This document shows, piece after piece, positions 1-38,365 of a DNA stretch of 38,365 nucleotides; positions within the stretch are counted from its first letter, which is position 1; each line of letters begins with the position of its first letter. The notes under the pieces were generated by a model. The model saw nothing but the letters and a program-made list of their open reading frames with translations, was not told where the DNA came from and did no database searches. The stretch comes from Coriobacteriales bacterium (lineage in GTDB: Bacteria > Actinomycetota > Coriobacteriia > Coriobacteriales > UMGS124). The translations under genes and the position numbers were made by a program. Location of the stretch: positions 1 to 38,365 of the forward strand of contig JAFWFL010000108.1 of NCBI GenBank assembly GCA_017515595.1, read 5' to 3'.

Positions 1-26
1 CACCGTGCACGGGAATCGCCACTTCT

Positions 27-54
27 TGACAACTCAAATGCGTTTGAGTTGTCA
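27..54. repeat. 28-bp palindrome, copy 1
   Basis: A perfect hairpin with 12-bp arms (TGACAACTCAAA and its complement) around a TGCG loop. It is identical to the copy at 145-172 and forms the inner part of the left arm of the fold-back element. It could fold in RNA or serve as a protein-binding site. Confidence 0.85.
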
Positions 55-144
55 TTTCGGAAGAGCAAATCATAGTAGCCGAGAAGAACTTGCAGGTCAG
101 AAGGGCGGGGGGGGTTCTCGGCCTCAAAGGCGGAGACCCAAAAC

Positions 145-172
145 TGACAACTCAAATGCGTTTGAGTTGTCA
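145..172. repeat. 28-bp palindrome, copy 2
   Basis: Identical in sequence and orientation to the copy at 27-54. It lies about 100 bp upstream of the XdhC-like start codon, so it may also act as an operator or a transcript hairpin in that gene's leader. Confidence 0.85.
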
Positions 173-272
173 TGAAGTGGCGATTCCTGTGCATGAGTTG
201 GTTTTTGGACGGTCTGATTGGGGTTATACGGTACAATCTGCATCACTATTGGAACTACCTTGGAGAGTTACT

Positions 273-1262
273 ATGCGCAAAGAAGCTTTGTATGACATTA
301 TTATCGCGCTGCAGCGCCATGAGACACCCGTTTTTGATCCCGAGGATTTTCCCTGCTTTGATGCTGCGGCAATCGCCGGGAAGGACACCATAAGCCAAAA
401 GCACATTGATACCCTGATCCAGAGCCTTTCTGAGGCCGACATTCCCACGTTTGAGCGGGCTATCAGGGCCATTGACGAGCAGGAATTGGGCTGGCTTGGT
501 TTTAAACTTGTGTATGACCCGGCAGCCGCCATGTCTAACACAGACAATGAGGTTACCAAGAAGTATGGCGAGGTGGGCTCGGCGAGCGGAGAGCCGTTTG
601 TATTCTTCTGCAGTGACGCTAAAGAGGTTGTTGCTTCCAAGCCCTACTCGCCCAGAGACTTGTTCCAAATGAAGGACGTCACCCGTGGCCCGAGTATGCA
701 CAATGACCAGTTTGATGGCCTTACCTGGATGAGCGCTCCGCTCTTTAACAAGATTCACGTATGGCTTCTGGGCGCCTCTGATGTTGCAGCCGAGACAGCG
801 GCGCTCGCTCACCATGTGGGATTCCGCGTTACCGTCGCAGACTATGACCCGGCCTATATTAATGCCGAGAGGTTCCCGTTTGCCGAGCGCATTGAGCTGC
901 CGGGCAGCAATTTTGACGGGCTCAACGAGTATGCTCCCGGTCCAAATGATTTTGTTTGCGTGCTCACACGCGGCCACATGTTTGACCCCGAGAGCTGCGT
1001 ATGGGCATCTCTCCATGAAGTGGCATATGTTGGCATGATGGGTTGCAAAGGCAAGAACAATACGGTCCATGACCTGGTAATTTCGCGCGGTGTGAGCGAA
1101 GAGCAGTGGGATAAAATCAAGCGCCCCATTGGCCTTAAGTTTGGCGCAAAGACCCCGGCAGAGCTCGCCATCTCAATTGTAGGCGAGCTTGTTGACGAAC
1201 GCTACAAGCGTGCCTACCCCGAAGAAGCCCGCGCCCGCCACGAAGCCAGCCTGGGCAGGTAA
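273..1262 (+). CDS. XdhC/CoxI family protein
   Basis: 329 residues. The C-terminal half carries the Rossmann-like XdhC_C fold: VWLLGASDVA, followed by a strand ending in VADYDP, then VCVLTRGHMFDPE, the signature VGMMGCKGKN, and the late block RPIGLKFGAKTPAELAISIVGE. XdhC proteins bind molybdenum cofactor and help sulfurate or insert it into molybdenum hydroxylases; related proteins occur in anaerobes next to selenium-dependent hydroxylases. The N-terminal half (about 150 residues) is divergent and I recognise nothing specific in it. The ATG at 273 is chosen because GGAG lies 8 bases upstream; an in-frame start at 90 would run through the fold-back repeat. No molybdenum hydroxylase gene is adjacent in the window, so its partner is unknown. 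It may be the last gene of a cluster to the left. Confidence 0.8.
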   Translation: MRKEALYDIIIALQRHETPVFDPEDFPCFDAAAIAGKDTISQKHIDTLIQSLSEADIPTFERAIRAIDEQELGWLGFKLVYDPAAAMSNTDNEVTKKYGEVGSASGEPFVFFCSDAKEVVASKPYSPRDLFQMKDVTRGPSMHNDQFDGLTWMSAPLFNKIHVWLLGASDVAAETAALAHHVGFRVTVADYDPAYINAERFPFAERIELPGSNFDGLNEYAPGPNDFVCVLTRGHMFDPESCVWASLHEVAYVGMMGCKGKNNTVHDLVISRGVSEEQWDKIKRPIGLKFGAKTPAELAISIVGELVDERYKRAYPEEARARHEASLGR

Positions 1263-1284
1263 AAACACCTGGAGAACAAAAAAA

Positions 1285-1335
1285 CGCGGGGAGAACGAGG
1301 GAGAACGAAGGAACCGTCCCCTCGTTCTCCCCGCG
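1285..1335 (-). terminator. Strong hairpin with T-run on the minus strand
   Basis: 17-bp perfect arms (1285-1301 and 1319-1335, CGCGGGGAGAACGAGGG and its complement) around a 17-base loop. Read on the minus strand, the stem is followed directly by a run of seven T. It lies 280 bp beyond the stop of the minus-strand lipase gene and between convergent genes. The loop and arms contain repeated GAGAACGA blocks, so it may also be a member of a dispersed repeat family. Confidence 0.7.
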
Positions 1336-1356
1336 TTCTCCCTCGTTCTACGTTCT

Positions 1357-1477
1357 ATGCAAGTTATGACGGGTGCTAGCATGACAACAAGAAAAAATGC
1401 AAGGGCTTCTCGGCAAAAGCCCAGGTATTTTTAAACATTTGAAATTTGATCATGCTAGCGCCCGTCATAACTTGCAT
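1357..1477. repeat. Second fold-back element, 28-bp inverted arms
   Basis: Arms 1357-1384 and 1450-1477 are inverted copies with one mismatch, centred on the block GTTATGACGGGTGCTAGC. They enclose 65 bp holding a small hairpin. Together with the element at 5-194 it brackets the XdhC-like gene. From 1478 to 1614 I see no gene or other structure. Confidence 0.75.
1403..1434 (+). terminator. Possible terminator of the XdhC-like gene
   Basis: A 6-bp stem GGGCTT/AAGCCC (1403-1408, 1417-1422) with an 8-base loop is followed by AGGTATTTTT. It is weak, but rightly placed for plus-strand transcripts. The same core CTTCTCGGC recurs in the hairpin at 3849-3890 and in the element at the window's left edge. 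Confidence 0.4.
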
Positions 1478-1614
1478 CTTACTAATCATGTGAACCTTCG
1501 TATCAGATAACGCTCGCTTTGCCACTCTGCGCAGTCCCCGTTGTCCCTTGTCTTATTCTTATAGCGCATCATCATTGGGTCATAGCGGTCATTAAATTGG
1601 ATCTACAGCACCAT

Positions 1615-3804
1615 TTAACCCTTTGATGCTTGTACAACTGCACGAATCATGGCTGTTACGATGCCGGAACCTTTAATCCCTGCATAATCTTTAAACTCAC
1701 TGAGACTGGGTTCATTTCTGAGTATATCCAAATATGTGGTAGGCTCATGGCTGGCGAAGTCGAGCGGCAAAACATCGACGTCAGTCCATGACTCTGCAAA
1801 CCAATAGCTTCTTCCGTACTTACCCCAGACAGCGTTCAAATCTCTCATATACGAGGGATCATTGCGCAAGAAGAACTCAATCCCTGAAGAGCCGGCCGAG
1901 ACAAAGGTTCCCAGAGCACCGGGCACCATGCTCACAGCGTCATTGGCATTCCCAATGTTAAAGATATTATCATGAGCACCATGGGGATTCCAAGCGGTGG
2001 AGTCATCTCTTGCGCAGTCGGGACACGCAAAGTTATACCCATAGATACGCTCCCTCGGTACTCCGTAGCTCCCAAGGCCCACCTCTAACAGGTTGGCCAC
2101 AGCGGCGCCTCTGCTGTGGCCGCACACAACAAACGTCGCATCCTCTTCAAAAACATTTCCCCACACACCATACTGCCCAAACTGTTCCAGCAGTGTGTCA
2201 AATACCTCTGCATATGCAGCATAGAACCCACCGTGCCAGGCCTTTTGTGTGCGGGCAACACCAAGGTTCAGATTGCTCGCCCAGTCAGGCGTCAGACTCT
2301 TGAAATCAATATCGATTCCGCTCAGAGCATGGACCATTTTTATAAGGAACGCCGGAATATCGATTTCGCCGTATGTCCCGCGCACGGCAATTATCACCAG
2401 GGGCCGGCCATCTGTTGTCTCGCCCTGGCCAATGGCGTATCCTACTGCGTCTTTTGGATATGAAGGATCAAAGGGGTCATCAGTCCCGCTATAGTTAAAC
2501 AAGCGTACGCTCTTGCTGCATCCCAGGGCACAAAGAGCATCTGCAACACAGCGGCGGTCATAAGCTGCCGTTGCCAACGCTATCAGCAGATGAGCCAAAC
2601 GTGGGCTGTACTCTGTTGAAGCGGTATTGTCGAGAATACCATTAAGCGTTCTGTCAATACGCTCTCCCCGAGGTGTGCCTTGGAAGAGATACGGCACCAC
2701 CGCAATACCAAGCTTCTGGGTAATAGTATCCACCGTTCCACCGTACGGTTGCGCAACAATTCCTGTTTCGCGTTTGACTTGGCCAAGCGTTTCTGAATAT
2801 CCCCAGATAGAAGCGTTGTACATTACAACCTGGGTTGCCTGGTCAAGCACCGCATTTTGCGCGGCAGCAAATTGTTCTTTGCTTGTCTCGTCCAAACCAA
2901 GATACCAGGAAGTGGCATACGACCCGCCGGCATCTTTGCGCGTTACCTCAACAAGCGGAGCCCCTTGCTGCACCAATGTGCCGGTATTTTGATCATATGC
3001 CAACCGGAACATATTTGATTGTGCATAACCTTCTTTGCTCAAGGTTACTATAACGTAGAGATCCTCATTCTCTCCTGAGGTAAAGAAGCAATAGTTGCCG
3101 GTGTACTCTTGTTTTACATCCCAAATGCATGAACCCTCCGGCAGAGAAACCCATGGCCTTTGGCTCTTGCCATCCAAAGAAATCTCGGTATTTCCCTCTG
3201 ACGCCGAGTCCTCGAGAGCCCAAAGCGGATTATCAAGGCAGGTAAAACATCCCGGAGAGTCAAAGATTGTACGCACATCACCCTGGTCTGTACACCCAAG
3301 CACTACAAGCCGGGCACCTATTGCATTCCTGGAACTGTCGTTTTGAACCTCCATATAAAACAGTTCAGGGATATCGTCTCCGTCTATATCAAAAAGCGCA
3401 ACGTGGCGCTGGCCTTTTGTGCCCGGAGCATCTTCTCCGCCGCCTTCAGGACTGTCTGTACCGGCCCTGGCATCCTGCCAGCTGTAATCGCGTATCTGGA
3501 GACGGTCCTCTATAAGGCGGCTCAGATATACCTGGTATGCATTTCTGATCGCCCGTTCCTTGACAGCCTCGGGCGAGTTTTGTTCTTCGATATAACCAAT
3601 GAGCCATCGCAAAGCATCCTCAGGTGTGAAAGCGGCAGCATTTTTGGGACCTTGGAGAATGCCTAGCGCACACGATGCCGCAGTAATTCCGGCGAGACGT
3701 ACAAACGCCCTGCGCGTAAGAGGAAAAGAGCCGCAGACTTCTTCATGAGAAACATGAGTATTTGAGCCTGTTCTTGCCGTGTATCCCCTCAACGCGTTGC
3801 TCAT
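1615..3804 (-). CDS. Tat-exported lipase-like protein (class 3 lipase fold)
   Basis: 729 residues. The N-terminus has a twin-arginine signal (TRRAFVRLAG, Arg31-Arg32, then a hydrophobic stretch), so export as a folded protein is likely. The C-terminal third is an alpha/beta hydrolase of the lipase class 3 type: nucleophile elbow GHSRGAA with Ser564, then YGYNFACPD, the block NIGNANDAVSMVPG with candidate Asp622, and SHEPTTYL with a candidate catalytic His near the end. The middle region has an FG-GAP/EF-hand-like stretch, LFDIDGDDIPELF, that could bind calcium. Substrate is unknown; ester or lipid hydrolysis at the cell surface is inferred. The start at 3804 is chosen for GGGAGG 8 bases upstream and because the Tat signal begins there; the frame stays open to 3897 but would include the terminator hairpin. 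It is transcribed alone. Confidence 0.8.
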   Translation of the reverse strand: MSNALRGYTARTGSNTHVSHEEVCGSFPLTRRAFVRLAGITAASCALGILQGPKNAAAFTPEDALRWLIGYIEEQNSPEAVKERAIRNAYQVYLSRLIEDRLQIRDYSWQDARAGTDSPEGGGEDAPGTKGQRHVALFDIDGDDIPELFYMEVQNDSSRNAIGARLVVLGCTDQGDVRTIFDSPGCFTCLDNPLWALEDSASEGNTEISLDGKSQRPWVSLPEGSCIWDVKQEYTGNYCFFTSGENEDLYVIVTLSKEGYAQSNMFRLAYDQNTGTLVQQGAPLVEVTRKDAGGSYATSWYLGLDETSKEQFAAAQNAVLDQATQVVMYNASIWGYSETLGQVKRETGIVAQPYGGTVDTITQKLGIAVVPYLFQGTPRGERIDRTLNGILDNTASTEYSPRLAHLLIALATAAYDRRCVADALCALGCSKSVRLFNYSGTDDPFDPSYPKDAVGYAIGQGETTDGRPLVIIAVRGTYGEIDIPAFLIKMVHALSGIDIDFKSLTPDWASNLNLGVARTQKAWHGGFYAAYAEVFDTLLEQFGQYGVWGNVFEEDATFVVCGHSRGAAVANLLEVGLGSYGVPRERIYGYNFACPDCARDDSTAWNPHGAHDNIFNIGNANDAVSMVPGALGTFVSAGSSGIEFFLRNDPSYMRDLNAVWGKYGRSYWFAESWTDVDVLPLDFASHEPTTYLDILRNEPSLSEFKDYAGIKGSGIVTAMIRAVVQASKG

Positions 3805-3840
3805 GGCAGCCTCCCAAAAGAGTCTTATGAATTGCACGTT

Positions 3841-3846
3841 ATTATA
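3841..3846 (-). promoter_or_regulatory. Candidate -10 box of the lipase-like gene
   Basis: TATAAT on the minus strand, 37 bases before the chosen start. No good -35 is seen at 17 bp, where the sequence belongs to the preceding terminator hairpin. Confidence 0.4.
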
Positions 3847-3848
3847 AC

Positions 3849-3890
3849 ATAAGGGCTTCTCGGCATTTGATTTTGCCGAGAAGCCCTTAT
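3849..3890 (-). terminator. Perfect 17-bp hairpin between two minus-strand genes
   Basis: Arms 3849-3865 and 3874-3890 pair perfectly (core AAGGGCTTCTCGGCA) around an 8-base loop. It lies 31 bases past the stop of the membrane protein gene, so it probably ends that transcript, although the T-run is poor (TTATGTTATAA). The symmetric form would work in both directions. Confidence 0.7.
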
Positions 3891-3920
3891 TGCACACTTA
3901 TGAAACTGTAGCGCTACGTG

Positions 3921-4622
3921 CTATGAGGCTTGCTTCTTTGCGGAATCACGACGGTACTTCAGGATGCGAAGGACAGCGTATACCGCAATGACTACCATAT
4001 AGCTGGCGAAGCTCAGCATGGCAAGCGAGCCGGGGTTCGCGAATGCGCTCTTACCGAGGGCAAAGGCGATGTGCACGGCAAGCAAGAGTACCATTAAATA
4101 GGCAAAACGCTGGATATTCTTCCAAATGCGGGTGTTCATGTTTGTGCGAATAACGCGCAATGACATCACGGCGAGCACCGCAAATATCACCGTAAGAACA
4201 AGAGCGGTAATTGTTGAGAAAGCAATGTTACCGCGTGCGGACATATAGCGGTCAAAGTGCATCAACAGATTGGGCAAATACGACCACAGGTGCGCCAAAA
4301 TAAAGATGAACGAAAGTATTGAGAGCTCGCCGCGAATGGGCTGGAGCTTCTTACGAATTGGCGTACCCTCGTCAAAGCAGCCGCAAAACATAACAACTGC
4401 GAGCATAATGGAAGCCAAATACCCTCGTTGCATCATAACGGTAAGCGGCCTGACGGCGGTCAGGTTAACACCGCTGGATATCGCCCAAACATAAAGCACC
4501 GTCGCAATAACCGCTACCGCATAAAACGGAACCGGATGCTTGCGCAGCAAATCACCCAACGGTATAACAATAATCGCGCAGATAGCAAGCGCTATTAAAA
4601 AACCTAAAAGACTGGCGTCCAT
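3921..4622 (-). CDS. Ferric-reductase-like transmembrane protein (MsrQ/YedZ-like)
   Basis: 233 residues, strongly hydrophobic with about six membrane spans. Histidines suited to b-type haem lie in FILAHLWSYLPNLLMHF and in the span YLMVLLLAVHIAFALG, preceded by RIWKNIQR. This pattern fits the ferric-reductase-like transmembrane domain, whose members pass electrons across the membrane through haem. The position just after the molybdoenzyme pair suggests it could supply electrons from the membrane to that enzyme, which has no membrane anchor subunit of its own; this is inference. The start at 4622 has GAGAGGAAG upstream; an earlier start at 4679 would pass through an inverted repeat and add an unlikely hydrophilic leader. 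A terminator at 4744-4780 separates it from the upstream pair, so it probably has its own promoter. Confidence 0.7.
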   Translation of the reverse strand: MDASLLGFLIALAICAIIVIPLGDLLRKHPVPFYAVAVIATVLYVWAISSGVNLTAVRPLTVMMQRGYLASIMLAVVMFCGCFDEGTPIRKKLQPIRGELSILSFIFILAHLWSYLPNLLMHFDRYMSARGNIAFSTITALVLTVIFAVLAVMSLRVIRTNMNTRIWKNIQRFAYLMVLLLAVHIAFALGKSAFANPGSLAMLSFASYMVVIAVYAVLRILKYRRDSAKKQAS

Positions 4623-4640
4623 AAACAGCTTCCTCTCAGA

Positions 4641-4658
4641 ACACAGACTCATCTGTGT
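4641..4658. promoter_or_regulatory. Inverted repeat in the leader of the haem membrane protein gene
   Basis: ACACAGA (4641-4647) and TCTGTGT (4652-4658) form a 7-bp hairpin or dyad just upstream of the ribosome-binding site. It could be an operator or an RNA structure; nothing decides between these. Confidence 0.3.
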
Positions 4659-4743
4659 ATTCTCGTACCCCACTATCAATCATACAATTTTTAACGAGAA
4701 CACGCAGGACAGCCTTCTTGTGTTCTTTCTCTCCTCAATGTGT

Positions 4744-4780
4744 AAAAAAGGGGAGGCGCCTCTCCCAGCAGCCTCCCCTT
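4744..4780 (-). terminator. Rho-independent terminator of the molybdoenzyme pair
   Basis: On the minus strand AAGGGGAGGC pairs with GCCTCCCCTT (plus-strand positions 4771-4780 and 4748-4757), followed by a T6 run. It begins 18 bases after the stop of the ferredoxin subunit gene. It is one of the clearest terminators in the window. Confidence 0.88.
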
Positions 4781-4798
4781 AATCAGCCGAGCAAACTA

Positions 4799-5482
4799 TT
4801 ACTTAATGGTATCGCGCCAGTCAGTAAAGGTGGTCAGATACTCGGTGCCCATTTCAGACTCAGCAGTGCGCCACTTCATATCGCGAAGGATGTAGCGCAT
4901 GTTGGGGTTGTTGCCAAAATCGGGAAGCGTATGAACATCTTCCTCGGTAAAGGGAGCGCAGAACTCGCCCAGGACAACACGCTTGCCGTCGGCCAGCTCG
5001 GCGCCTTCAAAGGTCTCAATGCCCTTGTCGAGGTCGCCAAAGAAGCGGGCCATACCGCCGCACTGTGAAACGCACTGGGGCAGGCCGCCCTCATCAATAA
5101 CGTCCTTGCAGAGATTGCACTTCTGAGCAAGCAGGTCGTCGTCGAGGTAACGAATGCCGTAGGGGCATGCGGTGAGGCATGCGCCGCAGCCAATGCAGAG
5201 CTCGTGGTCAATCTGGATGGTGCCGTCATCTGCTACTGCTGATGCGCCGGTGGGGCATACAGCTACGCACTGTGGGTTGGTGCAGTGCTGGCACTGGACG
5301 GTTACAAAGTACATCTCAACATCCGGGAACTGGCCGCCTTCTTCTTTGGGGTTCGGTCCAACGCGGACGGTCTTGTTCCAGTATTTGCCGGGAATTACAT
5401 TATTCAGAGCCTTGCATGCAACGTTGCAGCTCAGGCATCCAACGCAGCGGTTCAAGTCAGTTACAATAGCCATATGTGCCAT
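4799..5482 (-). CDS. Four-cluster ferredoxin subunit, DmsB-like
   Basis: 227 residues. The cysteine pattern is that of electron-transfer subunits of the DMSO reductase family: CVGCLSCNVACK (from Cys13), CQHCTNPQCVAVCP, CIGCGACLTACP and CNLCKDVIDEGGLPQCVSQC, giving 16 cysteines for four [4Fe-4S] clusters. It should carry electrons to or from the catalytic subunit encoded just upstream. It has no signal peptide, so it would be co-exported with the Tat-bearing partner, as is known for DmsAB. The start at 5482 fits AGGGAGGTAA at 5491-5500, which overlaps the stop codon of the catalytic gene and points to translational coupling; Met4 is a less likely alternative. A terminator follows. Confidence 0.93.
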   Translation of the reverse strand: MAHMAIVTDLNRCVGCLSCNVACKALNNVIPGKYWNKTVRVGPNPKEEGGQFPDVEMYFVTVQCQHCTNPQCVAVCPTGASAVADDGTIQIDHELCIGCGACLTACPYGIRYLDDDLLAQKCNLCKDVIDEGGLPQCVSQCGGMARFFGDLDKGIETFEGAELADGKRVVLGEFCAPFTEEDVHTLPDFGNNPNMRYILRDMKWRTAESEMGTEYLTTFTDWRDTIK

Positions 5483-5490
5483 AGTTACTG

Positions 5491-8418
5491 TTACCTCCCT
5501 TCATAAACAGGCAACCATTCCTTGAGACGAGGATCATCCGGGCTGTGGATAATCTCAACGCCGTTATGGTCGCACGGTACGGGATCGCCAAACGGTGAGT
5601 TCTCAGGCGTTGCCTTGTAGATCTTGCCAAGATAAGCACGCAAGTTGGAGCAACCGCAATGCGGGTCATATGCCTCATGGTCAATGAGGTGGTTGACGCA
5701 GCAAAGCTCATGGCCGCTGCCGGACTGCTTGAACTCAGGGAACCACCACTGATGCTCGCAGTTAATAACACCGGGATCAACGCCGTAGTACAGGTCTGCA
5801 ACTTCGCGGATCTTGCCCCACGGAGTCTCAATCCATACCCAGTCGCCATTCTCAATGCCATACTCGGCAGCGGTGACAGGGTTAATCTCAACGCGAGGAA
5901 CTGGCCAGAGTTCGCGGCACCACGGGAGCTGCCTGTGCTCGGAGTGGAAGTATACCGGGATACGACGGCCGGTTGTGATGATGAGCGGGTACTCCTTGAA
6001 CATCTCGGGATCGCTTACCGGGCTGTGCGGCGGCTCAGCATAGGTGGGCAGCTCATAGCCCTCGCCGGGATGGAATGACTCCATAACGGTAGACCAAATC
6101 TCGAACTTCTTGGTGGGAGTATAGAAACCGGGCAGCCAGTCACCCTGGGTACCCACAATGCCACCGCCATTACGTCCGCGCAGAGCGCCTGTTTGGTAAC
6201 GACGATAGGTACCCCAAAGCTCGGGCTCGACCTCTTTGCAGTCCCACCAGCCGTGCTCCTGGAAGCGCTCGTTGAACTTATCCCAGCCTTCAGGCTCAAA
6301 GCCCATAACGCTCATGTCGAGAATTTCTTGGATGCTCGGATACTCGGGGAAGCCGGGGATTACGTTGTAAGGAACGCCCTTGTATTCGTACAGCATACGA
6401 ACAATTTCGCCGTCGAACTTGCACTCTGCCGGAGGCTCGATGCACTTGACGGTTGCGCCCATGGCGCCGCTTGAACCCTGAGAAGAACGCGGCGAGCTGA
6501 GCTCGAGCCAATGTGCTGCAGGAAGAACGATGTCGCAGGTACCGCCACCGGGGGTGTGCCACAGGTTGGTCTCTACGTAGAACTCGAGTGACTTGAGAGC
6601 TTCCCATGCAAGGGTGGTGTTGCTCTGGTTCATAAAGTCACCTGAAGAGTTAAAGGCGCCTACTACCTTGTAGGGCTCGCCGGTAAGAACAGAAGTCCAG
6701 GTAGAATTGGCGTCTGCCCACATGCCCCACCAAAGAAGCAGCGGGATCTTGTCGGCGCCGAGGATCTTGTCCAATTGGCCCGGTGAAAGCATGGGCATGC
6801 CGCTGCCGTTGTTGGCAAAGCCCATCTGGCCGCCCTCGATGGGGGCACGGGTAGAAGCACGCATGCCGGCAGGGGTGTCAACGGAGCCAACAAGAGCGCA
6901 CAGCGTGTCAAAGCCACGGCAGTTCTGAATGGCGTTGCAGGAGTGCTCGTTTGCGAGCATGTACTGAATACCGCCGTTGGGATAACCGGTAGAAGGATCA
7001 AGAGGAGTAGCCCAAACCCTGGCTGCTTCGCGGATCTTCTCGGCAGGAACGCCGGTAATGCCTTCTACTACCTCGGGTGAGTACTCATTGACGCGATCCT
7101 TGTAGTACTCCCAAACGGTGCGGCAAACATGCTTTGAACCATCCTTGAGGGTGATTTCGATCTCGCCGTCGAGAACGGGGTCGATTTCCTGTGCAAAGCC
7201 GTCGGCTGCAGTAAATGCGGTGGGATTGGGAACCCAGCCCTGGCTCTGGCCGGGGATGAGCTTCTGCTGAGCCTCTTTGCCCTCGCGTGCATGCTCGGGG
7301 TCGTAGGTCTCGCCCTCCCAGAAACCGCTCTCTGAGTCAAACCAGGTAAGAGCGTCGTTTCCGGTCTTGCCGGCCTCGAGGCGCAGACGGTCAATAACCA
7401 TGAACTTGCGGACGCTGCCGCCCTCTACAATGTCGCTCTCCTTGAGCATCTTGGTCTTGACCTCAAACGGAGCCATAACAACGGGTGATGCGTCGCCCCA
7501 GCCGGTGGCTTCCATCTCTTCGCATACAATAAACGGAGCGTCTGACCACTTCTTGAGGAAGAGTTCGTCAATGAGGCCCTCGTTAACAACAACGTTTGAC
7601 CAGGCAAGAACCATAGCGCCGTCAGTACCCGGGCGAAGTGCCAGGTGATAATCTGCCTGAGAGGCGAGGTTAGAAAGGCGCGGGTCAACAACAATGTGAT
7701 AATCAGCGCTTGAAGCAACGTCAACGGTGGTACGGCAAGCGTCGTCATAGTTGGAAAGCTCTGAAGCGCCGCCCCACTGTACATAAACGCGCGGACGGTC
7801 TACAACAGCCTGCCAGCTCTCGGCAAAGTTTGACTGCATAAGGGTTGCAAAGTGGCGCGGACCCTTGCAGATCTGCCAAGCCTGAACAATGTTGGGGCTA
7901 TCCCACAAATACATACCGTTTGCTGCGCCAAACATGCACCATACACGGCTTGTACCGCACATACCAAACAGGGACTCGCCGCCGTACTTGGCCTGAAGCT
8001 CGTTAAACTTATTAACGATGGTAGAAATGGCCTCGTCCCAGCTGATGCGCTCCCAACCGGGATCGTCGTCATCTTTGGGATTGGTACGCTTGAGCGGGTA
8101 GTGCAGACGGTCCGGGTGATAAGCTGCCTGGACAGAAGCCTGCGACTTGGTGCAGCAGTTACCCATTGACTGGAAGGCCTCGGGGTCGCCCTCGATACGA
8201 ATAACCTTACCGTCCTGGACCAGTGCGATAGAGCCGCATTCCATCTTACCGCAGCCACGGCAACCGGTGCGAATGCGCTTAATTTCTCCTGCGCCCTCTC
8301 CGGCTTTTGGATCCTCGGCGAGCGCCTTGGATATGGGCACATCTGCGAACGCGGCGGCGGCTGCGGTAACTGCAGCTGCTTTAACGAACGTACGACGGCT
8401 CATGCTCAGTGCGTTCAT
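5491..8418 (-). CDS. Molybdopterin oxidoreductase, catalytic subunit (DMSO reductase family)
   Basis: 975 residues with a Tat signal (SRRTFVKAAAV, Arg8-Arg9). Cys53, Cys56 and Cys61 (CRGCGKMEC) and a fourth cysteine in GNCCTK (88/89) would hold one [4Fe-4S] cluster; the spacing is CX2CX4C. Further blocks fit the bis-MGD family: ERISWDEAISTIV, VVDPRLSNLASQADYHLALRPGTDGAM, and a C-terminal cofactor domain with TTGRRIPVYFHSEHRQLPW. Cys184 in WQICKGPRHF is a candidate molybdenum ligand by position. The overall look is closest to the acetylene hydratase and gut catechol-dehydroxylase branch, where reduction or dehydroxylation of small organic molecules is known; the substrate here cannot be read from sequence. 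The start at 8418 has AAGGAGAAGGAGAG upstream; an upstream start would bury the Tat signal. It is co-transcribed with the ferredoxin subunit and divergent from its probable regulator. Confidence 0.9.
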   Translation of the reverse strand: MNALSMSRRTFVKAAAVTAAAAAFADVPISKALAEDPKAGEGAGEIKRIRTGCRGCGKMECGSIALVQDGKVIRIEGDPEAFQSMGNCCTKSQASVQAAYHPDRLHYPLKRTNPKDDDDPGWERISWDEAISTIVNKFNELQAKYGGESLFGMCGTSRVWCMFGAANGMYLWDSPNIVQAWQICKGPRHFATLMQSNFAESWQAVVDRPRVYVQWGGASELSNYDDACRTTVDVASSADYHIVVDPRLSNLASQADYHLALRPGTDGAMVLAWSNVVVNEGLIDELFLKKWSDAPFIVCEEMEATGWGDASPVVMAPFEVKTKMLKESDIVEGGSVRKFMVIDRLRLEAGKTGNDALTWFDSESGFWEGETYDPEHAREGKEAQQKLIPGQSQGWVPNPTAFTAADGFAQEIDPVLDGEIEITLKDGSKHVCRTVWEYYKDRVNEYSPEVVEGITGVPAEKIREAARVWATPLDPSTGYPNGGIQYMLANEHSCNAIQNCRGFDTLCALVGSVDTPAGMRASTRAPIEGGQMGFANNGSGMPMLSPGQLDKILGADKIPLLLWWGMWADANSTWTSVLTGEPYKVVGAFNSSGDFMNQSNTTLAWEALKSLEFYVETNLWHTPGGGTCDIVLPAAHWLELSSPRSSQGSSGAMGATVKCIEPPAECKFDGEIVRMLYEYKGVPYNVIPGFPEYPSIQEILDMSVMGFEPEGWDKFNERFQEHGWWDCKEVEPELWGTYRRYQTGALRGRNGGGIVGTQGDWLPGFYTPTKKFEIWSTVMESFHPGEGYELPTYAEPPHSPVSDPEMFKEYPLIITTGRRIPVYFHSEHRQLPWCRELWPVPRVEINPVTAAEYGIENGDWVWIETPWGKIREVADLYYGVDPGVINCEHQWWFPEFKQSGSGHELCCVNHLIDHEAYDPHCGCSNLRAYLGKIYKATPENSPFGDPVPCDHNGVEIIHSPDDPRLKEWLPVYEGR

Positions 8419-8607
8419 GCTCTCTCCTTCTCCTTGATTGACATGGTATTCGCCAGCGCCTTCCTCTCTCAAAACTAACGGCGCATAGCTTGTCTATGTT
8501 ATACTCGCGCGAAAAAGAATAGTCACTCGCAAAATACGCATAAGAGGTGTAATATTATTCTAATTTAGAATTGCTTGATATCGCCATTCGATTGGGGAAT
8601 AGTGGCT
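8419..8607. promoter_or_regulatory. Divergent promoter region between enzyme and regulator
   Basis: 189 bp with start codons on both sides. On the minus strand AGTATAACATAG is a plausible -10 for the enzyme genes; on the plus side the sequence is AT-rich around TAATATTATTC. Divergent placement of a LysR gene and its target is classic for this family. Confidence 0.55.
8557..8571. promoter_or_regulatory. Candidate LysR-type operator
   Basis: ATTCTAATTTAGAAT is a perfect 7+1+7 palindrome that fits the T-N11-A shape of LysR-family recognition boxes. It lies 36 bases before the regulator's start codon and in the shared promoter region, so it could be an autoregulatory site. Confidence 0.5.
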
Positions 8608-9777
8608 ATGGATATTGAGTACTTACGAGAATACCTTACCGTTGCGGGAGAGCTTAACCTTACCCGCGCGGCGCGTTTGCTCAACACTACACAGTCAACG
8701 CTGAGCAAGCATCTTACGATGCTTGAGCGCGAGTTCAAGGGCCCGCTTTTTCTCCGTGCCGGCAAGGGTCTTGAGCTTACCCAGGCGGGGACCATGCTTT
8801 TTAGACACGCGCGCGTGATGGTCAACGAGTATGACGCCGCAAAAAAGGAGCTCAAGCATCTCGCTGAGACGGTAAATGTCCAGGTTGGCGGCATGCTCAT
8901 GAGCGGAGATGTCATCAGCATTCTCTCGGGCGTAACCGCACTTATCAAAGAGCAAAACATCAAGGACGTGCGCTTTTCTACGAACCGTGCCGAGCCGTTT
9001 TTACTCAATCTCGAGAAGGGCGTTCTTGACGTGGCATTGCGTCATTATGCCGAGAACAGCTCGGTTAAAAAGGATATATTCAAGAGTGTCTCGCTTATCA
9101 AAAGTCCCAGTTTTCTTGTGGTCGAGAAGGACCATCCGCTTGCGGAACTTCCAAGCGTCCGCATGGAGCAGCTTGCCCAGTATCCGTTTGTCCAGCTTAT
9201 TGGCAGCTATGCAACGGGCGGCTGGGAAAACATCGAATCAATTTGCAAAAAGTGCGGCTTTGAGCCAAGAAAGTATCCTGTTGTAGTAGACAGTATAGTT
9301 GATGTCCTGACAGAGCCGTTGGGCGATGCCGTTATGATGATGTCGGCCACGTTTATCTCGAGCAATTCCCAGCAATATGACAACCACCGGGTGATACCAA
9401 TAGATGATCCCCGCGCAAGCTTTGAACTCTGTGCGTATTACCGGACGAATGACGAGGAACGTCTTGCAAAGTTTTTGGACCTCCTGGTACAGGCATCAAA
9501 ACCGGTCCAAGAGTCCATTAACCGCCCGGTAATACCAACAGCCAACAGGCCGTTCCAAACGCGTTGCCGCAAGCTTGCCCAGCAATACGGCTTTTCTGCA
9601 GAAGAAACCGAGGCAATGATCAGTTTTGCCAAAGGCCGCTCGCTTGACAGAATTGCGATCGAGATGAACCTGACCCGCGTTATGGTGGGCGATCTTTTAG
9701 CCTCGGTGTATCAAAAACTCAACCTGCGCGAAAAACAGGATCTTCTCGACGCCATAGAAGCCGTTACCATCAACTAA
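8608..9777 (+). CDS. LysR-type regulator with a LuxR-like C-terminal HTH
   Basis: 389 residues. The N-terminus is a LysR winged helix (MDIEYLREYLTVAGELNLTRAARLLN..., recognition helix TQSTLSKHLTMLE). The middle, about residues 90-300, resembles the periplasmic-binding-protein-like effector domain. The last 65 residues (GFSAEETEAMISFAKGRSLD through VYQKLNLREKQDLLDAIE) look like a GerE/LuxR DNA-binding domain, with KGRSLDRIAIEMNLTRVMV for the helix-turn-helix. One protein with both DNA-binding types is unusual. It probably senses the substrate of the divergent molybdoenzyme and controls both transcripts. The ATG at 8608 is chosen because it gives the usual LysR beginning. The operon continues 28 bp downstream. 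Confidence 0.85.
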   Translation: MDIEYLREYLTVAGELNLTRAARLLNTTQSTLSKHLTMLEREFKGPLFLRAGKGLELTQAGTMLFRHARVMVNEYDAAKKELKHLAETVNVQVGGMLMSGDVISILSGVTALIKEQNIKDVRFSTNRAEPFLLNLEKGVLDVALRHYAENSSVKKDIFKSVSLIKSPSFLVVEKDHPLAELPSVRMEQLAQYPFVQLIGSYATGGWENIESICKKCGFEPRKYPVVVDSIVDVLTEPLGDAVMMMSATFISSNSQQYDNHRVIPIDDPRASFELCAYYRTNDEERLAKFLDLLVQASKPVQESINRPVIPTANRPFQTRCRKLAQQYGFSAEETEAMISFAKGRSLDRIAIEMNLTRVMVGDLLASVYQKLNLREKQDLLDAIEAVTIN

Positions 9778-9805
9778 ATGATGTTTCAACAGGAGAGAGA
9801 GGAAC

Positions 9806-11710
9806 ATGCAAAACAAAGCTGAACCGTGTATAACCTGTATACAGACAAATCTGGAAGACCAGCTGCAAACATGGGTAGCCGGCTCCGTTCAAAAGCTCCT
9901 TGATGACGGGGTACGCCCGCAGGATATTCTCATTGTCACTGCCACCAAAACAGCCGCTATGAGTCTCGTTACCCAGCATCCGGCGTTTGAGCCGCTGGTA
10001 CGTACCTTCCATGAGCTGGCGCTCAGTATCCTCAGCTATGGCAGCGTTGCCCAAAAGCTAGGCCGGAAACCGCGCGTTCTTCTCCCCCAGGAAGAGAAGG
10101 TCTTGCTTGAGGACATGAAGGTCTCGGGCCTCAAGGTGGGCCGCCTGCGGGAAATGCTTAAATTCTTCTTTAAGGGAATCTCGGAGAGTCAGAATGAGGA
10201 CCCTGCCTGGTTAATTAATAATGAGGAGCGCTCGCTCTATGCCTTCCTCATAGACCACCTGAAAGAATGCGAAGCAATTTTGCCGTACGAGCGCGGAAAC
10301 CTTGCGTGCGCAGCTTTGAAGAGCAACGATGTTCGCGAGGTTTTTGCGAAGCCTTATGTGTTTGTATGCGGGTATACCTCTCTTGACATGTGCGGACAAA
10401 AAGCGGTTGCATCCCTTGCCACCCGCGAGCTGTTTGCGCTGGGATACCCCTCTGACGCAGGTGTTTTGAGCATAAGCTTTCCCCATGCGGATGGGTTGCA
10501 AGAACTCGTTCATGCCGGTGCTCGTCTTATGGTGCTTGACGCGGCTCCAACAAATGCCGGCGGCGTGGCCAAGCGTCTCGCACGAGCTTGTACAGAGCAC
10601 GAGCCCATGGAGCGCAGCAAAACCAAAGAGTCCTGGCTTGCCAAAAACGCTGCTGCCATGCAGGAACAGGCTCCTCAGCATATTGCTATCTACACCACTC
10701 CCCAAAAAGAATTCGAGGGGACTGCCCGCGCGGTTGCCCAGGTGCTCAAAACCTGCGAGCCCCGGCCTTCGATTTTGATCGCGGTGCCAAACCGGGCATA
10801 TATGCAGGGTATTGTAGGCGCATTGAACGCTTTGGACATAAAGAGCAGCATCAATTTGCAACTGCCGTTTGTAAAAGGCGACCCGCGCAAGAATGACGCC
10901 AACGCTCAAAACCGCTTTTTGACCCTGCTTGGCCTGCTCGCAAACCCAGAGGACACCATGCTCTGGAGGAGCTGGCTTGGGTATGGCGACTGGCTCCTGC
11001 GCAGCGACGCGTGGGAGATTTTGCGCCGCATTGCAGGAGAACAAAAGGTATCAATGCTCGAAGCTATTGGTCTTGTACGCAAGCTTATGGATCCCGCCTC
11101 AGGCATTGAGCCTGGCCCCGAGGCAGCCGGTGTGCTTAAATTCGCTGCATCATTACGCGAAATTGACGGGTACCTATTTGAATGTGCAGGTTTAAGCGGA
11201 GAAGCCCTTGTTAAAATAATCTCCCATCTTACCGAGTGGCAGCCAACATCCCAGGTACTTGCCCTCTTGAGTTCGACTGATGGCAGTGCGGCCGCAATGT
11301 ATGAAACCGTTTGCAAGTCTATTATTGACCCGGCGCTCCGGTGCGGCGACATAACCGTTGCGGCATATGATGACTGCCGCGACATGTGCGCGACGCATCT
11401 CTTTATTACGGGCATGGTTGACGGTTACCTCCCGGTCTACGCCGCCTGCGATGACAATGAAACTCACGACAAACGCCGCAAGTACCAGCAAGAAGAGCGC
11501 AAGAGACTCCTCAGGCTTGTCACGTGCGCGAGCCGGGATATCTATATAAGTGCATTTGCCGAGACAGACATTGAGGTCGCGGAGCGCTCAAAGGTAGACA
11601 TTGGACGCGTCTTTATGCGCAAACATGAACGCCTTGCCACCGCCAAGCCCTCAAGCTTTATGTGGGAATGCGAAGAAGGCTTTGATTGTGTGACACCGTC
11701 ACATTCATGA
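9806..11710 (+). CDS. SF1 helicase-like protein lacking Walker A (UvrD/AddB-like)
   Basis: 634 residues. Several stretches resemble UvrD-like helicases: QDILIVTATKTAAMSL (motif Ia), HIAIYTTPQKEFEGTARAVA then ILIAVPNRAYM (motif IV region), THLFITGMVDGYLPVYAA (motif V) and YQQEERKRLLRLVTCASRDI (motif VI). However, no GxxGxGKT loop precedes motif Ia and no DExQD Walker B is seen; the corresponding place reads VFVCGYTSLDMCGQ, more like the inactivated AddB type. ATP hydrolysis is therefore doubtful. It stands in a molybdoenzyme maturation operon rather than beside repair genes, so the fold may have been reused as a scaffold; this is inference. The start at 9806 has AGGAGAGAGAGG upstream. Confidence 0.6.
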   Translation: MQNKAEPCITCIQTNLEDQLQTWVAGSVQKLLDDGVRPQDILIVTATKTAAMSLVTQHPAFEPLVRTFHELALSILSYGSVAQKLGRKPRVLLPQEEKVLLEDMKVSGLKVGRLREMLKFFFKGISESQNEDPAWLINNEERSLYAFLIDHLKECEAILPYERGNLACAALKSNDVREVFAKPYVFVCGYTSLDMCGQKAVASLATRELFALGYPSDAGVLSISFPHADGLQELVHAGARLMVLDAAPTNAGGVAKRLARACTEHEPMERSKTKESWLAKNAAAMQEQAPQHIAIYTTPQKEFEGTARAVAQVLKTCEPRPSILIAVPNRAYMQGIVGALNALDIKSSINLQLPFVKGDPRKNDANAQNRFLTLLGLLANPEDTMLWRSWLGYGDWLLRSDAWEILRRIAGEQKVSMLEAIGLVRKLMDPASGIEPGPEAAGVLKFAASLREIDGYLFECAGLSGEALVKIISHLTEWQPTSQVLALLSSTDGSAAAMYETVCKSIIDPALRCGDITVAAYDDCRDMCATHLFITGMVDGYLPVYAACDDNETHDKRRKYQQEERKRLLRLVTCASRDIYISAFAETDIEVAERSKVDIGRVFMRKHERLATAKPSSFMWECEEGFDCVTPSHS

Positions 11711-11729
11711 TGAGATTAAAGGAGTATCG

Positions 11730-12635
11730 ATGGAAGAGAATTACCCGTTTGATGAGCAGGAATTAGAAGATTTTGACCCGCTGGCACCCATAGAATTCGA
11801 AGGCGAAGAAGAGGAAGACGCTAACCCGGAAGATCAGGAATACTATGTAGAGAAGGTCCCGCCCATAGCTGCCTCGATAGAAGAAGCCGCAGCGGCACGC
11901 CGCGCAAAGTATCCCGTTCCTGAGCTTACCCGCGAGCAAAAGATCGCAAAAGCCATTAAGGGCATGCCCGGACAAAAGAAGCTCCTGCTCCACATCATAG
12001 ACTGGTGCCGTGAAGAGCACGAAGACGCCAGTATCATTGATGAAATTATTGCCTTTGAGCGCGGAAGCGTGAATACCTTCTCGCCCGAAAGCATTATTGC
12101 AACGCTGGTACGCTGCGAGGCTTTGAAGCAAACAAATGCTCCCGCTCCTGAAGGAGAAGAGGCTAAGGCTCCCCAAGAAGAAGCCGAGGCCATCGAAGCA
12201 GCCGGCGCAGAAGAGCCTGTTGCAGACCAGGAAGACGCCCCTGCTCCTGAAAACGCAGAAGAAGCGCCTCAGGCAGAATATCTCGAGGTCAAAAAACCTG
12301 AAGCCGCACGCTATATTGCCACCAAAGAAGGCCTTGACGCCGTTGAGGCCGAGAACCCCGCCGCGCGCTTTGAAGCATTCATGGACGCAAACCCGGTATA
12401 CGCCCCCATATTCAGGACCATCCTTGAGAACTGCGACCACCCCGAGGGCTGCACCAAAAAGCAGATTGACGCTCTTGTGGACCATGACCCCATTTGCATG
12501 GTACCCAGGCGCTTCTCGGGATACTTTGTTGACAAGCTTGAGGACGCAGATGCCATCATCTTTGAGAAAACCTGGCACACCACAGAGATTGGCCGCCGCA
12601 TGCTTGAAGAAGACGGAATCATTGGCGCACTGTAA
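11730..12635 (+). CDS. Acidic protein of unknown function
   Basis: 301 residues, rich in Glu and Ala. It opens with an acidic segment (EEENYPFD-like start, then FEGEEEEDANPEDQE), has a first compact block around residues 67-135 (LTREQKIAKAIKGMPGQKKL onward), an acidic Ala/Pro/Glu linker (about 140-190), and a second compact block at about 200-301 (RFEAFMDANPVYAPIFRTIL, then PEGCTKKQIDALV and a final WHTTEIGRRML). The two blocks have the look of helical or winged-helix modules, but I recognise no family. It is placed 19 bp after the helicase-like gene with AAAGGAG before its start, so the two are probably made together. A binding or adaptor role is a guess. Confidence 0.75.
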   Translation: MEENYPFDEQELEDFDPLAPIEFEGEEEEDANPEDQEYYVEKVPPIAASIEEAAAARRAKYPVPELTREQKIAKAIKGMPGQKKLLLHIIDWCREEHEDASIIDEIIAFERGSVNTFSPESIIATLVRCEALKQTNAPAPEGEEAKAPQEEAEAIEAAGAEEPVADQEDAPAPENAEEAPQAEYLEVKKPEAARYIATKEGLDAVEAENPAARFEAFMDANPVYAPIFRTILENCDHPEGCTKKQIDALVDHDPICMVPRRFSGYFVDKLEDADAIIFEKTWHTTEIGRRMLEEDGIIGAL

Positions 12636-12704
12636 TATCTATCCACCCACAATCTGACCGGGCACGGCAATATGCCATGCGGCCGGTAATGTAAGGAGCA
12701 GTCT

Positions 12705-13400
12705 ATGAGCGAAGCAACCGTCATCCAGCTGTTGGAACAGCGCAACGCAACATACAAATTCCTGTCCCGGCTGTTTAAAATCGAGGTAGACCAGGAGTTT
12801 TATGACTTTCTCTGCAGTATGAAGTACCCCCGTACCGGCAATGCCAATGTTGATGCCGGCTACCAAAAGATTGTGAAATACCTCAGCACGCCGCGCACCG
12901 GTGTCTTGACTGATCTCGCCGTTGACTACACCCGCACCTTTATTGGCGCCGGAAACGACGGCTACTCGGCCGCGTACCCGTTCGAGAGCGTGTACACCTC
13001 ACCCAAGCGCCTCCTTATGCAAGGCGCCCGCGACGAGGTTCTGGTTATCTACCGCGCCAACGGTATTGACAAAAACGACTCCTGGAAAGAAGGAGAAGAC
13101 CACATAGCGCTTGAGCTCGAGTTTCTCCAGATTATTGGCGAACGCCTGCTCGAGGCCTATAAGGCTGATGAGGACCAGAAGGTGGACAGCCTGCTTGCAA
13201 CCCAGTATCACTTTTTGCATGACCACCTGCTTGCCTGGTATCCCATGATGGCGGCCGATATCGAGCGCTTCTCAAAGACTGATTTCTACAAGGGCTTAGG
13301 CGAGCTCACCATGGGCTTCCTCGAAACCGATCTCGAGTTTTTGGCCGATATCCTTGGCATAGAAGAAGACGCCGAGAATGACCCGCAAACCCTGGCCTAA
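12705..13400 (+). CDS. TorD/DmsD-family chaperone
   Basis: 231 residues, all-helical in character. The start (QLLEQRNATYKFLSRLF), PFESVYTSPKRLLM and the family block EDHIALELEFLQIIGERL are typical of TorD/DmsD proteins. These bind the Tat signal and the immature core of molybdopterin enzymes, delaying export until the cofactor is inserted. Here the client is almost certainly the 975-residue enzyme at 5491-8418, the only Tat-bearing molybdoenzyme in the window. GTAAGGAG precedes the ATG. It lies 69 bp after the previous gene and 34 bp before the polyferredoxin gene. Confidence 0.92.
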   Translation: MSEATVIQLLEQRNATYKFLSRLFKIEVDQEFYDFLCSMKYPRTGNANVDAGYQKIVKYLSTPRTGVLTDLAVDYTRTFIGAGNDGYSAAYPFESVYTSPKRLLMQGARDEVLVIYRANGIDKNDSWKEGEDHIALELEFLQIIGERLLEAYKADEDQKVDSLLATQYHFLHDHLLAWYPMMAADIERFSKTDFYKGLGELTMGFLETDLEFLADILGIEEDAENDPQTLA

Positions 13401-13434
13401 TACCGGGTTCCAAAAGAGGGAGAAGAGCTACACC

Positions 13435-14703
13435 ATGACTATGCCAAGAGAAACTTTTACGCTCCTTAACCGGTTAAGCGGCCCTGACCTGCTTATACAC
13501 CCCGAGCGCTGCGTCCTTGTGCGCCATAAAAACGCAGACTGCTTAAAGTGTGCCGAAGCCTGCACTTCAGGCGCAATATCTGCCAATGAGGACGGCCTGG
13601 CCGTTGACCCCGATAAATGCATTGGGTGCGGCACCTGCGCCTCAGTCTGCCCAACCTGCGCGCTTGAACCCGCCGCTCCGGATGACCAGATTCTCGCCAA
13701 ATCTGCTGCCGCCGTGGTGAAAGACACACAAGGCTGCGTGACTTTTGCCTGCTCAAACGCGCTCGAAGACGCCGGCAAAAAGAAGGTGCCGGGCTGCGTT
13801 GAGGTTGCCTGCCTGGGTAGAATTGAACCAACGGAGCTCATTGAACTCGCCGCCCGAGGCGCGCTCCGCGTCTTTATGGCACACGGAGACTGCGATACCT
13901 GCCCGCACGCAAGCGGCAGATCAGTCGCCGAGTACAGCGCTGATGAAGCCCGTGACCTGCTTGAGGCTTTTGGACTCGAGATGGCTATTGATTTCTGCGA
14001 TGACGTGCCGGTGCTGGAGCCCGCCGCTCAAGAAACTCCGGAAGGTGCATCAAAGGTGCGCTCGTTTACCTTGAAACACCTCGCAAAGCTCGAAGCCACA
14101 CCGCGCGAACTCATTGATGCCGCAAGCGATATTGTGGCCGAACGCGAGGGCTTTGAAGACGGCCTTTACTGCCAGCCCAAACCAAAAGAAGAAGACGAGA
14201 CAACAGCCAACGATGACGCATCAGAGGAGGAAGAATCCCCTCAGAAGCTTCCCCATGTTGCCAAAGACGGAGCGCTCCCCCAGTTTGTCCCCGTGCGCCG
14301 TACCAGGCTCTTTAACTGCCTCAAAGCTCTTGGCGAACCCGTTCTTGAAACCTTGCAGACCGGTCTTTGGGGCACAGTTTCCATTGACCCTGATCGCTGC
14401 GATTCCTGCCGCATGTGCGCGGTTTTTTGCCCAACCGGCGCTTTGAGAAGGCACGACGGAGAAGGCGATGACTTTGGCGTAACCCACCAGGCCACCTTCT
14501 GCGTCCAGTGCGGTACCTGCGAAGCCATTTGTCCTCAGGGAGCCATCACGGTGTCTCCCGAGACCAATCTTGCAAACTTCATGCGCGGCCAAAAAGAGCT
14601 GCTTGCGATGAAGCGTCCAGACTGGGAGCCAAACCAGTATGACTCAATCTTTAAGAAAATGATCGGTCTTCTCGGCTCAGAAAACAACCTCGCGGTCTAC
14701 TAA
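13435..14703 (+). CDS. Polyferredoxin (four [4Fe-4S] sites) of the maturation operon
   Basis: 422 residues. The N-terminal part has CLKCAEAC preceded by a further Cys, then CIGCGTCASVCP; the C-terminal part has CDSCRMCAVFCP and CVQCGTCEAICP. This gives two ferredoxin-like pairs separated by about 200 residues, of which roughly 280-310 are an acidic linker. The middle has extra cysteines (CDTCPHA). It lacks a signal peptide and should be cytoplasmic. It may pass electrons during maturation or form an alternative donor for the enzyme; neither is proven. The start at 13435 is chosen for GGGAGAAG upstream and because the family-like sequence begins there; the frame is open to 13378 but would overlap the TorD gene. 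Confidence 0.85.
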   Translation: MTMPRETFTLLNRLSGPDLLIHPERCVLVRHKNADCLKCAEACTSGAISANEDGLAVDPDKCIGCGTCASVCPTCALEPAAPDDQILAKSAAAVVKDTQGCVTFACSNALEDAGKKKVPGCVEVACLGRIEPTELIELAARGALRVFMAHGDCDTCPHASGRSVAEYSADEARDLLEAFGLEMAIDFCDDVPVLEPAAQETPEGASKVRSFTLKHLAKLEATPRELIDAASDIVAEREGFEDGLYCQPKPKEEDETTANDDASEEEESPQKLPHVAKDGALPQFVPVRRTRLFNCLKALGEPVLETLQTGLWGTVSIDPDRCDSCRMCAVFCPTGALRRHDGEGDDFGVTHQATFCVQCGTCEAICPQGAITVSPETNLANFMRGQKELLAMKRPDWEPNQYDSIFKKMIGLLGSENNLAVY

Positions 14704-14715
14704 GGAGTTTCTTGT

Positions 14716-15804
14716 ATGGATTCAACAATCACCCTTCACGAGCTTTTGTTAATCAAGCCTGAGCATCCGGTGCCTCACCCGGGGAATATCTGCAACCTCA
14801 CCTACCCGTCAGTGAACGGTTCCGTAGCGGTTGATGTGGTAACCGACGCTTACGGTTACGCCAAGTTTACCGTACACGCCCCGGCCAACGAGGTAGACCG
14901 TTCTATAGACTCTGCAGAGCGTGCTCTTGCCCGCATGGCGAGTCCCAACCCGCAAAAAGCGCTGAACACCGCCCAGGCCCGTGTTGCCATGGGCGCCCAG
15001 GTATTTGACCAAAACCGCGACCTTTTGGTGCGCCAAAGGCTGCTTTCGCTCGCCGTTGTACGCACCGGCATCCAGCCGTTCCTCCAAACCGAGTACATCG
15101 CCGGAGAAAACCCCCGCAAGGGCAAAGATTTTACCTTTGAAGCCTCCGTTATGCTGCGCCCCTACGGAGAACTCAAAGACTATGGCCCGGTTGAGGTCGC
15201 CTTCCCGCCCAAACCTCAAGTTGATGAAGCCCAAGTGGACGAGAAACTCGCGCAGATGATGGGTGCGAGCATCCGCTGGCAGGACGTCCCGGAAGATGCC
15301 GCTCAAGGCTTAGAGAAACTCAAGGCACCTTTGCGTGCGCAGCTTGAGAATGAACTTGAAAACAAGTGGTATTCTGACCTTATGACCCTCTGCGCAGACG
15401 AAATGTCAAAGCGTCTTGTTGCAGAACCGCCCATCCGCTTTATAGAAGCGCTCCGCGACGAGATGGCAAGCCAGTATGCAACGGCGGTAGAAAGCAGCGG
15501 GCAATCCTGGAATGACTATATCAAAACGCCCGGCTTTGACCTGCAGGTATTCAAGGAGCAAATGACCTCAGAAGCGCTCGTGTCCTTAAAGCGCGGCCTC
15601 GCACTTGACGCCGTTGCCCGTCATGAAGGCATTGCACTCACCGAGGAAGACGTTATTGAGTGTCTCACCAACGTAGCCCGCGGCCACGAGCAGGAAGCCG
15701 CCCAAGCCATGATAGACAACGGCCAGCTCCCCCAGCTCCTGGAAACAGCACTGCGCGCCAAAACCGGCGACTTTATTGCAAGCCAGGCAAAAGATATTAA
15801 GTAA
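14716..15804 (+). CDS. Trigger-factor-like chaperone without the PPIase domain
   Basis: 362 residues. It follows the trigger factor pattern: an N-terminal block with EVDRSIDSAERALA, the stretch FTFEASVMLRPYGELKDYGPV (matching the family's end of the N-domain), then directly VDEAQVDEKLAQMM and a long helical C-terminal chaperone region (LEKLKAPLRAQLENELE through DVIECLTNVARGHEQEAAQ). The FKBP-type prolyl isomerase domain of normal trigger factors (about 430 residues) is missing, and the GFRxGKxP ribosome-docking signature is not seen. It is probably a dedicated folding factor for the operon's enzyme rather than a general one. TAAGGAG precedes the ATG; the gap to the ferredoxin gene is 12 bp. 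Confidence 0.7.
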   Translation: MDSTITLHELLLIKPEHPVPHPGNICNLTYPSVNGSVAVDVVTDAYGYAKFTVHAPANEVDRSIDSAERALARMASPNPQKALNTAQARVAMGAQVFDQNRDLLVRQRLLSLAVVRTGIQPFLQTEYIAGENPRKGKDFTFEASVMLRPYGELKDYGPVEVAFPPKPQVDEAQVDEKLAQMMGASIRWQDVPEDAAQGLEKLKAPLRAQLENELENKWYSDLMTLCADEMSKRLVAEPPIRFIEALRDEMASQYATAVESSGQSWNDYIKTPGFDLQVFKEQMTSEALVSLKRGLALDAVARHEGIALTEEDVIECLTNVARGHEQEAAQAMIDNGQLPQLLETALRAKTGDFIASQAKDIK

Positions 15805-15813
15805 GGTGAGTTT

Positions 15814-17058
15814 GTGGCAGAATCAAAAGCGGCAGCGAAAACCAAAGATTCCATTTGGTCGCCCATGTTTGTGGCGCTCTTGCTCACGAACTTCTTCAAC
15901 TCGTTTGGGCAGGCTACAGCGGGAACCGTTCTGCCGCTGTTTGCGCGCGACCTTGGAGCAACCACGAGCGTCATTGGATTTGTAGCGGGAGCATTTGCCA
16001 TAACCGCGCTTGCCATCAGGCCGTTTGCGGGCCCCGCGTTTGACAGCTTTTCTAAAAAGCGCCTGCTCATGGCATCAATTGGTATTAACTGCTGCTCTAT
16101 GATTCTCTATTCATGCGCTACCTCTATACCCATCATACTCGGCATCCGTCTGCTCCATGGAGTGGGCATGGGATGCGCGGCTCCGCTTGCGCTTTCGCTT
16201 GTCAGCGACACGCTGCCGCAAACAAGAATCAACAGCGGAATCAGTATTTATATGCTCTCGATGTCTGCCGCAATGTTAGTGGGTCCCGCATTTGGAATCT
16301 GGATGTCACAAGCTGTTGGATACACCCCAACGTTTATGGTAACCACCGCTTCTTTGGGTGTATCTTTGGCCCTGGTTACATTTCTTGTGAAGGATTCGGC
16401 CATTCCTCCGGGAGGCAGGCCTCCTTACCAGCTCTCCTTAAAACGCGCGTTTGCTGTCAGAGCCATTGGGCTGAGCTGCGTCCTCATGTTCTTTAGCATG
16501 ACCTTCTCGTGCATAGGGTCATTTATGGCCATCTACGGTAACCTGCGGGGTGTGGGCGAGATTGGTCTCTACTTTACCGTTCAGGCTGCCTGCCTGTTTG
16601 CAACGCGCCCCATCTTTGGCAGAATTTCTGACCGCGTAGGAACAACCCGCGTGCTGCTGCCTTCTGCCACCTGCTTTGCCTTGTCATTTGTACTCATAAG
16701 CCAAGCTCACGAGCTCTGGCAATTCCTGGGTACCGCCGTTGTCGCCGCCTGCGGTTTTGGAGTTTGCAACCCGCTGATCCAAGCCCTCATATTTAAGTGT
16801 GTCCCTCAAGAAGCAAGGGGCTCCGCAAGCAACACAAGCTATACGGGTATCGATATTGGCAGCCTTGTTGGCCCCTACCTTGGAGGAACCATTATAGAAA
16901 CCATCACCCCTCTGGTAAGCGATGAAGTCACCGCCTACTCCACCATGTGGCTCATCATGATTATCCCCATGGTCCTCGGCGTAGCTCTGTACCTGGCCTT
17001 AAGCAAACGAATCCAGTACTACATCCAAACCAAAGACGAGGTTAACCACCTATCATAA
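15814..17058 (+). CDS. Major facilitator superfamily transporter
   Basis: 414 residues with about twelve membrane spans. The first span reads FVALLLTNFFNSFGQATAG; the loop GFVAGAFAITALAIRPFAGPAFD and the later RPIFGRISDRVGTTRV fit the MFS repeats. It is the last gene of the plus-strand operon, 9 bp after the chaperone gene, and starts with GTG behind AAGGTGAG. It most likely imports the substrate or exports the product of the molybdoenzyme; the substrate class cannot be told from sequence. A short piece of this gene is repeated downstream at 17575-17611. Confidence 0.88.
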   Translation: MAESKAAAKTKDSIWSPMFVALLLTNFFNSFGQATAGTVLPLFARDLGATTSVIGFVAGAFAITALAIRPFAGPAFDSFSKKRLLMASIGINCCSMILYSCATSIPIILGIRLLHGVGMGCAAPLALSLVSDTLPQTRINSGISIYMLSMSAAMLVGPAFGIWMSQAVGYTPTFMVTTASLGVSLALVTFLVKDSAIPPGGRPPYQLSLKRAFAVRAIGLSCVLMFFSMTFSCIGSFMAIYGNLRGVGEIGLYFTVQAACLFATRPIFGRISDRVGTTRVLLPSATCFALSFVLISQAHELWQFLGTAVVAACGFGVCNPLIQALIFKCVPQEARGSASNTSYTGIDIGSLVGPYLGGTIIETITPLVSDEVTAYSTMWLIMIIPMVLGVALYLALSKRIQYYIQTKDEVNHLS

Positions 17059-17120
17059 GAACAATTTAACCGTCATGGCTTAAACTTTTCCATAACATCA
17101 ACTACAGAAACGCTATATTG

Positions 17121-17345
17121 TCATTGTATTTGGCATTTTTCTTTAAAATATATATTTTTCTTTTTATGTATGTAACAGAGAGCTGGTTTCTGCTGAATTT
17201 GCAGGAATAAACCCTGGTAGAAGGTTAGGCTCATATGCAAATGTAACTGGTGCCTGTCTCCTGTTACATGCATTTCGACCTTTTGCCCTAACATCATTGT
17301 ATTTGATATTTTTCTTTATCATATGACATTTTTCTTTTTAGGTGC
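17121..17345. repeat. Two AT-rich imperfect direct repeats
   Basis: 17121-17172 and 17294-17345 align over 52 bp with roughly four fifths identity; both start TCATTGTATTTG and contain ATTTTTCTTT twice. They lie 173 bp apart in the non-coding stretch 17059-17670. Curved or protein-binding DNA is possible. The rest of the stretch has no convincing gene, though TTAAGGAGATACAAAC at 17369-17384 looks like an orphan ribosome-binding site. Confidence 0.6.
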
Positions 17346-17574
17346 TGTGTCCATTCAGGAAGCGCTCTATTAAGGAGATACAAACAAATCAAAGGAAACA
17401 CTTAATAAACTCCTGATAGACTCTGCGCACTGAAACAAATCAGAGAGCAAAAATAAGATATAAAATATTCGGGCGAAAGGCATCGCCAATGTCGTAAAAT
17501 ACGGTGTTGCATTCTGCGGGAAAGATGCTGAATTACTGATTGAATAACCATGGGAGAACCTAACCCTGACACAT

Positions 17575-17611
17575 GTAACCCGCTTATCCAAGCCCTCGTG
17601 TTTAAGGGTGT
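17575..17611 (+). pseudogene. Relic of the MFS transporter gene
   Basis: 37 bases match 16766-16802 inside the intact MFS gene at 32 positions, and conceptually read NPLIQALVFKGV against NPLIQALIFKCV in the intact protein. The next gene's leader also has TTGGAGGAA like the MFS gene at 16876. It looks like the remains of a second, deleted MFS copy. Confidence 0.55.
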
Positions 17612-17670
17612 TACGAAAGGTTTTGTTACAAGAGCCCGGTTTAGTTTGAAGGAGCCATTGGAGGAAACGT

Positions 17671-18090
17671 ATGGGTGAGTTTGTTGATCGCGCAAGGGAG
17701 CTCCGCCGCATAGAAGCGCCTCATTACAATTGTGCGCAGGCTGTCTTTGTCCCATTTGCTGAGCAAATGGGATTCACTCATGAACAGGCGTATTCTGTGG
17801 CACAGGCTTTTGGAGGAGGCATGCAAACCGACAATGTTTGCGGCGCCCTTGTTGGAGCGCTTATGTCGCTTGGTATTACCGGAGCAGCTGATCGCGAGAC
17901 AGTCAAAGACCTTACCCGGCGCTTCCGAGAAAACCACGAAGGATGCATCACATGCGCAGATTTGATTCGAAAGAACGCCGAGCAAGGAGGCGACAGACAC
18001 CGCTACTGTGATGCCCTCGTTTTTGAAGCGGTCTCGCTCGTCGAGAGGTATCTGCAGAATCAAGGATCGAAAGAGATAGATTTGTGTTAG
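17671..18090 (+). CDS. C_GCAxxG_C_C family redox protein
   Basis: 139 residues. The family signature is clear: NCAQAVF near the start, FGGGMQTDNVCGALVGALMSLG, then CITCADLI and a final YC. Members are small cytoplasmic proteins of anaerobes with conserved cysteines, thought to be redox-active; some are tied to metalloenzymes, but no reaction is established. GGAGG precedes the ATG. It stands alone, 600 bp after the MFS gene. The last residues (KEIDLC) add one more cysteine. Confidence 0.88.
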   Translation: MGEFVDRARELRRIEAPHYNCAQAVFVPFAEQMGFTHEQAYSVAQAFGGGMQTDNVCGALVGALMSLGITGAADRETVKDLTRRFRENHEGCITCADLIRKNAEQGGDRHRYCDALVFEAVSLVERYLQNQGSKEIDLC

Positions 18091-18495
18091 AGGTCGATAC
18101 TCTGACACAACGCATCGGTTTAGCAGCATGCGCTACACTATCAAAGATGCTCGTTTTTTGCACGGCGGCGTTCGTAGGTGAGTGTTGCAAGAGCACCAAT
18201 TCCCAATACCACCGATTCTTCTGAAAGTTGGCGGGATGGGGCTGACCCCTCTATAGGTTCAGGTTCTATTCACTACACCTGCTCAAAGAGTCCAAAGCAG
18301 ACATGTGCCGCAGGAGGTGTCAACGGGAGTGAAGACAGCAAACTATCACGGGAACAATGAGATTGTTTGCACTGAACGATAACCTTATATCCCAAACTTT
18401 TCACTTTATATTTGCTTACACGAGAAACCTTCTCCGTAAAATTTCCTGAGTGTTTCATCTCGTTCGGATTTGACAAGTGCTTTAAGCAATCGCAG
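18091..18495. other. Intergenic stretch without recognised gene
   Basis: About 400 bp between convergent genes. Short frames are present, but none has a good ribosome-binding site or a recognisable product. GGGGCTGACCCC at 18239-18250 is a small palindrome that might help end the plus-strand transcript. Otherwise I see nothing. Confidence 0.5.
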
Positions 18496-19263
18496 TTAAT
18501 CTACCGTACCTTTCTTTATATGACATTCAATAGCGTTACTTTTACAAAATGCTCGAACTTGTTCTACTGCACTATAGTAAAACATATCAAGGTCCTTGTA
18601 AGCATTTGTACGTTTGTCATAGTGAGCGCGACCAAACACAATTCGGTTAGTAAAAGATATTGCATCAAGGATGGGCTGAAGCTCCTGCATATGTACATTT
18701 GGCGTCGGATAGGGCTCTATGCTAACCCACGTCTTTAAACCCGCATCGCTAAGCACCTTAAGTGCAGCAAGCCTGTTAATTAACGGTGCAGCACCTGGTT
18801 CCATCTCCTCACGAAAAGCTTCGTCAAGGGAAACAAGTGTGATGCCATACTGATTAATACCTGAAAGCTCAACAAGCTCCGTTGGAAGTACGCCCTTCGT
18901 CAGTACAACACAAGGAATACCGTACTCATTGATCAGCTTGATGGCGTCAATACTCATTTTACTGACTTCTGGATAGTCAACCATGAACGGATCAGTGGTA
19001 AAGCAAAGCTGTATGCGTTCGATTTCATTCTTGTGTTTAGGCAACTCCCTTCGAAGAAGGTCAAGGGTATTGTCAACGATGTACGGCTGTATCCACTCCT
19101 CATGCGTTTTAACTCGTCCGAATCGTCGTGCCATGAGGAAAGCATAACAGGGATACTGGCATCCATGTGAGCAACCCTGGACATGGTTCATTGCCCAATC
19201 ACCGTACTCGACCTTTGTCTGGTAGAGCATTGTCTTTCTGATAATGTGACCTAGGTGTCCCAT
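18496..19263 (-). CDS. Radical-SAM-like three-cysteine protein, TcmP partner
   Basis: 255 residues. Near the N-terminus GCSHGCQYPCYAF holds Cys31, Cys35 and Cys39 with CX3CX3C spacing, one residue longer than the canonical radical SAM CX3CX2C. Later blocks look like a radical SAM barrel of the SPL/elongated type: IQLCFTTDPFMVDYPE, YGIPCVVLTKGVL, YGITLVSLDEAFREEMEPGAA, LKTWVSIEPYPTP and RIVFGRAHYDKRT. Such proteins occur beside TcmP genes, which explains the name three-Cys-motif partner. Its reaction is unknown. The ATG at 19263 has GGAGA upstream; a GTG at 19290 is possible. It is the last gene of the minus-strand defence operon, 54 bp after TcmP. Confidence 0.75.
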   Translation of the reverse strand: MGHLGHIIRKTMLYQTKVEYGDWAMNHVQGCSHGCQYPCYAFLMARRFGRVKTHEEWIQPYIVDNTLDLLRRELPKHKNEIERIQLCFTTDPFMVDYPEVSKMSIDAIKLINEYGIPCVVLTKGVLPTELVELSGINQYGITLVSLDEAFREEMEPGAAPLINRLAALKVLSDAGLKTWVSIEPYPTPNVHMQELQPILDAISFTNRIVFGRAHYDKRTNAYKDLDMFYYSAVEQVRAFCKSNAIECHIKKGTVD

Positions 19264-19317
19264 CGTTCTCCAATAATGCCGTTTACCCACGTTTTCTCAA
19301 CCTAAAATAACGTCGCA

Positions 19318-20451
19318 TCACAAAGCCTTATTGCCTTCTAATAGCGGAAAGGTATATGTATCAGCCTTGAAGTTATTGCTTCGTTTGGTTGTTCCATCTT
19401 TCTTAACCTGACCCGCCTCAACCAATGGCTTGAGTACGTATGTAAGAACATGCGATGCTTTGAGCATCGTTTCCTCAAGGATGAAGGTCTTAATCCGAGC
19501 GAAGGGAACATTGCTTTGCCCCGAGAAAGCTTCGATCAAATCAGTCCTAGCGTCGTAGCTGTACTCAGCTGCGATAGAATCCTCGAACTCCGATTCTGCA
19601 AAGAGCGTTGTCTGCACACCTTCTGGCAGCCAAGAATTGCGATGGTACTGAGCCCCATGGAACACCTCCCAAAGTGCGTCTTTAAGCTTCTCTAGCCCCT
19701 TTTGGCTAGGCGTGACAAAAATAATTTGGTAAAGTTCCGCATTCATCCTGTTCTTGAAAGCATAACTGAACGCCAATTTCATTGGCTCGACCTTGAGCGC
19801 ATTGGCTATGGCACGTGCAGCATTCTTGTCCTGCGGAATATCAAGCCCATCAAAGCAATCGATAATTTCCTGATCGTTCTTGTTCCTGGTCAGGTCACTG
19901 GAGAACCAGTTGAACAGAATCTCGCTGTAGCGAGACCCAATAAAGTCCCTCATAGCGGTAAGGTGAACTGTCCGTGCGTTATATGGGTCGACAAAGAGAA
20001 GAACCGCGTTGCCGTATCCACCGGGAATTACGTTTGTTGTGGCAGCTCTATGCAAGAACTCGTTAACCTCGAGATCAGCCCAATACACCGTCACGTTCTT
20101 GCTTACTTCAGCAGCTAAGTACTCGCAGAGATTGCCACAAGTCTCGACTCGCCTCGTATCCTGGTCGTTGATGTAGAGATAGAAGTGAATAGAAGGATGT
20201 CGCTTTGCAAACGAGACAAAGAGCCTACTTACCGCGGCTGCGGTTCCAAGACCGCCATCCTCATATATGCCAGCATTGCACATCGCATCGATAAATGTAA
20301 TGCTCTTGATGGTTGGCTGGTTTACCCATACATGCAGCCATTTTTCTACATAAGAACGAACATAGGCGATTTTCTTGGTGGTCTGATCTTTCTTCCCCTC
20401 CAAGATGCTTATGTCAATGGCCAGCTCTTTGATGTAATCCATTTCGCTCAT
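19318..20451 (-). CDS. tcmP: Three-Cys-motif partner protein TcmP
   Basis: 377 residues. Family features are the opening block KKDQTTKKIAYVRSYVEKWL, FIDAMCNAGIYEDGG, where a methyltransferase-like glycine loop would be, and VLLFVDPYNARTVHL with a DPxx motif, followed by EILFNWFSSDLTRN. The C-terminal 100 residues resemble a winged helix (FARIKTFILEETMLKASHVL, then LVEAGQVKK). The methyltransferase-like core is inferred from these motifs; no activity is known for the family. It is encoded 15 bp after the restriction subunit Res and before the three-cysteine protein, so all are likely one transcript. The ribosome-binding site is weak, and Met4 is an alternative start. Confidence 0.82.
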   Translation of the reverse strand: MSEMDYIKELAIDISILEGKKDQTTKKIAYVRSYVEKWLHVWVNQPTIKSITFIDAMCNAGIYEDGGLGTAAAVSRLFVSFAKRHPSIHFYLYINDQDTRRVETCGNLCEYLAAEVSKNVTVYWADLEVNEFLHRAATTNVIPGGYGNAVLLFVDPYNARTVHLTAMRDFIGSRYSEILFNWFSSDLTRNKNDQEIIDCFDGLDIPQDKNAARAIANALKVEPMKLAFSYAFKNRMNAELYQIIFVTPSQKGLEKLKDALWEVFHGAQYHRNSWLPEGVQTTLFAESEFEDSIAAEYSYDARTDLIEAFSGQSNVPFARIKTFILEETMLKASHVLTYVLKPLVEAGQVKKDGTTKRSNNFKADTYTFPLLEGNKAL

Positions 20452-20466
20452 GTGCTTCTGGCTTTC

Positions 20467-23400
20467 TTAAATACTCACCGTGTGGTACGTAGTTCGCACA
20501 TCGTACTTCACATCCACCTGCAGCGCCTCGAAGTGCCGCCTGGCGCACCGAATCTTGGTCTTTTCAACATCACTCACGCGAATGTTGTTGTTCCCGCCGC
20601 CCTTGGTTTCCACAACAAAGTAAACGCGCCGCTCACCATCCTCCTCGACCACGTAAGCCCAGTCCGGGTTGTAGCTTCCTAGAGGAGTATCGATCTTGAA
20701 CTTGCTCGGCAACTTGGCGAAGACGCGCACCTCCTCTGCCAGGTCAAGCTCCACCGCAAATGGCTGCTCTACGGTTGACGAATCGTATACGACGTAGTTG
20801 TACAAGCTCTTTCCGCTGCTCGGCATCCAGGCGTTCTGCCCCAGGTACGCCTTCAACTCGCCAGGGTCGAGATCCTCCATGGTGTACCAGTCCTCGTCGG
20901 GCAGCTTCGTGTACTTGATGCCCTCCGCGATGGCCTCGCTCTTGGCCTTCTCGATCTTCTGCGCCACCTGCGCAAGGAACGTCGCCGGGTCTACCTCGAA
21001 CTCGTCGTAGCGCCCGCATTCCTCCAAGATGCGCTTGAGCGTAGAACGGGTCAGCCCCACGGCGTCCTGCAGCTCGGCAATTGGGTCGGGCAGATCGTAC
21101 ACACGAGCCTCACCCGTCTTTACAATTGATGTGCCGGTGGCCGTCGCGTACACACCCGCGTCACCCACGGCAAGGTCGGCACGCGTCGAAAGCACCTCGA
21201 GCGGCTTCACCTTCGGCATGCCTTTGACGAGCGCCACGGCATCGGCAATAAGCTTTTCCGAGTCCACGTCCACCTCGAAGCGCGTGCGCCTGCGTATGCG
21301 ATCCCACAGCTCCTGGAACGCGGGGTCATCGCTGACGTCCTTACGTAGCTCTACCTCGACTTCAGCAGCCTTGTCGCGAATCTGCAGCTTCTGAGCTTTA
21401 TGCAGGATGATATCCTCCACCTGCGAATGCGCAGCCTCAAGACCTGTTGGCATCTCCACGCAGCCCTTCTCGGCGGCTTCCTTCAGCTCGGGCGTAATGT
21501 TGCCCTTCTTGTCCACAAGCCCTTTGGACATGAAGCTCTGGTACACCTCAGCGCTCTGCTCGAAGCCAAGCTTCATCTCCTGGCCGTCTGGTAGCTCAAT
21601 GGTCACCTTTGTGAACGACTCGGGCGTGAGCACACCAAACTTCAACCCATCCTTCTCAAGCTCGGTTTGAAGCCCACTTGCGAAGACGTCGTAACTCTCA
21701 TTTGCGATGACGGTCAGTACGTTGGCGTCCTCGTCGTAGCAACGCTCGCCGGTCTGGTCGACGCACAGACGCAAGCCCCTGCCCACTTTCTGACGCTTGG
21801 TCATAGTGTCCTTGGTCTCCACCAACGTGCATATCTGGAATACGTTGGGATTATCCCAGCCCTCTTTAAGCGCCGAGTGAGACCAGATGAACTGGATACG
21901 CTTCTTGGCTCGAGTCTCTTCATCGTCCGTTGCAGAGGGGAACGATATAAGCGTCTCCTTTTCGCGCATGATGGTTTCAAACGTGTTGATATCGGCCTCG
22001 CTGCTGGCACTCGAGCTCGTGTTTTTGATGTGGCCCTTGCCATCCTGCGCGAAGTAGCCCGAATGCACAGCCGACGCATCAATATCGAGCGAAAGCCCTG
22101 CCGCCGCGTATTTCTTCTGCCAGCGGGAGCTGTTTACAGCATCGGAATACTCCCGCTCAAACATCTCTGCGTACTCTCCATTGCGCACCGGGTCATACAG
22201 GCGATACTTCTCAACCTTGTCGATGAAGAAGAGACTAAGTACCTTGATACCACGAGGCGTGAGCTCTAGCTGCCGTTGCAGGTGGTCCTCGATGGTGCGG
22301 CGGATCTGCGCACGTTTCACATCCTCGACGGACACATCGCCTACGGACTGGCCTTTTTCAAGGTATTCGCCGTTGGTGAACTCGATCCATTCATCGCCCT
22401 CGGCTGCCGATATGTTCGAAACGATCCATCCGGCCTCGTAGTCGCTGTTCTCGCCGCTCACTGTCTGATCATAAAGATTGCTTCCGGTACGCACGGTCAC
22501 GGACTTGCGCTTTTGGCTTCCGTCGCTTTGCCGCACATCAATCGTGAGCTTCGCAGTGATGGAACTTGGCGTGTTGCCCATCTTGGTCGATTCCAGCCGT
22601 ACGAAAGCGCCGTTTAGGTCGGCTTGTGCGAGAACAGAATCCACGCAAATGCCCTTCACGAGTCCTTGCTGAAAAGCGTCCACCGGCGTAAGGCGATACA
22701 CTTTGTTGTAACTCTCCTTGTGAGTTGCAGAGTAACGCAGCACGAAAAGCGGATTTAGACTGCGGATGGCGGCTTTCGCTTTGATACTGTTGTCGACGCT
22801 CTGCGGCTCGTCGATGATGACTATGGGGTTGCATGCCGCCACTACCTCGCGCGGGCTGCGGCCTCCGATAAGCCGCTCGCTCGGGCGGTGGAAGAGGGAG
22901 CTGCTCTCAGCATTGCCCTCGTCGGAGTAGTCGCGGTTGAACGCCTGGATGTTGATGATCATCACCTGGATGGAGCTGCTGGTGGCGAAGTTGCCAACCG
23001 GCCCCATGTCCTTGCTGTCGTAGACGAACACGTCCATCGGCGCGTTGTCGTAGAGCGTGGCGAAGTGCTTGCGCGTGCTCTGGAAGCTCTTCAGCACGCC
23101 CTCGCGGATGGCCACGCTCGGCACCACGATCAGGAACTTGGTGATTCCGTACTTCTTGTTCAGCTCGAAGATGGTGCGTGTGTACACGTAGGTCTTTCCC
23201 GTGCCAGTCTCCATCTCGATGGTAAAGTCGCGCAGCTTCCCGTCCGTCATCACGGCGGTGGCGGGAAGCGAGTTCTCCTCCTGGATGTCGTGCAGGTTCT
23301 CAAGCAGCTGGTTTGCCGAAAGGCGCAGTCCGTTGGCGTGTCCGATAGAGAGTACCTGCCCCTCCATCAGCGTTCCCGCAGCGCCCGTCTCGGCCGTGAA

Positions 23401-23505
23401 CTCGCTTTTAAGGAACTCCTGCCCCCGGAACAGTTCGGTGATGGCCTCGACGGCCTCTACTTGATGCTTCTGGTCCGATGAGTACTTGAGCTCGATGGTC
23501 GCCAT
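20467..23505 (-). CDS. res: Type III restriction enzyme, Res subunit (helicase-nuclease)
   Basis: 1012 residues. Walker A is METGTGKT (98-105), Walker B IIDEPQ (about 231-235), followed by LRYSATHKE (motif III-like) and the C-terminal helicase part SHSALKEGWDNPNVFQICTL and RQKVGRGLRLCVD. The end has a PD-(D/E)XK nuclease: YNPDWAYVV then YFVVETKG, where Asp and Glu-x-Lys would bind metal. Type III Res works in complex with Mod and cuts after ATP-driven communication between two sites. The gene begins 2 bp after the stop of mod. The length is normal for the family. No frameshift or loss of key residues is seen, so it is probably active. Confidence 0.93.
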   Translation of the reverse strand: MATIELKYSSDQKHQVEAVEAITELFRGQEFLKSEFTAETGAAGTLMEGQVLSIGHANGLRLSANQLLENLHDIQEENSLPATAVMTDGKLRDFTIEMETGTGKTYVYTRTIFELNKKYGITKFLIVVPSVAIREGVLKSFQSTRKHFATLYDNAPMDVFVYDSKDMGPVGNFATSSSIQVMIINIQAFNRDYSDEGNAESSSLFHRPSERLIGGRSPREVVAACNPIVIIDEPQSVDNSIKAKAAIRSLNPLFVLRYSATHKESYNKVYRLTPVDAFQQGLVKGICVDSVLAQADLNGAFVRLESTKMGNTPSSITAKLTIDVRQSDGSQKRKSVTVRTGSNLYDQTVSGENSDYEAGWIVSNISAAEGDEWIEFTNGEYLEKGQSVGDVSVEDVKRAQIRRTIEDHLQRQLELTPRGIKVLSLFFIDKVEKYRLYDPVRNGEYAEMFEREYSDAVNSSRWQKKYAAAGLSLDIDASAVHSGYFAQDGKGHIKNTSSSASSEADINTFETIMREKETLISFPSATDDEETRAKKRIQFIWSHSALKEGWDNPNVFQICTLVETKDTMTKRQKVGRGLRLCVDQTGERCYDEDANVLTVIANESYDVFASGLQTELEKDGLKFGVLTPESFTKVTIELPDGQEMKLGFEQSAEVYQSFMSKGLVDKKGNITPELKEAAEKGCVEMPTGLEAAHSQVEDIILHKAQKLQIRDKAAEVEVELRKDVSDDPAFQELWDRIRRRTRFEVDVDSEKLIADAVALVKGMPKVKPLEVLSTRADLAVGDAGVYATATGTSIVKTGEARVYDLPDPIAELQDAVGLTRSTLKRILEECGRYDEFEVDPATFLAQVAQKIEKAKSEAIAEGIKYTKLPDEDWYTMEDLDPGELKAYLGQNAWMPSSGKSLYNYVVYDSSTVEQPFAVELDLAEEVRVFAKLPSKFKIDTPLGSYNPDWAYVVEEDGERRVYFVVETKGGGNNNIRVSDVEKTKIRCARRHFEALQVDVKYDVRTTYHTVSI

Positions 23506-23507
23506 GG

Positions 23508-25328
23508 CTACACCGTCCTCAGCTCTACCTCGCGGCCAGTTTTCTCCTCGACGCGCTTGAACGCCTGTACGGCGTTGAGCTTGGTCGTATCATCGAGGTT
23601 GCGGTCGAGCATGAGCACGCGCCTGGGCTCCATGTCGGCGATGGCGTCGAGCACCTGCATGTTGAGGCCAGGCTCAAGGCAGCAGATGAGCTCACCGAAG
23701 GCCACCGAGTAGCACGAGTACCCGGCAGCATCCACCTTCTCGATGGGTAAGGTGAGCTCCAGGCCCCACTTGAGCATCATCTCGAAGATGATGTCCTCGT
23801 CAGTGCGGTCGGGCTTTACCACGTCGAGAAGGAGCTCGCCAGGTTTCGGGCGTTCAATGCCACTCTCATCGAGCTTGAGGACTCGGAAGCCAATATCGGG
23901 AATTTGCTTGGGTTCTTCGCCAAGTCGGAGTTGCCTATTCGCTTCTTCAACTTCAGCAGCAATCTTAGCTCCTGCGCGACGAATGCGTTCCGCACCCATA
24001 TCAAATAGGTTATTTCCATCATCTGTTGGTTCGGGGAGCTGGACTGCGATGTATCTGCGATGGCTATCCTCTCGTGCGTTAATGCTCATTACAGCTTCGG
24101 CGCTGCTGCCTGACCCAGCAAAAAAGTCCATTATTACGCTGTCGCTCTGTGAACCAATTTGCATGATGTAATCGATGAGTGCGGTTGGCTTTGGAGTGCT
24201 GAATAGGCTTGTGACAGCCACTTCTGGGAAAAGTGATTTGAGTTCGTATTTTGCGCGCCTAGTGTGACCAGTCTTTTCGAAGTCTGTCCACAGTGTAGAC
24301 GGTGGCAATCCTTCCATATCCGCCAAGTAAGTACGACGAATTACTCTTGTTTCGTCCTCAGAGAATCGTAATTCGCCCGTTTTAAATTTCTCATCCATGC
24401 TTTCGCGAGACCAACGCCACCCATTTGCTGGGTGCTTAATGATTTTGCCTGAGGGAGTTGTTATATCGAATTGAAGATTAGGTCGAAGTCCTGGGTTGTT
24501 TACCGGGTTACCGTCGAACCATGGCCCCCTTGGATCATTATCGGGATTCCGAAAATGCTTTCTCTTTTCGGGATCGTTGATGAAATTTGGCTTCCAAGAA
24601 GGATCGCGCGAATATACAAGGATGTCATTGAAATCTTCGGAGAATGTCAGCGCATTGTTATTGCTATTATCGCTGGATTGCCAAGCAACATGCGCTATAT
24701 AGCACGACTCTCCAAAAATCTCGTCACATATTTTTTTAAGGTTGGCCACCTCAACATGATCTATTGAAATGAAGAGTACTCCATCAGTTGAAAGGAGCTC
24801 GCGTGCAAGGCGTAGTCTCGGATAAATCATTGAGCACCAATTTGCATGGTATCTCCCACTAGCATCCGAGTTCGACTGTGACTCAGAAGAGGTTTGAGCG
24901 CGATAATTTGCGACCGTATCAGCAAAAGTGTCTTTATAGATAAAATCATGCCCTGTGTTATACGGTGGGTCGATAAAAATTAGATCGACGCGCCCGTGGT
25001 ATGAATGTTGAAGTAGCTTTAGTACCTCAAGATTGTCGCCCTCGATGTAAAGGTTTTCAGTCTCGTCCCAGTTCACGCTCTCGTCAGGAGCAGGTCGCAG
25101 TGTAGCCGTGCTAGGAGCCTGGCTCTGTCGGATGGCGTCGGCTTTACCAGGCCATGTGAAGGCGTAACGCTCGGTTCCTTCGTCCACCTCGTCGCCCAGT
25201 ACTAGACGGAGCTTGTCAAAGTCGATGCCCCCCTCAGTTGCGATCTCCGGCAGCAGTTGTTTAAGCTGCTCGATGCGTTCAGCCACCAGATCGGCAGACG
25301 CAAGATTCATCTTCTTGAACTCAGCCAT
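23508..25328 (-). CDS. mod: Type III DNA methyltransferase, Mod subunit
   Basis: 606 residues. DPPYNTG (120-126) is the catalytic motif IV and FAGSGSS (from 403) the SAM-binding motif I, so the order is that of beta-class amino-methyltransferases; adenine N6 methylation is expected. The target-recognition part lies between them (about 150-390). That part of the gene has visibly lower G+C than both ends, suggesting exchange of the recognition domain. The gene overlaps the DUF4391 gene by 8 bases and is 2 bp from res. The product should both protect host DNA and give the site specificity for Res. Confidence 0.93.
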   Translation of the reverse strand: MAEFKKMNLASADLVAERIEQLKQLLPEIATEGGIDFDKLRLVLGDEVDEGTERYAFTWPGKADAIRQSQAPSTATLRPAPDESVNWDETENLYIEGDNLEVLKLLQHSYHGRVDLIFIDPPYNTGHDFIYKDTFADTVANYRAQTSSESQSNSDASGRYHANWCSMIYPRLRLARELLSTDGVLFISIDHVEVANLKKICDEIFGESCYIAHVAWQSSDNSNNNALTFSEDFNDILVYSRDPSWKPNFINDPEKRKHFRNPDNDPRGPWFDGNPVNNPGLRPNLQFDITTPSGKIIKHPANGWRWSRESMDEKFKTGELRFSEDETRVIRRTYLADMEGLPPSTLWTDFEKTGHTRRAKYELKSLFPEVAVTSLFSTPKPTALIDYIMQIGSQSDSVIMDFFAGSGSSAEAVMSINAREDSHRRYIAVQLPEPTDDGNNLFDMGAERIRRAGAKIAAEVEEANRQLRLGEEPKQIPDIGFRVLKLDESGIERPKPGELLLDVVKPDRTDEDIIFEMMLKWGLELTLPIEKVDAAGYSCYSVAFGELICCLEPGLNMQVLDAIADMEPRRVLMLDRNLDDTTKLNAVQAFKRVEEKTGREVELRTV

Positions 25329-26094
25329 GGCATAGCTCCTTTATCTCGGTCGCGAACCTGTCATGCTCGCGTTCCTTCCTCTTCAACGCCATACGCAGCC
25401 GTGACGACTCGGCAAGGGTCGCCTCTTTATCACGATACTGCGACTGTAGGACATTAATCTCCGATTGTGTGTCCCTCAGATGGACCAGAAGCGCCATCAA
25501 TTGCGCCGTATCGGCATCTTTGCAATGTGGATACTCGCCGATGCTGGCGATAGCTGCCGCCTTGGCCGTGCGGTCGCAGAGCGCACAAACGTAGGCAAGC
25601 AGGTCGGATTGTGGTAGCGCCCCATGTCGGATGTCTTCCAGGTAGTCGGCAAACGCTTGCTGGCTCGGGTCGAAGAGCCGCGCAGACTCGATGCGCTCCA
25701 CGACAACAGCGCCCTTCTCCGCATGGCTCTTGCGCTTGAGAGACACGGAGACGCCCACCTTGCCGCCCGGCTCTTCGAAGAGCAGCACGATCGGGTTGGG
25801 GAACACCTTGTGGAGCGCGGATGCAAGCTCGCCGAACCCTCCGGATTTTACCAATTCGCAGCGCAGGTAAATCACGCTGCCTATCTCATACTCAGAATTT
25901 AAGACGGGAGCGATTCGTGCCGTCGCACGCTGGATGGTGGCGATATGCGTCAGGCGCGAGTACTGCTTGAGCAGCTTCTCCTCGGTCTTGGTGAGACCGC
26001 CCTGGGCGATGAGAACCGTCTTGGGAATGGGCTTGCCCCCGGCGAGCGTGGCGTTCGGAAGGTTTAGCGTCGCGATCCAGTCCATTCCAGTCAC
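25321..26094 (-). CDS. DUF4391 family protein
   Basis: 257 residues. The pattern (IPKTVLIAQGGLTKTEEKLL, then ARIAPVLNSEYEIGSVIYLRCEL, and VVVERIESARLF) matches my recollection of DUF4391 proteins, which are commonly encoded between a PLD/SNF2-type helicase and a type III mod gene. The C-terminal 60 residues are charged and heptad-like (SEINVLQSQYRDKEATLAES), probably a coiled coil. Function is unknown; given its fixed position it may link the helicase to the modification-restriction complex. It overlaps the upstream gene by 4 bases (ATGA type) and the downstream gene by 8. Met4 is an alternative start. Confidence 0.75.
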   Translation of the reverse strand: MTGMDWIATLNLPNATLAGGKPIPKTVLIAQGGLTKTEEKLLKQYSRLTHIATIQRATARIAPVLNSEYEIGSVIYLRCELVKSGGFGELASALHKVFPNPIVLLFEEPGGKVGVSVSLKRKSHAEKGAVVVERIESARLFDPSQQAFADYLEDIRHGALPQSDLLAYVCALCDRTAKAAAIASIGEYPHCKDADTAQLMALLVHLRDTQSEINVLQSQYRDKEATLAESSRLRMALKRKEREHDRFATEIKELCHG

Positions 26095-29000
26095 CTCAGC
26101 ACCACGAAGCTCACGAGCGAGTAGTCGTCGAATGCGAGAGTCGTGCCGGTGCCGACTTCACCCAAACTGAAGAGCGATTCCATGCCCTTCTGCGCCTGTA
26201 CACCCGAAACCTGGCTCACGGCGGCGTCGAGCAGCTCGGTGTAGCCGCCCATGCGCGTTCCGTCTCGCGTCTCGCGGTTGAACTGCTGGCACAGCTCCAT
26301 GACGGGTTCCGTTATTCCTGCGCAAGCGGCGCGGATGATGTCGAGGGCGGTTTTCGGGTTGGTGTGGGTGCCTCGTACCTCTCCAGCCTGCGTCACGTAG
26401 ATCAGGTGGAACGGCCAGGTCGGGTTGCCGTCCTTCGGGTTGGCTTCCTCGTCGTTTGCCTTCAGGCAGAATACGACGCCAGGCTCGACGCTGTCCTGCA
26501 GGGTGTCCGGTATCTCGGCTACGGCATGCAGACCGCAGGGACTTCCCTCCAATAGGCAGGGGTGGGCTTTGGCGTAACGCTCCAGCTCCACGCGGAAGTC
26601 GTCGTAGGCCAGGTCGGTGATGGAAATGCCGCCCGATATGTCCTCCAGGTCCATGACCTCGCGCTGTAGCTGCTCGAGCTGGCTTCTGCGGTACTTCAGG
26701 TCGTTCATCTCGTCGGCAGCCTTGCCCTCGAGCACGTTCTCCTCGCCGGTGGCCGACGTGTCCAGCAATACCATGCGCCCCTTCACACGTCCTTCGAGCT
26801 GGATGTACTCGTCAAGCTCGATGTCTGGCCAGAAGTTCACGAGCTGCACGCACGTGTTGTCGGAACCCAGACGGTCCACGCGGCCGAACCGCTGGATGAT
26901 TCGCACCGGGTTCCAGTGGATGTCGTAGTTCACCAGGCAGTCGCAGTCCTGCAGGTTCTGGCCCTCGGATATGCAGTCGGTTGCGAACACGACGTCAATC
27001 TCGCCCTGTTTGCGCTCACGTTCGGATATCTCCTTGCTCTTGGGCGAGAACCGTCCCAACACGGCGTCGAAGGTAGTGCGCTTGAGCTTTATGGTGGCGG
27101 ACGTGCCGGCCGCTCCAGTCACGAGGGCGCTCTCCATGCCGTACGTCTTCTTGAGGTGGGGCGATAGCTGATCGTAAAGGTAGCGGACCGTATCGGCGAA
27201 CGCGCTGAAGATGAGCAGCTTGCGGTTGTCGGGGTTGTACGGGTGGGCGACCTTCTGGTCGATGAAGCGACGAAGCTCGGCCAGCTTCTCGTCGCGCTCG
27301 GGCGTCACCTCGTTGGCGTAGTAGAGAAGCTCCTCGAGCGTGCGGATGTCGTATTCCAGCTCCTGGCGCACGCGTATCGCGTCCACGTCGCGAAGGTCTA
27401 CGCGCACCTTGCCGCCGGCCTCGAACTCCTCGGCGTCGTCATCGTCGTCGAATCCCTCTGCCAGGTCGTCCGCCTCGTAGGTAGCGTTCATGCTCAGGTT
27501 GTCCAGCTGCTCCAGCAGTGTTTTCGCGCCGCCCAGCACGCGCTCCAGGGTGATGCGAAAGCTGTTGATGGAGCTCTCCATGCGCTTAAGCAGGTTCACT
27601 CGCATCAGGTTCGCAACGGCGTGCGTGCGGTTCACCTGGCTCTCGTAGTCATTGCCCCACGTATCGGCGTAGAGAGCCTCGTACTTCTTCTGCTTTCCGG
27701 GCATGACGTAGGACAGCAACTGGTACTGCGCGAAAGACAGCGACGCGATGAGGTCGTTCATGTCGGCGATGCTCGGTAGCTCGTCCTGCGTGTCGAAGCG
27801 TGGGTGCAGCGATATGGGCTTCAACCTCGTCGGGAACGTGGCCTTCTCGTCGCGATAGTACTTCGCGATGTGCTTGCGCGACCGCGCGATGGTTAGGATG
27901 TCGAGAAGCTTGAAGTAGTCGGCGTTCACCATGGCCACGAACCGCTCGGTGGTCCTCGCCTCGTCGGGAAGCTCGCTCCATTCCCCGAACCGCTGCTGGG
28001 CCAGACGGCAGACGGCCGTGATGGAACCGATGCCGTCGGTGTCAGCCAAGTAGGCGTCGTCTCCCTCGGTGATGATCTCTATCTGGTTGCGCAGGTCGAG
28101 CAGCTTGTTATTAACCGGCGTAGCCGATAGCATGAGCACCTTCGTGCGTACACCGGCGCGTATAATGTCCTGCATCAGGCGGTCGTATCGCGAGTGCTGC
28201 GTGCGGTCGGTCGGCTTGTTGCGGAAGTTGTGGCTCTCGTCGATGACGATGAGGTCGTAGTTGCCCCAGCGCAGCGTCTCCAGGTTGATGTCGCCCGAGA
28301 AACCCGTGTAGCGGGAAAGGTCGGTGTGGTTGAGCACGTCGTAGTTCAGCCGGTCGTCCACGAGGGGGTTGCGCTCGTCGTTGCCGGTGTAGAGCGTCCA
28401 GTTCTCGCGAAGGCGCTTCGGGCACAGCACCAGCACGCGGTCGTTTCGCTCCTGGTAGTACTTGATGACGGCCAGTGCCTCGAAGGTCTTGCCCAGGCCA
28501 ACCGAGTCAGCGATGATGCAGCCCTTGTAACGCTCCAGCTTGCGGATGGCTCCCACCACGGCGTCACGCTGGAAGTCGTAGAGTTTGTTCCACACATGGC
28601 TATCGGTGAAGGAAAGCCCCGGCTTGATGGGGTCGGTCGCCTCGATATCGGCCATGAAATCCCTAAAAACGTGATACAGCGTAAGGAAGTACACAAACTC
28701 AGGGGGGTTCTCACGATACAGCGTTACGATTTGTGCAGCAACCTCCTCGGTAACTTCGGTTACCATGGAAGGATTATCCCAGATGCTGTCGAACATAGCC
28801 TTAAGTCCAGCCGCCTCGGAAGAACCCGAATAGGAGCCATATCCGCCCACAACGCCGGCACGACGCTCATATCCCAGCCCTTCCAACGTAAATGGAAGGT
28901 TGAACCCCTGGAAACCATCAGCACTACCATCAGCATGCGAAAGGTGGTACACCGAGCCCGACTGAACTATATTGCACTTGGTTGCTGAGCGGAATGAGGC

Positions 29001-29339
29001 CTTGGATCGCACCCACTCGGCGCACTCGTGTGCCAGTGCTCGTTGGTTTAAGTTGTTTCGAAGTGTTAACTCAAGCCCTGTGCCACCCACACCACGCTCC
29101 CGTGAACGCTGCGATATCACAAATTCGCGTGGATCTTTCAAGTCGGTCATCTGTTGAATAAATGTTGGCTCATCAAAGAGAAAGCGGAGCTCTTGAATGT
29201 GGGAAAGCTCGCTCTTCAACTCGCCGTAAGCGAATACGGTGAAATACGACGAAATTATGGCAAGCCTATCGCCTTCCATAATTGCCGAACGAAGCTTGTC
29301 TCCTAAAGCGTTGACACCCTCGTTAGATAAGAACTCCAT
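26091..29339 (-). CDS. PLD/SNF2-type helicase of a defence operon
   Basis: 1082 residues. The first 200 residues look like a phospholipase D-like domain (GDRLAIISSYFTVFAYGEL, RFLFDEPTF) without a clear HKD. The SNF2-type helicase core follows: ADSVGLGKT (Walker A, Lys284), VIDESHNF (367-370 DESH), LMLSATPVNN, and in the second half KLLIFSAFADTVRYL, ATDCISEGQNLQDC and RIIQRFGRVDRLGS. The last 200 residues have no recognised fold. It probably translocates on or remodels DNA in the restriction system. The first 250 residues' DNA is lower in G+C than the rest. It starts 4 bp after the small leader gene and overlaps the DUF4391 gene by 4 bases. Confidence 0.88.
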   Translation of the reverse strand: MEFLSNEGVNALGDKLRSAIMEGDRLAIISSYFTVFAYGELKSELSHIQELRFLFDEPTFIQQMTDLKDPREFVISQRSRERGVGGTGLELTLRNNLNQRALAHECAEWVRSKASFRSATKCNIVQSGSVYHLSHADGSADGFQGFNLPFTLEGLGYERRAGVVGGYGSYSGSSEAAGLKAMFDSIWDNPSMVTEVTEEVAAQIVTLYRENPPEFVYFLTLYHVFRDFMADIEATDPIKPGLSFTDSHVWNKLYDFQRDAVVGAIRKLERYKGCIIADSVGLGKTFEALAVIKYYQERNDRVLVLCPKRLRENWTLYTGNDERNPLVDDRLNYDVLNHTDLSRYTGFSGDINLETLRWGNYDLIVIDESHNFRNKPTDRTQHSRYDRLMQDIIRAGVRTKVLMLSATPVNNKLLDLRNQIEIITEGDDAYLADTDGIGSITAVCRLAQQRFGEWSELPDEARTTERFVAMVNADYFKLLDILTIARSRKHIAKYYRDEKATFPTRLKPISLHPRFDTQDELPSIADMNDLIASLSFAQYQLLSYVMPGKQKKYEALYADTWGNDYESQVNRTHAVANLMRVNLLKRMESSINSFRITLERVLGGAKTLLEQLDNLSMNATYEADDLAEGFDDDDDAEEFEAGGKVRVDLRDVDAIRVRQELEYDIRTLEELLYYANEVTPERDEKLAELRRFIDQKVAHPYNPDNRKLLIFSAFADTVRYLYDQLSPHLKKTYGMESALVTGAAGTSATIKLKRTTFDAVLGRFSPKSKEISERERKQGEIDVVFATDCISEGQNLQDCDCLVNYDIHWNPVRIIQRFGRVDRLGSDNTCVQLVNFWPDIELDEYIQLEGRVKGRMVLLDTSATGEENVLEGKAADEMNDLKYRRSQLEQLQREVMDLEDISGGISITDLAYDDFRVELERYAKAHPCLLEGSPCGLHAVAEIPDTLQDSVEPGVVFCLKANDEEANPKDGNPTWPFHLIYVTQAGEVRGTHTNPKTALDIIRAACAGITEPVMELCQQFNRETRDGTRMGGYTELLDAAVSQVSGVQAQKGMESLFSLGEVGTGTTLAFDDYSLVSFVVLR

Positions 29340-29343
29340 ACGC

Positions 29344-29547
29344 TTAGCCCTTCTTGGAAAGATTATTAATCATAGCCTGCTTCACGAGCAAATCGCAAGT
29401 GAGTCCCGAAGTAAAGAACGCTTGTTTTGCTGAGACGCGATGATTCTTAGGGATGCACAATGCGACAGATACATCAGCACCATCCATAAGAAATTCTTGG
29501 ATCTCGGTAGTGAAAGATCTAGAATCGCTGAAGTCCGAATACTTCAT
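29344..29547 (-). CDS. Small 67-residue leader protein of the defence operon
   Basis: 67 residues (MKYSDFSDSRSFTTEIQEFL start). No family is recognised. It is likely real because GGAGAG lies 6 bases before the ATG and its stop codon is 4 bp before the helicase start, as expected of a coupled operon gene. The predicted protein is soluble, with a hydrophobic middle (ADVSVALCI) and a basic end. It could be a regulator or toxin-like partner, but nothing in the sequence decides. It is the first gene of the seven-gene minus-strand unit. Confidence 0.6.
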   Translation of the reverse strand: MKYSDFSDSRSFTTEIQEFLMDGADVSVALCIPKNHRVSAKQAFFTSGLTCDLLVKQAMINNLSKKG

Positions 29548-30230
29548 TGCCGGCTCTCCATAGAATGCAAGTTCAATATAACAAACACAACTATATCAGA
29601 GTGCAAAGACCCTTTCAATAGCCGGTAAACAAGCAGCGGTCTTGAACAATTCAGGTAACCTGAACTGCACTATGAGGTCTTAACATGTGGTTAACCTTTT
29701 TAGAAAAGAAAACTTATAAATCCACAGTGTAAGATAATTGTTCGAATCATACATTTCTTACACTCAAATAGGTTTTGCCGCCATTCCTGGCTGACGATTC
29801 GGCTGAGTATACTAAGATTCATTTGGAGCAATCTGCTTCGGTAAATAACTCTATGTTGTTAGGATACCAAATATGTTATCCAAACGAATGCCAAAAGAGT
29901 TGGATTTACAACGCAGATTTCCAATGCCACCAAAAACTATGATCAATATCTATATTGTAGAAATATTAATAATCGTGCTTTATCATCCATTATTACAGCT
30001 CAGTAAGTCGCGAAAATATTGACATAACTTTATGACAAAACACTTAACGATTGTATTATGATCATAATAAAATTTAAAATATGACGATTCATGGATACTC
30101 GACAATCAAGAAGCTGTTAAAACATCTTGACTCAAAATAATGTATTAAATAAGCTAAGCGTTGTAGTTTTGGATAGGATGTTTGTGATATTAACGTTTTG
30201 ATCTATATACACAGCAGTAAAAGGTGCACT
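29548..30230. other. AT-rich divergent intergenic region
   Basis: About 680 bp, no convincing gene. It separates the two divergent defence regions and should hold both promoters. TTCAGGTAACCTGAA (29650-29664) is a perfect 7+1+7 palindrome about 100 bp upstream of the leader gene and may be an operator. TTGACT at 30127 resembles a -35 box, but no well spaced -10 follows. Confidence 0.6.
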
Positions 30231-31238
30231 ATGGCTTCTGTCACTCAAAGAATCAAAGAAATAAAACAACCAAGAGGCGGATATTTAAACCTAAAAATGT
30301 TTACCAAGACAGTACTTGGACCGGGTGAAGAGGAGCTAAAACAAACTGATTTCCAATCCGGTCTGACCGGACTAGCTGTTGATTACCTTACGAGATTTAT
30401 GCTCGGAACACCAGTTAAAACTGCATTCAGAATATCCATATTAGGAGCCGAAAGACTCTCTTGGGATAATAATATAAACACAGCAGATACCGTTTCTTTG
30501 CTATTAAAGAATATTAAGGGATTGGATGATAACTCCATTATCTCGGCTTGCAAAATGTGTGGTTATGATACCTGTTTAAGAGCTGGAATTGGAACCTATA
30601 AACCTATTGAAGAGATAGAGCCAGATGATGGCGCTATTGAAAACATAAGGATCATGGTAAATAGAAGCCTGGCGTTTTTTGAACAATATGGCCCTGTCAC
30701 ATGTGTATGTCCAGTTTTCCATGGTGGGTATGCCAAACTTGTTGATTCAGGAGATGGTGATTATCTTACAAAAGATACTATCTGGGACATGAAAGTGTCA
30801 AAAAAACCGCCAAAAAGTAGCGACAGACTGCAAATACTCATGTATTACATATTAGGTAAACACTCATTCAGAATAGAATTCGATACAGTGTACAAGATTG
30901 GCATTTATAATGCTCGCTTGAACACAGTCTATTTACTTGACGTGAACGATATAGACCGTGCAGTAATTCATGAGGTTGAATACGACGTAATCGGATATCA
31001 AACATGTACACACCACAATACAGAGATAGTTACACGGAACACTGCAGCTGATGAATACATTTATGAGCAGTATGTAAATCATATTAAGGAACAACTTAAA
31101 TATCGTAATAATACGCAGTCTGAGGACTTATCTAATGATCAGCCAAACGATGGTCAGATTGTTTCAAAACCAACAAAATCAATATTCAGATCAATATTAG
31201 ACTTCTTTGCAAAAGCTTTTCATTTAACAAAGTTATAG
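30231..31238 (+). CDS. PD-(D/E)XK nuclease-like protein
   Basis: 335 residues. The central block DSGDGDYLTKDTIWDMKVSK (from Asp172) supplies an acidic residue then Asp-x-Lys (Asp186, Lys188), and LQILMYYILG fits the QxxxY helix of RecB-like PD-(D/E)XK enzymes. The N-terminal half is unrecognised; cysteines occur as CKMCGYDTC and CVC. The ATG at 30231 is chosen because AAGGTG precedes it; a TTG start at 30198 is less likely. Codon use is AT-rich compared with the molybdoenzyme island. It is encoded just before the McrBC genes in the same direction, with a 120-bp gap that holds a promoter, so a joint role is possible but not shown. Confidence 0.6.
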   Translation: MASVTQRIKEIKQPRGGYLNLKMFTKTVLGPGEEELKQTDFQSGLTGLAVDYLTRFMLGTPVKTAFRISILGAERLSWDNNINTADTVSLLLKNIKGLDDNSIISACKMCGYDTCLRAGIGTYKPIEEIEPDDGAIENIRIMVNRSLAFFEQYGPVTCVCPVFHGGYAKLVDSGDGDYLTKDTIWDMKVSKKPPKSSDRLQILMYYILGKHSFRIEFDTVYKIGIYNARLNTVYLLDVNDIDRAVIHEVEYDVIGYQTCTHHNTEIVTRNTAADEYIYEQYVNHIKEQLKYRNNTQSEDLSNDQPNDGQIVSKPTKSIFRSILDFFAKAFHLTKL

Positions 31239-31291
31239 TTCTTTTAGCTATTTTATCTCATGAGAGCTCTGCGGATATTTCAGGTACCTCG

Positions 31292-31300
31292 TGATATACT
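31292..31300 (+). promoter_or_regulatory. Extended -10 promoter of the mcrBC operon
   Basis: TGATATACT is an extended -10 (TGnTATACT), 61 bases before the chosen mcrB start. No good -35 is evident, which is tolerable with an extended -10. Confidence 0.45.
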
Positions 31301-31361
31301 AAAGATCATATACATGGGGCTTAAAGTTCATCTCACAGAATAAATGGAACGGTGCATAAAC

Positions 31362-34300
31362 ATGAGCGAAGACAAATTCAGTTGGATACCAGCTTACGAG
31401 GCGATAGCCACCGTACTACTTGACTATCAAGAGCGACAAGATGATCTTTGCAATCTTGTCGAAAGCATCATTGGCGAACATTTCGAGAAGATGGATCCGC
31501 TCACTTTTTTCTCTGTGTTCAATGGTAAGCGTAAAAACTATGATAAACGCATAGAGGCGGTCAGAGCAATCATTGATTGGTTTGACCTAGATGTAGCCGT
31601 TCCCTCTGATTTTTATGGAATACCGGTCACCAACCCACAACGTTGGCGGTTCTGGGATGGCAAGCCCGACTCCGTCCGTCATAACTGGGAGCTCTTCCGT
31701 ACAGCTTTGGATTATGCGAAAGATAAGGACGCAGTTCGCTTAGAGTTCATGCGTCTCTTTGATGTTGTTCGTTCACAAGGAAACGTTGGCGATGCCAATC
31801 TTACTATGGCGCTCTTTTGGATACGGCCACACATCTTTCTCCCCGTGGACAACAACACGAGAACCTACCTCAGGAACCGTTACGACATCACGGTACCCAT
31901 ACCACTTAATGGCGACGGTTATCTCACGCTGCTCTCAGATGTTCGAGAAAGATCACAGGAAGACTTTGTATACATTTCGCATGCGGCCTGGGAACTTAAC
32001 GGATGGATTCCCGCTCCAAGCGAATACAACCCTGGCATTACTGCTGATGAATGGGAGGAGCTACTTCGAAGACCGGGATTCACATCTGAGAATACTCTCA
32101 CTACATTACGATGCCTCGCCAATCATCCCAAAGGCGTAACCTGCGCGGAGCTGGATGATGACTATGGACGCGGCTCGAACTTCTACAACAGCAACGTTTC
32201 AACATGGGGCGAGGCAGTCTGCAAGAGTACGGGCATCGCGCCTCGCGACATCGAGGGTAGTGGAAAGTATTGGCCCGTACTCTGTGTAGGAAACTGTGTT
32301 GGCAAATCCAGGCATGGAACCTTCGAGTGGCGATTACGTGACGAGCTGGCCGAGGCAGTAAAAAGGCTGGGGAAAGGTGATGTGCCGCTTGTTGAGGTAG
32401 AAGTACGTGAGCGAGTTGCATACAACTCTGACAAACTTGCCCGACTTGTCTCACTTTACAAACAGGACTTCCCCCGTTTCCGTGTGCCGGGTAGCAATGA
32501 GGGCGATCAAGAGGTATATAAGTGGGAAAACGCTTGTGCCTACAAAGACAACTGGAACATAGAGGCCAAGGATTTCGCGTCAAACTTACGCGAGGCTTTA
32601 AAACCTGCGTCAACCAGCCCTGGCGCACTCTTGGACAATGGTTTTTCATATCCGTTTGGGCGGCTAAACAAGCTGGTCGAATTCGACCCGGAAGGCATTC
32701 GCAGCGCATTTAAAATACTTTACGATCCAGAACGACCACTGCGCGACGCTTACAATGGATTCGTTGACACGGTAGAGTCTATATTACAGGAGTATAACGA
32801 AACAGCTGAAAAACCAATTGAAAACAGTTATCAGACTCCTTCTGCCGTGAGTGTTTACCTTGCGTTTGAAAAACCCGAACAGTACCACATTTTTAAACCA
32901 ACAGTCGGAACTGCTCTTGCTGAGTGCATCGGCGCAAAGCTGCCTGCCGACAAAGTGGCAAAATTACTCACTTACGAAAAACTTGCTGATGCTGTATTAC
33001 CCCAATTGCTCGCTGACAAAGACCTTGTAGCAATGAGTGATAGTGCGTTGAGTGAGGCACAACTCGATGTCGATCCTGCACATCACTTGATGCTTGAGGA
33101 TATTGCCTACTATGCATCGCGATATCTCAAATCGTGGCACACTGATTGGGAAGAGTTACTTTCTGGCAAACCGGCAGAACCTGGTAATGAGATAATGAGT
33201 GAGAGTGTTACTTACCCCAAGAATATGATTTTATACGGACCACCGGGTACCGGCAAGACCTACCGTACTCGTGCGTATGCCGTTGCCATCTGCGATGGCC
33301 GCCGTGTCGAAGACGTTCTGGAGGCTATGAAGAATCCTGATGGATACGCTGAAGTATCTGAGCGATATGACCAACTTGTCGCCCAAGGACGAGTGGGTTT
33401 TACAACATTTCATCAGTCATATGGCTACGAAGAATTTATCGAGGGACTGCGGCCTGAGTACGATGAAGATAAGGGCGTAGTTACCTATCCTCTACGCAAA
33501 GGTGCTTTTCGTGATTTCTGCGAGGCTGCTGAGGATGTAATAGCAATTGCATCAGCCGAAGAAGGTGTACCGCGTTTTCCGGGTAACCCGCGCCCTCGTG
33601 TGTGGAAAATGGGTCTTAAAACCGGTGAAATCACAAATTTGTTGGAGTGTTGTCGCAACGAAGGAACGCTGCGTATGGGATGGGACAGCATTACTCCGGA
33701 TGAGGTTGATGATTCCAAAGATATATCAGACCAAAACAAGAGAGCCATAAATGCATTCCAAGAGGAGATGCAGCCCGGCGACTTTGTTGTAATCCCAGGT
33801 GCCGTGAGCAGTCGATACGATGTTGCCGTGGTAACCGGCGATTTCGAATGGGACGAGGACTTGCCAGGTGCTAGACGTAAGAGAACAGCTCAGTGGCTTG
33901 ACGGAATAAGCAAGAGCGAATTTCTGCCTCTCAATGATGGAAAGGCCTTGACGCTACAGACTGTTTATGAGCTAACGCGCGTGAGTCCATCAAGGCTGCT
34001 TGAAGCAATGGGCATGAGAGTCGAGGAAAAGACCACTAAACCCTATGTCTTTATTATCGACGAAATCAACAGAGGCAATGTTTCTAAGATTTTTGGAGAG
34101 TTGATTACCCTGCTTGAGCCAAGTAAACGAAAAGGCGCTCCCGAAGAGACGCTTGCGCGACTTCCGTATTCTGGAGAGATGTTTGGAGTACCAGATAACG
34201 TTTACATACTTGGTACCATGAATACTGCTGATCGCTCTATAGCGCTTATGGATACGGCTTTACGCAGACGCTTCGAATTCATAGAGATCATGCCAGAATC

Positions 34301-34697
34301 AAAATTACTCTCAGATATCAATGTTGAAGGAATTGATGTTGCTCGAATGCTCGAAGTAATGAACGCTCGTATTGAGTTGCTTTATGACCGCGAACACACC
34401 CTGGGCCATGCTTATCTAATGGATTTAGTGAAAGAATCTTCTGTGGAACGGCTTGCCAGAGTGTTCGAAACAAGACTCATACCGCTTCTGCAGGAATACT
34501 TCTTCGATGACTACGCCAAAATACGCTCTATTTTGGGAGCCGCTGCAGACCTCTTCATCGAGCAGCGTGAGGCTAACAATGTATTTTGGGGAGATGACGC
34601 TGCCGAATACGATCGTCTACGCTCCTACCGCATACTACAAGCACCTAGAGATGCCGAGGCGTACATAAATATTTATAAGATGGGTCGGGAGGACTAA
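31362..34697 (+). CDS. mcrB: McrB-type AAA+ restriction NTPase with a nested EVE-like domain
   Basis: 1111 residues. The AAA+ core has Walker A GPPGTGKT (626-633), the McrB-typical TTFHQSYGYEEFIEGLRP, Walker B VFIIDEINRGN (from 896), MNTADRS (953-959) and LRRRFEF. Between Walker A and B, at about 746-860, lies an extra domain beginning RVWKMGLKTGE, with LRMGWDSI, MQPGDFVVIPGA, VAVVTGDFEW and TAQWLDGI; this looks like a PUA/EVE-type reader of modified bases found in other restriction proteins. The N-terminal 600 residues include a probable DNA-recognition part (WIRPHIFLPVDNNTRTYL; GEAVCKSTGI). McrB homologues drive translocation by GTP or ATP hydrolysis together with McrC. The start at 31362 is chosen over 31344 because GGTG lies 7 bases before it. 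The stop is 4 bp before mcrC. Confidence 0.88.
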   Translation: MSEDKFSWIPAYEAIATVLLDYQERQDDLCNLVESIIGEHFEKMDPLTFFSVFNGKRKNYDKRIEAVRAIIDWFDLDVAVPSDFYGIPVTNPQRWRFWDGKPDSVRHNWELFRTALDYAKDKDAVRLEFMRLFDVVRSQGNVGDANLTMALFWIRPHIFLPVDNNTRTYLRNRYDITVPIPLNGDGYLTLLSDVRERSQEDFVYISHAAWELNGWIPAPSEYNPGITADEWEELLRRPGFTSENTLTTLRCLANHPKGVTCAELDDDYGRGSNFYNSNVSTWGEAVCKSTGIAPRDIEGSGKYWPVLCVGNCVGKSRHGTFEWRLRDELAEAVKRLGKGDVPLVEVEVRERVAYNSDKLARLVSLYKQDFPRFRVPGSNEGDQEVYKWENACAYKDNWNIEAKDFASNLREALKPASTSPGALLDNGFSYPFGRLNKLVEFDPEGIRSAFKILYDPERPLRDAYNGFVDTVESILQEYNETAEKPIENSYQTPSAVSVYLAFEKPEQYHIFKPTVGTALAECIGAKLPADKVAKLLTYEKLADAVLPQLLADKDLVAMSDSALSEAQLDVDPAHHLMLEDIAYYASRYLKSWHTDWEELLSGKPAEPGNEIMSESVTYPKNMILYGPPGTGKTYRTRAYAVAICDGRRVEDVLEAMKNPDGYAEVSERYDQLVAQGRVGFTTFHQSYGYEEFIEGLRPEYDEDKGVVTYPLRKGAFRDFCEAAEDVIAIASAEEGVPRFPGNPRPRVWKMGLKTGEITNLLECCRNEGTLRMGWDSITPDEVDDSKDISDQNKRAINAFQEEMQPGDFVVIPGAVSSRYDVAVVTGDFEWDEDLPGARRKRTAQWLDGISKSEFLPLNDGKALTLQTVYELTRVSPSRLLEAMGMRVEEKTTKPYVFIIDEINRGNVSKIFGELITLLEPSKRKGAPEETLARLPYSGEMFGVPDNVYILGTMNTADRSIALMDTALRRRFEFIEIMPESKLLSDINVEGIDVARMLEVMNARIELLYDREHTLGHAYLMDLVKESSVERLARVFETRLIPLLQEYFFDDYAKIRSILGAAADLFIEQREANNVFWGDDAAEYDRLRSYRILQAPRDAEAYINIYKMGRED

Positions 34698-34701
34698 GAA
34701 T

Positions 34702-36012
34702 ATGCCCGCTACACATATCGTAGTCAGGGAATATGAGTATCTGGTCCCATCGGATATCAAGAAAACGAATTGTCACTCACTTGGTGTCGACGAGTTCGCT
34801 GCTCTGCGTGAGTTTACACTTGCCAATCGCGAGGGTGACAGCCCACTCGAACTTATGCATCTCTGTTCACCCAAGGGCATTGGTGAGGCTATTCAGCTGC
34901 AGAACTATGTGGGTGTTGTCGAACTGCATGATGGTTTACAGATTGAAATTTTACCAAAGATTGATATTGCCTCTGATTCAGAAGCAGACAGCCGCGAGAT
35001 TTTTGCCCATATGCTGACAGAACTTGGTACCGATATACCGTTCCACTCGTTTGACAAGACCAGCCTAAACACCGGCGTGGTTCCCCTCTTCGAAGTGTTT
35101 GTGGCGATGTTTCTGGACGAAGTGGTAGATCTTATAAAACACGGTATTCGCTCGGCTTACGTGACGATTGAGTCCGAGGAAAAGTTTGTTCGCGGTAAAA
35201 TTGATTTCACCCGCGAAGCACGCAAGAGTCCTGCTCGCGCAGAGATAACCAATCTGATATATGACGAGCTGCTACCCAATAGACCTGAAAATCGACTGGT
35301 AAAAGCAACTCTCCAATACTTGCGCCACTCTTCGCGGAATAATGACAACATACGCAAAGCGACCCAATTGCTTTCTGCTTTTGAGAATGTGGGTCAATGT
35401 ATCAATATTGACGTTGATTTTTCACGATGCGTTAATGAACGTTCTACCAGGATATATGATAAACTCATAGCATGGTGTCGTGTGTTCTTACATGGCGAGA
35501 GTTTTACGATGTTCAAAGGAGAAAACATCGCTACGGCACTATTGTTTCCCATGGAGAAGGTATTCGAAGACTATGTTGGCAAATTGCTCAAACGCAGAGC
35601 TTTACATGATCCATTTGTAGAACGAGTTGATTTGCAGGCCACCGGCCAGTGGCTTTTTGAAGGCAGGCGCGTAAGCTTGCGGCCTGATATTCTCTGCGAA
35701 TGCACAAATGGGCGGATTATCCTAGACACAAAGTGGAAGCGGGTTTATGGTCCAAGAGATTTGTCCGTCCCCGACATGCATCAAATGTATGCTTACGGGC
35801 AGAGATATCGCGCTGATAGTGAGAACATGCAACATGTAGTGCTTCTCTACCCATGGCATGAAGGAGTATGCTCGGGATTAATGCGTGAAGGCAAACACGT
35901 AAGCTGCGACGGTGTACAGGTTGATATGTTTTTCTTTGACTTATCAAATGCCACACAGAGCACTGACGAACTGCTCAAATTGATGAAACAGCTTGTTGTA
36001 TGCGAGGGATAA
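34702..36012 (+). CDS. mcrC: McrC-type nuclease subunit
   Basis: 436 residues. The N-terminal half has the McrC pattern (IQLQNYVGVVEL, IEILPKIDI, FEVFVAMFLDEV, then KFVRGKIDF); the C-terminal half has the PD-(D/E)XK centre SLRPDILCE (Asp329) and IILDTKWK (Asp342, Lys344), then DMHQMYAYGQRY. McrC binds the McrB ring, stimulates its hydrolysis and cuts DNA with modified cytosine or other modified bases. It is encoded 4 bp after mcrB and 3 bp before the next gene, so the three proteins are made together. All key residues are present. Confidence 0.92.
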   Translation: MPATHIVVREYEYLVPSDIKKTNCHSLGVDEFAALREFTLANREGDSPLELMHLCSPKGIGEAIQLQNYVGVVELHDGLQIEILPKIDIASDSEADSREIFAHMLTELGTDIPFHSFDKTSLNTGVVPLFEVFVAMFLDEVVDLIKHGIRSAYVTIESEEKFVRGKIDFTREARKSPARAEITNLIYDELLPNRPENRLVKATLQYLRHSSRNNDNIRKATQLLSAFENVGQCINIDVDFSRCVNERSTRIYDKLIAWCRVFLHGESFTMFKGENIATALLFPMEKVFEDYVGKLLKRRALHDPFVERVDLQATGQWLFEGRRVSLRPDILCECTNGRIILDTKWKRVYGPRDLSVPDMHQMYAYGQRYRADSENMQHVVLLYPWHEGVCSGLMREGKHVSCDGVQVDMFFFDLSNATQSTDELLKLMKQLVVCEG

Positions 36013-36015
36013 GTT

Positions 36016-36489
36016 ATGATAGAAGAAGATACTGGATGCGAGAAACTGGCCGCAACAATACGTAATTTGTATGGTATTGTGCAGGAGCTCGAAAACGACT
36101 ATCGCGATCAGAACCGGCACTTTACTCTTGATGGTCATCTCATAGGCAGCATCGGCGAAATATATGCAGCAGAGAGATATGGGATTGATCTTTTTATCTC
36201 ATCAACATCCATACACGATGGCACTGCTCCAGACGGCAGGCTTGTACAGATTAAAGCAACACAGCGTAACAGTGTGGCGATAAGCGAAAACCCGAATTAT
36301 CTCATCGTGCTCAAAATCAACGAGATTGGCGAAATTAGTGAGATTTACAACGGTCCCGGCAATCCCGTATGGGAACTCTTCAAAAATCGGGTAAAACCCA
36401 AAAACGGTCAATACCAAGTATCTCTTTCGCGGCTCAGAGCCCTCAACAATGATGTTCACCCAGAAGATAGAATACCTTCATTAGCATAG
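36016..36489 (+). CDS. Small PD-(D/E)XK-like protein (probably DUF6998)
   Basis: 157 residues. The block GSIGEIYAAERYG (Glu48), followed by PDGRLVQIKAT (Asp73, Gln78-Ile-Lys80), has the layout of a minimal PD-(D/E)XK domain, and I associate it with DUF6998. The N-terminus is a short helical region (LAATIRNLYGIVQELENDYR). It starts 3 bp after mcrC, so it is the third gene of the operon. It may be an accessory nuclease or a structural part of the McrBC complex; no function is established. Confidence 0.6.
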   Translation: MIEEDTGCEKLAATIRNLYGIVQELENDYRDQNRHFTLDGHLIGSIGEIYAAERYGIDLFISSTSIHDGTAPDGRLVQIKATQRNSVAISENPNYLIVLKINEIGEISEIYNGPGNPVWELFKNRVKPKNGQYQVSLSRLRALNNDVHPEDRIPSLA

Positions 36490-36723
36490 GATCGACTGAA
36501 ACTGTTGGAATATACTTTTGTTCTCGTTGGATTTAGCTATTATATATGCGATGCATTGATACATGTAAGAATACCTTGGAAGATTTGCAACTCCGAGGAC
36601 TTCTCGGCGTCTTATTCTTGAAATACTTTACGCCTATCGCGAGAACCACCCTCGTGATAAGCAGATATGAATTAATTATGCGCCACCTCTTGCCATCCAC
36701 ATAGCCCGCACAAATGAGCAGCT

Positions 36724-36770
36724 GTGTTAGATTTCTGTAAGGGGTTTACAGAAATCTAACACCCCTTTTG
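36724..36770 (+). terminator. Terminator-like hairpin after the mcrBC operon
   Basis: Perfect 17-bp arms (36724-36740 and 36746-36762, core TTAGATTTCTGTAA) with a GGGGT loop, followed by CCCTTTT. It lies 235 bp after the operon's last stop, and the 36490-36723 stretch before it has no gene. Confidence 0.65.
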
Positions 36771-36842
36771 AAAAACAGAGACGACTCTAAATGTATATGT
36801 TGTCTAGCGCAGGTTTTGGCCTTATGCGCAAAGGAGCAACAT

Positions 36843-37730
36843 ATGGATAATGTAATCACCAATATCGATTTCCAAGATGAGAATATTGCTTCACTAGAAG
36901 CTTTTGGCAAACCAGAAGCGTATGAAAAGCTCAGGCTCACAAATAGCTTCCTATTTTCAAAAGTGATGTTAGATAAAGAGCTCTGCAAAGAAACTATTGA
37001 GACAATCCTTAAGATACCCGTAGATCACATAGACTATCTTGTACATGAAGCAACATTAGATGCGGCAATTAACAGTAAGTCAGTCCGTCTTGACGTCTAT
37101 GTGAAAGATGATAAAGGAACATCCTTTGATCTTGAGATGCAAGTTATCAATAAAGATGACTTACGCAAGCGTTCACGTTACTACCATTCTTTAATTACTA
37201 TTGATCAGCTTGAGAAAAATATCGACTACAGTAAGTTGCCAGATTCATATGTTATCTTTATCTGTAACTTCGATCTCTTTAAAGAAAACAAGCGTATCTA
37301 TTGGTTTGAGAATACTTGTTTAGAAAACCAAGACTTGACACTTAGGGATGGTACGCATACTATCTTTTTAGCGGCATCTGCTCCGCGGCTTGGTAATGAC
37401 ATAAAGCTTGATGGTTTTCTGGATTACCTTTATACCAATAAACCATCTGATGACTTTACCAAACGCTTAGAAGCTGCCGTAATAGAGGCACATCATAACC
37501 AGCGTTGGAAGAAGGAATATATGTTCCTTGAAGATATTAAACGAGAACAATACGAACTGGGCAAAGAAGAAGGCATAAGTATTGGTGAAGAAAAAGGTCG
37601 TGAAGAAGTGCTCAGACTCATCAATAAGCTGCTCTCCCTTGGCCGCAATGATGATATTGCCCGTGTAACTACAGATGAAACTTATCGAAACCATCTTCTT
37701 AAAGAGTATGATCTTACGACAAATGCATAG
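36843..37730 (+). CDS. Rpn-family recombination-promoting nuclease (PDDEXK_2)
   Basis: 295 residues. RLDVYVKDDKG and FDLEMQVINKDDLRKRSRYYHS carry the Asp and Glu-x-Gln of the Rpn/PDDEXK_2 fold; YVIFICNFDLF and the late EYMFLEDIKREQYELGKEEG tail are also typical. Rpn proteins are DNA nucleases, some known to promote RecA-independent recombination or act as phage defence. The C-terminal low-complexity tail (GISIGEEKGREE) is commonly variable in this family, with repeat changes shifting length. The start at 36843 has AAAGGAG upstream. A truncated copy follows directly. Confidence 0.85.
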   Translation: MDNVITNIDFQDENIASLEAFGKPEAYEKLRLTNSFLFSKVMLDKELCKETIETILKIPVDHIDYLVHEATLDAAINSKSVRLDVYVKDDKGTSFDLEMQVINKDDLRKRSRYYHSLITIDQLEKNIDYSKLPDSYVIFICNFDLFKENKRIYWFENTCLENQDLTLRDGTHTIFLAASAPRLGNDIKLDGFLDYLYTNKPSDDFTKRLEAAVIEAHHNQRWKKEYMFLEDIKREQYELGKEEGISIGEEKGREEVLRLINKLLSLGRNDDIARVTTDETYRNHLLKEYDLTTNA

Positions 37731-38271
37731 TGTGGAACAGCTTTGGTGTTCAGCAATATCAAAACTCTGTATACGTCATGAAAACCACTATCTCGATGCT
37801 GGTTTGAGAATACTTGTCTGGAAAACCAAGACTTGACACTTTGTGATGGTACGCATACTATCTTTTTAGCGGCATCTGCTCCGCGGCTTGGTAATGACAT
37901 AAAGCTTGATGGTTTTCTGGATTACATTCTTACCAACAAGCCCTCAGATGACTTTACCAAACGCTTAGAAGTTGCCGTAATAGAGGCACATCATAACCAG
38001 CGTTGGAAGAGGGAATACATGTTCCTTGAAGATATTAAACGAGAACAGTACGAGCTGGGCATAAGCATTGGCGAAGAAAAAGGCCGGAAAGAAGGTCTTA
38101 AAGAAGGCCGTGATGAAGTGCTCAGGCTTATCAATAAGCTGCTCTCACTGGGCCGCAGTGATGATATTGCTCGCGTAGCTACGGATGAGGCTTATCGGGA
38201 CAGCCTTCTTAAAGAGTTCGACCTTTTATCCAACGCTTAGCGTGGACTAGCTTTGATGTGCAGCAATATCA
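37302..38271 (+). repeat. Tandem partial duplication of the Rpn-family gene
   Basis: 37302-37761 and 37800-38271 are near-identical copies covering the 3' half of the gene and about 30 bp after its stop. The second copy differs by scattered substitutions and by a net gain of four codons in the repeated GE/KE-rich tail. The 38 bp between the copies is unlike either. Confidence 0.88.
37800..38240 (+). pseudogene. 5'-truncated copy of the Rpn-family nuclease
   Basis: The frame corresponds to residue 154 onward of the neighbouring Rpn protein, with the catalytic half missing. No in-frame ATG with a good ribosome-binding site exists; upstream ATGs are out of frame, and only TTG/GTG codons within the copy could start translation. 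The frame is open to its stop and the tail is intact (GISIGEEKGRKEGLKEGRDE). In some Rpn genes a small C-terminal product is made from an internal start, so a short protein cannot be fully excluded. Confidence 0.75.
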
Positions 38272-38303
38272 GCACATTCGTTCATAATTAAGTAAAGAGA
38301 AAT

Positions 38304-38345
38304 AAAACAGATCAAGCAAACCAAGTGTCTGCTTGATCTGTTTTT
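38304..38345 (+). terminator. Rho-independent terminator
   Basis: Arms 38304-38318 and 38330-38344 (core ACAGATCAAGCA) pair, followed by a T-run and TATG. It lies 64 bp after the stop of the truncated Rpn copy and ends the plus-strand region. Confidence 0.88.
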
Positions 38346-38365
38346 ATGTCTTTACATCCTTGTGA

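Follow-up and report, generated by a model that had tools for sequence, protein, structure and literature searches.

Several described systems resemble parts of the locus reported here. The PADLOC system PDC-M30 follows the same two-gene plan, with a TcmP protein beside a three-cysteine, radical-SAM-like protein, and is presented, in the available part of its description, as a candidate without a reported test. Its second component is DUF5131-like, whereas the radical SAM protein of our locus (rSAM) scores 23.0 bits on DUF5131 (PF07505), under the cut-off of 28.9, and matches PDC-M30B at 2.6e-4; DUF5131-type partners, found in loci L022-L025 and L027 of our survey, carry a CX3CX2C motif, in contrast to CX3CX3C in our rSAM. 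Type III restriction-modification (R-M) systems share with the locus a Mod with a hypervariable stretch and a Res with ResIII and PF19778 domains, to which the locus adds an SNF2 helicase, a DUF4391 gene, a ribbon-helix-helix (RHH)-like gene and a tail module. Spore photoproduct lyase, which repairs the spore photoproduct in DNA by reversing a base lesion, is the best solved fold for rSAM at about 15% identity, but rSAM has CX3CX3C and a TcmP partner. RlmJ (the 23S rRNA A2030 N6-methyltransferase, DUF519) is the best fold for TcmP at about 10% identity, although TcmP has DPY for DPP[YF] and an extra C-terminal part.

To our knowledge, a radical SAM component has not been described in any R-M system. 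The literature search listed no paper for DUF5131 or for the combined operon terms, and the papers that it did list include no report of a TcmP/radical-SAM pairing with restriction systems; none of the terms sought occur in PMC5512222, and the part of PMC10853773 that was accessible names radical SAM for DndC only. Accessory genes within restriction loci are nevertheless documented: the accessible part of PMC12707154 describes R-M guardians, among them PrrC of the EcoprrI system. The likeness of PrrC to our pair is that of an accessory gene in a restriction locus; PrrC is an anticodon nuclease bound to a type IC system, whereas the pair combines methylase-fold and radical SAM proteins and accompanies several R-M types.

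The window, i.e., the whole 38,365-nucleotide stretch analysed, contains seven tightly spaced minus-strand ORFs, ordered from helicase to rSAM tail behind a small first gene (Table 1). Family matches agree with the sequence-only reading, which had named Mod, Res, DUF4391, TcmP and a radical-SAM-like protein among them. From the 67-aa gene to rSAM, successive junctions show a gap of 4, overlaps of 4 and 8, and gaps of 2, 15 and 27 bases, a spacing that supports the single operon proposed earlier. The rSAM ORF has a GTG start, with an in-frame ATG 27 bases further in. The promoter-like site before the first gene has 10 of 12 consensus matches and is weak, since shuffled sequence already yields 10.2 sites of this quality (sd 3.1) and the region itself 15; the block common to the window and L071 begins inside it, at 29612.

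Table 1. Features of the locus, with positions in the window.
Feature	Position	Strand	Basis
67-aa small protein	29344..29547	-	RHH-like by eye, no family match; first cassette gene
SNF2-type helicase	26091..29339	-	SNF2-rel_dom, Helicase_C; PADLOC C3a139 HKD+Snf2
DUF4391 protein	25321..26094	-	PF14335 7.9e-22
Type III-like Mod methyltransferase	23508..25328	-	PF01555 (N6_N4_Mtase) 2.3e-29; PADLOC MTase_III 2.2e-178
Mod hypervariable stretch, probable target-recognition domain	23990..24820	-	Identity drop, skipped blastn blocks
Type III-like Res	20467..23505	-	ResIII helicase and PF19778 endonuclease
TcmP	19318..20451	-	TIGR04474; RlmJ-like class I methyltransferase fold and C-terminal, mostly helical part
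TcmP D155-P156-Y157 (methyltransferase motif IV position)	19981..19989	-	Alignment A4
Radical SAM protein (rSAM)	18496..19290	-	PF04055; spore-photoproduct-lyase-like fold, predicted
rSAM CX3CX3C cluster motif (C40, C44, C48)	19147..19173	-	Invariant in alignments A1 and A5
Promoter-like site before first gene	29590..29618	-	TTGAAA-17-TATAGT, TG preceding second hexamer

The first five genes form a recurrent type III-like cassette, whose helicase-DUF4391-Mod-Res order the sequence-only reading had already named as recurrent. Profile matches place methylase, helicase and endonuclease domains on Mod and Res, which are thus type III-like; systems of this type methylate DNA and cleave it, with ATP, at a target site. 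The helicase had been read as a PLD/SNF2 type. Its SNF2 part is borne out by the SNF2-rel_dom and Helicase_C domains, while for the N-terminal HKD/PLD part the profile search matched no PLD profile, and the indication is an indirect one, residues 173-1080 matching C3a139 'HKD+Snf2'. The 67-aa ORF, which found no family in profile searches, has tblastn relatives at 39-63% identity in cassette relatives (6 loci pass E < 1e-9 and 10 pass E < 1e-6, with L066 and L095 being the same place); as similar ORFs occur there, it is probably a real gene, and its product is probably an autoregulator. Within Mod, identity among the window, L111 and L191 falls to about 40-60% over the hypervariable stretch, which the blastn blocks of most relatives leave out.

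The best supported account of the two tail genes, to which we give a probability of about one half, is that they constitute an autonomous, nucleic-acid-modifying second layer of defence, stacked on restriction systems at the operon level and needing no recognition sequence of Mod. rSAM scores 36.6 bits on Radical_SAM (PF04055), above the gathering threshold of 29.5, which places it in this superfamily, and its model (pLDDT 88.8) matches solved radical SAM enzymes, with spore photoproduct lyase first (Z 19.9, rmsd 3.6, 242 residues aligned) and the next at 15.3. This likeness is a fold match, as a profile search of the PDB gave no chain at E 0.1. The canonical spacing of radical SAM enzymes is CX3CX2C, and variants exist; rSAM has CX3CX3C instead, and among rSAM ORFs that reach 240 aa, 121 of 122 carry CX3CX3C[YF]. 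A further PADLOC match is to PDC-M41B (6.6e-5). TcmP, for its part, reaches 91.9 bits on TIGR04474 (curated cut-off 53) and matches PDC-M30A at 1.2e-22; its model (pLDDT 85.2) is closest to RlmJ/DUF519 (Z 15.1-16.6, next entry 13.6). Profiles of both proteins matched nothing useful among the sequences of solved structures. In RlmJ and N6-adenine methylases, motif IV reads [DNS]PP[YFW], with DPP[YF] as the RlmJ form. TcmP departs from it with DPY, of which D155 and P156 are invariant across 29 sequences. Since neither DPY nor CX3CX3C is textbook, catalysis is not assured.

Surveying the neighbourhoods of rSAM relatives showed that the pair is widespread and that its placement near restriction genes is non-random against an in-locus control, as the sequence-only reading had anticipated. 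TcmP accompanies rSAM in 84 of 91 dereplicated loci, the genome loci being the best 80 of 463 rSAM loci rather than a random draw. Genes were called with a greedy longest-ORF script, and operons defined by same-strand gaps of up to 250 bp. A restriction-labelled gene lies in the pair operon at 34/91 loci, compared to 9/149 other operons of the same loci, and among the 61 uncut pair operons 21 hold one. The labels cover methylases, SNF2 helicases and two by-eye assignments (L142), and their representatives were picked partly from the pair's own neighbours; for this reason, a Pfam test was run on 71 of 72 pair-operon proteins and 82 of 83 control proteins, with the window excluded from each set. 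ResIII appeared in 21/71 pair-operon proteins against at most 1/82 control proteins (Fisher p 2e-7), while Eco57I (7/71 vs 4/82) and N6_Mtase (5/71 vs 3/82), each by itself, hardly differ, which was counted against a second layer. In genome samples unranked by similarity, R-M genes occupy the contiguous neighbourhood of 10 of 16 rSAM carriers, a tally that leaves uncounted an opposite-strand methylase-like gene in L230. A gene labelled restriction-related directly precedes TcmP in 9 dereplicated loci (gaps of -8 to 45 bp) and directly follows rSAM in 21.

The co-operonic restriction classes are type I, ISP, IIL, Eco57I-type, III and IV, the last with McrBC in L211 and L225 and GmrSD in L194 and L195. 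Recurrence in operons of R-M systems that are unrelated to one another suggests a need common to them, for example, an answer to base modification in phages or protection of restriction itself. Defence neighbours other than restriction genes also occur (TIR with AAA_21 in L230, AAA_15 in L226). These neighbours fit plain defence-island clustering as well, and this was counted against a second layer.

In 57 of the 91 dereplicated loci, the pair operon has no labelled restriction gene, and a contig end cuts only 17 of these 57; this, too, was counted against a second layer. The same loci would suit a hitchhiking pair, brought by a phage or mobile element and inserted behind Res by chance, as would the sharp module boundaries described below, the phage markers judged by eye near 12/91 loci, which were also counted against a second layer, and the 30 loci found in viral contigs. 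Few relatives occur in annotated phages, where two records reach at least 80% coverage (identity 56.5% and 28.8%) and a single fragment stands at 64%; annotated plasmids have none above 28.8%. Chance landing is nonetheless very unlikely, as it is weakened by the excess of restriction partners in both gene orders and by the shared arrangement in L111 and L191.

TcmP and rSAM form a separate mobile two-gene module, located 15 bp behind Res in the tail position of the cassette. Homology between the window and L071 runs from 29612 to 20466 and stops at the Res stop codon, and in pair-less relatives it likewise ceases at or near this point. With L112, where a type I HsdR precedes TcmP, the window has the rSAM stretch alone in common. 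The whole helicase-to-rSAM arrangement recurs in L111 (plus a YhcG gene) and L191, with one Coriobacteriaceae MAG and one viral contig from the rumen as the sources. The pair adjoins Res in 0/20 close relatives of the window's Res (63-92% identity), some of which lie on short contigs that a distant pair would escape (L087, 4.8 kb; L075, 8.4 kb; L078, 9.1 kb; L084, 9.8 kb); a fixed place for the pair in the cassette is thereby ruled out. Behind Res, these pair-less relatives carry GmrSD, Gabija-like, CBASS and AbiH genes, among others. Placement with restriction genes is not random, yet the pair has boundaries and a history of its own; of the refuting conditions set by the sequence-only reading, the one of random placement is thus contradicted, whereas the one of a separate history is partly borne out.

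Of the two roles suggested by the sequence-only reading, adding or reading a modification on which restriction draws and acting as a second layer, the latter is better supported because of what fills the tail slot in relatives and because of the type IV partners; defence itself is what we infer. If the pair installed or read the self-mark of the window's restriction system, the tight spacing in one operon and the methyltransferase-like TcmP would be expected, and Mod's target domain and TcmP do both diverge among the window, L111 and L191. Yet no site-specific link emerged. Between L124 and L137, identity is 69% for Mod, 95% for Res, 98% and 96% for the two TcmP genes, and 95% for rSAM. L073 lacks the pair and still keeps the window's Mod target stretch, in one blastn block (25348..20474) at 80%. 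A target domain that varies while TcmP stays fixed argues against service to Mod's site; with none of the close cassette relatives carrying the pair and type IV partners having no self-mark, such a role is highly doubtful.

TcmP is exchangeable under a nearly identical rSAM gene, with occasional wholesale exchange: rSAM identities of 96% (L173/L177) and 91% (L111/L112) go with TcmP identities of 29% and 27%. This swap beneath a near-constant radical subunit suggests a clear hypothesis on which part sets the target. Among the window, L111 and L191, the TcmP of L111 drops to 54-63% DNA identity along most of the gene, flanked by better-kept Res and rSAM, and this had raised the idea of a generally fast-diversifying gene resembling a target-recognition domain. 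It was dropped as a general rule, since TcmP identity mostly tracks rSAM while Mod falls across 13 two-TcmP loci, with L124/L130 as an exception (first TcmP 84%, rSAM 93%, Res 95%). In L156/L163, rSAM is at 97%, TcmP at 73% and Res at 47%.

In the second-layer reading, TcmP and rSAM would most likely act as one nucleic-acid-modifying enzyme, with TcmP, an RlmJ-like fold with an extra C-terminal part, picking and holding the target and the conserved rSAM subunit performing radical chemistry on a base. Selection would repeatedly join this small, two-gene pair to a restriction system, of whatever type, within a single operon. Catalysis by the pair and a nucleic acid as its target are, like defence, what we infer. 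Tentatively, and with the odds against it, TcmP with its CX3CX3C, spore-photoproduct-lyase-like rSAM might be a general two-component companion of restriction types I-IV that works by radical chemistry on nucleic-acid bases; on a conserved radical subunit, TcmP would be the replaceable target subunit, and evasion of restriction would become harder.

Two other roles compete with this reading. As PrrC does for EcoprrI, the pair could be a backup abortive effector, silenced by the intact restriction enzyme and modifying tRNA or rRNA once a phage blocks restriction. Its tight coupling to restriction genes and the rRNA methylase as best TcmP fold would agree with this, as would L097, a more distant cassette relative (Res 38%) with an AAA_13 ATPase behind Res, AAA_13 being the family that takes in PrrC and RloC. 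A single guard would, however, have to sense all six restriction classes listed above, and most pair operons lack a labelled restriction gene; we consider it unlikely. Alternatively, the pair could strip or rewrite protective base modifications of phage DNA and so let restriction work. The lyase match, well clear of the others, speaks for this, and such a generic role fits both the independence from Mod's site and the span of partner types. Nevertheless, McrBC and GmrSD require modified DNA, which makes this quite unlikely. The preferred reading remains the second layer.

A second type III lineage (Res_b), represented by the Blautia locus L137, gave a further view of the association. Among 299 genomes of the family of this locus, rSAM lies just upstream of 6 of 7 full-length Res_b genes (5/6 without the query), and two more genomes hold Res_b fragments without rSAM. 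Among 391 genomes of its class, the pair adjoins Res_b in 1 of 8 carriers, the query left out; this was counted against a second layer. An obligate place in this lineage was thus ruled out, and the pair is optional there.

The window, a complete contig of 38,365 bases from a 3.3 Mb draft genome, carries seven minus-strand ORFs whose coordinates were confirmed as first read, with successive spacings of 4, -4, -8, 2, 15 and 27 bases. Profile searches recovered Mod, Res, DUF4391, the SNF2 helicase, TcmP and the radical SAM protein (rSAM) named in the sequence-only reading, while the PLD part of the helicase was not confirmed. The 67-aa first ORF, preceded by a single weak promoter-like site, has similar ORFs in relatives of the cassette and looks, by eye, like a ribbon-helix-helix (RHH) regulator. 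The window copy deviates by eye from the core common to its relatives, and is perhaps a decaying regulator. Because a PDC-S61 homologue, a McrB-like AAA protein and McrC lie rightward on the opposite strand, the region is a defence island.

Res was matched in 66 of the 296 genomes of the class, and TIGR04474 in 20, the window's own genome counted. Apart from the window, the 20 nearest Res relatives align over almost their full length at 63-92% identity, and the locus of each was retrieved. Many repeat the set of helicase, DUF4391, Mod and Res, but a search for TcmP and rSAM found neither in the 20. For eight of these relatives, the genes downstream of Res were searched against Pfam (see table); L089 lacks a same-strand gene immediately after Res, and L097, a more distant relative (Res 38% identical), has an AAA_13 ATPase behind Res. 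The blastn blocks between the window and its relatives end at or near the Res stop codon. Since the tail genes vary and these blocks end there, the position filled by the pair (TcmP and rSAM) in the window is a variable tail position. Several of the loci L079-L086 have a DUF4238-like gene (Pfam-assigned in L079 only) that begins 1 bp after Res and is followed by varying genes.

Features of the window and of the comparison loci (numbered L)
Feature	Locus	Position	Strand	Basis
rSAM	window	18496-19290	-	profiles
TcmP	window	19318-20451	-	profiles
End of blastn block	window vs L071	20466		blastn
End of blastn block	window vs L072, L073	20474		blastn
Mod target stretch (hypervariable, probably target-recognising)	window	23990..24820	-	
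67-aa RHH-like ORF	window	29344-29547	-	by eye
PDC-S61 homologue (PADLOC, 2.1e-102), McrB-like AAA protein, McrC	window	30198-36012	+	profiles
TcmP and rSAM pieces	L040	794-2369		
Behind Res: 667-aa protein, no Pfam family	L071			Pfam
Behind Res: GmrSD	L073			Pfam
Behind Res: endonuclease/exonuclease/phosphatase	L074			Pfam
Behind Res: OLD-like ATPase and UvrD helicase, as in Gabija	L075			Pfam
Behind Res: AAA_21 protein	L077			Pfam
Behind Res: DUF4238	L079			Pfam
Behind Res: AbiH	L086			Pfam
Behind Res: SMODS cyclase, as in CBASS	L088			Pfam
Pair partner: type III, more than one lineage	window, L029, L156, L207			Pfam
Pair partner: type ISP	L037, L161			Pfam
Pair partner: MmeI-type IIL	L036			Pfam
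Pair partner: Eco57I-type	L160, L115			Pfam
Pair partner: type I	L112 (HsdR); L229, L227 (HsdM and HsdR)			Pfam
Pair partner: GmrSD	L146			Pfam
Pair partner: McrBC	L211, L225			Pfam

TcmP was seen with two kinds of radical partner, one of the DUF5131 type with a CX3CX2C motif (L022-L025 and L027) and that of the window clade with CX3CX3C, found as CX3CX3C[YF] in 121 of 122 rSAM ORFs of at least 240 aa. The profile of the window clade matched 463 stretches in genome contigs, the best 80 of which were used, and 30 loci in viral contigs. This rSAM is present in 123 of the 130 loci examined, forming 91 clusters at 90% identity, and TcmP is co-operonic with it in 84 of the 91 dereplicated loci. The window order from the helicase onward recurs at L111 (Coriobacteriaceae MAG RUG13846, with an extra YhcG nuclease gene) and L191 (a rumen viral contig), where the fetched stretches start within the helicase gene; at L179, the pair lies upstream of a related cassette (Res 39% identical). 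The L040 pieces are spread over a number of short frames and probably stem from a pair that has decayed. One gene family occurs near the pair at 14 loci, mostly upstream on the opposite strand (including L124, L137, L180, L195, L197, L199, L203, L207 and L217), and its L180 member, 684 aa long, contains a peptidase domain of the IrrE-like M78 type. At L137, L149, L195, L197, L199, L207, L211 and L217, nearby genes named by eye as PolA-like and DUF2815-like suggest that the pair is probably in a prophage replication region.

The restriction partners in the table are Pfam-supported and lie within the same run of genes as the pair. The link of TcmP and rSAM to Mod and Res, proposed from the window alone, is not seen among the 20 nearest Res relatives of the window and shows in the wider survey as an excess of restriction partners: a restriction-labelled gene occurs in 34/91 dereplicated pair operons vs 9/149 other operons of the same loci (Fisher p 1.5e-9), with labels assigned by similarity to partner proteins and the label set biased toward pair neighbours. 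The proportion is 21/61 for pair operons uncut by a contig end. A Pfam test free of this bias took the largest proteins other than the pair itself from 71 pair operons and, as controls, 82 proteins from other operons of the same loci picked at random. ResIII was found in 21/71 vs at most 1/82 (p 2e-7 taking 1), the control count being a bound as ResIII lay outside the 25 families listed; taken singly, Eco57I (7 vs 4) and N6_Mtase (5 vs 3) hardly differed. Genome sampling without ranking for similarity covered 299 genomes from the family and 391 from the class to which the genome of L137, itself a carrier, belongs. Of the 16 distinct genomes with rSAM, 10 carry a restriction gene in the contiguous stretch around it, and six have none there (L222, L224 on a 3.9-kb contig, L226, L228, L230 and L235). 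The immediate neighbour is restriction-labelled before TcmP in 9 dereplicated loci and after rSAM in 21. PADLOC assigns 8 of the 71 partner proteins (set A2) to mad2, so MADS-like systems may account for some of the partners. No labelled restriction gene lies within the pair operon at 57/91 dereplicated loci, so the pair must also be able to act without one, or with one located elsewhere; it may guard restriction.

Over 110 loci compared pairwise, TcmP has a median identity of 26-27% where rSAM is 55-80% identical. Nearly the same rSAM can accompany an unrelated TcmP, as in L173/L177 (rSAM 96%, TcmP 29%) and L111/L112 (91%, 27%). Between the window and L112, whose module follows a type I HsdR and not a type III Res, rSAM is 81% and TcmP 22% identical, and the DNA-level match is confined to the rSAM stretch. 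L111 and L191 have TcmPs 55% identical, though Res is 94% and rSAM 92% identical. At L114, L124, L130, L137, L147 and eight other loci, a single rSAM is preceded by TcmP genes in tandem, one of about 379 aa and one of about 289 aa; most of these loci have Mod-Res downstream, and some have a short HTH-like ORF (by eye) upstream. Fast TcmP evolution as a general rule was rejected, as TcmP largely tracks rSAM at these 13 loci. Its keeping pace while Mod drops shows that the target of the pair would not follow the recognition site of Mod. L073 is the converse case: the pair is absent, yet the Mod target stretch of the window is retained.

The rSAM model (pLDDT 88.8) best matches spore photoproduct lyase (Z 19.9, rmsd 3.6, 242 aligned), followed by pyruvate formate-lyase activating enzyme and SuiB (both Z 15.3) and viperin (15.2). 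The TcmP model (pLDDT 85.2) best matches RlmJ and a DUF519 relative (Z 15.1-16.6; next 13.6); these barely cover its C-terminal part (286-377), which has a sub-threshold Pfam match to a GMT-like wHTH (16.9 bits vs a cut-off of 27). Residues D55, G61, D155 and P156 do not vary among the 29 TcmPs aligned, which is consistent with a working methylase without proving one. For rSAM and TcmP alike the top fold match is an enzyme of nucleic acids, and TcmP is the partner that can be exchanged, so the chemistry of the pair would probably act on a nucleic-acid base; it may undo a phage base modification.

The simplest account is that the pair would be an autonomous defence enzyme, gaining from co-expression with restriction, because it is a separate module in a tail slot where relatives carry other defence genes, is joined in both gene orders to several restriction types, occurs on viral contigs as well as chromosomes, and appears indifferent to the site of Mod. 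No description of TcmP-rSAM pairing with R-M operons was found in the literature searched, mainly open-access papers. PDC-M30 is a candidate system proposed by a guilt-by-embedding approach; in a panel of 100 P. aeruginosa strains it was predicted in 32, and 68.8% of these were phage resistant (PMC10855318). An S. meliloti expression table places the TcmP gene SMa2243 beside the defence helicase gene hna (SMa2245) (PMC12445080).

Follow-up and report, generated by a model that had tools for sequence, protein, structure and literature searches.

The mcrBC locus

The window analyzed here, a 38,365-nucleotide stretch of the genome of a Coriobacteriales bacterium (contig JAFWFL010000108.1 of assembly GCA_017515595.1), carries an mcrB gene and, directly downstream, an mcrC gene. 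The mcrB reading frame extends from 31344 or 31362 to 34697 on the plus strand; position 31362 was taken as the start from the equivalent start in relatives, and residues are numbered from there. The features of the pair are as follows.

31362–34697, plus strand: mcrB, the GTPase/motor subunit with its putative nested reader, 1111 aa (Pfam AAA_5, phmmer, Foldseek)
31362–32036, plus strand: N-terminal helical domain, residues 1–225, helical in the full-length model
32043–32396, plus strand: winged-helix-like module, residues 228–345, helices and a β-hairpin in the model
33237–33260, plus strand: Walker A motif GPPGTGKT, residues 626–633 (sequence)
33393–33533, plus strand: β2, helix-2 insert hairpins and helix 2, residues 678–724, the upstream boundary of the insertion (secondary structure of the model, alignment with 6ut3 and 6hz4)
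33591–34013, plus strand: predicted nested EVE/YTH-like domain of the PUA superfamily, residues 744–884 (AlphaFold2, Foldseek, hhalign, family of 66 sequences)
33681–33683, plus strand: Trp774, a candidate modified-base pocket residue in a column that is 94% aromatic across the family (conservation; pocket role by analogy with YTH)
34044–34073, plus strand: β3 and Walker B, ...FIIDEINR, residues 895–904 (IIDEINR, 898–904), the downstream boundary of the insertion (sequence, full-length model)
34221–34232, plus strand: NxxD signature motif, N954-TA-D957 (NTAD; sequence, invariant alignment columns)
34702–36012, plus strand: mcrC, the nuclease partner, 436 aa, with the PD-(D/E)xK residues RPDI...LDTKWK (PF10117, E 1.3e-76)

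Both phmmer and Foldseek matched the window McrB to the McrB proteins of E. coli and T. gammatolerans, and the solved structures closest to its motor are those of T. gammatolerans McrB (6ut3/6ut5) and E. coli McrB (6hz4). GPPGTGKT, IIDEINR and MNTADRS are all found in its AAA+ core, as are the RRR arginines, and the mcrC gene, which begins 4 bases after mcrB, encodes both DUF2357 and the PD-(D/E)xK residues. Judged by these motifs, the pair is a type IV restriction McrBC, predicted to cleave modified DNA in a GTP-dependent manner. Membership in the CoCoNuTs (as a CnuB protein) was considered and ruled out, as the signature motif is NTAD (NxxD) instead of NxD and a long coiled coil was not recognized in the model.

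The mcrBC pair is located in a defense island. On the opposite strand, the region 20467–29339 contains a type III R-M system (Res, 20467–23505; Mod, 23508–25328; plus a DUF4391 protein) as well as a helicase of the HKD+Snf2 type (PADLOC, 7e-117). Directly upstream of mcrB (30231–31235, plus strand) lies a gene for a 335-aa protein that has no Pfam match and in which GDGDYLTKDTIWDMKV resembles a PD-(D/E)xK core. Downstream, 4 bases past mcrC, a DUF6998 protein (36016–36489, plus strand; PF22522, 4e-53) with a PD-(D/E)xK-like look (...DGRLVQIKAT) is a possible third component of the operon; beyond it are a PDDEXK_2 gene of the Rpn/transposase type (36768–38240, plus strand) and, after it, a shorter gene that nearly duplicates the C-terminal half of the first (37833–38240).

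An insertion between helix 2 and Walker B

The two Walker motifs of the window McrB stand 272 residues apart, as against 69–124 residues, mostly 74–104, in McrBs without an insert, an extra length of ~140–160 residues. The structures of E. coli and T. gammatolerans McrB align on either side of this stretch and omit residues ~720–887. The spacing and the alignments confirm the first-pass annotation, which had placed an insert between the two Walker motifs; the residues that it had assigned to the insert (746–860; 33596–33945) cover the barrel described below, and the whole domain spans ~744–884. Since helix 2 of E. coli McrB (...FCQQAKE) passes almost straight into ...KKYIFIIDEINR, the nested stretch is an addition that lies outside the McrB fold. 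We also found an empty site: L005, which is the neighbor of the insert-carrying L003 on a tree of McrB cores (support 100) and comes from the same family of genomes, has ...HKGVFRRSSDEAQKNPDKPYVLVIDEINR at the place where L003 has ...HDGIFKEICGAA-[insert]-DKPYVLIIDEINR. The insertion point is the loop that joins helix 2 to the Walker B strand. A gene fusion or a frame artefact is ruled out by the single open frame and by the dozens of genomes in which this architecture recurs.

In the full-length McrB model (pLDDT 82.9; pTM 0.42, so that the relative placement of domains is unreliable), the first ~600 N-terminal residues are almost all-helical, with the winged-helix-like module at ~228–345. 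The core continues with β1 (621–626), helix 1, β2 (678–682), the helix-2 hairpins (694–713) and helix 2 (715–724), after which come a linker (727–733, pLDDT <50), the barrel (~744–884), a low point at 888–890 (<50) and β3 from residue 895. No second PUA barrel was seen in this model. In P-loop folds, helix 2 is connected to β3 at the sheet edge, on the side away from the nucleotide. Because this connection faces away from the nucleotide, the nested barrel should project outward from the ring rather than into the pore. In TgMcrBC, the exterior of the ring is decorated by density ascribed to N-terminal YTH domains (PMC7680126).

Fold and family of the nested domain

Modeled by AlphaFold2 from an alignment of 59 inserts, the window insert forms a separate barrel (mean pLDDT 89.2, pTM 0.86). 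Foldseek searches of the PDB with this model returned YTH domains at the top (YTHDF2 with m6A, E 5.9e-5, probability 1.0), followed by the EVE proteins 1zce (E 2.6e-3) and 2gbs, and then by an ASCH-type entry, 3iuw (E 0.04). The predicted barrel is PUA-like, as in the EVE/YTH/ASCH superfamily, and its strands and helices follow the EVE order; because the TM-scores to YTH and EVE structures are moderate (0.41–0.55), we limit our claim to membership in the superfamily, without naming a subfamily. A profile of 66 inserts was also compared by hhalign with aligned EVE proteins that PF01878 had retrieved, resulting in a score of 46.7 (probability 92.7%), while 100 column-shuffled EVE alignments scored at most 16.4 and the reversed alignment scored 16.3. 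The likeness of the insert family to EVE is, at the level of profiles, above chance and independent of the fold prediction.

Searches of Pfam and NCBIfam yielded no significant family for the insert. The window insert has no match to Pfam EVE (PF01878) above the cut-off, the best of 14 family members reaching 0.023, and a PDB profile search with the insert returned nothing useful. The PADLOC model of the phage-defense candidate PDC-S02 does match the nested domain (E 5.9e-6), but only at positions 55–126 of its 346. In RefSeq, a homologue with the nested domain on an E. coli plasmid (L290, 2501–4657) is labeled 'DUF8426 domain-containing protein', and a Pfam search gave no DUF8426 match.

The AlphaFold2 fold, the YTH and EVE matches and an EVE profile score above those of the shuffled controls thus bear out the resemblance to a PUA/EVE-type domain that had been noted from the sequence. 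On the strength of the model, the insert is a separate domain of the PUA superfamily (EVE/YTH type); an ordinary AAA+ extension is ruled out by the fold, the empty site and the phylogenetic spread. Aromatic residues dominate several columns of the family (W748, 97%; W774, 94%; W845, 100%; Y869, 91%). Columns 748, 774, 828, 830 and 845 are conserved aromatic positions that may correspond to the 6mA cage of YTH domains, and by analogy with this superfamily the conserved aromatics are candidate base-pocket residues.

The insert profile also matches (i) a domain just ahead of the motor in other McrBs, in several of them ~55–75 residues before Walker A; and (ii) the N-terminus of proteins whose C-terminus resembles an Mrr nuclease, as judged by sequence. 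Since the module is thus N-terminal in McrBs and in Mrr-like fusions as well, the nested domain belongs to a reader family of type IV enzymes, and a position within the motor is unusual for this family. Four of the fusion proteins (L191, L192, L194 and L210), 329–379 aa in length and composed of an EVE-like domain and an Mrr-like C-terminal domain, are likely stand-alone type IV enzymes.

Distribution and exchange

A query comprising core plus insert identified 80 loci from species genomes and 32 from viral contigs, a sample biased to insert carriers, and many of these loci, from Bacillota, Pseudomonadota, Bacteroidota, Melainabacteria and others, share the nested domain. It is also encoded on plasmids of Klebsiella, E. 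coli, Priestia, Exiguobacterium and Deinococcus (including D. radiodurans R1 MP1). Among the insert-bearing loci with enough sequence, 73 of 74 have McrC downstream.

Frequencies were taken from core-only, insert-free searches alone, using the best 25 Pseudomonadota and the best 30 Bacillota loci by score. The best 25 Pseudomonadota McrBs divide into 11 with a nested EVE-like domain, 6 with another insert, 1 with an N-terminal EVE-like domain and 7 with none, and the best 30 Bacillota McrBs into 5, 2, 14 and 9, respectively; no McrB among these loci has an EVE-like domain both nested and N-terminal. Counted per genome over the same best loci, the nested domain occurs in 11 of 299 Pseudomonadota and 5 of 300 Bacillota, and in the window's own order the insert was matched in 5 of 201 sampled genomes. 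The first-pass annotation had held that McrB recognition domains normally stay at the N-terminus: N-terminal readers do occur in other McrBs, but these counts show that nested placement is no rarity.

The same loop accommodates, in other McrBs, domains that are unlike the EVE-like family (hhalign scores of 8–10, the level of the shuffled controls). What we call type B inserts, found in 15 loci (including L095, L097, L100, L107, L109, L110, L113, L114, L118, L122, L125 and L136), are a mixed and probably heterogeneous set; type C inserts occur in 2 loci (L074, L111) and, in tandem with an EVE-like domain, in L123 of Pseudomonas fluorescens, where the Walker A–B spacing reaches 393. Six loci (L105, L140–L143, L157) have a second insertion site, which follows the Walker A helix and precedes the FHQS motif. 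On a quick tree of 136 McrB cores with the insert left out, in which many inner branches are weak, the EVE-like state changes 18 times (at least 9 changes being forced by supported branches), compared with 45.9 when labels are shuffled. The insert state is inherited, but losses and replacements are frequent (inside Vibrionaceae and Pseudomonas, for instance), and the helix-2/Walker B loop is an exchange hotspot for unrelated domains.

Function of the nested domain

We consider it quite probable that the nested domain serves a type IV restriction system as its reader of modified bases, one that has moved into the McrB motor. Sequence and prediction point to a barrel that folds independently and is attached by two linkers, with the motor intact and an intact McrC beside it. 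The nested domain would flip a modified base into its aromatic pocket and read it, 6mA, 5mC and 5hmC being candidates among which we make no choice. An McrB hexamer would display up to six such readers, and modified foreign DNA bound by them would be passed to the GTP-driven McrBC complex and then cut. The nested site is best regarded as a second place at which the reader module, N-terminal in other McrBs, can dock.

The first-pass annotation had suggested that a reader inside the motor could couple recognition directly to hydrolysis. Base binding would then move helix 2 or the Walker B strand, thereby switching on GTP hydrolysis or McrC engagement, a mechanism for which it speaks that the barrel is anchored between precisely these two elements, that in TgMcrBC the helix-2 hairpins contact the McrC finger tip (PMC7680126), and that the insert position is kept across several phyla. 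We nonetheless judge it unlikely: both connections to the core (residues 727–733 and 888–890) are of low confidence and presumably flexible, in close relatives the insert is lost, or unrelated domains take its place, although the core is otherwise intact, and hydrolysis and DNA binding are separable in EcMcrBC. Because the connections are flexible, the domain is exchanged with unrelated ones and its loss in relatives is clean, simple tethering of the reader fits better than an obligatory allosteric link, and we favor tethering over the less likely direct gating of hydrolysis by base binding. The wider proposal, that six barrels, each set between Walker B and the helix 2 that contacts McrC, couple recognition to hydrolysis directly and that the loop is a general sensor socket, appears equally doubtful to us. 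Since the type B and type C inserts have no known reader fold, the loop may not be specific for readers.

The N-terminal modules bear on a different alternative, namely that the nested barrel is a structural or regulatory element with a PUA fold, acting in ring assembly or in binding McrC or another protein, and that the winged-helix-like module does the reading. This module is present in the window McrB, where it could be the real reader or may, by analogy with the NTD-wH-NTPase systems (PMC11037411), be a second sensor of DNA or its modification (possibly 6mA); these systems likewise have a winged-helix module before an McrB-like NTPase and McrC as a partner, but the accessible part of that text makes no mention of a nested EVE-like domain. 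Furthermore, a set of residues in the EVE domain of S. aureus PcdA has been modeled as contacting FtsZ (PMC10602043). Among 118 N-terminal regions, though, the winged-helix module occurs in just 17, while 16 have the first helical domain and 14 a third module; the N-terminal modules are exchanged independently, and the nested domain stays while they vary and recurs with many N-termini. Since several nested-domain McrBs have fewer than ~165 residues ahead of Walker A, they leave little room for another reader. The aromatic pocket-type columns are conserved, moreover, and relatives of the domain are fused to Mrr-like nucleases. A purely structural or regulatory role thus seems improbable to us.

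As YTH domains that bind m6A RNA are the closest solved folds, the nested domain might also read modified RNA, in an RNA-targeting McrBC variant resembling the predicted CoCoNuTs. We think this very improbable, given the NxxD motif of the window McrB as opposed to the NxD of CoCoNuTs, a full-length model in which no long coiled-coil domain was recognized, and a plain McrC with PD-(D/E)xK residues downstream. Reading of modified bases in DNA by a tethered nested domain remains our preferred explanation.

Relation to known systems

E. coli K-12 McrBC has a homologous GTPase and McrC, but its reader is an N-terminal DUF3578 domain and there is no insert at the site used in the window McrB. The McrB of Thermococcus gammatolerans (6UT3–6UT8, 6P0F), whose motor structure is the closest, combines a YTH-type reader with an NxxD motor; its YTH domain is N-terminal, whereas the putative reader of the window McrB is nested. 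Fusions of EVE domains to McrB are the commonest EVE architecture in defense (Bell, Wolf and Koonin 2020, PMC7641849) and pair a reader of the same superfamily with the McrB GTPase and McrC, but the text is silent on a reader inside the GTPase fold, such as the one that lies here between helix 2 and Walker B. Bell et al. (2024) state in one sentence that insertions are frequent in McrB GTPase domains and likely encode specificity domains; the available portion of that article does not describe the fold, site, family or exchange of such an insert, and the helical insert that it reports for Type I-A CoCoNuTs lies at another site, between Walker B and NxD (PMC11090510). Our literature search, which covered material outside supplements and subscription journals, found no work naming the McrB insert, its site or its exchange. 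That McrB GTPase inserts are likely specificity domains has already been remarked in print; the nested arrangement is widespread and barely described.

Close relatives that lack the insert, or carry another domain in its place, provide natural with/without pairs for the unsettled question of how base reading is passed on to the McrBC motor. In a sizeable fraction of McrBs (11 of the 25 best Pseudomonadota loci), a domain scan confined to the N-terminus will overlook what is probably the specificity domain. Finally, the helix-2/Walker B loop is a site where evolution has already exchanged domains, a precedent for insertions that would re-target a type IV enzyme.
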